Below are positions 1-64,000 of a stretch of 64,000 bases of DNA, in pieces. The notes under the pieces were generated by a model. It was not told the origin of the DNA. It searched no databases and saw only the letters and a list, made by a program, of their open reading frames with translations. Each line of letters begins with the position of its first letter. Within the stretch, counting starts at the first letter, position 1. This DNA is from Bugula neritina (lineage: Eukaryota; Bryozoa; Gymnolaemata; Cheilostomatida; Bugulidae): the NCBI GenBank assembly GCA_964035545.1, contig OZ037771.1:6800690-6864689 (forward strand), read 5' to 3'. Position numbers and translations under genes: made by a program.

Positions 1-2266
1 ACAATTCACAACAAACTCGGATTAAAATTTTTTTTAGAAAGTTTAAAACAATCATTTTGAATAAGTTCATTCAGTTATCTTCAAACTGGATGACTTTATT
101 AAAAATTTTTTTTGAGAAAAAATTACTTGCCATCAGCCATCTTTAAACCAAAATTGGTTGGGAGAAAATAAGTTTTTAAAAACTAAATAATTTTATAAAT
201 GCTGTAAATTACAGAACAACAGGGTCACATCAACAAGTACTTATTTTGCAAACCGAAAAATAATAGTTTAAGTTGGTTATTTTGTCAGGACATATAGAAA
301 TAACAAGCATTTTTTCAAGCCTACTGATGTTTATTAAAAAACAGAGCAAAAAGTGAACTAGAAAAGAATATAACACACATGCACACACGCACGCACACAC
401 ACACACGCATGCACGCACGCACACACACACACGCATGCACGCACGCACACACACATTGTCCTAAGAAGCTCATATATAGCTCTGGTAGATGTACAGGAAA
501 TAGGCATCGCTGATGGTAGAGCTAGTATACCAGACCCTACCTATATGCATAAACAACAACATGACACTACAAAATGCCTCTTTTAAAGGTTAGAAGCTAT
601 CTGACTGATTACAATGACCTCTAAGTAACTCTGATGCTTATTTATAACCTTTATAATCCTTTTTTTCTTATGAAAAAACACATGATTGTAATGTAGCCCT
701 ATATAATATAGAACTTTTGCCCAAACTAAAGAATAGCAAGCAATTGTAATGTTTCAAAAAATGAATATAAATAAATAACATTAAAGTAACAATAACAGAG
801 AGCGTGTCATTACTTACCTTTTTAATACATAATTAAAATAGAAATCATGAGGCAAGAAGTGGGTGCATTTAGAAGTTGTGCTTCCGTCACACGCATATAA
901 AACCAGCTAATTCTACTTTGTGAAAAGTTTTTTGAGTACGTATTATAATTGCATTATATCAAACAGTCATTGATGCTGGAGTAGCAACTCAACAGAATAT
1001 ACTGAAACACTCATCAGTGATGTACCAAAGTTTTTCACTATAATATAATCATCTTGCCTTGATATATTTTATTTTTGTTATGTTCATTAAATAATGCACA
1101 GATTGTTGATCTGGTATGACTGCTGTTTGATTCTATACTTGATGATATAAGAATGGTTTTGAGCAATCACTCCTTTCAAACACCACAATATTATCCAGAA
1201 TACTTTAGCCGAACCAGCAAGCTATTATATGATATACGTAGTTAAATGGCTTTAACCTTGAGAACTTCAGAAATTTTATGCAAACATATGAACACTGATA
1301 CAAAATGCAAAGTTTCAACACGTTATTTACAAATTATTGTATTATGCTGCAACACATATATGCAATAATTCAATTAGTTTTGAAAAACAACAATAAGTTG
1401 GAATTTAAAGCCGTTTATATTTATAAAAATAGTTTAATACAATACAGTTGAACCAATTAAGGCTAGTCTAAAAATACTTGTTAGTTTGATTTGTAAAAAG
1501 GTTACTGGCCATCTCAATCTGTATTGACAAAAAATGTAAAAAATATTGAAAACAATAACTTTTTTCCAATAAATAAAATTTTCCATTTTAAGATACAATT
1601 ATTTCATTTTTCATGCATAATGATATTATATATACAAGCTGTAAATTAAAAGGAGACAACTACCACTTATTTACAGTAGCATATTGTAGTAGCCTACAAT
1701 ATCCTTAAAAATATAGAAACAAGCAATGTTGTTTAATAGTGTCATTTCTGCTGGCAACACTGAGTTAGATTAGTATAAAATTCATTTTAAAAAGTGAAAA
1801 GTATAATATTGACCGCTGTTATATGGTTGTTTGAGTGTGTGTCTGTGACATTGTGTTATACTGTTTCCGTAGTAAAATAAAATATAAATAAAAAGAGCTA
1901 CCCGTGCAGAACAATACAGTAGCTTGCAACTAAGCAAAAAAGGTGAGAAAATGAAATATAAACAATATGACATGCTCAAAACTTGATAAATTTTCAGTCC
2001 CTTTATCAGGTTTTATACACCAAATCATTTAAAGTTAACTAGCATTTTTTTGACAATGTCTAAAAATTTTGGTATTAAATCAAGTATAAAAGCTACAATA
2101 GAATTTATTATTTACAAAACGAATGTATATATATAAATATACACATAATATATAAATATATTATGTAAGTGAGCTATCTCATATAAAAGGCTGTAATGTA
2201 ACTACACCTCTACATTTTAGTATCATCTTATGCAAGTTACAACCTGGCCAAGATCTATTTCACAGA
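1..2266. other. Intergenic, downstream of copy A
   Basis: AT-rich sequence with the CA/CG repeat at 374-455. The 3' UTR of copy A probably lies in the right end (a minus-strand AATAAA-type word occurs near 2104). Small ORFs here lack any family resemblance or splice support. Confidence 0.5.
374..455. repeat. CA/CG alternating purine-pyrimidine repeat
   Basis: CACACA mixed with GCACGCATGC, arranged as two copies of a motif GCACGCACACACACACACGC ATGCAC. Such sequence can adopt Z-DNA. It is intergenic, downstream of copy A. Confidence 0.8.
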
Positions 2267-5200
2267 CTAGTCATAATCTTCAACTAGTCTCTTCTCTGAA
2301 CGTCTGTCAAGTTTGCTGTCCTCACAACATTTTGTAACGATAAATTGTGCTGACAGTATCGATAAAAGCATCACAAGAAAACCTATTAGCATGATGTACA
2401 TCAATGTCATTGGTCCAGTGATTTTAAAGATAGAAGTCACTAAAGTTGGCTCAACTAGTACCCCGAGACTCTCACCTATGGTCAGTACAACTATCACATA
2501 GGTGTCATCTAAAATCAAAATAGCAAAGTAAATATAGACTGCAAAAAGAGAAAAAGAACTTAAACTAGTTACTACCCTTATAAGTCACAATCAACATATA
2601 TAACTGATTTGTTTTGCTAGTTTACGTAGCAGAATCGGCAGCTTTTGCATTTTAAACAGGTCTGCAGTTACTTGATTTGTCATAGTTAATATACATGTGC
2701 TAACTTAAATTAGAATGTACTGACGTGGTAGTTTATAATAATTCGTTTTTTTTGCAATTTAATGAAAGGTAATAATATGAACAGTGATATAATATAATAT
2801 ATTATGCAATATTATTACAATAGGTATTGTTACAAAAATGCACGTGCCCATGGCACATATACTACCTTGAGCCTCAAAAGCATAATTATTTTGCATGACA
2901 CTTCATCGAAAGCAAAGTTACTTCAAATATAAACATATTAATCATTTTTAGGGAAACTAAAACTGCTATACAGACTTTCCTAGAGCTCCATATATTAGGA
3001 GGTTTTATTCAAAATGGAATTGTAATGCTTACAAGGTCAGTTTTATTGCTATCCCTTAAATTGTAAATTGACTAAGATCAAAAGTTTGATCAGGGAAAAA
3101 TGGCATGGGAACTGGCACACTGTAGTGATGATAGACTCTTGAATAGCATATATGAGTTTTAATTCATGTAGAAAAAGAGAAAACTCATTATTATAAGAAA
3201 AACTAGAAGGAATATTGGCAAAAAAGCTTGTAGATTCTAAATCAAAATGAAGCAAAACCAAAATTTGTTGAAAAATTGAAGAGCATAGGCAATCTCAATA
3301 TTTCTGCTACATAACTGCAGCGGAATGGGATGAAGATGCAAGTCAAGTGAACTTTATATTAAAAAAAGCTACAATGATTATAGTATAGATTATAGAATAG
3401 AGTGGTAAAACTCTGAACAACTAGTCGTAATAGTTATTAATAAAAATTCCTAGCCACTGAATGTTGCGCAGTGAGCTAAGCATAGGTGTTGAAAGTGTGT
3501 GGCCACAGAGTCCTAGATCATGCATGTAGCATGTGCAAATAAATCAGTTTTATTTCTGATACTTGTCAAATCTATCAAATGGTGATAGATAAATATTTAC
3601 TGATGAAATATGTGTGGGATGGAATGTCTTTTATCTACCACAATAAGTAAAGAACGGTCTCAAATACTGCCTGTGGATTTTGTAGCAAGGTAAATGGCTG
3701 TCAAAGATATTGAGTGTTATACTAAATCGCGAGCAATTACCAAATTGGTATGCTAATTTTATACTTCATGTTGGAACTTAAGTCAATTCAAATAACTCAA
3801 AAAGCAGACTCACCCGGTAAATGGTTAGCAGCCCAGGAGAAAACTGCACCATTAGTTGTAGAATAGGCAAGGCCCAGAACTGCTGTGAATATCCAAAGGA
3901 CTGCTGCAGACTGAGCACTGAATATTATTAGAAAAATGGCTCCTATAATGCCAATAATAATGTCTATCAGTAAGATCTGGAAGGAGGATAAATGCTTTGC
4001 TATCCAAATTCCTAAAATATGAAACATAACACTGTGAGATTATTTATATAGAAATGTTTTTTAAATTTATGTGAATATACCGCATTAAAAGTATAAACTA
4101 TAAAAGCATGAACTGCAAATACAGCCATCTTATTAATAATGACCAATGAGAAATACCATAAGCATCAGTGTTCAAAATTTGAATTATTTTTGATGTGTGA
4201 AACGGTTAATATATTTGTTAAAGAAACGAGAAAGGTTATAGAGACATGAGAAAGATTGGCTAACTCACATGTCTTTTCAAACCTACCTGCCAGACGACCA
4301 AAGCAGAGAAATGTCCAGAAGAGTGATGATATGTAAACACCTTCTGTCTCTGTAAAGTGGAGAGGACCCAGCACAGAGAAAGTGGTTATCAGATTACTAT
4401 ACGTCTGCTGAGTTCCAAACTGTAGCAGTGAGAGCATAAACATGAAGATGAGCGTTAACGAGAGGGGTGCTGAACAGTCCCTAAATGAGATTGAGTCAGA
4501 CTGAGAACTGCCAGATTTAGTATTTCTTATGGGAAGACCACTTCTACAGTGCTGAATACAGAACAATGTTGCTGGTATGCAGGAGATAACTCCCATTATT
4601 ATGTAATAGAAGTAGACACGTGTCTTTGTAAACTCTTCCTCCAAGTCTGAAGATATGGTAGGCTGTTCACCAAAGGTAGTGTTGTGTAACTGTCCAGAAG
4701 TTGTATTAGATAAGAGTAGGGGAGGCATTTCGGCCAAAACACTTGTGTAGCTATAAATATAATTAACACATTGATATGAAGTTACTGGCTATATGATTCC
4801 ATATAAAACTAAACTAAAATATTAACCGATAACAGAAATATTTTTTATATAATTGCAGCTTTCACCAACATTAATTTCAATATGCAATTAAATTTCTCCA
4901 GTATGCTTACTTTTGAGGTAATGTTTCATTTAATTAAGATTCATCTGTATGCCATGTTGTCTGTTTTACTCTATGGCTATTGGTTGAGTCAGCAAGAAAG
5001 GGTCGAGCTATGAAAGGTCCACATATGCTGCCAATAGACACTCCTAAACACACAGCCTGTAGGTACATGCCATTTCGCTTCCTTCCACCAAGTCGAATTG
5101 ATATGCAAAAGACTCCTATCAAGAACATCAACACCTTTTATGAGTTACAAGTCGGCTTTTCTAATAGCTTTCTCTCTTCCTTCCTGTTTATTATTTTCAT

Positions 5201-6579
5201 AAATCAAATCAGATTAACAATGATGAAACAATTAGTATTCTGCTAGAGCTGTTACTCATCTTTGAGATCATTAAATGATGTCTACTAAAATATGTACATA
5301 CTCAACGTCGCTTCACAAACACTTTTGCTGAAAACTTTAGTACAAATCATACTTTTAAAACATTTTAGGGCTAATGTAAACGACTTTCTAATTAAAAATA
5401 ATTAGTAGAACAATCTTAATTATTTAGTTAACAACTAATATAGTCCATATTTTATTGAACAGGTACGATAAATAAGCTAGCCACTTTCTAACAGCCTAAA
5501 AGTGCTTTCTAAGTTTACTTATAAGAAAGTATAATAAAAATACACTAAAATGCTCATCACTTTTTAAAGCCTCTTTGTTTTGATAATTAAAAAATTTTTT
5601 TTAGGGTGGGGAGGAGGTTGCACTTTTATGACAGCGTACACCCCTTTTATACCGACCGCTGCCATTCTCCTGCTGACCTGGACAGCAACCTTTATAGCAT
5701 GTATGCTTTGAGCATAGGCAATACCTTCTCACCAATTTGAGCAATTCCTTCCATGAAGCCTTGTCCAACAAACATCAAACACATAACATATACACTCCTG
5801 AATGCAGGCACAAGGGCAGTGAAGACAGTTTTTAGAGTCAAACAGACAAACAGAGTAAACTGGTCGTTGAATCTACAAAATAGAAATTTTACTCTTTATA
5901 ATATTATTACCTTCAACCAGAAACATGTAAATAATTTATATGTCTAAATTGTCTGAAACCAGATAATTTATGCATATAATATATGATAAATATTTTCTTC
6001 TATTTAATGCCACTATTACATAATTTACATTATGGTTTCTTTGTTTGATATGTCATCTGAAGCTACCACACTGCTAGAATATAGCAAAATTGATTTATAA
6101 ATTTAAAGTTTTATTAATGATATTATGTATTTTCACTTGAATAAGGTGTTAAGAATGCCAGCTCAGCAAATATTAAAAGCTAAAGATTCTTTGATTAAGT
6201 TAAATTTCTAACTTGGGCTAAAAATCAAAAAATCACTAATAGATATTGTAGCTATGTAGTATGTATACAACTACTCGGATAAAATAAAGTTTCACTTAAG
6301 CTCAATGTTGTTTATTTTTATAGCTGAAAGTTACTATTACTATAACTTGTAACAAATGACACTTCTTTTAGCTCAATCAACTTGACATGATCGTGTACAC
6401 CACATAGTTTAAGCATGAAACTGGGTACAAGCTTTACTTTCAACAGTTAGATAGATCTGCCCAATACCATAAACTATAATTACATGAAAAAGTAAACAAT
6501 GGAAACAAAATTATGGAAGATGCAAGGCATAGCACCTATTCAAGAATGTGCCCTAAAATTGCTAGATATTAGATATTAT

Positions 6580-6660
6580 TGTATATACTATGTATTTTTA
6601 TATACTATATATTATTATATACTATATATTATTATATACTATATATTATTATACATATTA
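6580..6660. repeat. TATACTATATATTAT repeat, copy A intron 3
   Basis: About four units of an 18-bp TATATACTATATATTATTA-like repeat. The B counterpart at 18195-18385 has roughly eleven units, which explains about 97 bp of the length difference between the two introns. Confidence 0.75.
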
Positions 6661-9600
6661 CAATTGACATATAAAACAATAAACAACTTTGATAGAAAAA
6701 AAAAGATAATTGTATCTCACTATTTTGTTAAAATGGCTCTTAAAAAATTCCTATAACATCAATGTTGATATTACTATATTATATTAATTAAATAGAACAA
6801 TTGATAGCTTAGATTAGGAGAAAATTGATAAATTATCTTAATTTGCTGTGAAAGAAAAGAATGACCTGTAAAAGCTATGCAGCCTGTGGTCCTGGTTTAT
6901 GTTCATCACGGGTGCAGGGGGAGACCACTCCTCTAACATTATATAAATTGTAAGCAAAAATAACAACACATTTTTCTACTACAATTACAGTTTATAGCTT
7001 CATATAACAGATTTATATGCTTAACTGTTATATCTATGCAATATTGTATATATTTAATATTAAGACTAATCACGGATATCAACTTTAAGTATTACATTAT
7101 ATATATTACCCTAACATTTTAGAGGAAATTATAATTCCTACAGCATGTGACTTATTAAATACACTGAGCAATAAGTTACTTAATATTATCTTTTTGAATT
7201 TCTGATCGCTTACCTAGCGAGATGATAATAATTAATAACCAAAATAAATCATATTGGTTTTTAATTTAAAAATTCTTTTTATTCTTGCTATGTCTAAGAG
7301 TTATTAAACTTTAAAATTGCTGGTTTAATGCCCCACAGCTATATAAGCTATATTTTAGTTTTGATAGTTAATCTTAAAACGACTAAGATTAGTTAATTAC
7401 TTAATTAATTAGTTGTTATATGTAACCCAAACATATTCATTCCATTTAAGTACACTAAAGTGTCATATTTCCAGACGTCTAGTATTTAGGCTGTCTGTAA
7501 TATGCATATTTCTATACTTATAGATGTATAATTACTGTTTATTTGTACTAGAAAATACCCATACTTACTCTTTGTAAAGAATTTTTGCAAGGAGACAAGA
7601 AACCAGGAAACCAACAGACTGCGATGCAAACAGCCAAGCCCCTTGTTCTAGAGAAATGGAAGCTACCTGCATCAAGTCTATTAGAGTTGGACCCACAGAG
7701 TTGAACACCAGACCCTGGAACACAGAACTGTAATGAGGGAACAATTTATTCTGTTATTATTTTGGGTGCAACATTCATACCGAACATCAGGTTTTACTAG
7801 AATGCTACAATTGTTAAAAATAAATATTAAAAGAGAAACAGTGTGTGTCTATAACTCACTCGACTGAAAAAGGCTAGATTACAAGTGATAAGCTGAAAGA
7901 ACACTTGTCCAGTTAGTGTGTCACTTTCCATATCACTGTCATCACCCTGACCTTCTGTTGGCTCACTTTCTATTGTCTCATATCTTTCATTTGACTTCTG
8001 GAAGCAAAAAAAATAATATTGTAGTCTATTAGTCTCAGCTACTGAGATATTTGCAATTTGTTAGTTGGTTAACATTGCTGCCCAAGTAATGTTATATAGC
8101 TGACGTTGATGTGGCAGCCAATAACGATCCGCCATTAAAAGATATAGTATGTGCTTATGAATAATATGCCACATATATCTTTAGGAATAAAAACTAATCT
8201 TGTGATTGTAATTATGGAAAAAAAACACACTTTTGTGTCATTGCTGAAATTGAGAGGCTATATTTGGTCTGTAGTAATTGAGTCATGGCAAAATATTCCC
8301 ACTTTATTTTAAAACGAGATCAATTTATTATATACTAGAATATTATAATGTATCCTAATATATAATATATAATAATATATTATATATTAATCTTATTGTT
8401 GATTATTATTGTGTTAAAAAACATATTTTAAAACAAATAATGCTTTTACTTAAATGAAGAATACTCTAGTCAATAGAAAAGAAGGCTGATGGTTTTTTCC
8501 AACCAAAATGTGCAAAGTCACAACAGGTTACCATGAAATAAGCTGCCAAATATACAATTCTTCAAGATCACATTTGCCCAACAAGCTTTTATGTATACTT
8601 TACCAGAATAGCATAGGATTTGGGTCTCATTATTGTCAACATGACTAATAGCATTCCAACGCCCTTCTCTAGGTCATTGGGATGCTATCAGTTAGTGAGC
8701 TGCTCAAATTTATTTGCAAGGCCCTCAAAAGCTGTAGATAGCTGCTTTAAAAAATATTTTAACTTTACCATCACAGTTGTCAAATTTAATAGATGTGTGC
8801 TCTTTCATTTTTCAAATGTGGTCAAGCTTCATTAATTCTCAGCACATGCATGGAATAAATTGTCAACAAACCAAACTTATCCAGTCAGTTTACGGAACAC
8901 TGATTTTGTAAGCTGTAAATAATATATAGCAATCAAACTAGTGTGATGAATAAAATCTATCTAGTTTTAGCTAGATTTAAGTACAACTAGTTGAAAGCAG
9001 TATTAGTCAATTCATCTAATCTATAATTCATAAGATTATAAACTTCTTTACCACAAAAGTAGTTAAAAAGAGCTAAAAAAAATTTATTATTTTGTTTGTG
9101 TAACTCAATCAATTTAAGCTACTTTTTAGCAAACCGTAGGGTTTTAGTATGCACCTCCTGACCCTGTATTGAGCTTTTAACTAAATTAATATGTGTAGTA
9201 ATATTATAATATAATAGATATATTATTTAGACAAATCTAATAAAATTGTCAGCTATTGGTAATTGACTTAGCTAATTGTAACAACATGATAAGAGAACTG
9301 CTGGCTGCTTAAACATTGTTACTCAGTAAGTAATATTACATTAAACTTAAAAACTGGGCAAGTTTTGTCATAGAAACTTCTTTATTTATGTTTGATATCC
9401 ATGCAATGTATTTAATACAAGAGCATTTAAGCTTATTGTAGCATGAACTAGCAGTGTAACTGGAGCTAACATTTTACAAATTCGGTGAATATTTTCGAGA
9501 TCCAAGATAAAGATAACACTTGTTAGAAATATGTACATTTGTGTACAAATTGTTGAAAACTTGCTATACTTGTACCTGATTAAATTGAATTCCTGAGAGT

Positions 9601-10091
9601 TTTAAAATAAGTTAACAAAATTTTAGAATAGATTGAATAAAAGATGGTGAAATTTATTACAAATATTTCCCCAAAAACAAGAGCAGCTTGCTCGTGTGTA
9701 GGCAAGAATTTACCGCCTACGTTGATGTCCCTTTATTACTCGACTGTTTAAAAGCAATATGGACCAGAGACTACACATTCTAATTATTGCAGAATGCATT
9801 AGAATACAGCTATAAAGATATAGGAGTATAAGTTTAAATCAGCACCCAAAGATATTAATGTATCGTTTACCTGCAAAATTCACCTGTAACAACTAAGAAG
9901 TTTTATTGGGTAGAGTTTTCACTACGTATGTCTAATTTCTGAAAGTCGTTCATCCATGCTCGAAAATAAAAAACCCGATTGCTATGCTCTAATTGAAAAC
10001 TACAGTATACTTTCAAGTAATGATAATAGTATAGATTAGAGAAGCGTTATCATTTAAGCACTAAAGCGTATGTTTTCTGAAATTCATCTGA

Positions 10092-10373
10092 AGCTGAGAA
10101 TGCAAAGGATAGCAATTAGAGTGATGAGGGAGGATAGAATTAAAAATGAGTGCATCTAGAAAGCAATCAGTGTGGAAAGTGATCTTAAAGTAAGTGTAGT
10201 GTTGCGATTACACAATAGCCCTTGCGGTGTAGTGGTTACCACGCCAGCTTGCAAGCCAGAAGTCAGCGGCTCGAATCTCGGCAGGGGCAAAATATTTTAC
10301 TGCGAGGTTGAGATCATACAAACTGAAGTGGTATGGTCATGTGTTGAAAAGAAATGAAGACCATGTGAGAGAA
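10092..10373 (+). mobile_element. Non-LTR reverse-transcriptase C-terminal remnant (intron 1 of copy A)
   Basis: Two broken coding pieces are visible on the plus strand. Upstream of the tRNA-like element the frame reads LRMQRIAIRVMREDRIKNE, and downstream another frame reads LKWYGHVLKRNEDHVRE. Together they match the usual C-terminal end of endonuclease/reverse-transcriptase proteins of non-LTR elements (EMRMLRW-DRIRNE ... LRWYGHV). The two are split by the tRNA-like insertion and have stops between. A degraded fragment with no function expected. Confidence 0.7.
10218..10288 (+). mobile_element. tRNA-like SINE head inside the RT remnant (copy A)
   Basis: A 71-base tRNA-like sequence. GCCCTTG pairs with CAGGGGC as an acceptor stem, there is an A-box-like TGTAGTGGTTACC, and a B-box-like GGCTCGAATC. 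The anticodon region CAGCTTGCAAGCCAG does not form a proper five-pair stem, so a functional tRNA is unlikely. Its translated shadow PACKPEVSGSN is typical of tRNA-derived repeats. Confidence 0.65.
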
Positions 10374-10762
10374 AATAGTTATAGAAGAGTTTGTTAGGAG
10401 GAAGAGAGAACAAACTAAGAAAGGGTTAATTAACTCTGCAGAAAAAGATGTGAAAGAGCTAGCACTAAGGATAGAGGATGACTTGAAAAAGGTAGTACTG
10501 AGAGTAGAAAATGATATAAAGTAGTTAAGATAAAGGGTAGAAAACAACACGAAGGAGCTAAGACTAAGGATAAAGGTTGCAAGGAATCGGAAAGCTATAA
10601 AGAAAAGCAATTCACCGTGGCTAGTCTGGCAGATAAAAAGTTGAAAGAGGAAGAATATATGTTAACTTAAATATTAACTTGATATTTATGAATTTATAAA
10701 CTTATAATGGGTTTGAGTGAGTCAAGTTTGTAGTATATGCAATTTACATATTTAACTTGTAA

Positions 10763-10796
10763 GATATGTAATATGTAATATGTAATATGTAATATG

Positions 10797-10848
<52 letters not shown>

Positions 10849-10863
10849 CATATTAAATATTAC

Positions 10864-10912
<49 letters not shown>

Positions 10913-10919
10913 TATATAT

Positions 10920-10966
<47 letters not shown>
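10763..10966. repeat. ATATGTA / TA / CA microsatellite block, hairpin-forming (copy A)
   Basis: Tandem AATATGT units run into a long TA tract and then ATTACATATT, the complement of the units, making a large perfect-looking hairpin. A CA tract and a second TA tract follow and end 18 bases before the exon 1 donor region of copy A. Confidence 0.85.
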
Positions 10967-10970
<4 letters not shown>

Positions 10971-11085
10971 AATTTAAACTCACAATGATTGGAATCTTTT
11001 CTGCACTGTCTTTGCTCTGCTGATTTTCTCTGGTGTCTTGTAAATGATTTTCCTTCATCTCAACATAGTCAAACTGAGCAGACAT

Positions 11086-14064
11086 TTTTAGCTTCTTCCA
11101 CAAGCAAAACTTTTTACTAGAAAAAAATTATTTGCTTTAACATTGAAGTAATTTAAAGAAAAATTGACAATAAATAGATAAGAGCTGCATTTAGTTTATC
11201 AAAAGGTTATGATGGTCATCTCTGATACAGAAATTGAACTCCTTAACCTCTTAAACAAATTATGTTAAAAGAACTAACAACCATTAAGTTTAGTGCTGGT
11301 ACTTACAGAACAGCTGCTGCTTTCAGTATATTAGCCAGTTTTACCTGAAAATAATGTTTACCAGTAACCTACTAATAAATTCCTGACAGCAGATTTTTCA
11401 AAAATAAAGCTTATTCCCCGGAAGAGCTGCGACAGTACTGGAGATACAGTGACATTAAGAATATTTTCATTTTGTACCAAGGGAAAGCTCATATCTTCAG
11501 TATTCATAACACTTATACAGCATGCTGAACTAGGTCAGTAGGTTGCTGTATCTGAAAATGTAAATAATCCTATCCCTCACTTAGTAACTTTAAGAATACT
11601 CGTTCAAGCAGAAAATTTGCCAAAATGAAGGGCAATACACGTGCCATACCGAGGTTTATAGCTATGTTTTCTATTTGTCATACTTTCGGTTCTGTTTAGT
11701 TTTATTGGCTAAAATAACTGCTATAGCTATATAAGCTATATACACAGTATACTGTGTATTAAAGTATAGTGCAGTAGGTTTTTTACTGTTCTTCAACAAT
11801 TCTGCTATAGTTGTAGCACATTTGCTTTTCTGCACATGTTGGTATTAACAAATAACAATTACACTGACACGTTTTTTATGTATTTTGTTGATGAAATTTC
11901 TGTTTATGCAGTGCATTCATTTTTTGATGTGTTTCATTTAGGAATATAAGTCTGCTGTTAAAGTTATCTTTCAATTAGTTAGCTGTTGCTATATGGTGAA
12001 ACTAGCTTTCTGAAAAAACACATTTTCTACAGAATCTACTTTAGCAACCAAGGTCTCGTATGACCTCCAACTTGCAGGTCAGCATGCTAATCACCACGCT
12101 AGCTATACGGGTCACTGGGGAACCACAACACCGCAGCCTTTAGACTTATGAATAAGGTATGAACGGAACTTTAACAATTACAGACACATGTCAAGCTCTC
12201 ACAAGTGAAGCTTTTACAGAGAAAAAATACTACTAGTGCCTGACATAGCAGGAAAATAGTCACCACTAGAGTATATGTGTCGGTAAATAGGTCAATAATT
12301 CAATAGGTCAATAAAGCCTACACCATGGGAAAAGGACTAAAAAGATTGACAACGGCTCCAGAACTGGCCGGTTGGCAGAAATATATTGCTATAATGTATA
12401 GATGATATAGAAAAATAACAATGATTGATGGTTACATTAAGCTGGCCAACAAGTTGTTGTCAGTATTAATACAGGCTAGTAAATTGCTCACTTACCCTGA
12501 ATATATTATACACTAAAATAGGTTATTATTTATCACAGATGCCTATCATTGTCACTGTTTTAAATATGTTTTCAAAACCACCATGATCAGATAAATACTG
12601 TTACGTAGCAAAACTTAAAGCAGAGCTGTCTAATTACATTTATGTAGTGTAAAAGTTTGCTATTAGGTATACTCAAATACAGGTTCAAATTGTATACCCA
12701 TCAAATTAGACTTTATAGCATGTTTTTTGCAGCAATACATCTTCAATTAGTTTACTAGCTGCATGAGCAACACAATTATAAAGCTGCAACCTAGTGAAAA
12801 AATAGGTTAACATTCAGAAAATTTACCACACTAAAGTGTTCCAAAATATATATTTGTCCCCTTATATAATTTATAATATGTGGTTTAGGGCCATCATTGT
12901 GCCTTACATGTTTGTTTTATATTTGGATATTAAATGAGTTACAATAGCACAATCCATGAATGTATAACTACAAGGATTTTATATGATTCATCAAATTATA
13001 ATAGTCCTCAGTTGTAGTAAAGTAGAAATTAAAGCAGCTGCCGTTTTCTATTTCTTTCAAATTGCAGTTTGTCAACTGTAAATTGTGTTTATTCATTAAG
13101 CTTATATTGTGACATAAAACTAATTCTTTACTATAGCTGATTACATGCATGTTGATAAATTCTAACTGTGATACAAATATCAACATTAATGCTGGTTAGT
13201 TTCAGTTTAAACACTGAAATGTTTAGATATATATATTAGCGTCCTGATTAAACCTACCTATCAAATCTTCCGGAATAGATCCCGGAGCTGCACAATAATA
13301 GCTATTATAACTTTGGTTACTATAAAATATGATGTGTATATCCCTACTGATAAGTGATTAATAAAATGATGTTTATAATACTGCGATGAAATGATTATCC
13401 TTCATAATTAACTGGCTTTTTATTAGGCTAATTCCTGAAGATTAGGCTAACTAAATTTTCTTGAGCCTCATCTATATAGCCTCTGTCACAGAGTTCTGAA
13501 TCATCCTAGTGACATTCTTTGTATTGCAGAAGCAGCTAAAAAAAGTCTATCATAAAATTTAAGAGTGCAATCAGGTCTATCTTCATCAAGGAAGCAAATA
13601 AAAAATGGGTGCAAAAAATTATTTCAAAGCTGGGAATGCAACACTAAAATTATGACTAACTGATACATATCTATTTTTTCCTATTTTGATACTGCAAAAA
13701 TGTTATCGGACTGTCCGTTTTACTACCCAACATTACCTCAACTCTGCAGCAGTGTGTAAAATGTTCTTTCAGCAACATAATTGGCTACATAATCAATAGC
13801 TAGCTTGTCAAAACAGATATTTAGGAACTAATGCTAGTTACTCATTGAGCGGATAACTCTGTGTTGAGCATACATGGCACTGCAGGTTGAGCTATGCCAG
13901 TATAATAACTGTATATATAGCTTATTGATTGCATATACTACATGAATACGGCGACAAAATTCCAGTGAACTAAATCTAGAGCAGGTCTGATGCATGCAAA
14001 CTGAGTATTGAAAATGAATAGAGCCATAAAATGTTCGACCAATGATAACACGAGGTTGTGTGTA

Positions 14065-14140
<76 letters not shown>

Positions 14141-14764
14141 CCGGGTTTCAAAGTATATTGAAATGGGCAAGTTTTCATTCAAAACAAATACTGGGGTTAC
14201 TATTGCTTTTTCATTGATGATAATTTTATTAAATGTCTATCAATAATGTACCAGTACATTAAAAAACTTAAAAACAGATCGCTGTAGATTATATATGCTC
14301 ACAACAAATGAAAGTGTTGGCCTTATATGTATATTTTACTTTAACAGTTCAATTGTTATATTGATAATTTTACAGCTTTGACTATATGAGGTCAATTAAG
14401 GTACATACTCGTATTGTATGTATTATAATATTTGTTACTAATAAATAAGAACATGATGCAGCTTATTGTTTATGAAGTAGAAGGAAAAATTATCAGCCAG
14501 TTGAAATGTATAAAAACGAATTTATATATAAACAATTTAGGCCTTTTTTGAAAACTAATAAATTACAGTATTTGTTAAATATAACAACTTCAAGATGAAA
14601 TAGCAAGAATTCAGTAAAATATTTTGCTTTGTTTAATAAAGTTGTTTACAGTCTGAAAAATCCTTTCTTTTTGTAAATAAATAAATAAAAAATCCTTTCT
14701 TTTTTATTATTTACATATGTTTTATATCTAAACTGAGACATTAATAATTTGTGAGGTTTAGAAT
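11086..14764. other. Spacer between copies A and B
   Basis: Homologous to 23713-27301. It holds a minus-strand tRNA-like stretch near 12055-12125 and the TA tract at 14066. Promoter sequence of A should lie just above 11085 but no clear TATA box was identified. The 72-residue minus ORF at 12968-13186 is copied at 25583 but has no recognised features. Confidence 0.6.
14066..14138. repeat. TA microsatellite upstream of copy A
   Basis: About 36 TA dinucleotides. The corresponding place upstream of copy B (about 26695-26706) has only five or six. Confidence 0.9.
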
Positions 14765-17700
14765 TTAGCCATCATCGTCTTCTAATAGCCTCTTCTCTGT
14801 ATAGCCTCGGAGTCTGCCGTCTACACCATATTTGGCAACTATAAGCTGAGATGCTACTAATAGTAAAAACATGGCAAGGAAACCTATCAAAAGGATGTAC
14901 ATCAACGTCATGGGCCCAGTGAGTTTAAAAAGAGAAGTCACTAAAGTTGGTTCAACCAGGACTCCAGCACACTCCCCCATTGTCAGGACCACTAACACAT
15001 AGGTGTCATCTGTAATATATTAGCAATGTTATTAGATAGTTAGTTATGCAGCTATATAACAGTGACTTTATGTGCTAAAAAAATTAGTAATAAATAAACA
15101 GCATTGTATTTTCTTAAGCTACAATGCTGGTCTCACCCGGTAAATGGTTAGCAGCCCAGGAGAAAACTGCACCAGTTGTAGTAGAATAGGCAAGGCCGAG
15201 AACTGCTGTGAATATCCAAAGGACTGCTGCAGAGTGAGCACTGAATATTGTTAGGAAAATGGCTCCTATGATGCCAATAATAATGTCTATCAGTAAGATC
15301 TGGAAGGAGGATAAATGCTTTGCTATCCAAATTCCTAAAATATAAAACATAGCAACAGATTCCAATGATATGCATTTTCTTTTTACACAACGCAGTGTAT
15401 TGTAATGTGTAAGGCAGGATTTATCTTAAAGCCAGTATTTATTCAAACTAATCATGTTTATGTTTATGTTTGTCTATTTAAAAAGAACTCTGTGTGGTCT
15501 ACTTCTAGCCTCAATCACTAGTCTTTTTATAATTTTCTCCCTTTTAAAGCATAGCAATCTGTACATGTGCGGAACATATTTAGTTATCTGGTATGTTTTT
15601 CTGCTTGTATGTCTGGTTTATGACATGTCTATTTTTTTACACAAGTTTATATGACCATATTAGATAAATTTCTATGGAACAGCCGTGGTCTATATGAGGG
15701 GTTAGAGACTTTGCCTAGTAAGTACTAAGTCATGGGCTCCAGCCCAGACAAAGGTCATTGGTAATGTTAGGAAGAGCATCCAGTCATAATTGCTCCTATG
15801 CTTCATCTGAATAAGTCTTTAGCCTGATTAAAAAAATCTCTTCGTCAGTGGGTTTCTTACAGAGATGGCGACTATAAACTTGCATGAGATATAAGGTAAA
15901 TTTTTGCAAACCTACCTGCCAGACGACCAAAGCAAAGAAATGTCCAGAAGAGTGATGAGATATAGACCCCTTCTGTCTCTGTAAAGTGGAGAGGACCCAG
16001 CACAGAGAAAGTGGTTATCAGATTACTATACGTCTGCTGAGTTCCAAACTGTAGCAGTGAGAGCATAAACATGAAGATGAGTGTTAACGAGAGGGGTGCT
16101 GAACAGTCTCTAAATGAGATTGAGTCAGACTGAGAACTGCCAGATTTAGTATTTCTTATGGGAAGACCACTTCTACGGTGCTGAATACAGAACAATGTTG
16201 CTGGTATGCAGGAGATAACTCCCATTATTATGTAATAGAAGTAGACATGCGTCTTTGTGAACTCTTCCTCCAAGTCTGAAGGTATGGTAGGCTGTTCACC
16301 AAAGCTAGTGTTGTGTAACTGTCTAGGAGTTGTATTAGATAAGAGTATGGGAGGCATTTCGGCCAAAACACTTGTGTAGCTATAAATATAATTAACACAT
16401 TGATATGAAGTTACTGGCTATATGATTCCATATAAAACTAAACTAAAATATTAACCGATAACAGAAATATTTTTTATATAATTGCAGCTTTCACCAACAT
16501 TAATTTCAATATGCAATTAAATTTCTCCAGTATGCTTACTTTTGAGGTAATGTTTCATTTAATTGAGATTTATCTGTATGCCATGTTGTCTGTTTTACTC
16601 TATGGCTATTGGTTGAGTCAGCAAGAAAAGGTCGGGCTATGAAAGGTCCACATATGCTGCCTACAGACACTCCTAAACACACAGCCTGTAGGTACATACC
16701 ATTCCGTTTCCTTCCACCAAGTCGAATTGATATGCAAAAGACTCCTATCAAGAACATCAACACCTTTTATGAGTTACAAGTCGGCTTTTCTAATAGCTTT
16801 CTCTCTTCCTTCCTGTTTATTATTTTCATAAATCAAATCAGATTAACAATGATGAAACAATAAGTATTCTGCTAGAGCTGTTACTCATCTTTGAGATCAT
16901 TAAATGATGTCTACTAAAATATGTACATACTCAACGTCGCTTCACAAACACTTTTGCTGAAAACTTTAGTACAAATCATACTTTTAAAACATTTTAGGGC
17001 TAATGTAAACGACTTTCTAATTAAAAATAATTAGTAGAACAATCTTAATTATTTAGTTAACAACTAATATAGTCCATATTTTATTGAACAGGTACGATAA
17101 ATAAGCTAGCCACTTTCTAACAGCCTAAAAGTGCTTTCTAAGTTTACTTATAAGAAAGTATAATAAAAATACACTAAAATGCTCATCACTTTTTAAAGCC
17201 TCTTTGTTTTGATAATTAAAAAATTTTTTTTAGGGTGGGGAGGAGGTTGCACTTTTATGACAGCGTACACCCCTTTTATACCGACCGCTGCCATTCTCCT
17301 GCTGACCTGGACAGCAACCTTTATAGCATGTATGCTTTGAGCATAGGCAATACCTTCTCACCAATTTGAGCAATTCCTTCCATGAAGCCTTGTCCAACAA
17401 ACATCAAACACATAACATATACACTCCTGAATGCAGGCACAAGGGCAGTGAAGACAGCTTTTAGAGTCAAACAGACAAACAGAGTAAACTGGTCGTTGAA
17501 TCTACAAAATAGAAATTTTACTCTTTATAATATTATTACCTTCAACCAGAAACATGTAAATAATTTATATGTCTAAATTGTCTGAAACCAGATAATTTAT
17601 GCATATAATATATGATAAATATTTTCTTCTATTTAATGCCACTATTACATAATTTACATTATGGTTTCTTTGTTTGATATGTCATCTGAAGCTACCACAC

Positions 17701-20700
17701 TGCTAGAATATAGCAAAATTGATTTATAAATTTAAAGTTTTATTAATGATATTATGTATTTTCACTTGAATAAGGTGTTAAGAATGCCAGCTCAGCAAAT
17801 ATTAAAAGCTAAAGATTCTTTGATTAAGTTAAATTTCTAATTTGGGCTAAAAATCAAAAAATCACTAATAGATATTGTAGCTATGTAGTATGTATACAAC
17901 TACTCGGATAAAATAAAGTTTTACTCAAGCTCAATGTTGTTTATTTTTATAGCTGAAAGTTACTATTACTATAACTTGTAACAAATGACACTTCTTTTAG
18001 CTCAATCAACTTGATACTAACAAGTGCACCATATAGTTTAAACATAAAACTGGGTACAAGCTTGACTTTCAACAGTTAGATATATCTGCCCAGTACCATA
18101 AACTACATACATGAAAAATAGACAGTGGAAACAAAATTATGGAAGATGCCAAGCATAGCACCTATTCAAGAATGTACCCTAAAAATGCTAAATATTAAAT
18201 ATTATTACATACTATATTTTATTATATACTCTATATTGTTATATACTTTGTATTATTATATACTATATAATTATTATTATATACTTTATATTGTTATATA
18301 CTTTGTATTGTTATATACTATATATTATTATAAACTATATATTATTATATACTATATATTATTATATACTATATATTATTATACATATTACAATTGACAT
18401 ATAAAACAATAAACAACTTTGATAGAAAAAAAAGATTTGTATCTCACTATTTTGTTAAAATGGCTCTTAAAAAATTCCTATAACATCAATGTTGATATTA
18501 CTATATTATATTAATTAAATAGAACAATTGATAGCTTAGATTAGGAGAAAATTGATAAATTATCTTAATTTGCTGTGAAAGAAAAGAATGACCTGTAAAA
18601 GCTATGCAGCCTGTGGTCCTGGTTTATGTTCATCACGGGTGCAGGGGGAGACCACTCCTCTAACATTATATAAATTGTAAGCAAAAATAACAACACATTT
18701 TTCTACTACAATTACAGTTTATAGCTTCATATCACAGATTTATATGCTTAACTGTTATATCTATGCAATATTGTATATATTTAATATTAAGACTAATCAC
18801 GGATATCAACTTTAAGTATTACATTATATATATTACCCTAACATTTTAGAGGAAATTATAATTCCTACAGCATGTGACTTATTAAATACACTGAGCAATA
18901 AGTTACTTAATATTATCTTTTTGAATTTCTGATCGCTTACCTAGCGAGATGATAATAATTAATAACCAAAATAAATCATATTGGTTTTTAATTTAAAAAT
19001 TCTTTTTATTCTTGCTATGTCTAAGAGTTATTAAACTTTAAAATTGCTGGTTTAATGCCCCACAGCTATATAAGCTATATTTTAGTTTTGATAGTTAATC
19101 TTAAAATGACTAAGATTAGTTAATTACTTAATTAATTAGTTGTTATATGTAACCCAAACATATTCATTCCATTTAAGTACACTAAAGTGTCATATTTCCA
19201 GACGTCTAGTATTTAGGCTGTCTGTAATATGCATATTTCTATACTTATAGATGTATAATTACTGTTTATTTGTACTAGAAAATACCCATACTTACTCTTT
19301 GTAAAGAATTTTTGCAAGGAGACAAGAAACCAGGAAACCAACAGACTGCGATGCAAACAGCCAAGCCCCTTGTTCTAGAGAAATGGAAGCTACCTGCATC
19401 AAGTCTATCAGAGTTGGACCCACAGAGTTGAACACCAGACCCTGGAACACAGAACTGTAATGAGGGAACAATTTATTCTGTTATTATTTTGGGTGCAACA
19501 TTCATACCGAACATCAGGTTTTACTAGAATGCTACGACTGTTAAAAATAAATATTAAAAGAGAAACAGTGTGTGTCTATAACTCACTCGACTGAAAAAGG
19601 CTAAATTACAAGTGATAAGCTGAAAGAACACTTGTCCAGTAAGTGTGTCACTTTCCATGTCACTGTCATCACCCTGACCTTCTGTTGGCTCACTTTCTAT
19701 TGTCTCATATCTTTCATTTGACTTCTGGAAGCAAAAAAAATAATATTGTAGTCTATTAGTCTCAGCTACTGAGATATTTGCAATTTGTTAGTTGGTTAAC
19801 ATTGCTGCCCAAGTAATGTTATATAGCTGACGTTGATGTGGCAGCCAATAACGATCCGCCATTAAAAGATATAGTATGTGCTTATGAATAATATGCCACA
19901 TATATCTTTAGGAATAAAAACTAATCTTGTGATTGTAATTATGGAAAAAAACACACTTTTGTGTCATTGCTGAAATTGAGAGGCTATATTAGGCCTGTAG
20001 TAATTGAGTCATGGCAAAATATTCCCACTTTATTTTAAAACGAGATCAATTTATTATATACTAGAATATTATAATGTATCCTAATATATAATATATAATA
20101 ATATATTATATATTAATCTTATTGTTGATTATTATTGTGTTAAAAAACATATTTTAAAACAAATAATGCTTTTACTTAAATGAAGAATACTCTAGTCAAT
20201 AGAAAAGAAGGCTGATGGTTTTTTCCAACCAAAATGTGCAAAGTCACAACAGGTTACCATGAAATAAGCTGCCAAATATACAATTCTTCAAGATCACATT
20301 TGCCCAACAAGCTTTTATGTATACTTTACCAGAATAGCATAGGATTTGGGTCTCATTATTGTCAACATGACTAATAGCATTCCAACGCCCTTCTCTAGGT
20401 CATTGGGATGCTATCAGTTAGTGAGCTGCTCAAATTTATTTGCAAGGCCCTCAAAAGCTGTAGATAGCTGCTTTAAAAAATATTTTAACTTTACCATCAC
20501 AGTTGTCAAATTTAATAGATGTGTGCTCTTTCATTTTTCAAATGTGGTCAAGCTTCATTAATTCTCAGCACATGCATGGAATAAATTGTCAACAAACCAA
20601 ACTTATCCAGTCAGTTTACGGAACACTGATTTTGTAAGCTGTAAATAATATATAGCAATCAAACTAGTGTGATGAATAAAATCTATCTAGTTTTAGCTAG

Positions 20701-23449
20701 ATTTAAGTACAACTAGTTGAAAGCAGTATTAGTCAATTCATCTAATCTATAATTCATAAGATTATAAACTTCTTTACCACAAAAGTAGTTAAAAAGAGCT
20801 AAAAAAAATTTATTATTTTGTTTGTGTAACTCAATCAATTTAAGCTACTTTTTAGCAAACCGTAGGGTTTTAGTATGCACCTCCTGACCCTGTATTGAGC
20901 TTTTAACTAAATTAATATGTGTAGTAATATTATAATATAATAGATATATTATTTAGACAAATCTAATAAAATTGTCAGCTATTGGTAATTGACTTAGCTA
21001 ATTGTAACAACATGATAAGAGAACTGCTGGCTGCTTAAACATTGTTACTCAGTAAGTAATATTACATTAAACTTAAAAACTGAGCAAGTTTTGTCATAGA
21101 AACTTTTTTATTTATGTTTGATATCCATGCAATGTATTTAATACAAGAGCATTTAAGCTTATTGTAGCGTGAACTAGCAGTGTAACTGGAGCTAACATTT
21201 TACAAATTCGGTGAATATTTTCGAGATCCAAGATAAAGATAACACTTGTTAGAAATATGTACATTTGTGTACAAATTGTTGAAAACTTGCTATACTTGTA
21301 CCTGATTAAATTGAATTCCTGAGAGTTTTAAAATAAGTTAACAAAATTTTAGAATAGATTGAATAAAAGATGGTGAAATTTATTACGAATATTTCCCCAA
21401 AAACAAGAGCAGCTTGCTCGTGTGTAGGCAAGAATTTACCGCCTACGTTGATGTCCCTTTATTACTCGACTGTTTAAAAGCAATATGGACCAGAGACTAC
21501 ACATTCTAATTATTGCAGAATGCATTAGAATACAGCTATAAAGATATAGGAGTATAAGTTTAAATCAGCACCCAAAGATATTAATGTATCGTTTACCTGC
21601 AAAATTCACCTGTAACAACTAAGAAGTTTTATTGGGTAGAGTTTTCACTAATGAATAAATGAGAAAGTTGGTGGTAAATTTGAGTTTGAAAATGGGCAGT
21701 TCTCTTGGTAAAAATTTTGCTTTATAAAGAATTTTGGAAATTCTTTTTAAAGATTCTTCAATAGTTTGTCTGCTTCAGCGAGGAGTGAGTTGTTTGTTTT
21801 TGCTTTTGTTTTTTGCGCCAGTATATCTGCTGGGTTTCATCCCAGATAAACGCTTCCCAGTTAGACGCTATTTTTATTTTGGTACAACACAATATATAGT
21901 AATATACCTATATATGCTTATATACAGTAACTGTTGTATTAATTGCCAAACATGAAAAAATAGTTAATATAAATTATCTGGAATAACATTCCAATTTTCA
22001 CGGATTTGTGTGGAACAAAAAGACAGTAATACATTAATAATAGACACTATAATCTTTGATGCATGAATACTTTTTAATGAATTTTGTTTTCAAGCAAAAA
22101 GTATAGAAAAGACAAAGTTAGTGAAAATCAAAGGAATTCATTTATGAGCCAAATAACAAACAATTAACCCAAATTTATTTAGATATACGTATATTTCAAT
22201 AACATTCAAATAAATTGCACATATAAATTACATTATACATTGTACTAAGATAAATAAATAAATAACCATCTAACTGGAAAATTTAGCATAGCGTCTAACT
22301 GGGATGACATCATCTGCTGGCCGTTCTATAGAGCTTAATAACACCAACCAATCTTAGCATAATTATATAATACATGCTCTCAGTAATACTATCTATATAT
22401 CTAGATGATGCCATACAAACCTTGTTGAACTAAATAGGTTTATAACTTTACTAGATAACTAATGGGTTGAATAGCAGTGATCAGATTCAGCAAATGTTGA
22501 AACCTGATTATTCTTCACACATTAATTGTCACAAATAAGACGTCTATCTGGTAATCTGAATAAATTGCTACGTATGTCTAATTTCTGAAAGTCGTTCATC
22601 CATGCTCGAAAATTAAAAACCCGATTGCTATGCTCTAATTGAAAACTACAGTATACTTTCAAGTAATGATAATAGTATAGATTAGAGAAGCGTTATCATT
22701 TAAGCACTAAAGCGTATGTTTTCTGAAATTCATCTGAAGCTGAGAATGCAAAGGATAGCAATTAGAGTGATGAGGGAGGATAGAATTAAAAATGAGTGCA
22801 TCTAGAAAGCAATCAGTGTGGAAAGTGATCTTAAAGTAAGTGTAGTGTTGCGATTACACAATAGCCCTTGCGGTGTAGTGGTTACCACGCCAGCTTGCAA
22901 GCCAGAAGTCAGCGGCTCGAATCTCGGCAGGGGCAAAATATTTTACTGCGAGGTTGAGATCATACAAACTGAAGTGGTATGGTCATGTGTTGAAAAGAAA
23001 TGAAGACCATGTGAGAGAAAATAGTTATAGAAGAGTTTGTTAGGAGGAAGAGAGAACAAACTAAGAAAGGGTTAATTAACTCTGCAGAAAAAGATGTGAA
23101 AGAGCTAGCACTAAGGATAGAGGATGACTTGAAAAAGGTAGTACTGAGAGTAGAAAATGATATAAAGTAGTTAAGATAAAGGGTAGAAAACAACACGAAG
23201 GAGCTAAGACTAAGGATAAAGGTTGCAAGGAATCGGAAAGCTATAAAGAAAAGCAATTCACCGTGGCTAGTCTGGCAGATAAAAAGTTGAAAGAGGAAGA
23301 ATATATGTTAACTTAAATATTAACTTGATATTTATGAATTTATAAACTTATAATGGGTTTGAGTGAGTCAAGTTTGTAGTATATGCAATTTACATATTTA
23401 ACTTGTAAGATATGTAATATGTAATATGTAATATGTAATATGTAATATG

Positions 23450-23501
<52 letters not shown>

Positions 23502-23516
23502 CATATTAAATATTAC

Positions 23517-23563
<47 letters not shown>

Positions 23564-23712
23564 TATATATACATATATATATATATATATATAGTACAAT
23601 TTAAACTCACAATGATTGGAATCTTTTCTGCACTGTCTTTGCTCTGCTGATTTTCTCTGGTGTCTTGTAAATGATTTTCCTTCATCTCAACATAGTCAAA
23701 CTGAGCAGACAT
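14765..23712 (-). CDS. MFSD4B-like: MFS transporter copy B (MFSD4B/NaGLT1-like), intact, probably chimeric
   Basis: Eight coding exons, minus strand: 23611-23712, 19587-19724, 19296-19441, 17362-17501, 16540-16744, 15916-16379, 15137-15334, 14765-15009. Phases agree throughout and give 545 residues with no internal stop. The plasma-membrane major-facilitator fold of the MFSD4/SLC60 type is inferred from GLVFNSVGPTLIDL, GGRKRNGMYLQ, TETEGVYISSLFW and GRLAGIWIAKH, the last spanning the exon 6-7 junction. Exon 6 holds a long hydrophilic loop with NTT and NTS glycosylation sequons before the second helix bundle. Exons 1-6 and introns 1-5 are nearly identical to copy A. Introns 6-7, exons 7 and 8 match copy C, including a shared SINE in intron 6. 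Exon 8 encodes the same protein as in C. This pattern is expected if unequal crossing-over inside exon 6 made the gene. The AAG-to-GTG junction sequences are canonical. Intron 1 carries a 920-bp insertion absent from A. Confidence 0.85.
15674..15893 (+). mobile_element. tRNA-derived SINE, copy in transporter B intron 6
   Basis: About 220 bp. It has a degraded tRNA-like head (GCCGTGGTCTATATGAGGGG ... TCATGGGCTCCAGCC) and the shared body AATGTTAGGAAGAGCATCCA GTCATAATTGCTCC, then ACAGAGATGGCGACTATAAAC at the tail. The same insertion is present in copy C intron 6 but absent from the 275-bp intron 6 of copy A. Confidence 0.8.
18195..18385. repeat. Expanded TATACTATATATTAT repeat, copy B intron 3
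   Basis: Expanded homologue of the array in copy A intron 3, with variants such as ATACTTTGTATTGTT. The expansion postdates the block duplication or A has contracted. Confidence 0.75.
21651..22570. mobile_element. 920-bp insertion specific to copy B intron 1
   Basis: Copy A reads TTTTCACTA directly followed by CGTATGTC (9916-9932). In B these are separated by 920 bp, with CTA repeated on both sides as a possible 3-bp target duplication. Inside, CCCAGTTAGACGCTAT (21856-21871) recurs as its exact complement at 22288-22303. No long ORF is present. It is probably a non-autonomous element; the class is not recognised. Confidence 0.65.
22738..23019 (+). mobile_element. Non-LTR reverse-transcriptase remnant (intron 1 of copy B)
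   Basis: Duplicate of the remnant in copy A, essentially identical and interrupted by the same tRNA-like element. It was therefore present before the block duplicated. Confidence 0.7.
22864..22934 (+). mobile_element. tRNA-like SINE head inside the RT remnant (copy B)
   Basis: Same sequence and context as the element in copy A intron 1, carried along by the block duplication. Confidence 0.65.
23409..23593. repeat. ATATGTA / TA / CA microsatellite block (copy B)
   Basis: Same composite array as in copy A, with a shorter second TA tract. Confidence 0.85.
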
Positions 23713-26700
23713 TTTTAGCTTCTTCCACAAGCAAAACTTTTTACTAGAAAAAAATTATTTGCTTTAACATTGAAGTAATTTAAAGAAAAATTGACAATAA
23801 ATAGATAAGAGCTGCATTTAGTTTATCAAAAGGTTATGATGGTCATCTCTGATACAGAAATTGAACTCCTTAACCTCTTAAACAAATTATGTTAAAAGAA
23901 CTAACAACCATTAAGTTTAGTGCTGGTACTTACAGAACAGCTGCTGCTTACAGTATATTAGCCAGTTTTACCTGAAAATAATGTTTACCAGTAACCTACT
24001 AATAAATTCCTGACAGCAGATTTTTCAAAAATAAAGCTTATTCCCCGGAAGAGCTGCGACAGTACTGGAGATACAGTGACATTAAGAATATTTTCATTTT
24101 GTACCAAGGGAAAGCTCATATCTTCAGTATTCATAACACTTATACAGCATGCTGAACTAGGTCAGTAGGTTGCTGTATCTGAAAATGTAAATAATCCTAT
24201 CCCTCACTTAGTAACTTTAAGAATACTCGTTCAAGCAGAAAATTTGCCAAAATGAAGGGCAATACACGTGCCATACCGAGGTTTATAGCTATGTTTTCTA
24301 TTTGTCATACTTTCGGTTCTGTTTAGTTTTATTGGCTAAAATAACTGCTATAGCTATATAAGCTATATACACAGTATACTGTGTATTAAAGTATAGTGCA
24401 GTAGGTTTTTTACTGTTCTTCAACAATTCTGCTATAGTTGTAGCACATTTGCTTTTCTGCACATGTTGGTATTAACAAATAACAATTACACTGACACGTT
24501 TTTTATGTATTTTGTTGATGAAATTTCTGTTTATGCAGTGCATTCATTTTTTGATGTGTTTCATTTAGGAATATAAGTCTGCTGTTAAAGTTATCTTTCA
24601 ATTAGTTAGCTGTTGCTATATGGTGAAACTAGCTTTCTGAAAAAACACATTTTCTACAGAATCTACTTTAGCAACCAAGGTCTCGTATGACCTCCAACTT
24701 GCAGGTCACCACGCTAGCTATACGGGTCACTGGGGAACCACAACACCGCAGCCTTTAGACTTATGAATAAGGTATGAACGGAACTTTAACAATTACAGAC
24801 ACATGTCAAGCTCTCACAAGTGAAGCTTTTACAGAGAAAAAATACTACTAGTGCCTGACATAGCAGGAAAATAGTCACCACTAGAGTATATGTGTCGGTA
24901 AATAGGTCAATAATTCAATAGGTCAATAAAGCCTACACCATGGGAAAAGGACTAAAAAGATTGACAACGGCTCCAGAACTGGCCGGTTGGCAGAAATATA
25001 TTGCTATAATGTATAGATGATATAGAAAAATAACAATGATTGATGGTTACATTAAGCTGGCCAACAAGTTGTTGTCAGTATTAATACAGGCTAGTAAATT
25101 GCTCACTTACCCTGAATATATTATACACTAAAATAGGTTATTATTTATCACAGATGCCTATCATTGTCACTGTTTTAAATATGTTTTCAAAACCACCATG
25201 ATCAGATAAATACTGTTACGTAGCAAAACTTAAAGCAGAGCTGTCTAATTACATTTATGTAGTGTAAAAGTTTGCTATTAGGTATACTCAAATACAGGTT
25301 CAAATTGTATACCCATCAAATTAGACTTTATAGCATGTTTTTTGCAGCAATACATCTTCAATTAGTTTACTAGCTGCATGAGCAACACAATTATAAAGCT
25401 GCAACCTAGTGAAAAAATAGGTTAACATTCAGAAAATTTACCACACTAAAGTGTTCCAAAATATATATTTGTCCCCTTATATAATTTATAATATGTGGTT
25501 TAGGGCCATCATTGTGCCTTACATGTTTGTTTTATATTTGGATATTAAATGAGTTACAATAGCACAATCCATGAATGTATAACTACAAGGATTTTATATG
25601 ATTCATCAAATTATAAAAGTCCTCAGTTGTAGTAAAGTAGAAATTAAAGCAGCTGCCGTTTTCTATTTCTTTCAAATTGCAGTTTGTCAACTGTAAATTG
25701 TGTTTATTCATTAAGCTTATATTGTGACATAAAACTAATTCTTTACTATAGCTGATTACATGCATGTTGATAAATTCTAACTGTGATACAAATATCAACA
25801 TTAATGCTGGTTAGTTTCAGTTTAAACACTGAAATGTTTAGATATATATATTAGCGTCCTGATTAAACCTACCTATCAAATCTTCCGGAATAGATCCCGG
25901 AGCTGCACAATAATAGCTATTATAACTTTGGTTAGTATAAAATATGATGTGTATGTCCCTACTGGTAAGTGATTAGTAAACTGGTGCTTATAATACTGCG
26001 ATGAAATGATTATCCTTCATAATTAACTGGTTTTTTTATTAGGTTAATTCCTGGAGATTAGGCTAACTAAATTTCCTTGAGCCTCATCTATATAGCCTCT
26101 GTTACAAAGCTCTGAATCATCCTAGTGACATTCTTTGTATTGCAGAAGCAGCTATAACAAAAGTCTATCATAAAATTTAGGAGTGCAATCAGGTCAATCT
26201 TTATCAAGGAAGCAAATAAAAAAATGGGTGCAAAAAATTATTTCAAAGCTGGGAATGGAATGCAACGCTAAAATTATGACTAACTGATACATGCAGCGCT
26301 TATCTATTTTCTCTTATTTTGATACTGCAAAAATGTCACCGGACTGTCCGTTTTCCTACCCAACATTAACTCAACCCTGCAGCAGTGTGTAAAATGTTCT
26401 TTCACCAACATTATTGGCTACATAATCAATAGCTAGCTTGTCAAAACAGATATTTAGGGTCAATGCTAGTTACTCATTGAGCAGATAACTCTGTTTTGAG
26501 CATACATGGCACTGCAGGCTGAGCTAGACCAAAATAATATCTGTTTATATAGCTTGTTGATTGCATATAATACATAAATATGGCAACAGAATTCCAGCAA
26601 GCTAAATCTAGAGCAGGTCTAATGCATGCAAACTGAATGTTGAAAATGAATAGAGCCATAAAATGTTCGGCCAATGATAAAACGAGGTTGTGTGTGTATA

Positions 26701-27301
26701 TATATAAGCCAGGTTTCAAAGTATCTTAAAATGGGCAAGTTTTCATTCAAAACAAATACTAGGGTTACCATTGTTTTTCCATTGATGATGATTTTATTAA
26801 ATGTCTATCAATAATGTACCAATACATTAAAAAAATTAAAAACAGATTGCTGTAGATTATATATGCTCACTATAAATGAAAGTGTTGGCCTTATATGTAT
26901 ATTTTACTTTAACAGTTCAATTGTTATATTGATAATTTTACAGCTTTGACTATATGAAGTCAATTAAGTTACATACTCGTATTATATGTATTAAAATATT
27001 TATTACTAATAAATAAGAACATGATGCAGCTTATTGTTTATGAAATAGAATGTAAAATTATCAGCCAGTTGAAATGTACAAAAACTAAACTATATATAAA
27101 CAATTTAGGCCTTTTTTGAAAACTAATAACTTACAGTATTTGTTCAAATTAACAACTTCAAGATGAAATAGCAAGAAATCAATAAACTATTTTGCCTTGT
27201 TTAATAAAGTTGTTTACAGTCTGAAAAAATCCTTTCTTTTTTATTATTTACATGTGTTTTATATCAAAACTGAGACATTCACAATTTGTGAGGTTTAGAA
27301 T
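23713..27301. other. Spacer between copies B and C
   Basis: Copy of the A-B spacer. It is nearly identical to about 25930 and then differs at roughly one base in ten to the end. A 12-base deletion falls in the tRNA-like stretch near 24700. Confidence 0.6.
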
Positions 27302-30300
27302 TTAGCCATCATCGTCTTCTAATAGCCTCTTCTCTGTATAGCCTCGGAGTCTGCCGTCTACACCATATTTGGCAACTATAAGCTGAGATGCTACTAATAG
27401 TAAAAACATGGCAAGGAAACCTATCAAAAGGATGTACATCAACGTCATGGGCCCAGTGAGTTTAAAAAGAGAAGTCACTAAAGTTGGTTCAACCAGGACT
27501 CCAGCACACTCCCCCATTGTCAGGACCACTAACACATAGGTGTCATCTGTAATATATTAGCAATGTTATTAGATAGTTAGTATAATGTAGCTACAATGAC
27601 CTTATGTGCTAAACAAATATTAGAGACAAAAAGGCTGACGATCAATAAATTTTGATTTGGTAAGCCATTTGAAATTGTAATTCAGCCATTTAAAGCATGA
27701 CTTCTTGCTAATATAATCTCAGTGAGAAGAAACTGCTTATTTCAGTTATGCAGAAGTAAAGGAAGTAAATTATTTTGCTTTTATCTTAAAATACAAACTT
27801 TAGATACTATTTGCGTTTTCGTCTTGCTTTTAGTAAAATTGACATACACTCTACCTTAGGATATAACAGCAAACAACAACAGACAAGTAACAGTTGCACA
27901 GTGAGTTTATATTAGTAATAAATAAACAGCATTTTATTTTCTTGAGCTACAGTGATGGTCTCACCCGGTAAATGGTTAGCAGCCCAGGAGAATACTGCAC
28001 CAGTTGTAGTAGAATAGGCAAGGCCCAGAACTGCTGTGAATATCCAAAGGACTGCTGCAGACTGAGCACTGAATATTATTAGAAAAATGGCTCCTATGAT
28101 GCCAATAACAATGTCTATCAGTAAGATCTGGAAGGAGGATAAATGCTTTGCTATCCAAATTCCTAAAATATAAAACATAGCAACAGATTCCAATGATATG
28201 CATTTTCTTTTTACACAACGCAGTGTATTGTAATGTGTAAGGCAGGATTTATCTTAAAGCCAGTATTTATTCAAACTAATCATGTTTATGTTTATGTTTG
28301 TCTATTTAAAAAGAACTCTGTGTGGTCTACTTCTAGCCTCAATCACTAGTCTTTTTATAATTTTCTCCCTTTTAAAGCATAGCAATCTGTACATGTGCGG
28401 AACATATTTAGTTATCTGGTATGTTTTTCTGCTTGTATGTCTGGTTTATGACATGTCTATTTTTTTACACAAGTTTATATGACCATATTAGATAAATTTC
28501 TATGGAACAGCCGTGGTCTATATGAGGGGTTAGAGACTTTGCCTAGTAAGTACTAAGTCATGGGCTCCAGCCCAGACAAAGGTCATTGGTAATGTTAGGA
28601 AGAGCATCCAGTCATAATTGCTCCTATGCTTCATCTGAATAAGTCTTTAGCCTGATTAAAAAAATCTCTTCGTCAGTGGGTTTCTTACAGAGATGGCGAC
28701 TATAAACTTGCATGAGATATAAGGTAAATTTTTGCAAACCTACCTGCCAGACGACCAAAGCAAAGAAATGTCCAGAAGAGTGATGATATGTAAACACCTT
28801 CTGTTTCTGTTACATGGAGAGGACCCAGCACAGAGAAAGTGGTTATCAGATTACTATACGTCTGCTGAGTTCCAAACTGTAGCAGTGAGAGCATAAACAT
28901 GAAGATGAGTGTTAACGAGAGGGGTGCTGAACAGTCCCTAAATGAGATTGAATCAGACTGAGAACTGCCAGATTTAGTATTTCTTATGGGAAGACCACTT
29001 CTACGGTGCTGAATACAGAACAATGTTGCTGGTATGCAGGAGATAACTCCCATTATTATGTAATAGAAGTAGACATGTGTCTTTGTAAAATCTTCCTCCA
29101 AGTCTGAAGGTATTGTAGGCTGTTCACCAAAGCTAGTGTTGTGTAACTGTCCAGAAGTTGTATTAGATAAGAGTATGGGAGGCACTTCAGTCAAAATTCT
29201 ATAGATAAAAAATTAGGAGAGTTTTATGAAGGTGTTATGGTTGATTAGCTCTAAAGTCTAAAGTAACACGTTTCGTGTATTCTAAAGAATTTCAAATTAT
29301 GCCTATCCTAAGAAAATAAAAATTTTCTGCTTCAAATGCATTACTTTATAAATTTACTTTGCATGTGGCAATAGTTGATTTCTAATTTTTGCCAAATTTT
29401 TCTATACTAAAAACTATTAGGTTTACTTTACTTTTTGAAAATATTCCTAAATTAGTATTGCTGATACTATACTCTCAAAACAATAATTTTTATCTGTATG
29501 TACTAGTTATGTGTATAAAGTAGTTTTTTAAATGAATATATTTCACAAACAATGTCAATACTTCAATTAAAAGTTACTCGCTAATTAAAAGATTTGATAT
29601 TGTACAAAAATACATTTCTTAAAATAGGGAGCCTTTCAATAATAATTAAATAGTAAATATTTACAGCTTTTATACAATAGGATTTAATTGACTTAATTTA
29701 TTCATTATTTTCTCTAGCTTTTAAGTCATCTAAATATATTTTTTATTGTAAGTTTCATTGTACATAAACTACTGTAATATAGCAGCACTGCATGCTATTA
29801 TATACACGATTTTAGAAAAATGTTACAAAAACTTAGATAAGCTAAAAAGCTAAAGTTTTTGTGTGAACTGAAATTAATGGATTACCCTACTCAATTTCAT
29901 AACATAAATTTATTGTGCTCCTAAAGAACAGTCATCATTATTTTCTATAAACTGCATTAAAATTCATAATTCTTCTTAATTATTGCTGAAGCAACAATTA
30001 TTGGATACATAAACATAAAAAGTACACATTGTTTAGGAATTAAAATTAGTAAAAATGATGAAACTGGAAAGCATTAATAGCCTTAAGTTCAGAAGCCTCT
30101 GCTTTAAATTAAAAATATAGCCTTGCTTACGTAGATGTGTTCATTTGAAGTTCATCTGAATGCCATTTTGTCTCTCTTATTCTATGGCTATTGGTTGAAT
30201 CAGCAAGAAAGGGTCGGGCTATGAAAGGTCCACATATGCTGCCTACAGACACTCCTAAACACACAGCCTGTAGGTACATACCATTCCGTTTCCTTCCACC

Positions 30301-32965
30301 AAGCCTGATTGCTATGCATGTAACCCCTATAGTAATTACAACCACACTATTTTTAAGTAAGCAATACAAATTAAATGCTTATGTGTAAATGATGTTATTA
30401 GTTTAAATGCAATGTAGTGTAATAAAGTATCCTTCTTAATTACTAATAGTAGTAATTTTTATCAATCTGATATCTGACCAATGCCTGCTATGCCTTCCAT
30501 AAAGCCTTGTCCAACAAACATCAAACACATAACATATACACTCCTGAATGCAGGCACAAGGGCAGTGAAGACAGCTTTTAGAGTCAAACAGACAAACAGA
30601 GTAAACTGGTCGTTGAATCTACAAAATAAATTATATTTGCTGTTAGCATTAATAAATTGTATGCACAAGAACATTATTAGCATACAAATTATTAGAGAAA
30701 ATTTTATTTATTTATTTAATTTAAATAAATTTTATCATAAATAGCTGTAGCTTACAAATCTAACTTTACTATAATTTATCTTGAATTCTCAGCAGTTTGT
30801 TTAGTTAATAATTTCTGGTTGATTAATTAAAACTAGTAGTTAGGTGTATCAAACAGCATGAAGTTCTGCTGTGTAGCATTAGCTGTCAATTTCAACTACT
30901 ACTCAACATCTTATCAGAAAAACTGATGCTTAACTTATATTAGCCTAAATAAGAACAAGATGTTAAAATAAGATGTTAAAATAGTTTATTATAGTCATAA
31001 CTCATAATAGTATAGTAGTGTAGTAGCATTTTCAAAATGTTTCATTATTAATCAAAACATTATACTTATTGGTATAAAATCGTTCCAAGCAGTAAAATAA
31101 TGTATGAAAGATAAATTATATGAGAACATGTTAGATATATACACGTATATAAAATGAAGTGTTCACAATTCTATATAGGCTAAAAAGTATATTAAAATTA
31201 TATTCAAATCTTGTCTAAATATAAATAAGATAACCTGTAAAAGGTATGCGGCTTATAGTCTCGGTTCCCAGTTTATAATCACATGGGGTGTAGCTGGAGA
31301 CCACTCATCTAACATTATATAAATAAACAACAGTTTCATCAATCAGAGTTACTATACATGGTATTTATTTGTATATATAGAGTTGCTATAATACAGTTGA
31401 TTATAATATCTGGTTTGAACAAAGAAAAAAGCATGTGTAAATCCTCTTCAATTTGTGTCCACTTAAACTTGTATTTTGTTTTCGAAACGTGAAGGCTGTA
31501 GAAAGAATGGTTGATAGAGAAAACTATGGGTGAATCCAAGTTTTTAGCCTTAAAATAGACTGTACATTGCCAACTCCAGGATAAGTAATGAATATTTAAC
31601 TGAGAACGCATGAGGTGACAGGTTGCCTGAGGATGTACATGTTGTCTGACTTCTAGTGTAAGATATAAACCCAATATTAGAGAATTTTATGCCTCAAACT
31701 CTAATACTTTAAGCTAACCAATAAAGGATTTCTTTGAGATATGTGTCATCTATTTCCAGCATTTCAATATGGACAACTGAGCTAAATCATAACAGTGAAC
31801 AAATGTAGGTGGTGCATTACAGTGAAAACTTAAGCTAAAGTTTTACAGTGAACAGGGAGTTGGTTGATTATAGCAGTACTTGCAAGCAACTTCAACCTGT
31901 CGCTATAAACTGATATCTTAAAGTAAAGGCAGCAACAATAATTACTCAAATAATTGTTTTAAATAGATTTTTGCCATATCCATAAAATATTTTCCGCTAT
32001 ACCTGAAAATGACAAAGCGGAGATAGGCGAGAATAGAATATCTACAAAATATTTTGCATAAACTTGAAGGTTGACCTCACAAATGCGGAGTAATCAAAGC
32101 ATGACTGAAAACTGCTCCACAATGCCAATTCCCTTCAACATAATATTTTATTTAAAAAAAGTTCACAAGTTAATGTTGAGCAATTTTATAATACTAGCAC
32201 ACACTTACCTGCTGAAAACAACTTTTGCAACGAAACATGAAATCAGGAAACCAACAGACTGCGATGCAAACAGCCAAGCCCCTTGTTCTAGAGAGATGGA
32301 TGCTACCTGCATCAAGTCTATTAGAGTTGGACCCACAGAGTTGAACACCAGACCCTGGAACACAGAACTGTAATGAGGGAACAATTTATTCTGTTATTAT
32401 TTTGGGTGCAACATTCATACCGAACATCAGGTTTTACTAGAATGCTACAATTGTTAAAAATAAATATTAAAAAATAAACAGTGTGTGTCTATAACTCACT
32501 CGACTGAAAAATGCTAAATTACAAGTGATAAGCTGAAAGAACACTTGTCCAGTTAGTGTGTCACTTTCCATGTCACTGTCATCACCCTGACCTTCTGTTG
32601 GTTCACTTTCTATTGTCTCATATCTTTCATTTGACTTCTGGTAACATACAAATATATAGTTATAGAATTAATATTTTATGCATATTATATGAAAGTCTTT
32701 TAAGTGAAAAAAATTATAAACTTTGTTACAAACTTTTCAAGGTGAATATTTCAAGTATCATGTACATGTGCAGTTGCGAAATTGCTTTATTCTGATATTG
32801 CAGTGTTCTTGTTTTGAACACCATAAAAACCACTTAAGTCACCTGCACAAACTGGAATTTACCAACTGCATGTTATAGCTATAAACTGGATATCAGCCAG
32901 TTTCTGCTGGTCATGGTCGATAACATTACACTACTCAGAAATATAATCAGTTGACAAACATATAT

Positions 32966-32997
<32 letters not shown>

Positions 32998-34520
32998 GTT
33001 TTTTGTCAGGGACTACAAGTAAAGAATTTACAATTAGCCATTTTAAAGCTAAACAAGTAATTTGCTTACATAACTCACTAACCAAAATAATTTACAATAT
33101 TAGTACCAGGTTGTATGAGTGTGGCATATAGTATAAGGTAGGCTTCATATCACAGATTAAGTTGGCATATATTGGTTAATTAGACTGAGAAAAAGGTTCA
33201 TAGTGAATGCAAGAATTTTTGACTGCAGTCAAACGAAACATGGAATGCAGTTAAATGAATTGTGGAATCTTACTGGTTTTTACTAGTAAGTTGTTTTCTA
33301 ATATATAGTACTAGCTCATTAGACCGTATATTATATCCATGCACCAATTACTTATGGCTTTCTATACGGGGATAATGTTGACGGATTGCTTGGCCTGCCA
33401 CCTGTTGCCAGATAATATATTATCATAACTAGGTAGGTTACAGCTGTATAGTGGTTCCGTGAATTTAGTAGAATTAGAAAACATGAGCATTTGTAATTGT
33501 GGCAACAAGAGATTATGGGAAATCTGTTGTAAATACAGCTTTATTAAATATTATTTATTTCACGTGTTCAAAATATTCTGCCTTTATTCTATGAAAAAGT
33601 CTTTTAACATATTTTTCTCACAACATAACAAATAATATCTAGCCTACAAAATTTATGGAATTAAAGCATAATATTATTAGGAATACATCATGAGATCTAC
33701 TAGCTAACTGTTAAAGCAAAAGGTTGCCTCTATATAGCCTACTATCACAACTTTAAAATATACCTAAACTCAGCATAACAGCTACACTCTTCCTATAATT
33801 TATATAGCTTGTTAAATATAATTATACCTATACCCTTATACTTAAAATACGAGCCTAATGCTTCTAATGCACGATTTAATACATATCTAAATGCCTATAA
33901 AACATAGCATATTACTGCATAGTACATAGTCTAATACATATAATACAGTACTCTAATATCTATAATAATGCGTATGCTATTTTAAATATACCTATATTTG
34001 CAGACAATAGCTTTGTAGTAAGTAATGATTAAGCATTGTTTTTGTTATATAAATGAATGTGAAAGCAACAAGAAAATTCAAACAACTTATAATAAATTCA
34101 TACTAGAAATACTAGAAACGATACCACCAACATTTATTTAAAAAATGTTGAGTAAAATGTAAAAGGTGTAGCTACAAAAACCAGAGTGAGTAATACATAG
34201 TTAGAGTGCTGGCCTAGTGAACACAAAGTCAGTGGTTGAGGTTTAAACGCTGGGTGGTGACGTTAGCAAAATCGCATTCATAATAGCTCCTGTTAGCCTG
34301 CTTTCAGAAATCCTCTCAATCAGGGGTTCCTTTAGGGCGGCTAATATAACTCACGTGAGTCTATTATATCAGCAAAAACCAGCCCTCCAAATTTATTGAG
34401 TGTAAAATAGCTACTTACAACGATTGGAATCTTTTCTGCACTGTCTTTGATTTGCTTATTTTCTCTGGTGTCTTGTAAATTACTTTCCTTCATCTCTACA
34501 TAGTCAAACTGAGCAGACAT
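27302..34520 (-). CDS. MFSD4B-like: MFS transporter copy C (MFSD4B/NaGLT1-like), intact
   Basis: Eight coding exons, minus strand: 34419-34520, 32500-32637, 32209-32354, 30479-30618, 30131-30326, 28744-29198, 27965-28162, 27302-27546. They give 539 residues in phase. Exon 1 begins MSAQFDYVEMKESNL, confirming the start chosen for A and B, because the sequence upstream of the ATG differs. The exon 5 end and exon 6 beginning differ from A and B (TST-ILTEVPP here, PQN-YTSVLAEMPP there), and introns 1, 3, 4 and 5 are clearly diverged, so C is the older paralogue. Intron 2 (145 bp) and its flanking exons are nearly identical to A and B. The exon 4 donor reads GTCAGA rather than GTGAGA and may be weak. 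Introns 1 (32638-34418), 3 (30619-32208), 5 (29199-30130), 6 and 7 exceed 300 bp; intron 6 has a SINE and intron 1 a degraded SINE-like stretch near 34190-34370. Confidence 0.85.
28502..28721 (+). mobile_element. tRNA-derived SINE, copy in transporter C intron 6
   Basis: Identical in position and almost in sequence to the SINE in copy B intron 6, so it predates the duplication and marks B's 3' part as C-derived. Confidence 0.8.
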
Positions 34521-37500
34521 GTTTAGCTTCTTCCCTAAAAACTAATCCTTCACCTGATAAAAATGTTTTACTATATGATGTGCGAGTTATTTATTAGAGA
34601 TAAAATGACATTGCGTGATTGATGGCTACACTATATTATTTTTGCAAACCGGATGTGGCAAGATAATGGCCTTAAGCTATTTTTGACTATTTCCAAGCTA
34701 AAATAAGGTTGCCAAAATTGGGTCAACATGGGCAGAAAACACTCAAGGCCAAATATTATATGCAGTTCTATTTTGCACTATTTCTACTGTTAGATTTATG
34801 TTTCTGTTTGGAGTGCCAGCTGAACGCCCTGCTTTTGAAAGCCACGAATATGGTTAGATCTGAGGTATTGATTGTGAAATCTTCAAGCCTAAACTTTCCA
34901 GCATTGCTGATTAATTTAATCTCATCAAGATTTATTTGGCACTAGGAAAACCTTGCTAACAGTCCACGAGAAATAATTACTTAAAAGAACTTCATTTCAG
35001 TGTAAAGCAAATAAACTAAGTTACGTAAAGCTATATTTTATGAATATAACTTTCAACAAACTTATTTGTTATTTGGTTTATATAGCATAGTTTGAACTGT
35101 AAATACAGATAAATGCAATAAACTACTTAAAATTTTTAATACATAAAATTTCTCCAAATTGTGCTGCTAAAAAGAACTATCAAATTGGTATGTTGTTGGC
35201 TTTGTGCTGTGAGTTATCCAGCTTTTCTGCAACTATAATAGATTTAGTTTAAAGAATTGCAACTGCACGGACATATTAAGTAAAAAGTTGTGTAGACTGA
35301 TTACTAAAAAAAATTTTGTTAGTTGTCTAAACAAACAATTTGTCACTGAAAAAATATAACTTTAGCTCAAAAAAAAAGTTTTTTTCTGGCAACAGATTAA
35401 ATCTTGGGTTTTAAAATTTTATGTTTGCATATGAGAGACGTGTAATTATTATAGAAATATGTTAAAATACACTTAACATATTAGCACTTTAAGCTGTCTG
35501 AACAAAACAAATTTGTTGAAGGTTTGATTTTTTATTGAGTATTATTTTCTTACATGTAATTTAAAGCTATGAATTGAATGTTGAGAACCAATTTTGTTAC
35601 AAGTCACAAGTACTTCATGCGCTAATCTTTTAACTTACCAAGTTAAGATTTGATCAATTGTAGGATTTGAGTAGAATAGAATTGAAGATAGAATACGATA
35701 AAATAATAACTTTTTACTATACACCTCTAATCTAAAACACAGGCTTTTCCCAACTTGTCCGTTACTGCACCTACCTTAATATACGTTGAGTCTCACGGGT
35801 GTGTGAGCTTGTAATTTATAGCCATTTAATTTATTCCGTGCAGCTAAAGTACATTGTGCAATTATTTCTTACAAACTTCCAAACTTATAACAAGACAAAA
35901 AATTAATTGATTTGAAGAATGATTCATAAATCTGAGATACAGTACGCGGTGCGCATAGGAAAATGTGTTTTCAGCACGTGGCAAACGAGTGCAGGCTTGC
36001 AATCTCTTGTTATTTAGACATTCTTTCAAAAGGAAGATAATTATATAAATTGAATAAATCTCATCTTGTAAAATCTGGCTTTGGTCTGGTGAACTGTGGT
36101 AAATAAATGATTTTTTATTGGTAGATGAACAGTTCTTATCTAACAATGGAAACTCATCACCAATTTTTCTTACCTGGATATATTAGTCAGCTTCAACTAT
36201 TTCTACCTTCACAAACCCATCACAAACCCATCACAAATGGGTAGATATTCTAAGTTGTAGATTTTTCTTTGAAAACTGAAATAAACCAAGTCTTTCAGAC
36301 AGTAATTTTTTTTATATAATACAGATGCATGTATTAGCTGAGCAACCTATGTTAAAGCTATGCTAATAATTTTTTCAACAAATGCTGTTATGGTACGGTG
36401 AAGTAGCAGCATGAATCTACTGTAGTACTTAGCCATACTAATCATTAGTCTAATGATTACACTTTGTATCGGCAACAATTTTTTTCAAAACTTACGTTTT
36501 AAGCGCAACTTTTTGGCTCAACTATCCCCAGCCACCTTTACCCAGTTATACCTTTCATTTAACTGCTATATTATATTCTTGAATGGTTTTCTGATAATAT
36601 TTTTATTTTTATGATTTAATAAACCATATTGGACTTGAAGACTAGATTCATCAACTACAATGTGTTACGTTTGCTCAACATTTTGGTCACTTAATTTAGT
36701 TGCAAAATACTTTTATACATGAACCTATAACTAAAGCAAATATAGCAGCGTATGGTGATAAGCTGGGGCACCTCAACTTATAGATGTATAATTAGTAGTA
36801 AAGTAATCATTTTCAAAGCCTAAAACAAAATGTTTGAATTGATAGTTCTACCGTTCTAAGTTTTGTGTGGTTATTTAATACTCTTTTTATATTTAGTTTA
36901 AACTTTTACAGATATATAATTTCCTAATATAGCGGAGCTCTCCCCAATTACACACAGAGTAATAAACTATGCATAATATATTACACACCTGAAAAGCCAA
37001 TACATCATATGCTATATATGGGCTCCTCCCACCTAATAGTTTTTAGTCACAATCTTTGAGAGATGCTTTCATAGGTGTACAACATTTTCAGAAAATACTT
37101 TTAATATCAAACTCAAAATACTCAAGTAATTGTATATATTTAAAATTTCATGATGCCCTCTTGAAAATTGGCTACCCCAGTATATCCACCCTTTTCAAGC
37201 AAGAAGCCCCTTATAGATCTAAAAAAGTTACTTGCAGATTTGAAATTGGCAGAATGTTGGCTTTGCAGTGATATATAGCAACAGAGGTTAGAATAATTGT
37301 GCTCCACTCGCCCATTTTTGCATGTTGACACCCCCACTATATATATCATATTTTAGAAATTCATAGCTCATGGTACGCAACAGTAGCTTGCTAGTATAAC
37401 AGAGGGTTTATCAACTTTAAACATACTAACATAGTCTGTATATAGCTACAGCTGTAGAACTATATTATAGAAAAGTAGATTTAAGACAAAATTTTATTTA

Positions 37501-38158
37501 ATAAGTTTGGTGCATCTTTTTAATATTCTACTTTTATATGTTTTTAATCAGTATACCATTATTTTACAAGCATAGAAAATGTCATAGATTTTCACATTCA
37601 AAGAGCTAAATTATTCCTTAAATACTGTAATGGTGTGCTGAATCGAAAAAATTTTATAATAAATAATGCTAATTTCAGATTTAATTCAATGTATTTTTAC
37701 AACTTGGTTTCGCAAAATTTATTGTTAATGATTTATCTCCAATATCAAAAAAGTAGCTTCTGCTTTTAAAAGATGTCAACTTTAAATTGAAACAAATGTA
37801 ACCTTCTATATATACATAAACACATCCTTATTATAATAATTTTATTTTCTGTGTTTGTTTTTGTGAGGGTTTAAATTAATAACATGTTGATGAGTATTGT
37901 ATTCAGTTTTATAACAAACAATTTTATACTCTTATCTCAAAATTTGAACATACATACGTATCTTGTATAGAAATATTCATCACCTCGTATTTTCACCCAA
38001 CAATTGTTGTATCTTATACATGAAAACTCAAGTGACTACATAAGCTGAAAGAAACTTTTGTAAGATTATAGGCTATTTTTTTAATTGCAGACAAGTGTAA
38101 TTACTAGAATATATAAAATACAATGAATGAGACAGAATAATGGATGCGATACAACAAA
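34521..38158. other. Intergenic, upstream of copy C
   Basis: AT-rich unique-looking sequence. No exons, long repeats or RNA genes were recognised. It should contain the promoter of copy C at its left end and lies downstream of the Ly6-like gene. Confidence 0.5.
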
Positions 38159-38164
38159 TTTATT
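38159..38164 (-). terminator. Poly(A) signal of the Ly6-like gene
   Basis: AATAAA on the minus strand, about 90 bases after the stop codon at 38254. It is the first canonical signal downstream and gives a short 3' UTR. Confidence 0.45.
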
Positions 38165-38253
38165 TGTATAATATGTTTTCATATAAATACAAATATCATA
38201 GTTCATATAATCATCATTTAAGTCATCATCATATTATCATCTTCTGTAATTTA

Positions 38254-38994
38254 TTAGATGGTAGTTGTGATCTCCTTCATCTTATCATTACATGCATCTT
38301 CATCACAATGACATCTAAGGTGTTCAATTCCATCATCAAAAAATGGATTCACTATTTTCTCACAATCATCTCCCTCTAAATTGGCTGGGGCAAAACTGCA
38401 TCCTCTGTGGTAGGTTGTGGTGTCTCCATTTACTTCTAAAAGGTTGTAAAAATGGTGATTTTTTTCTAGTTAAACTTAGAGTAATTTAAAAAAATACAAT
38501 TTTAAAAAAGTGGACATATTAATTATGCAGGTTTGCTGTAAAACACTTTTAACATGACGGCAAAAACATACTTTGTTGTGAATAGATTTACCAATATTTC
38601 TATTAAAGTTTATTTATTGTTAACGAAAAAGTTAGTGGAAAAAATTACTAGAGCTATTACCTTCAGTGATGTAGCAGGCAGTCAAGTAGCTAGCACAATC
38701 AGACAAATCATCTTCATTAGCTTCAGCTGCACAGTCAGTACATTGGTAGCACTTGATGGCGTTTGTGCTTGCAACAGTTGCTGCGAAAATTAGTAAACAA
38801 AATAATTGTCTGCAACAAAAAATCTTTGCTAATTATTGCTATATATATAAAACAAGGCGTTTTCAATAAGTTGCAATGCTTTTAACCTCGTCTAGTTACC
38901 AAATTCAAATTATACATAATATCAATTAGAATAATATAAACAATATAACAGCAAACTTACCAACAAAGAGAGCGAGTAGAAGTAGCTTGTTCAT
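38254..38994 (-). CDS. Secreted Ly6/uPAR-type three-finger protein
   Basis: Three exons, minus strand: 38961-38994, 38661-38780, 38254-38435, with GT-AG junctions and matching phases (1,1), give 111 residues. The N-terminus MNKLLLLALFV is a signal-peptide core. The mature part starts IKCYQCTDC and ends RCHCDEDACND, the CxC-start and CN-end pattern of Ly6/uPAR domains. I count ten cysteines, the number usual for this fold. The chain ends about nine residues after the CN motif with no hydrophobic tail, so it looks secreted and not GPI-anchored. The first intron falls just after the signal peptide and the second inside the domain, both phase 1, as is common in this family. A TATA box lies upstream and an AATAAA downstream. 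Such proteins bind receptors, act as toxin-like peptides or serve in immunity; nothing here chooses among these roles. No paralogue is visible in the window. Confidence 0.82.
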
Positions 38995-39054
38995 CTTGTC
39001 TGGTATTCTGTAGAATGTCTTCTCAGTGAATGATGATACTCCGTCTCTCACCAA

Positions 39055-39062
39055 CTTATATA
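39055..39062 (-). promoter_or_regulatory. Probable TATA box of the Ly6-like gene
   Basis: The minus strand reads TATATAAG here, about 61-68 bases upstream of the ATG at 38994. That spacing would leave a short 5' UTR of roughly 35 bases. Assignment is by motif and position only. Confidence 0.5.
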
Positions 39063-39424
39063 CTGATTCCCTCTGCACTCAGTTCCTTTAGAAGTCATGT
39101 TCTTATATAACCAGCTTAATCTATAAACACGCACACAAAGTGTATATATAATTACATGTACCAGCAGCTGGAATCGGTTCTGACATGGCTTAGCAGCATT
39201 TATTCACTAATCTGAGAGATAAAAGCTCTTGAAATAATATGATACATCCTATATCTTAGCCAATCTTAAGTTTGGTGGTGCCTTTGATATCACAATTAAT
39301 GATTGAGTGAACTACCATCTTGTAAGTGTGTATAAAAGAATCATTCTTAGCAACTCTGTTATATTAGACTCAGCTATAATTTTATGCATTTAAGCAGTTT
39401 TATAGACAAATTTATATTAAAGGA

Positions 39425-39575
39425 GCAGGCAGTATAGGGGTTAGGGTGCTGCTGCAGCATGGTTTAGTAAAATAAAGTTTAGTGGTTTGATTTCCAGCAG
39501 AGGCCAATTATTATGTTAGGAGGGATATCCATTCTTAATTGCTCCTTTAAGCCACAATAGTAAAGAGAGCCTGTA
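39425..39575 (+). mobile_element. Degraded SINE-like sequence upstream of the Ly6-like gene
   Basis: GCAGGCAGTATAGGGGTTAG, GTGGTTTGATTTCCAGCAGA and TATGTTAGGAGGGATATCCA follow the head-body order of the main SINE family but are strongly diverged. A weaker similar stretch is at 34190-34370. Confidence 0.45.
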
Positions 39576-40388
39576 GCCAGCTTGAACAACTAGTTTCCAT
39601 AAAAGGTTCTCACAGAAAAGGTTAAACATAAGCCAGTTGATACGTTGTTATTGTTACCCCTTATTTGCAGGCCATGACATAAAATGTCAGCCATTTTTAA
39701 TGTATCCAGGCTAAAATTTTCAAAGTCTGCTATTATGTAGGATCTATGACACTTCATTGGACAATTATATCCAATGAGTTGACGCAAAAGACTACCTACC
39801 AGTATTCCACTTTACTCTCTGATTATATGGTGTGATGATATACTGTATTGATGTTTTCTTTTAATATTTTGCAAGGCAAAGATAATTCAGTTTTGTACCA
39901 GTAGCTATATGTCTGCAAGCTGATGAAGCCAACTTCTATTAGCTTTCAATATAAACTATTTATATGAATTTTTATTTTTCAAAGGACGTTTTTTGGCAAA
40001 GCTCCACAAAATAAGCCAAACACTTTTTGAAATATATTTCCTTCAACTATGAAGGTCATACTGTACCATCTCATACATCTGCTTTGATAAATTGCAGCAA
40101 ACACTCTATATATTTAATGAAAGCTATAAATTATTACTAAAAATTATTTTTAGTAATAGTGTTTTAGGTGCTCTTTGCATACTAATAACTCAAACAAAGC
40201 CTTTACTTACATTTATGTTTATAGTAATAGTAATGTGTCATGAGATACTTTTCCAACATTTTCATTTTAGGGTAGAATTCATTTAGTAATTAAAATGTAA
40301 TTGTTTTACTCACTATAAAATATATTACAAAACTAGGTATATGGTTGTCAACAAAATATCTCTGATATGTTATCAATAGTCTATAATT

Positions 40389-40391
<3 letters not shown>

Positions 40392-40429
<38 letters not shown>

Positions 40430-40535
40430 ATATAAAATGTTTTTATTAAAATAGCATGTATAGCATGTATACCATGCACATAATATATTATTATGATATA
40501 TAATAGATATGCCCTCGGCGTATTGGATTAATATG

Positions 40536-40612
<77 letters not shown>
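40392..40612. repeat. Two TA microsatellites
   Basis: TA tracts at 40392-40424 and 40541-40609, separated by about 115 bp of AT-rich sequence. Intergenic, upstream of the RRM gene. Confidence 0.85.
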
Positions 40613-40615
<3 letters not shown>

Positions 40616-41280
40616 TATGTAAAATATAGGTAACATATACTACTTTTCTCCCCTAAGCTACATTTCAATTTTCCTTCATATCCTAATACTGTTACTGAAA
40701 TACTCAAAGTGCTTTGACAATAAATCTAACTTGTTTTAAATGAGTTGCCCTCTTTCTATAGAACTCACTATGACAAGTTTATTTAAAGCCATCAGAAATG
40801 TAAGCAGTTATGTATTCATTAATGGTTTTTTACATTATGATTATGGTGTAGTTGTACCATATGCAGAAAAAAGTGGTCTTTTTCAACACAGGCCACATTA
40901 TAGATGCATCATGTGTTCAGAGGCATATGAAGTTTTGCGTGATTTGGACTCAAATATTGCATGTGTCATAATTCTCATGTGACCCTACGGCCTACCCTAA
41001 GGGTTAAACTTTAACATATCACCCTGACTCTAGCGTTCCTCTACTTTTCCTCCGTGCGTTGCGGTATTATTACGTTTTGTTCTTTGTATACAAGTGTGCG
41101 CGATGTAACTACAAGTTGACAAGTTCAAACTTTCGTGCACGCGTGTGGACTGGAGTTATCAGAATTAATGCTGAAAGTGAATGTGCTTTTAGTATGCCTA
41201 CCACGAAATTAGTTTGGTATCACCTTGCTTTCTGAACCCGTTTTAATCTAATATTTTCCATTGTTGATGCCTGGGTCAAT

Positions 41281-41960
41281 AATGAATAATATAAATCATA
41301 ATTATAATTAATATTGATCATATTGATATTTATTATGATTATGCTAATTCTGAAATTTGAAAATGAATTTGATATTGAATTTCATATTTATATTACTATT
41401 ATTACATTCAGTATTACTAGGTCTAGTGCAACTATTACTATTAGTATTACTATTAGTATTTACTTTTGTCGCTTCGAATTTCAGTCTTCGTGAAACCTAA
41501 ACTAAAAGTAAATATTATTTATAATTATATATTTATATTAATAATTATAATAATAATAATATTAAATAGTAAAATACTAATAGTAATAGTAATACTGATA
41601 CAGTGATATTCATAGTGGTACTTCAACTTGAAGACGAAAGTGAATTACTATTCAGTATTCAATATTCACCAAACTGAAACTAAAAGTAAATCAAATGCAA
41701 TAATATTATTATTACTATTAGTATTAGTGTTAGTATTAGTATTACAGTTACTATAACTATAAGTATAACTATTACACTTACAGTATGAGTATCAGTATCG
41801 CTATCACCGATAGCATCGGTTTGAGTATTGATATTACTATTAGTATTAGGCATACCATCACCATGACCCTCGCAGTCACACTCACTCTAACTACTATAGT
41901 GTTTTGATTGACTCATAGTCATAGTGATAGTGATGTAATAGTCATACTCGTACTCATAGT
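41281..41960. repeat. Cryptically simple sequence built on ATTACTATTAGT
   Basis: Irregular repeats of TATTACTATTAGTATT and of the complement AATACTAATAGTAATAG, in both orientations, with later TCATAGTCATAGTGATAG-like words. No gene is visible in it. It lies about 440 bp upstream of the RRM gene start. Confidence 0.65.
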
Positions 41961-42399
41961 AACTCTAAGTCTAAGTTATTATAATTATGTGTTCCTCTTT
42001 CACTTGTTTTATCTCTGTTTGCGTTGTTGTATGGTGACCGGTCAGTTGGAGTTTTCATTTTGGAGTAATTAATGTAATAAGTATACAACTAACTTATGAG
42101 CAAAATTTAGTAGTGGTTTATAATAGCTATTACTTCAAGTATGTCACCAAATTAAAGTTTAAATAAAAAATTAAAGCGCATCAATAAAAACCAATAATAC
42201 ATTCAATAGATTCTAGACATCATGAAGTAAATTATTGAATAATTATTTTGGAAAACTGTTGTGATTATAGAGTCAGCATCCTTTTTTAGTTTTATAATAA
42301 CTTAAATTTGATGAGTAATTAAGTAGAGCTGTTACTGTGACTTGTTGTTGGTTTATAAATCTTAGTCTTGGTGTTTTAGAAGTGCTATAAGCAGAGAAG

Positions 42400-45300
42400 A
42401 TGGGCAAAGCCTCGGACACTTCTGGACTGTACTCCATCTTTGTTGGAAACCTCAGCAAACAAACCACTAGGGTAACAAATTGATATTGATAATTGAAATT
42501 TTTTTTTCATAAGATTATAGTTATGCTAGGATTAGCTACATGTGTAGCTGTTACATTTACTGCACGTTATTTGTGATATATTTTTTCTATTTAGTCTTTG
42601 CTTTACTCCATGGCTCATCATCAACACACTGATCTATCGCTATATTAATGAGTCAACACCTAAACTTGATGTTATAACATTGGAAGTGAAAAGATTGGCT
42701 TGCTTGCTTTGCTATTAGTACAAATCATTTTTAGTTTTGGGATATCACAGTATGAAATAGGATAGATGAATATGAGTTCCAGTATTCGAACTCTAAAACA
42801 TATATTAGGTGATGACTTAGTTAGACTACTGCTAATATTATGTTTAATATGTCTTTTAATAATTATGATAGCATAAATGAAAAAAAAAACTGAAGGTTAG
42901 TTGAGATTTAAAGTTGACACACTTCCTTTATGCAGTATCAAAATATCCATATATCTCTTAGCTATCACCTACAAACTGAGTGAGAGTTGAAGCCCCAAGC
43001 AAATTATGTTAGTAATAACTTTTGTTCTTATATTGATGGCATTTTAGTTTGGCTCTGAAGTATGTGATATTATAAAACCAGTTGCATGCTATTCTTAGCT
43101 GCTGCAACACACAGCTTAATCGCTGAGCTGGCTTAAAAGTTCATAGTTTAAACTTTGAAATCAACTACATGTTTCAGTAACCAAACTCTACCCTATGGAT
43201 TTGCATAATATTTTTACAAACATCAAACTCAACTTATTTAAAACTCCTTTTTTGTAGTCGGAACTTGAAGCACTATTTGTCCAGTATGGAACTCCCAAAA
43301 AAGTGTATATTGCTGATTTGTGTTCACCTCTGCTACACACTTACGGGTTTGTTGATGGAGGTTATGTGTCAACATGATATTTTACATGCCTTCACCTCAG
43401 TGTATTACATGAAAATTGATATGTAATTTTGTTCCATAGTTTTGGTTTGTAGACAAATCTGAGTGAGCTTTTTTATGTAAAATTTACTCATGTGTTCATG
43501 TGGTGTACATGGGGCAGACAACTCCAATACTAGTATGCAAACCTCTCAATTATCCAAAGTTTAAGATCAACTTTCTTTAATAATTTGTCTGCTAACTTTA
43601 TCTTATGTTATGGTGCAGGTTTGTCAGATTTATTCTGAAAGAAAGTGCGATAAATGCGGTGACGGAAATGAATGGCTATGTACACAGAGGTATGAAGTTA
43701 CGAGTGGAAATCAGCAGCGAAAATCCTAAGAAGTTGATCTCCCCTGCAGATTCTGATTATTTCAGTTAGTTGTCAATTTAACAGCTGAAGTGTTAGGTGG
43801 AGGGCTAAACTTTCATTTTAAACGTTTTTTATTAATGGATTTCATACATTTCAAGAGATACGTCATAATAGACTTAAGAATATATCATTTAATAGGTGTA
43901 TAAGCCAATGGTAGACGTTACAGTGTGATACTTTGGGATGAGATAATGTATATATTCAAAAATAATAATTGAAATGTGGGTTCACTAAACATCTTGGTGT
44001 TGCTTTTAATGTAATAAATGTACTGCCAAAGTTTATTTTCTAATTCTAGCATGGGCAGTCAGTAGCAGCTGGGGGGATAACTTGTAGTGAGTTGCGAACT
44101 TATTCCAATAAATTGTGAATATTTAAGATAAAATTAAAGAAAGCAATTGCCTTCTCACCTTCTCTTGCTATCTTTGAGTTTAAGCTGTTGTTAGTAAAAT
44201 ATATATTTGATAGAAACAAAGAGACATTTTCTTGCTCAGGTTTTAGTGGTGCTAGCTCACAGCAAATGCTGTTAAGAAGTGTGCTTCTACATGTAGTTCT
44301 TAATACACTGGTTTAAAAACTAAACTGGGAGAATGTATTTCTCTAGTTTACTGGAAACAGGTGTGAAATGCCCTGCTATTCCATTTTAGGGGTATATAAT
44401 AATATAACTTCGTGATCGATGTGACTTTATGCAAGTTTTTTAAAAGTTACTTTATTTATTTAACAGAAGAAAGAAAGTTGAGAGAGGACCTGGAGAAGGA
44501 CCAGGCGAATTCAATGAAGCTGCTTGCTCTAAAACTAGCCGTGAGAAATCACAACCTTGACATAGCAGGTATCTGTCATAGACTCTGCGTGCTTGTTGTT
44601 TCCCACACTGATAATTCAAGTATGGGTATATAATTTATACTAAACAGCTGAGGAATTGCTAGGCGCAGCACTGAGTTGAGGATGACCAAGTGCAGTGATG
44701 CTCAACTGCTGCGCTAAGTGACCCCAACTCAGTGCTGCTCCAAGCGATTCCCAAACAGCTGTATGTATTGCTACCAGGAGCATATATCCAGACATCCTTA
44801 GCTCTGTAAAGTCTCAATTTGCGGTTGGCTCACTCAGTATTGATAAGCAGGCATCACATTAAATTCCTTATATTGTAGCAAAGGTAATGGTAAATTACAG
44901 GTACGTCAGTGTGGTAAGCCAGGCTTAGCTGTGCAAGTTGGCCATTTTGGAAATTATGTTACCTTAACATGGCAATACTGACCAGATTCTAGTTCCTGAA
45001 CTTTCTATGACTAAACCTGGTTTATAATGTGTGTCCGGCTTTTACCTAATTCCATATGATTTGGTCTGGCAGCTATAATCTTTATAATTTATCTTTTTAG
45101 CAATAGAGGTGTTTCTGCTGTTTTGCTATATATACTTGTTTACTATTATCATATATCGCTTCAACTGCAATTTCTCCTGGCTTCATCACATAATGTGGCT
45201 GCATGCCTTTCCAGAGCATTGAATACCAACTCTAAATGGGTGTCACAAGCTAGAGTTAACCAAACTGCACTATTAGTATTTAGTGTTCGCACCAGATATG

Positions 45301-48178
45301 TTCAAGTGATGAAGTTCATTCGTAGTCCCAATTTTTCTGGCATTCAACATAAAGCGGATGTTTTTAGGACACTAATATATTTTAAAGGCTTATGATGTAT
45401 AGGATTTTGACAATAGTGTAACAATGTTGAGTATAGGAGAGAGAATGCTTACATGTGAAATTTTATCTATTCAACCAAAACCTGATTCCCCTTCAGTATG
45501 CTGCCTTATTACTGTCTGCACAACCAGATTGTAGTTTTTTAGTTGATTAAATTTGAAGATTCCAAGATAATAAATTTGCTTACTAATTTTCCTACACCAA
45601 CAGAATGTTGTTTTCATGTGCCCTATATATTGCTTTCTGCACACTGCTTTGCTGTGTGATGTTAATCTTCAACCAACATTGATTTTGCATGTCTTGAGTG
45701 TGATTTGCTAGTGGTCTGTTTATACCCTGGAATATGTTTGAATTTACGTAAGGCTAGCCTCAACAGGTTCAATAATGTCAGCTGAAATATGCTACAATAT
45801 CATTATATCTTCTACAATACCATTATATCTTCTACAATACCATATCTTCTACAATACCATTATATCTTCTACATTATCATTATATCTTCTACAATATCAT
45901 TATATCTGCTACATTATCATTATATCTTCTACAATATCATTATATCTGCTACAATATCATTATATCTTCTACAATATCATGTCTGCTACAATATCATTAT
46001 ATCTACTACAATACCATTATATCTAATACAATACCATTATATCTGCTACAATATCATTATATCTGCTACAATACCATTATATCTTCTACAATATCATTAT
46101 ATCTGCTACAATACCATTATATCTGCTACAATATCATTATATCTGCTACAATACCATTATATCTGCTACAATGCCATTATATCTGCTACAATACCATTAT
46201 ATCTGCTACATTTGTAATGTTATTACAGATCACCCGTCAGTTAATTGCAATGAGCTGATCTCAAAACTTGCCACAATGAAAGTGAAGCTGCCAGCTGTCG
46301 TTCGAGCTGACTTCAAATCCAGTGATGCCTCACTACTGAAGGAGCTGCCGGAGACCTGGTCAGACGCTGCTGCAAGGTACAAACTAAATGCTGACGAACC
46401 AACAGATCAGCCCTTCAGTGTGTCTGCTTATCATTTCCGCAGTTTACTGAGTAAATGAGAAGGCAACTCTTTACATAATTCTACATTTTGTGTTTTGTAG
46501 AAAACCTCTGGGCCAGTTTGAAGAGATGTCCTCTTATGGCATACCCTGGCTGCAGTCCCTCTCCCTGGCATCGTCTGGCGAGTTACATTCAGTTCCTGCT
46601 GCCAGTTCACTGCAACCGGTGAAACAAACTAACACTGCTGACCCTTCACTTGTCGCTAAGGTAATGTTCTCACAGCAGGTGGTGTTTGTATGCATGGGTT
46701 AAGGCAGCCGTTTGTAGGGAATCTGTTACACCAAAAAAGCAGTTTTTGTTTTGGTGTGGAAATCAGCACCTCTTCAGATTATCTAAGTGAGACCAAAATC
46801 ACGTTCTGGGAACTCTTTCTCTCTATGATAGATCACAGGGTAGGCTGACAGAAGTACCTGGCTAATATGTGACAGTAAAGTAATACACAGATCAGCAATA
46901 GAATAATCTGTAGCCCAGCACTACTGGTATACATATCTTACTTACATACTGTTGGTTCTTATAGTTCGCCCAGCACAATCATGCTGTACCACTTCATGCT
47001 CGGAAAGTACCACCAAGTCACCATAAAGTACCACCAAGTCACCGTGAAGTACCACCAAGTCACTATAAAGTACCGCCAAGTCACCATAAAGTACCACCAA
47101 GTCACCGTGAAGTACCACCAAGTCACTATAAAGTACCGCCAAGTCACCATAAAGTACCACCAAGTCACCATGAAGTACCACCAAATCACCATAAAGTACC
47201 ACCAAGTCACCATGAAGTACCACCAAGTCACCATAAAGTACCACCAACTGACCACAGTATTCCAGATATATTAATGGACCACCAGTCACCTTCTACTAGT
47301 GGTATGCTTGTTTATACCCACAACATACTTGTGTCACTGTTTCTAGTGTATTGTTCTATATAGTGTAGTGAAATACAGTAGTTGGTGGTTTTCATGCAAT
47401 TATTTGTTATTGCATTCAATTATTGTTTTTAAGATTTGTGTATGTTTTATGCCCCTTGACTTTGTCAGCCATGAATATTCAGTAGAGAGACAGTGTAATG
47501 GGAAAGGGGGTATCTGTAGGCCCCTCTTGTGTCTCTGCTGTTGGAAAGTATACTATTTGCCAGTGGGGTGGGCCTATTACCTAGCCATGTATGTCAGGTG
47601 TTGGTGTAACATATCTGTGTGCTGCAGGTTATTTCTCCAGCTGCGGTGATTTATCTGAGCTGTCGTGCATCTCGCCATCACCCTCGACATCTCCCCTCTC
47701 TAAGTCAGCAGTGCAGGTGGAGAAACTGAACCCCTGTTCTATTGTCTGTCCCCCTCCACTCCCTGCCTCTTCACACAGGAGACCACAAGGCAGTTTCAGT
47801 CAGCTACCAGGACCACCCATGATGCCCGACACATTAGGTGAGCCGGCTGAACTTGGTGCTTGTGGCCAGCTGATTAGGCAGAGACATAACTGGAAAACTG
47901 ATCCCCAACAAGCTTGGCGTAGACCAAATACTCAGGGGCAAAATAACCAAGGGCCAAACAGCCATGGACAAGATAATTGGGGCCCGTGCTATAAAAGTAC
48001 AGATGCAGGATATTTCAGTGATTCATACAATACTTCTGGTCAGGGCAGACCGTTAACTCAGCCCTTCAATTGTACACCTACACCAGTAAGGTTCTACCCA
48101 AATCATTCTAGTCCTTTCAACAGACCTAGTACAACTATGAAGGTGCCAAAAGCAGCTGATGCTAAGGGTAATAATTAA
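42400..48178 (+). CDS. RRM RNA-binding protein with heptapeptide-repeat exon
   Basis: Eight exons, plus strand: 42400-42471, 43258-43346, 43619-43764, 44467-44568, 46229-46376, 46501-46660, 46965-47301, 47628-48178. Phases agree (0,2,1,1,2,0,1), giving 534 residues. Exon 7 could instead start at 46974, also in frame. Residues about 11-85 form an RNA recognition motif: RNP2 is IFVGNL (13-18) and RNP1 is TYGFVRFI (52-59), both with their aromatic contact residues. A charged helical segment follows (KERKLREDLEKDQ). Residues 253-336 are twelve tandem heptapeptides of type KVPPSHH. The C-terminal 180 residues are Ser, Pro, Gln and Asn rich and look disordered. I do not recognise the orthologue. 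RNA binding is supported by the RRM; cellular role is unknown. Introns 1 (42472-43257), 4 (44569-46228), 3 and 7 exceed 300 bp. Intron 4 holds a hairpin element and a minisatellite; the others show nothing notable. Confidence 0.85.
44645..44761. mobile_element. Short foldback (hairpin) element
   Basis: An imperfect inverted repeat starts CAGCTGaGGAATTGCTaGG and ends with its near complement before CAGCTG. The central core GCAGCACTGAGTTG / CAACTCAGTGCTGC is perfect. It is 117 bp long, has no coding capacity and lies in intron 4 of the RRM gene. It resembles a small MITE. No target duplication is clear. Confidence 0.55.
45787..46210 (+). repeat. Intronic 20-bp minisatellite, about 21 units
   Basis: Tandem units of about 20 bp, alternating TATCTTCTACAATATCATTA-like variants, fill the last part of intron 4 of the RRM gene. 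The array ends 18 bases before the exon 5 acceptor AG at 46228. One unit is shortened near 45975 and another near 45840. Because the array is rich in TTCTAC and CTAAT-like words it may hold many possible branch points. Confidence 0.9.
47004..47255 (+). repeat. Coding 21-bp minisatellite, 12 units (KVPPSHH heptapeptides)
   Basis: Twelve units of 21 bp lie in exon 7 of the RRM gene. In the spliced frame they read K/E-V-P-P-S-H-H/R/Y. Units 2-4 are repeated as units 5-7 without change, a 63-bp higher-order duplication. Units 9 and 12 carry the replacements PPNH and PPTDH. The array is open in other frames on both strands too, so ORF length alone does not show the frame; splice phase does. Confidence 0.85.
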
Positions 48179-48828
48179 ATGCTAGTATCTTTTGAATGTA
48201 AAAAATTATTTTCCTACCTTGCATCAGTGTCTCATGTACAGTATACATACTCGGCCAATGTGCAGTACATCCTAGAGTTATTCTGTGCGTTATTGCGATT
48301 ATCAAAATTTCCTTCGTGAGGCTGCTTTGTAAATGTATTGCAAGTGAGCATATTGTGGATATTTTAGCTCCTTGTGGCCGGGGATATAAGATACTTCAAA
48401 CTCTTATGAATTAATATGATTGGATGATCAAGAGTAAGCGGAAGGATTCCCTGAAACTATGCATCAGATGGGCCTACAACTCCGCACCTCATTAAACTGG
48501 ATCTCAATATTTTGTAAATACGAGTTAGCCCTGATTGGATGACCTCTGTCACCATGGCAACTCAACATGTTCTTCCTTCAAGATGTGTACAAAAGGATCA
48601 AAGCAGTTTGTAAATTTTAATATTACCTGTAAAAAGTACTTCAAAGGTTTTTTGTGTGAAACTTACATGGTGTAAAAAAATGCACTGTTCTTAGCAGTTG
48701 CCGAATGCCTTTATAGTACCATATAGTAATATATTTAATTTTATGTTCAGTTAGTATAGAATTATAATAATAATTTTTTATTTCTAGTTAGTATAGAGTT
48801 ATTTTCATGTATCGCTTGTTTTTTTGCT

Positions 48829-48834
48829 AATAAA
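48829..48834 (+). terminator. Poly(A) signal of the RRM gene
   Basis: AATAAA follows a T-rich stretch about 650 bases after the stop codon. No earlier canonical AATAAA was seen after the stop, so this is the best candidate 3' end. Confidence 0.5.
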
Positions 48835-49147
48835 GATTCAAAATAGTAAAATGAATTTCTATTGATACTAGAGAGTCTGGTATAAGTCACATGGTAACTA
48901 GAAACCTCTTTTTAGGTTTGCATAGCTTAGTAATCCCAACAACTTGCTGTATTTAAACCCAGTACAGACATACAAAGGCTCTATTTTTTCCGCATTCAAG
49001 GTTTTAGGATTGTCATTAACATAACATAGGATACTCTCCCCATTTTAGTATTTGAAATTTAAAAAGTGTTTGGCATTAATTGCACCTAATAGCTGTATGC
49101 ATTGACTCGGAAGATGAAAATTACCATGACCCGTATAGCAACTCTGG

Positions 49148-49598
49148 CTGCAATGTACACAGGTGGTGTGTCTGCAATGTACACAGGTGGTGTGTCTGCA
49201 GTGTACGCAGGTGGTGTGTCTGCAATATACACAGGTGGTGTGTCTGCAGTGTACACAGGTGGTGTGTCTGCAGTGTACACAGGTAGTGTGTCTGCAGTGT
49301 ACACAGGTGGTGTGTCTGCAGTGTACACAGGTGGTGTGTCTGCAATATACACAGGTGGTGTGTCTGCAATGTACACAGGTGGTGTGTCTGCAATATACAC
49401 AGGTGGTGTGTCTGCAATGTACACAGTACACAGGTGGTGCGTCTGCAATGTACACAGGTGGTGTGTCTGCAGTGTACGCAGGTGGTGTGTCTGCAATGTA
49501 CACAGGTGGAGTGTCTGCAATGTACGCAGGTGGTGTGTCTGCAATGTACGCAGGTGGTGTGTCTGCAATATACACAGGTGGAGTGTCTGCAATATACA
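49148..49598. repeat. 24-bp VNTR, about 19 units
   Basis: Tandem 24-bp units of type AATGTACACAGGTGGTGTGT plus CTGC. Variants include TACGCAGG, ATATACACAGG, AGGTAGTG and AGGTGGAG. One unit near 49425 has an extra 8 bases (TACACAGT repeated). The unit length is a multiple of three and has no stop in several frames, so long ORFs appear on both strands. It sits 970 bases after the RRM stop and beyond its poly(A) signal, with no splice context, so I treat it as non-coding. Confidence 0.9.
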
Positions 49599-49778
49599 TG
49601 GCCTTCAACATATCCCAAACCATAACACAACTATTTTTGTAGATATTAAAGCTGCTCGATAATAAGCTTCTAATTATTTTCCTATTTTTATCAAAGGAAA
49701 GACAACTTCATAATTAGCATGCTAAGAACATAAATACAGTCTGTAATCACAGTGATAAAGAACAATGTGTTTATTTAG

Positions 49779-50132
49779 AGTAAGCCTAGGGCCACACGGT
49801 GCGTATTTTCGCATGCGAAAATTGAAATCACAAATAGCAAAGGTGTCCACTGTAGCGTCAGTGATGCGTGATAAATAAAGCTTTCATTTTTAAATCGCAC
49901 TCGCTTTCAATAGAACGCAATTTGCTGGAATGTAGCACTAAACTAAAGAAATTGGGCTCGCTGAATAGCTACCAGCCAATTAGGTGACGATGACAGAGAC
50001 GATTCGCACTTGTCGCTCAGCATTTTCAACGCAAGTGCGAACGTTTTCTCAACGCGCACAGTGGACACCTTTGCTACTTGTGATTTCAATTTTCGCATGC
50101 GAAAATACGCACCGTGTGGCCCTAGGCTTACT
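49779..50132. mobile_element. Foldback/MITE element with 75-bp inverted arms
   Basis: The left arm 49779-49853 and right arm 50058-50132 are reverse complements with a single mismatch (AAATAGC against AAGTAGC). Each starts AGTAAGCCTAGGGCCACACG and contains the palindrome TTTTCGCATGCGAAAA. The 204-bp centre has no ORF of note. This is the structure of a non-autonomous DNA transposon mobilised in trans. The near-identity of the arms suggests recent insertion or arm conversion. I could not fix a target-site duplication and do not assign a superfamily. Confidence 0.8.
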
Positions 50133-51071
50133 TGTCAGCCGATAGTTTATTCTGGTCGAGTTGAACAATATATTGTTGTCTGTCACAGATTGAGAATGAC
50201 TGCCAGATTATGACATAGGAAATAAGGCATGCAATGCACTAAGTCCACATCACGGCTACACAGCCATCCTGTTTACTAGTTATTATAATATTATTACTAA
50301 TAAAGGTACCTACAATATGGGTGCAAAGGATACCCTGTCATTCCAAGTAGTTGCTTACAGCATTCAACATAACTTAACTTGCAAAGTTAGCTACTGTGTA
50401 ATGGTGACAAGTATATAAGCAACAAGTCCGGGGAAAAAACCGATAGCCAAAACAGTAGAATTGCAACCTGCATAATCGAAAGAAGCATTTTGAATGGTTT
50501 TATGTGCGTTTTTGATGTACTTTTATTGTCAGTTCAGCCTGCAATAAGACCAGGATATGTTAGTTTTTCTGTAATGCAAATCACTGCCCAGAAAATCTAC
50601 ATTTACAATATAAAACCCTACAGTGATATCCTAAAACCTCTAACAACTTCATAAACAAAATTTGAGCGAAGCAAACAATCTGAGATTCTGAAAAAACTCA
50701 GTTGATATCTCGCTAAAAAAAGTCATAATGAAAAAGTATAAGCCAATGTTTCTATTGGATAGGCAGTAGCCATTTATACAGGTAACATATTTGCCCAGTG
50801 TCAACAATAAGAATCTAATGAATGGTTTTATCAAGTATTATTATTGTACATGAGAAATAGTAATATGCTGGTAGGTGTAATACTGCCTAGACACATTGTA
50901 GAAATACTATATGTCTCTATAAGTGGCTATGCACATACAAAGACATATAGCAAGAGTTACAGGTTACACTTTCTGTGTGCTGGTGTTTTGACTATAATGT
51001 AAGTACTTCTACTATAATAATGCAAGTTCTTTAATTATAATACTTTAAGTACCTGTGACTATACTACACAA

Positions 51072-51260
51072 AGCTTATAATCACTTCTCCTGTGAGACCC
51101 ACTGATGGAAAGGGGCTAAGGACTTATTCAAGTGTGACACAGGAGCAATTATGACTAGATGCTCTTTCTAACATCACCAATGGTCTTTACTTGGGATCGG
51201 AACCCATGACTTCGGGTTGGTAATAAGCCAAACACTCTAACCCCTAGACCACGGCTAGTT
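51072..51260 (-). mobile_element. tRNA-derived SINE, intergenic copy
   Basis: Minus-strand copy of the same family: CTAGATGCTCTTTCTAACAT is the complement of the body block, ending at the tRNA-like head CCCCTAGACCACGGC. It lies between the RRM and TMEM121-like genes. Confidence 0.8.
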
Positions 51261-51305
51261 TCTTGCGATTATAAAACGGTAAATAATTTTTAATACTATA
51301 ATGTA

Positions 51306-51420
51306 GGGGGCCAGTGAGGTGCAGTGGTAAAAGAATTGGTCTCCTGAGGTTTATGCCATGGGTTTGAATCCCAACAGGATAGTTGGTAACATTAAACTAT
51401 GACCTATAGTAAGGAAGCTC
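51306..51420 (+). mobile_element. Second tRNA-like SINE type, intergenic
   Basis: GCCAGTGAGGTGCAGTGGTA (A-box region) and CATGGGTTTGAATCCCAACA (B-box region) spaced as in a tRNA head. The body (GTTGGTAACATTAAACTATG) differs from the main SINE family here. Confidence 0.5.
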
Positions 51421-52181
51421 TTAATGTCATTAATTTGGTCTTTTACAGGAATGGATACTTTGAACAAATCTTAGTTCCTTTGACTATAATGTGATTATTT
51501 CTACTTTTATAAGTAATTCCATGACTGAAGGCTGTATAAATAGTCTTTGGTGGTCAGAAGTAAATATAAATAAAAAACTCTGTAATTCATCATGACTATG
51601 ACAATTACCAATTAGAAAATTCACAGTAGATCATTAACAATTAACGAATAAAAATTGACATTGAGCAATTGACTTAATTAAATTCAGCTGTTGATTACTC
51701 ATTAGCAGTTGAATAACTTTTATTAGCGAAGCTCATTATACAATAAACACACATGCATAAATATTTTAAAGTCTCCATTCCAAGCTCATATATGATGCAA
51801 TACTATACATAAATTTTGTTTAAGTTCTCTGCTCTCTTAAATTACTTTTACTAGCAATAATTGACTTGAAGTTACAGAATACGACATTAACAATTCTCCA
51901 GTAATAATGAGATTGAACACACCAATGGCGTTGGTATTCGAAAGGTCAAAGCAGGGTGAGAAACTGTCCAATGATCTGCCAAAGCGCAGTGTAAAAGTTG
52001 AAGCATGAACTACCCCACACCAGAGTAAATGAACCTTTGTCGCAGTAGCACTTCGGTTCAACCGATCAGCTTAATTTAAGCACTTTTGTCAGCCGCTTTT
52101 AATAACAACAGGCAGCACCACAAAACATAGGAATTGGGCTGTAAGAGTAATAGAAACCTGTAGCACTTTGAACGTCAAAAA

Positions 52182-55100
52182 ATGGATTCTTGGTTTCATG
52201 CTGCAGTGCACAGCTCTGATGGCAATCAGAAGATGGTAGCTGAAGATCCTCTAAGAAAATTATGTCTTGGCAAGCTTAAGAACGTGCCCGCCCAAGTTGT
52301 GTGTATTGCATTAGTGGTCCTACAGGCTGTGCTTCTCAATCATCATTTACAATCTGTGAGTATTGAATGCTTAATTTCTTTTAATCTCTGAGCTGGCTTT
52401 TCAAGACACAAATCACTTGGAGGTTTTGACATATCTGATTAAGTATAAATATTTACAAAAATAATATATACTATGTTTTATAATAATTATGTAATGTATA
52501 TGAAAAGGAAGCATATCCAAAATAGTTATACTGCTATTATTTAATAAAGTTCAAAATGATTATAATATATAATATAGTTTTTAGACAAAATACAATAGGC
52601 TATATACTCTATATAGCTCTATGAATTGCACATACAAGACTTTCTTTAGTTAATTTTTTTTACTAAAACTAAACTATTATAACATATATATGTAAAAATA
52701 AAACCAGATATGTTAAGCAATACGATCTGTACAAAAACTTGAATATTCTACCTGTAGACTAGCAATGACGTAAGGTTGTGGAGCTGGTTTGTGGGTGATG
52801 TTGCCGTTGTAACTAGTTTTGTTTTTACCTTTTACTTCCGAGAGTGGAGAATCAAGCATGTAGCCGATAGGCATCAAGAGCCGACAGGATTTGCTAAAGG
52901 TATTCACTGAGTGTACATACATTGTATATACATATGTATGTTTAATATGTTACTTACAGTTGATGTCCATGTATACACTATATAGGTTTTTCTTATCTGC
53001 ATTGACTTGGTGCATATCTATAAACAATTATAAGAAATTTATGGACACTTTAAAGCGGCGTAAAGTGAAATGAGTATTTATGTTATACAATTGAGCTTCA
53101 GCATATACATATATTTTTTAATTATATTAGAAATGGTAAATTACAACAAATTGCAACACCAAAATAAGTAGAAATGATAAAGCACCTATTTAAGTTATAC
53201 TTTCAAAAGAAAACTCACGCAAGTTTATAGTCGCTATCCTTATGAGAAACCCCCCCCCCATGGAAGAGCTTTTTGTTAAATCAGGCTAAGGACTTATTAA
53301 AATGAGGCACAGGAGCAATTATGACTGGATGCTCTTCCTAACATCACCAATGGTCTTTGTCTGGGCTCGAACCCATAACCCTTACTATGCAAACGCTTTA
53401 ACCCCTAGACCACGGCTGCTCCCTTGAGTTATACTTTAAACCAACACTTTTATTAGTAGCACTGTTATTGTAATTCAACAGAACTTTGCTTGTGAACGGC
53501 TCAAGTATTCCAAACCTTTACCATTATTTTTGAAGTTTTCTTCGAATAACAATAATTCCTGAATTTCTTAAAGATGTTACCAGATCTTGGGCTAAGCACA
53601 TTACACAGGCATTTTATTTTATTGCATTAGTTTTTGCATGCTAAGAAAATATAATTTTCAATTACGAAGACCTTTTACCAACATTTTTAAGGAGTTCATT
53701 TAAGTGCAGATCGCCAGGAATTAGGTTACTTTTTCTCAGACAGTTAGCACTTTCCAGGTTTCATGACCAGGTTTTCCATAATGTAATGTGTAGGCATGCT
53801 TTCATAAGCTGATGACATTCTCTAGTTTACATCTCAACAGTAATTGGTTTATAACAATTGGTAATAACTCACAACTATTGTTTTAGGTCTGCCATTTGGC
53901 AGTATCAGTTGGCTGGTATACGCAATACTGCTGGGAGCCAGGGTGGCAGTTGTGTTCAAAAAGGATTTGCACAGTGGCCATGACATTGTAGATCTAAAGC
54001 TAACAATCAGGTGGGTTCAAGGTCACACTCCGCACAATGTAGTAGCTGCAGGCTGTACATATCTTAAACTCAGTCTAGCGCTTGGTTCAATTGAATGAAT
54101 ATTGTCAGATAAAAAGAGAAAATTTTTGATTTTTGTTGAATAAAGTTGAAACTGAAATACTCAAGATTGAGTCATCACGGAGTGTATATATCAACGATGA
54201 TTTGATTTTTATTGCTGGCATATAATAACATAATGTTATAGATATATTACACCACATGTAATAATACCTAGTTATATTCACATCACGTATAATAATATTA
54301 AGCTATATTATATTAGATATAGTTGTATGTTATCATAGACTTTCACTTTATGTTTAGAGCGACATGAAATTTTATGATGAGACTATCTTGTCGTGGCCAT
54401 GAGTTGCAGCTGTTTGTATTTTTTAAAGCTCAAAACCTCTATAGTTACTTGAGTTCTCTAACTTAAATTTATCCAGCTTTGAGTATGAAGGCATTTTTTC
54501 TCCTATTACAAAAGTATGGGCCATGGTGCTTTATTCTGACAAGGGAGGTAACTCTAGAACAGCTGCTGTACACATAACATTAAGTTATATTAATATAATA
54601 ATATATAAGTTAATATTAACTTGTCATAAACTATCCTATGACCACCACCCGATCAGGATATGGCGGAGAAAGGTGAGAAAATAAGCTACCCTATGAGATG
54701 AGGGTGGGCTACAGTAGAACCCTTGTCTTTAATATTCAAGTAACACAAATCAACTAACTTCTGTATACAAAATATTTGAGGAAAACTTGTACACATGACT
54801 GAACATTTAACAAACATATAAGCATTATACATGCAGCCATAATGCGGCTATTTACTAGAAGATATGAGTCAAAGTTAATGTACTGAATTTAACATGCGCA
54901 CTGAAAAATTCTACGTTTAGAAACCACAGCCGACCCAAACTTTGTAAACAGTTCCTCTCTATATTTAAATATAACACACAAATATACTGGTAGACCTAAA
55001 ACGAGGCTTGTACTGCAAGGGAGATAATATTACACTCATTACATAAATATGTTGTGTTGCGTGTTTGATGCACTTTGGGCCTATTATGATACAGTTAAAT

Positions 55101-57736
55101 GTATTGTGCATATATAGTAGGTGTTTACTGCTACAATATCTTTGGTGCCAGTACATGCCAAAAAATAATAAAAGTTCGTAGTAATAAAAGCATAGAATAA
55201 TAATTTATATGTAGTCTGTGGGCCACATGCATGTTTACTAAACATATAGTTTGAGTGCTAAAGCATGGAGGTGGGTGTACTCGATACCCCACCCTTAATT
55301 TGATCACTAAGTAGGAGCTACACATTGCTGTGAGCATGAGCTTATATTGATTGTAATTGCCAATCCCAATATCAAAAATATTCTCTCTTTCATCTATTTA
55401 GTTGGTTATACAATAAATTTGCATTCAGTAAAGCAAATAGATACTGGCAAACGTACAGTATCAATGCTGGATAGTGAGCATTTGTCTAAGAGAACTTGAG
55501 CAAATATTAGCTAGTAAATATTTGTTCAAAAGGTTGTAGATATTTTTTAACATTGACATATAACTCAAGAATAAAAAACTTTATATATATAATCAAAATA
55601 ATTCTTATATGTGATAAACTACTTTACTTAACAACTGCTCCTCCTTGTCACCAACTAGAACAGCCATGCAAATGCAGCTGATAGCAAGCACTTGCTAGAC
55701 TAGTCATCTAGTCACATCTCATCTATAGAACAATTCAGTTGCTCTATTCAGCTTCCGACAGTTTATTATGTATTGGCCTGTTTATGACAAATCTTCAACT
55801 GCTGAACTATAACTTTTCAGAATTTTTTCCCATTATAATGTTTGATACTTTCTGTATGTTTCACTATACTTGAGCAATATAACTGAGCCATGCTCTATTT
55901 GTCCTTTAATACAATCTAATTTGCAAATTTTATACATTAGTCAGCTTTAGAAGTTAGTTTATTTTATGAAAGGTGTAGTACCTTTTATCTAATATAATAT
56001 TGTAAATATTATTAGCAACTACAATACGTATATATTTCTATTTCGCATGACGTATTATAAGTGCCTTGAATTGTCAATTATAACATTTAACATTTCAATT
56101 TACAGTATAACGGCGATTATATCTGTCCTGTTCACTATTGGCCACCACCATCACCATGAGTCATTGGCAAGAAGGGCGGCCATCTTGGCTCTGGCTAAAA
56201 TGTTCACCATTGATATACTAGACACAGTAGATATACTAGATGTTTTGTTTAACACAGCTATAGATTATGCTTCTGTAAGTATACTGAGTAATTTGTAGAT
56301 AGGCTTATGTAAAATCTATTGTTCATAAAAACCTGAGTCTTCAATGTTTTATTTTTCCAACCTATAAAACCAAATTTGGCTGATGATGCATGGCCAGACC
56401 ATGTCAAAATATCTATTGGTTGAGACTTCTGCTATGATCAAACAAAAGCAAACCTACGTAGCATGAGTACATAAGCTTTTAAAACTTTAGTAACTTAAAA
56501 GTTGAGCTAATTGGAAATTAGAGTTTCATACTAATTTGACCAGAGGTTTGAACAAGTGTATTGTCTATTAATGTTGCTTAAGCAATATTTGTTCTAAAAT
56601 AAGTGATTTTAGTAAAAACACTATTTAGTTGTGAAAAAATCTTGAGCTCTTTCACAGCAATGGTCAGTTATAGGTGCTGTTATGTAATTAGTATGTTGGT
56701 GTTCTGCAGGAGTTTCCAGTGTCTCTTGAGGACTTTGTGCTGGCAGTTGTTACACTGAACCTTATTCGTCCAACCATTGTTCTCCTGAGCCTGTTTGTTG
56801 ACCACTATGCACACACCAGGGGGAGCAAGCAGATGAAGATGGCAAAGGCCTTTGCTGGTGAGAGAACATTTATAGACTGAACATATTATAAATTTATATA
56901 GTCTGCCTTCAACATTGCTCACATAATATATGCATTACAAGGTGATACCTATTTAATCATAATTTTCAAAAGCTTTCTAAATTAGTCAACCTGAGGCCAA
57001 AAGTTAGACCTTTTATATAAATTCAAAAATGTGGTCTTAATTTGACCATATTCTAGATCCCAAGTGCCTTTCTCCATAGCAAAGTTGTTTCCTATGCATT
57101 TAGCACTCATTCTAGTGATGATTATCGTTGACTGAACGATTCAAAAGTTTTGTTATTTTCTTGTCTAAACATTTTTATAACAATTATATTTTAGCTTTAG
57201 GAACTTGTGGCAATATTATTGTGATAGGTTATTTGTAACTGCATCAAGTAGTGTGCTGAAAACGAAAGTTTCCAAAATAAAAGTGCTAGCTCTTTTTTCT
57301 TGGTGTTGGCAGTGATACCCCCTTCGCATCAATTTGCTACACAACGCATGGCAATTATTTATTAGCCCAAAGCAGGAATATACTGACTGCAGGTAATAAC
57401 TTGTTCATATTTGTAGAGCTGTGTCTGCTAAACATACCGCTGCTGTGTATCAGAGTCTATATATCAATCAAATACAATGATCAGATCTCAGTGTTCCTAG
57501 TCAAGAACGTTCTCTCAATCATGTACGCCATAGTAGAGATCTATGACTGTATATTTGATCTCTCCGAGCTAGAGCAAACTGACAAGGCCGAAGCTGATTT
57601 TGTCAATGTCGAGAAAGCGTACACTAATAAAGCATGTGAGCCGGATGACCCGATTAAGCAAGAAACAAATAAGAAAAATGGCGTCACTTCAACACCTGTT
57701 TCCCTTAAACCAAGTAGTAAAGAAGTTTCTTTTTAA
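52182..57736 (+). CDS. TMEM121-like: TMEM121-like multi-pass membrane protein
   Basis: Six exons, plus strand: 52182-52355, 52758-52899, 53887-54010, 56106-56274, 56710-56857, 57417-57736. All are GT-AG with agreeing phases (0,1,2,0,1), giving 358 residues against about 320 in vertebrate TMEM121. Recognisable parts are WFVGDVAVV (compare the family's VLVGDVCFL helix), DILDTVDILDVLF (compare DLLDLLD) and DQISVFLVKNVLSIMYAIVE (compare the last helix with VGKNVV). Helices: residues about 34-52, 64-82, 108-127, 142-157, a pair around 215-240, then 270-290 and 300-320. The hydrophilic tail (EQTDKAEADF onward) is probably cytosolic. A run GHHHHHE lies between helices 4 and 5. The family's biochemical role is poorly known. 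Intron 2 contains a SINE; intron 3 (54011-56105) is AT-rich with no recognised gene; introns 4 and 5 exceed 400 bp and look plain. Confidence 0.8.
53213..53423 (-). mobile_element. tRNA-derived SINE in TMEM121-like intron 2
   Basis: Minus-strand copy with GGATGCTCTTCCTAACATCA and the head GGGCTCGAACCC (B-box complement) and CCCCTAGACCACGGCTGCTC. The tail carries a run of nine C residues at about 53251. Confidence 0.8.
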
Positions 57737-57792
57737 AGTCAACTCAAAGTGACTTTACTTCAATCGAAAATCTCTCAAGAGCTTGTCTAAAG

Positions 57793-57798
57793 AATAAA
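57793..57798 (+). terminator. Poly(A) signal of the TMEM121-like gene
   Basis: AATAAA lies 57 bases after the stop codon TAA at 57736, followed by a T/G-rich stretch. It implies a short 3' UTR. Confidence 0.55.
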
Positions 57799-60176
57799 TG
57801 CATTGTTTCTTGCTTATATATATGGTAGGCATGCTTAACTTTGTCCTGGGATCTAGACTTTACAGTATATAGACCTACCTTGCAGGGTACATGCACTGTA
57901 GTGAATATACCTTTACTGTGATGATTGTACCTTGAATTTCAAGAGCAAGTATCTAAATAATGAAACGGTACCTACTATAACAGTAGACATCAAGGAAGAA
58001 ATGTTGCTTAGTGACACACAGCTTAAAAATACTGAAATTTATACAAATTTGTTAAAGAGGAAAAGAAGACCTTTTTACTGCATAGATTATCAATTTGAAG
58101 CATTATTTTATAACCTCAAAATATTTTTATACATGGAATAGCTTCTGTGTAATTAACTTTCAACTTATTTTTATGTGTAGTTTTAATTTATTAGAAAGCA
58201 TATTTCTTTATCATGGTCATTGAGCTAAAAAGTGCATTATATAATAATAATTATATTATCGTTATATAATAGTCATCATAGTACTTTTATTACTGGCAGC
58301 GTAAGCTCATTACCCAGTAGTGCATTCCACCTGATCCTTATGACAACTAATTGCATTTTTTGCTGTCCTCCACTTTTTCTGCCACTTTTCAGGTAAACAC
58401 CCCTTTTAGTGATCCTCTTGTAATGTTTTAGTAGCTACAAGTGTACAAACAGCTTGCGTTAGCATAGCTAAAACTGGCTTCATCAGTTTTCATTTAAGTG
58501 CAGTAACCTAGAAATTGCAGTGTAACCTAAGTTCTTCAACTTTCTAATTTCCTCATTACTTTTAGTGACTAATCTGAACCATTACTTTTTGTTAAAACTT
58601 AATGCGTTTTTATATAATGTTACAATTTCTTATTAAAAATAAATATAATTTTTGCATGAACATAAAACAGAATCAATGAAACCAGAAACCCAGAAAATGG
58701 ATGCTTGTTACAAATGAATCATGATGACTTGTGTAACTTTTTGCTACCCATTCTTTGCATACATATTCCTACATGAGAAAGACAACAGTAGTAGTCTGAA
58801 GGGATAATCAAATCAGGAAGTTTTCATGACAAGCACACATGGCTTTTAGATATTGCAGAGTTATTCAACACAAATATTTTTGCTGGCGAAAGTTTTGGAC
58901 TAAAATAACATTGTGTGCTGATATCAACAAAATTATGAAGTTAACAGAGATTTTTGTAAAGAGATTCAAATGCGTGCAATTACATAATTTTAAAAAGGAT
59001 TATAATCAAATCAGATTGCTTTGATCAACATATTTTGTTATGGGTTATGGATACGACATGCTTACATTAAAAACAATGAGAGAAAGAAAATGCCATTCAT
59101 TACAAAAATAACATACATTGCAACAGATCTTAAAGCAGCACATTAGGCGCTAGTCAAGATTACAGACTACTATACATTTTAGTGCTAAAAATTACTCTTG
59201 CTAAATATGTTTGTGTGTGAATAGCTATAGTCTAGACAACTATAAAAACTCACTTCAACAAAAAAGGAATATGTGCTTTTTTATTTCTGTCGGTAAAATC
59301 ACAGTTAGTTTAAATTGATGTTCAACACATATATTATATACAAAATATATGTTATAATTATAATGTATAATACATATATTATAGTCTATATATTATACTT
59401 GTTATAGAATAATGTACACTATTTGCTTGCATGTTAATCTACGTCACACTCGTAATGCTATCTGATATAAAAACACTGCACAATGTTACATCATGCTTTT
59501 TGCTCAAAGCTTATGATACATCTAATATCCCAGTCAGTCACGTCAGCTGTTCAAGTTATGGAATATCTTAGTTGTTCTATTGTTTACACAACCCTTCCAT
59601 GCTCTCCCATTGTTTATTGTCTTGGCTGGCAAGATAGATTTATATCCGCTTGTCTTTTGGTGACCTAGTCTTTGTACAAGGACAAAGAAAGCCATTATTA
59701 CAATACATCAGTTGGCTAGAGCATGCAAAACTAACGCTGAATTATATGAATATCACCATTAACAATCTGAATTTAGTGTATATATACTGCCAATACCTCT
59801 ACAGCAGTTAGAACAGTGGTTTGACATCTTTATTTGCCGGTACACTTAAGAGACTAGCTAGTCTACTTTGCTACTTTTCATGATATGCATGTTCCCTATA
59901 GCAACACATTGGTACCACACATCTTGGAGCTTTTATCAAAATAATATGTTATATATTTTATCTCAAAAAAATAGCAAAGCACAACACTGTATGAAAACAA
60001 AATATAGAGGTTTTTAATCAAGCAAATGGCAAAAAACACTTATAATTTTATAAGTAGATTATCTAACTTAACTATACGTATGACAACATAACGTTTCATA
60101 TGTTATTGAAAGCAAAAAAATAACATATGTTTTAACAAATCCTGGATTGTGTGAGCATTTTGATGCTAGTACAGCT
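57799..60176. other. Intergenic between converging TMEM121-like and Bcl-2-like genes
   Basis: The two genes point toward this stretch. It is AT-rich, with no exon, RNA or repeat of note apart from short TATA-rich palindromic words near 59330-59400. Confidence 0.5.
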
Positions 60177-62878
60177 CTAGTCTTGCTGTAGCTTTTTTGG
60201 GTAGACAGCGAGATGTTTGTGTTGAGAGCAGGCAATACCGGCAGCCACCCTCTGGTCTTTCATCGTAGGCATCAAAGGTAGCAAGTAAGGCAGGCTAGAT
60301 TTGTCATTCAATATCTCCTGAAAATACAAGTTTATAGACTTCATTTTTAACTAACATTTTTCAGTGTTCTGATCTCTATAGAGTAGAGGTCCAAGTGTTA
60401 ATTTTTCCACCGAATTACAGAAATAAGGCACTTGGAACTTTGTTGTTCTTCTAGTATTGCTGCTTTTGCTGCCAGTTGTAATCTAATAACTTTAAATACA
60501 TTTGTCTGGATAGACAGGGTACAAAATATAACTAGTCGGTGGCCATACTCACCCAGCTGCCCCCTTTACCATGGATCCACTCGTGTACTCCATTCACACT
60601 GAAGTATTCATCTGTCCACCGGACAATCTTACTTAGCGTTTCAATGTGATAGCACAGGGCAAGAGGCTTAGCAGCTACCAGTATGGCATAAGAAAGAGCT
60701 TGGATGTAGGCAACCATCTGCAAGATTTTTTAATTTAGTTTCATGGGCATGATAATGTAACTTCATGATAGTGTAGGGTTATCAGAATGAACAAACTGGT
60801 AAAAACTTTACTACGAGGTTTTAGAATATAATTTAAAAAACAAGTAAAAAAGTTAGACGAAAAAGTTTTTTTGCCTCCATTGGGATTTGAACCACAAATC
60901 TCATGCTTGCAAGCAGGTACACTAGCCATTACACCACCAGGGTAAACTTATCACTGGTGGCTGTTTTTGAGAAGCCCCTTAACTTACTAGCAGAACCTTT
61001 GGCCAGGAGAGCTCATCTACCCCATGGATGCCATTGAGAGTTCTATAGAGAGATCTGGCTGAAGCTCTGGTGCTGTAGATGTTGTCCACTAGGTGCCTCG
61101 TCACGACTCGCATGTAGTTGGACTTGAATATCTCAAGATGGTCACTCGAAACTATGTAAGCAGAAGATATACATTATATCACATCTATATAAATGGAACC
61201 GTATAGGGAGCAGCTGTGGTTCAGGGGTTGAAGCATTTGCTTTGTGCATAGGAAATCATGGGTTCAAACTCTGACAAAGGCCTTTGGTGATGTTAGGAAG
61301 AGCATCCAGTCATAATTGCTTTTGTTCCTCATCTAAACAAGTACTTAGCCTGTTCTAACAAAAATTCTTTCCATCAGAGGTTTCTCACAGGGATAGCAAC
61401 TATAAACTTTCGTGAGTGAGTTGTAAATAGAATTATGACATAATATTTGATTAGATATAAATGTTTCTAACATATAGTATGCACTTAGATTTGCTTATCA
61501 CAAAAGCATTTACAGCACATGCTTACACTCACATTGAGAAAATGCTTTTGAAACCAATATTTTATCAGTTTGATGTACTTAATTAATTTTGATGAGATGT
61601 TTCTAACTTCTATTTTAACTTTTTATCATCAACAAATTATGCAAGGCTAAAATTAGTTCAGATAAAACAAAGCATATATTATGCATGGCTTTTCAGTGCT
61701 AGTTTTTTAATTAGCATTATTACTAAAGCAATGTAGTGACCATTTAAGTTTTTTCCTCCTAGGAATTGTCGAGAAGGCAAAAACTGAAGCAACTAAAATA
61801 ATATAGTCACGATTTATGCATTGCTAAGCAGTTTACATACCCCAAATCAGTAATGTTTATTTTATCATATCACTACAAAACAAACTACTAGCTAGTGATT
61901 AGCAAATTGTAAGAAGTTCGATTATTTAGAAACAAAAAGTACTAATCATAGTAACAGACATGTTTAAACTACATTCATACATCAGTATTATATATCAACT
62001 CACTCCATTTATTTGGAATATAACAATGTGTGTGATAACACCTCACCATTATACATACTATACTGGATTGATAGTTGCTTACAAATTAGTTCCATAGCAT
62101 CTATGAGAGAGTTGGTCACTCCAAGAAGTCTGCCTTTCACATTCTCTCCCAGCTTTCTGCTGTCCAAAAATCTGTTAAGACTACGGCACGCTTCTTCTCT
62201 TATTGGTTGAGTGATAGTCAGCAAAGAACTGTCAAAACTGGTGAAAATATTGTTGAAATCAGATGTGTGTGTATCAGTAATGGAATTAAATTATATATAA
62301 AAAAATAAGTGTGATTGGCAATGAACAGCAAACTATACAGTAGAACCAAATGCTATTAAACAATATCACAACAGATAAAGTTAGGAATGACCTACTTGAC
62401 TTTGCACATCATGTTTTATGAGTCAAACGCTTATGCTGTTTGAGTTAATTATTATATTTTTTTATGTTATGTTATATGCAATTAATAGGTATACATACGT
62501 GTGTTTCACCAACTCTGCTATCACTATCATAAACCCATTCACTTCATCAATGTCTAAATCTACTGGAGTTTTCTTCCCATTGTCATCCAAGTCCATAGAT
62601 TCATCAGTTAGCAACAGACTGCCAGTGCTCGTGAAGCTGGTATCCCAGTCATCTATTCTATTCCATCTACTTGCAGTAACTTTAGACTCGTCAGATGAAG
62701 AGCTCAGTGTGGGACTTCCTGTAGCCTCAGTTCTATATCTAGTGAATGAGCTGCTAGAGACCGGTTCATTTGTTTGATTCACCTCCTCCATCCTTGCTGA
62801 GTTTGGTACAACAGAACTGAGAGACTCGTCACTGCAGCTGAAGAATGCATCTGATGCTTGGTCAAAGTTGCTATCCAT
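60177..62878 (-). CDS. Divergent Bcl-2-like protein (BH1/BH2 segments), no tail anchor
   Basis: Five exons, minus strand: 62499-62878, 62047-62237, 60988-61151, 60553-60717, 60177-60317, phases 2,1,0,0, giving 346 residues. The ATG at 62878 directly follows TTACAG, so a 5' UTR intron is possible; an in-frame ATG at 62887 is an alternative. Residues 1-127 are Ser- and acid-rich and look disordered. Residues about 235-254 (GVDELSWPKVLLMVAYIQAL) resemble BH1, with Trp240 at the place of the invariant BH1 Trp. Residues 290-300 (HEWIHGKGGSW) resemble BH2 (WIQ-NGGW). The last intron falls directly after the BH2 Trp, where BCL2-family genes have a conserved intron. The 46-residue tail has no hydrophobic anchor, and no LxxxGD BH3 core is obvious. 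Apoptosis control is a family inference only. Intron 2 holds a SINE, intron 3 a tRNA-like element. Confidence 0.62.
60873..60943 (-). mobile_element. tRNA-like SINE head in intron 3 of the Bcl-2-like gene
   Basis: Minus strand shows CCTGGTGGTGTAATGGCTAG (A-box region), CTTGCAAGC in the anticodon region and GGTTCAAATCCC (B box). It shares the CTTGCAAGC signature with the tRNA-like elements in the transporter introns and so probably belongs to one family. Confidence 0.6.
61207..61420 (+). mobile_element. tRNA-derived SINE in Bcl-2-like intron 2
   Basis: The best-preserved head: GGAGCAGCTGTGGTTCAGGG (A box) and ATGGGTTCAAACTC (B box), followed by the family body GATGTTAGGAAGAGCATCCA and the tail GGGATAGCAACTATAAACTT. 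Confidence 0.85.
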
Positions 62879-64000
62879 CTGTAACATGCCACTTCAACAA
62901 TAACCATAATGTATGCATTACAGTTATTCATATGCAAGAGACCAAAAGCGTATGAGGGGGACACAACTGTCATTCTTCCAATTATTACACTTACCTTCAA
63001 AATAATTTGTGCTTACATAACAATAAATGACAAACTATAACTATTAGCAGTTATTTGTAAAAAAGGAAATTTTGCAGAAAAAAATTAGTTTGGTTGGAAC
63101 AAAATTTAGAGTTGTCTTCTTTGTCCAAGGTAAAAGTAAAATTAATATTGCTCTTGTACAGGTTTGATGTTGATAAGTTACTCCGTGACATGTATATACA
63201 GTGTATCTGTATGATATGTACAGGCAACATATATGTCCATGATGCAGTTTATTTACAAAAGCTGACATAAACCAAAAATCGATTTGCATTGTAATTCAAT
63301 ATATAAGAAAGAATTTAATTTGAGCCAGTTTTTGAATTTGGACGCTTCTTTATATAATATTAGGACTATTTTAACTTAACAATAATCCTATGGAATATAT
63401 AAAATTTTTATTCACATCAGCAAAAAATTAAATTCAGAGTGAATTTCAAATTTGGAAGGCAAATGTTTATCCTTAGGCTTAAGCAGTTATTTGCATTGCT
63501 GACATGGGACAAGCAGTAACAGGTGTAACAAGCTATAGTTGAGTGATGAGTCACAGGCACTACATGGCACTTTGACAAGCAGCCACAAAACCCCAGGTAT
63601 TAGCTGTTAGATATTAGTAGGTAATAGTAGTTGGTTTTTCCAAAAATTGTAGCCATTACTTTGACTATATAGGTTTATATAGGTTTAATAATATGTAACA
63701 CAAGCTAGAATACATCTCATGCTTACAGAGAATAATTTTGACTATCAGTTCGAAAAACCTCAAGAATAATTCTGGCCATAATTGATTTTAAAAAAAACTG
63801 TGAGCTAGTTGTAAACTTTTCAGTTTTATTACAATTAACAAGTGAATGTTCAAAAATTTTTACCAAATTTTTTTTATAAATATGATCAATGTCAGTATTT
63901 TTAAAGTCCTTGTTATTGAAAAGGTTACAATTTTAATTACTTACATTAGCTCTCACTTTGCAGACTTTAAACTCTTACACTCACTAAGCAAATGAGAAAG
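62879..64000. other. Upstream of the Bcl-2-like gene
   Basis: Likely holds the promoter and possibly a non-coding first exon, since the first coding ATG sits right after an acceptor-like TTACAG. Nothing else was recognised up to the window edge. Confidence 0.4.

Follow-up and report, generated by a model that had tools for sequence, protein, structure and literature searches.

The window, i.e., the whole stretch of 64,000 nucleotides that was analyzed, carries three 8-exon MFS transporter genes of Bugula neritina (assembly tzBugNeri2.1), here called A, B and C, in tandem and all on the minus strand. The middle gene, B, is most probably (about 87%) a hybrid with the following history: A and C were exchanging exons by conversion, a crossover within exon 6 then created B, and exchange has continued since. 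The three genes are laid out as follows.

2267-11085, minus strand: gene A, from splice sites and frame; exons 1 to 8 at 11085-10984, 7997-7860, 7714-7569, 5872-5733, 5115-4911, 4750-4287, 4011-3814 and 2508-2267.
14765-23712, minus strand: gene B (hybrid), intact frame, 545 aa; exons 1 to 8 at 23712-23611, 19724-19587, 19441-19296, 17501-17362, 16744-16540, 16379-15916, 15334-15137 and 15009-14765.
27302-34520, minus strand: gene C, intact frame, 539 aa; exons 1 to 8 at 34520-34419, 32637-32500, 32354-32209, 30618-30479, 30326-30131, 29198-28744, 28162-27965 and 27546-27302.
4934-4936, minus strand: premature TAA that interrupts A at codon 236 of 544, in exon 5.

The hybrid was originally predicted to span 14765-28744, of which gene B proper takes up the part to 23712, while 28744 is the low end of exon 6 of C. 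B lies between A and C in the same orientation as both, as expected for an anti-Lepore arrangement. The premature stop codon in A, which the original prediction did not mention, reads CAA in B and C and is a Q in the A-type protein of an older B. neritina draft (EB796). The nonsense codon of A is derived, and the intact carrier of the A-type N-terminal half is now B.

The two parental contributions to B are separated by exon 6, and each of them contains an insertion.

16380-23712, minus strand: part of B that stems from A (exons 1-5 and introns 1-5), assigned by low A-B intron divergence, with introns 1, 3, 4 and 5 of C unalignable.
14765-15915, minus strand: C-derived part of B (intron 6 with a dispersed repeat, exon 7, intron 7, exon 8), assigned by B-C divergence.
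21648-22567, no strand assigned: insertion of 920 bp that intron 1 of B has and A lacks; the middle of the insertion (~185-665) matches a dispersed repeat family.
15676-15888, plus strand: dispersed 213-bp repeat, a putative SINE, in intron 6 of B; the same insertion is found in C at 28504-28716 and not in A.

The upstream region of B is A-type and its 3' flank is C-type. The intron partners of B flip across exon 6: introns 4 and 5 together differ from those of A at 1 of 777 positions (C unalignable), and intron 6 is identical to that of C over 581 positions (A unalignable). The constant offset of 11629 between A and B, noted for exons 4 and 5, extends to exon 6 (17501/5872, 16744/5115 and 16379/4750). 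The accompanying claim that B follows A almost base for base is accurate for introns 1 (9/2959), 4 (1/617) and 5 (0/160), all within 0-0.3%, but not for exon 5 (9/205), exon 6 (16/464), the 920-bp insertion or intron 3 (33/1690, or 2.0%), in which a patch at 6380-6610 holds 26 substitutions. For A and B, intron 2 diverges by 1.4%, exons 3 and 4 differ at a single position each (1/146 and 1/140), and the longest identical A-B runs reach up to 1088 bp. Intron 2 (145 bp) is alike in all three genes; the other early introns of B (1, 3, 4 and 5) side with A. Downstream of exon 6, the predicted likeness of B to C is complete in intron 6 and in exon 8 (0/245), but exon 7 is nearly tied (6/198 from C, 8/198 from A); intron 7 shows 16/116 differences from C plus a 294-bp indel. 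Intron 6 of A is, as described before, short (275 bp versus 581 in B), devoid of the repeat and unrelated, aligning to that of B or C at chance level only (130/265 different). The repeat itself is dispersed across the genome (40 scored out of 2686 first-look candidates, including the copies in B and C).

When a max-descent test took in every exon, none of 20000 shuffles reached the observed value, compared to 263/20000 when exon 8 was left out and 901/20000 for exons 5-7 alone. A common tree for both parts of B, named beforehand as evidence against a hybrid, did not emerge: exons 3-5 group B with A (support 91/89; B forced with C is not rejected, AU p 0.132), and exon 8 is identical to that of C. 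B and A differ in 40 amino acids, of which 27 lie in exon 8, and B and C in 37, of which 25 lie in exons 1-5. The suggested joining of N- and C-terminal halves needs toning down: because the parents diverge little in exons 6-7, B is mostly an exon-8 swap relative to A, and mostly an exon 1-5 difference relative to C.

The crossover and the duplication that it left behind are delimited by the following intervals.

15903-16379, minus strand: exon 6 of B with its edges, the interval that must hold the crossover; A-B homology stops at 15903 and B-C homology at 16368.
4274-16368, no strand assigned: duplicated unit, copy 1, which runs from exon 6 of A to exon 6 of B, a self-match of the window.
15903-29196, no strand assigned: duplicated unit, copy 2, which runs from exon 6 of B to exon 6 of C, a self-match of the window.
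13251-14735, no strand assigned: block of the duplicated spacer with 90 substitutions, diverged by 5-10% in bins of 250 bp and adjoining a zone of ~0.3%.

The unit measures around 12 kb and includes the whole spacer, in agreement with the original prediction: 4274-14074 matches 15903-26706 in three pieces, and 14129-16368 matches 26697-29196 in two. Its ends fall at homologous parental positions (4274/15903 and 16368/29196), within exon 6 or at most 13 bases away. With a parent on either side, a 5' part from A, a 3' part from C, a duplicated spacer and both ends in exon 6, B has the proposed form of an anti-Lepore-type fusion. The proposed switch of identity inside exon 6 (15916-16379), on the contrary, is not seen. 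The informative sites of B in this exon (12 B=A and 7 B=C) are interleaved, and the observed statistic is attained in 10542 of 20000 shuffles; for an exon homogenised beforehand, such a test would have little power. The position of the breakpoint within exon 6 cannot be placed from these sites; the crossover is bounded by the introns that flank exon 6, not by sites within the exon. A and C share ~96% identity over 455 aligned bases of exon 6. An external donor for the private cluster of B at exon 6 sites 411-420 was considered and rejected, as none of seven paralogues matches all four sites. Divergence along the unit is bimodal, with 21 differences in ~7538 noncoding bases at 4751-13250 versus the 90 substitutions of the diverged block, and it has a sharp edge near 13250. 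The uniform divergence that a single recent event left untouched would predict is absent.

Exchange between the genes is also visible exon by exon, which the original prediction did not mention. A and C are far more alike in exons 1-7 than in their introns (except intron 2) and in exon 8: dS is 0.09-0.38 in exons 1-7 (exons taken singly or 2-3 together) versus 0.92 in exon 8. In an ungapped comparison, the similarity ends ~30 bp or less from the splice sites, the crossing of intron 2 excepted. An internal tract of exchange lies in B.

16635-16707, minus strand: minimal C-shared tract inside exon 5 of B, with six consecutive B=C sites and A-type flanks (8/50000 shuffles).

A bounded internal tract of this kind is what gene conversion leaves. 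It carries an Ile-to-Val change, with Val in B and C only and Ile in A, both EB796 proteins and seven out of seven paralogues. Exon 5 has seven B=C sites, at which the outgroups are evenly split as to direction: they favour the allele of A three times, the B=C allele three times and neither once. Most simply, the tract would be a conversion with C as its source. Exons also exceed introns in divergence between the close pairs, although the segments were picked after the divergence had been seen: A-B exons 5-6 differ at 25/669 positions versus 1/777 in introns 4-5 (p 5e-8), and B-C exons 6-7 at 27/653 versus 0/826 in intron 6 plus exon 8 (p 2e-10). Counter-cases occur in both pairs, as A-B exons 3 and 4 are less divergent than intron 3, and B-C intron 7 is more different than exons 7 and 8.

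The EB796 draft, whose locus tags appear to be those of the draft described in the available part of PMC7576161, yields one A-type and one C-type annotated protein (exons 4-8 annotated), although further copies may have escaped annotation. Therefore, B is most simply the recombinant of the three. Between the window and EB796, exons 6-7 show nine residues that are lineage-specific and shared by paralogues versus five shared by orthologues, while these counts are 0 versus 15 in exon 8 and 0 versus 7 in exons 4-5. In exons 6-7, paralogues of one lineage are closer to each other than orthologues are, the pattern of concerted evolution. A metagenome exon-6 ORF (P0005) combines an A-type upstream edge with a B/C-type start of intron 6; a hybrid-like arrangement may be older than the present lineage, or intron 6 of A may be the altered one.

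These observations can be joined in one scenario. A and C would be two old tandem genes that traded sequence by ectopic gene conversion wherever they could still be aligned, i.e., in exons 1-7 and the 145-bp intron 2. After such conversion, exon 6 would have stood out as a long patch of close match between otherwise unrelated introns, and this homogenised exon probably served as the substrate of the crossover. One exchange in the patch, between misaligned chromosomes and presumably between homologues, would have been resolved as a crossover, resulting in the order A, spacer, hybrid B, second spacer copy, C. In a later exchange, a portion of exon 5 of B would have been converted to the C-like state. 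The derived nonsense codon in A leaves B as the intact gene with an A-type N-terminal half.

The timing of these events may have been different. One possibility, compatible with the crossover and holding a sizeable minority of the probability, is that the duplication of B is older and that its likeness to A stems from one or more long later A-B conversions or from a second unequal exchange; the 6% spacer block would then reflect the true age and the 0.3% zone would be secondary. The bimodal divergence with its sharp edge and the activity of conversion in this gene family fit such a history. Nonetheless, it requires extra long tracts, intron 6 and exon 8 are identical between B and C as well, and patchiness would be equally expected from a crossover that joined two haplotypes of a polymorphic population. 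A third copy created in the assembly from two haplotypes is a highly improbable alternative. The long identical A-B runs and an assembly that is not fully phased according to the genome paper would suit an artefact, but B is no allele of A: it ends in the exon 8 of C and is followed by C. Moreover, the HiFi reads (132-fold; mean ~9.7 kb, derived from read and base counts) are longer than the longest identical run, the window contains no N, and exon 6, searched as DNA against the assembly, returns the three copies, one 76% match and nothing else.

In most gene pairs, introns diverge faster than exons, and purifying selection could in principle account for the similarity of A and C exons without conversion. 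This is hardly probable at all given the jump in dS between exons 1-7 and exon 8, the 98.6% identity of the 145-bp intron 2, the lineage-specific residues that paralogues share within EB796 and within the window, and the internal C-shared tract in exon 5 of B. A template of spliced RNA or cDNA would explain why the A-C tract edges lie close to splice sites. It is nonetheless a very unlikely source of the exchange, as intron 2 is kept within the exon 2-3 tract and exons that would be neighbours in a cDNA have not moved together (in the paralogue pair Q1/Q3, exon 3 is 99% identical and exon 4 66%). Tracts that join adjacent exons with removal of the intron were not seen in the pairs examined.

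Exon mosaics with different histories occur in pairs from all three clusters examined. In two further clusters of paralogues, three of the six gene pairs are strong exon-by-exon mosaics, and the other three show no strong mosaic. P1 and P2 are 93% identical in exon 3, 62% in exon 4, 92% in exon 6 and 97% in exon 8, with introns at 43-52%; for Q1/Q3, introns are at 47-55%. The exon edges of P1-P4 and Q1-Q3 are those of tblastn hits, and the segments may run too far or stop short by some tens of bases (the P1 exon 6 segment visibly overshoots), and the comparison left out paralogue exons 1-2 and gene P4, which lies on the opposite strand. A further candidate, P0007 as an exon-8 chimera, is only suggestive (782/20000 shuffles).

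Anti-Lepore globin fusions are hybrids that lie between both parents with the spacer duplicated, formed by out-of-register crossing-over. B resembles them in its position and its duplicated spacer, but here the introns of A and C are unrelated and only exon-sized patches are common, and in the reference haplotype one parent (A) is interrupted by a nonsense codon. Primate L/M opsin arrays also combine a tandem arrangement with ectopic conversion and exons that diverge more than introns, as in parts of A-B and B-C. In gibbons, homogenisation affects the introns, and the exons are said to be held apart by selection, unlike A-C, where exons are homogenised and most introns are unrelated (available part of PMC3213168). 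In the primate class I alcohol dehydrogenases, too, exons and introns disagree in their histories, and tandem paralogues have undergone conversions in exons; their ADH1 introns align and yield trees, while most introns here do not, and single exons at 93-99% stand beside others at 62-66% here (available part of PMC3409193). The mammalian BMP8, DDX19 and TUBG pairs likewise mix exons that evolve in concert with exons that diverge, each kind with its own tree, but their tracts span exons and the intervening intron by search design (available part of PMC2720389). Among the literature matches listed, precedents for exon-confined conversion are partial only, and no title on bryozoa and gene conversion concerns exon-confined exchange.

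Hybrid genes such as B are of a familiar type, and more interest attaches to the exchange confined to exons. The chances are about even that this family of bryozoan transporters exchanges sequence with the exon as its unit. Intron divergence would then limit ectopic recombination to single exons and paralogues would be mosaics of exon cassettes, with B as one such exchange that was resolved as a crossover instead of a conversion, giving an in-frame hybrid. If so, diverged introns act as firebreaks: they set bounds to homogenisation and also ensure that the products of accidental crossovers stay in frame. Exchanges can be read exon by exon because most parental introns are unrelated, and hence this array offers a direct test of whether ectopic recombination is limited by the divergence of introns. 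B is a cleanly laid out natural hybrid gene from an animal phylum with, according to one abstract, few genomes, and it links exon-confined gene conversion with the birth of chimeric genes, which are usually treated apart. Gene trees from coding sequences of such families mix several histories, which calls for caution among their users.

At the protein level, a search of solved structures at E 0.001 gave no relative and an NCBIfam search no match; a ColabFold model of P0003 (Watersipora homologue, plus two further rows) has a mean pLDDT of 34.1. The B protein, the only one tested, matches Pfam MFS_1 with 50.4 bits versus a cut-off of 33.4. With its intact frame, B is a putative working transporter that may be expressed and transport a substrate. 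Its nearest named full-length homologue (45% identity) is annotated at source as 'sodium-dependent glucose transporter 1A-like isoform X2' of Watersipora subatra, a name that we take to be linked to MFSD4B / NaGLT1.

The assembly behind the window, tzBugNeri2.1 (GCA_964035545.1), was built from HiFi reads at a coverage of about 132-fold, according to its description (PMC11480708). Splice sites and reading frame were used to model the three tandem transporter genes, each of which has eight exons:

2267-11085, minus strand: gene A (splice sites and frame)
14765-23712, minus strand: gene B (splice sites and frame)
27302-34520, minus strand: gene C (splice sites and frame)

B (545 aa) has an uninterrupted frame, as does C (539 aa). 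The B protein scores 50.4 bits against Pfam MFS_1 (cut-off 33.4); among its named full-length homologues the best comes from Watersipora subatra and bears the annotation sodium-dependent glucose transporter 1A-like (45% identity). A search of solved structures at E 0.001 returned no match.

The three genes were compared one segment (exon or intron) at a time. Differences between A and B number 9/2959 in intron 1, 2/145 in intron 2, 1/617 in intron 4 and 0/160 in intron 5, while intron 3 carries 33/1690, most of them in one patch. Introns 1, 3, 4 and 5 of C align with those of A or B at chance level (about 38-52% different). B and C do not differ in intron 6 (0/581) or exon 8 (0/245); introns 6 and 7 of A are unrelated to those of B and C, and exon 8 of A differs from theirs at 63/242 positions. 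The original prediction of an A-type 5' part and a C-type 3' part in B is right: introns 1, 4 and 5 go with A, and intron 6 and exon 8 with C. A BLAST search of the window against itself delimits the two copies of the duplicated unit at 4274 (A exon 6)-16368 (B exon 6) and 15903 (B exon 6)-29196 (C exon 6). A and C thus each hold one end of the duplication, and both ends fall in the same exon, exon 6. If A and C underwent unequal crossing-over within that exon, this layout would of necessity result, and we know of no alternative single event with that outcome. The predicted class of mechanism, anti-Lepore-type unequal crossing-over, thus holds, as the duplicated unit contains the spacer and has both ends in exon 6. 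The hybrid gene B belongs to an already known type of gene.

A partner switch within exon 6 had also been described but is not visible in its sites, as 12 B=A and 7 B=C informative sites interleave. In a switch test against shuffled sites, with a max-descent statistic resembling that of 3SEQ, the value observed for exon 6 alone was reached in 10542/20000 shuffles. For all exons it was reached in 0/20000, a result driven by exon 8; leaving that exon out gives 263/20000 for exons 1-7 and 901/20000 for exons 5-7. Separate trees of A, B and C, rooted with seven paralogues as outgroups, agree with the prediction in part: exons 3-5 unite A and B (support 91/89) and exon 8 is identical in B and C, but B with C is not rejected for exons 3-5 (AU p 0.132). 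With these outgroups the exon 6 tree is not resolved, and exon 7 weakly unites B and C (82/83). The proof of hybrid origin sits in the introns, not in the exons.

Divergence between the unit copies is uneven. From 4751 to 13250, roughly 7538 noncoding bases hold 21 differences (patch 6380-6610 left out), and 90 substitutions separate 13251-14735 from its copy below 27300. The latter interval forms a sharply bounded block of 5-10% divergence, the A side of the unit being nearly identical. Such patchiness is not predicted by one event with nothing afterwards. We prefer a crossover that joined non-identical homologues in a polymorphic population, which would make the unit copies two haplotypes, with patchy divergence expected; long conversions at a later time would explain it equally well. 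In intron 3, 26 A-B substitutions cluster at 6380-6610, adjoining a 17-bp tandem array of differing copy number (6582-6653 vs 18199-18383). Intron 1 of B contains a 920-bp insertion (21648-22567) absent from A, whose stretch from about 185 to 665 resembles a dispersed repeat family (identity 72-80%; 40/598 candidates scored); by eye, it has inverted-repeat-like ends near CCCAGTTAGACGCTAT. Tandem arrays at 45787-46210, 47004-47254 and 49145-49598 give overlapping self-matches of 88-95% identity.

Exon 5 of B bears marks of a later exchange. Its informative sites run as nine A-like, six C-like and then A-like with one C-like, and the run of six was reached in 8/50000 shuffles. At the seven B=C sites the outgroups point to A's allele three times, to the B/C allele three times and to neither once, so that they alone do not fix the direction. 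An Ile-to-Val change in this tract occurs only in B and C; the residue is Ile in A, in both proteins from the older B. neritina draft (EB796) and in each of the seven paralogues. Most simply, part of B exon 5 was overwritten by C. A and B differ at 25/669 positions in exons 5-6 vs 1/777 in introns 4-5 (p 5e-8), and B and C at 27/653 in exons 6-7 vs 0/826 in intron 6 plus exon 8 (p 2e-10), p-values that are descriptive rather than tests because the segments were picked after the segment table was seen. Counter-cases to an exon excess exist: between A and B, exon 3 (1/146) and exon 4 (1/140) are less diverged than intron 3 (33/1690), and between B and C, exons 7 and 8 are less diverged than intron 7 (16/116).

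The spliced model of A has a single frame disruption, a TAA at 4936-4934 (minus strand) in exon 5, codon 236 of 544. The stop is derived in A, because the matching codon is CAA in B and C and Q occupies that position in the older draft's A-type protein. Gene A is possibly a pseudogene of recent origin, or else a null allele that is still segregating. As this haplotype has a broken A, no gene found here other than B carries an intact A-type N-terminal half. The region upstream of A is nearly unchanged in B: between 11000 and 13250 each 250-bp bin has 0-1 differences, and there is a 12-bp indel besides. B is therefore probably regulated like A. Of 543 residues, 40 differ between the B and A proteins; exon 8, which by eye appears to encode the last two membrane helices, accounts for 27 of these. 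From the C protein that of B differs at 37/539, with 25 of the differences in exons 1-5.

A and C themselves are alike in most exons. Their dS is 0.92 in exon 8 and 0.09-0.38 in exons 1, 2-3, 4, 5, 6 and 7, and ungapped similarity drops to chance no more than about 30 bases from the splice sites at all exon 1-7 edges except those facing intron 2, which (145 bp, 2 differences) moved together with exons 2 and 3. This likeness is best read as DNA-level ectopic gene conversion, which lost intron homology would confine to exons. The older draft contains an A-type protein, EB796_010496, and a C-type protein, EB796_010500, both annotated over exons 4-8, and its residue pattern supports the conversion reading. 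Between window and draft, 15 residues follow orthology and none lineage in exon 8, with 7 and none in exons 4-5; in exons 6-7, 9 are the same in the two paralogues within each lineage but not across lineages, and 5 follow orthology. Crossed residues are absent from this comparison. Exon-confined exchange may have prepared the hybrid and is recurrent in this transporter family; it is the part worth a specialist's pursuit.

The seven paralogues, P1-P4 and Q1-Q3, lie in two clusters, at 33.395-33.429 Mb of contig C1 and 33.456-33.485 Mb of contig C2, within these intervals (contigs C1 and C2 are distinct from gene C):

contig C1, 33394000-33429999: paralogue cluster 1
contig C2, 33454000-33489999: paralogue cluster 2

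The comparison spanned exons 3-8 and took in all six pairs possible inside the P1-P3 set and inside the Q1-Q3 set, with the opposite-strand P4 left out.

Table. Identity of paralogue pairs with strong exon mosaics
P1/P2: exon 3 93%, exon 4 62%, exon 5 63%, exon 6 92%, exon 7 79%, exon 8 97%; introns 43-52%
P1/P3: exon 3 94%, exon 4 65%, exon 5 63%, exon 6 90%, exon 7 72%, exon 8 94%; pattern close to P1/P2
Q1/Q3: exon 3 99%, exon 4 66%, exon 5 89%, exon 6 75%, exon 7 72%, exon 8 63%; introns 47-55%

Strong mosaics, with exons at 89-99% beside exons at 62-66% and unrelated introns, thus occur in 3/6 pairs. P2/P3 goes against the pattern, as introns 3-5 are also alike (83-93%), and is a plainer recent duplicate, while the unevenness is no more than mild in Q1/Q2 and in Q2/Q3 (exon 5 79-80%, the remainder 57-74%). 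Contig C1 also holds a 345-bp inverted pair (33403068-33403412 and 33426631-33426287; 97.1% identity), one arm of which lies between exons 5 and 6 of P4.

Precedents for exon-confined exchange are found in the discordant exon and intron histories of ADH1 (PMC3409193), the mosaic concerted exons of mammalian gene pairs (PMC2720389) and the exon-level conversion of newt sodium channels (PMC8476164); gibbon opsins present the reverse of the pattern seen here (PMC3213168).

Two metagenome proteins possibly represent further recombinants in related animals. P0005, an exon-6 ORF of about 80% identity, resembles, compared by eye, A and B at its upstream edge and B and C where intron 6 starts, and may be a hybrid in another lineage; if so, B is older or the event recurrent. 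P0007, an exon-8 ORF, is A-type in its first half and C-type in its second (782/20000 shuffles).
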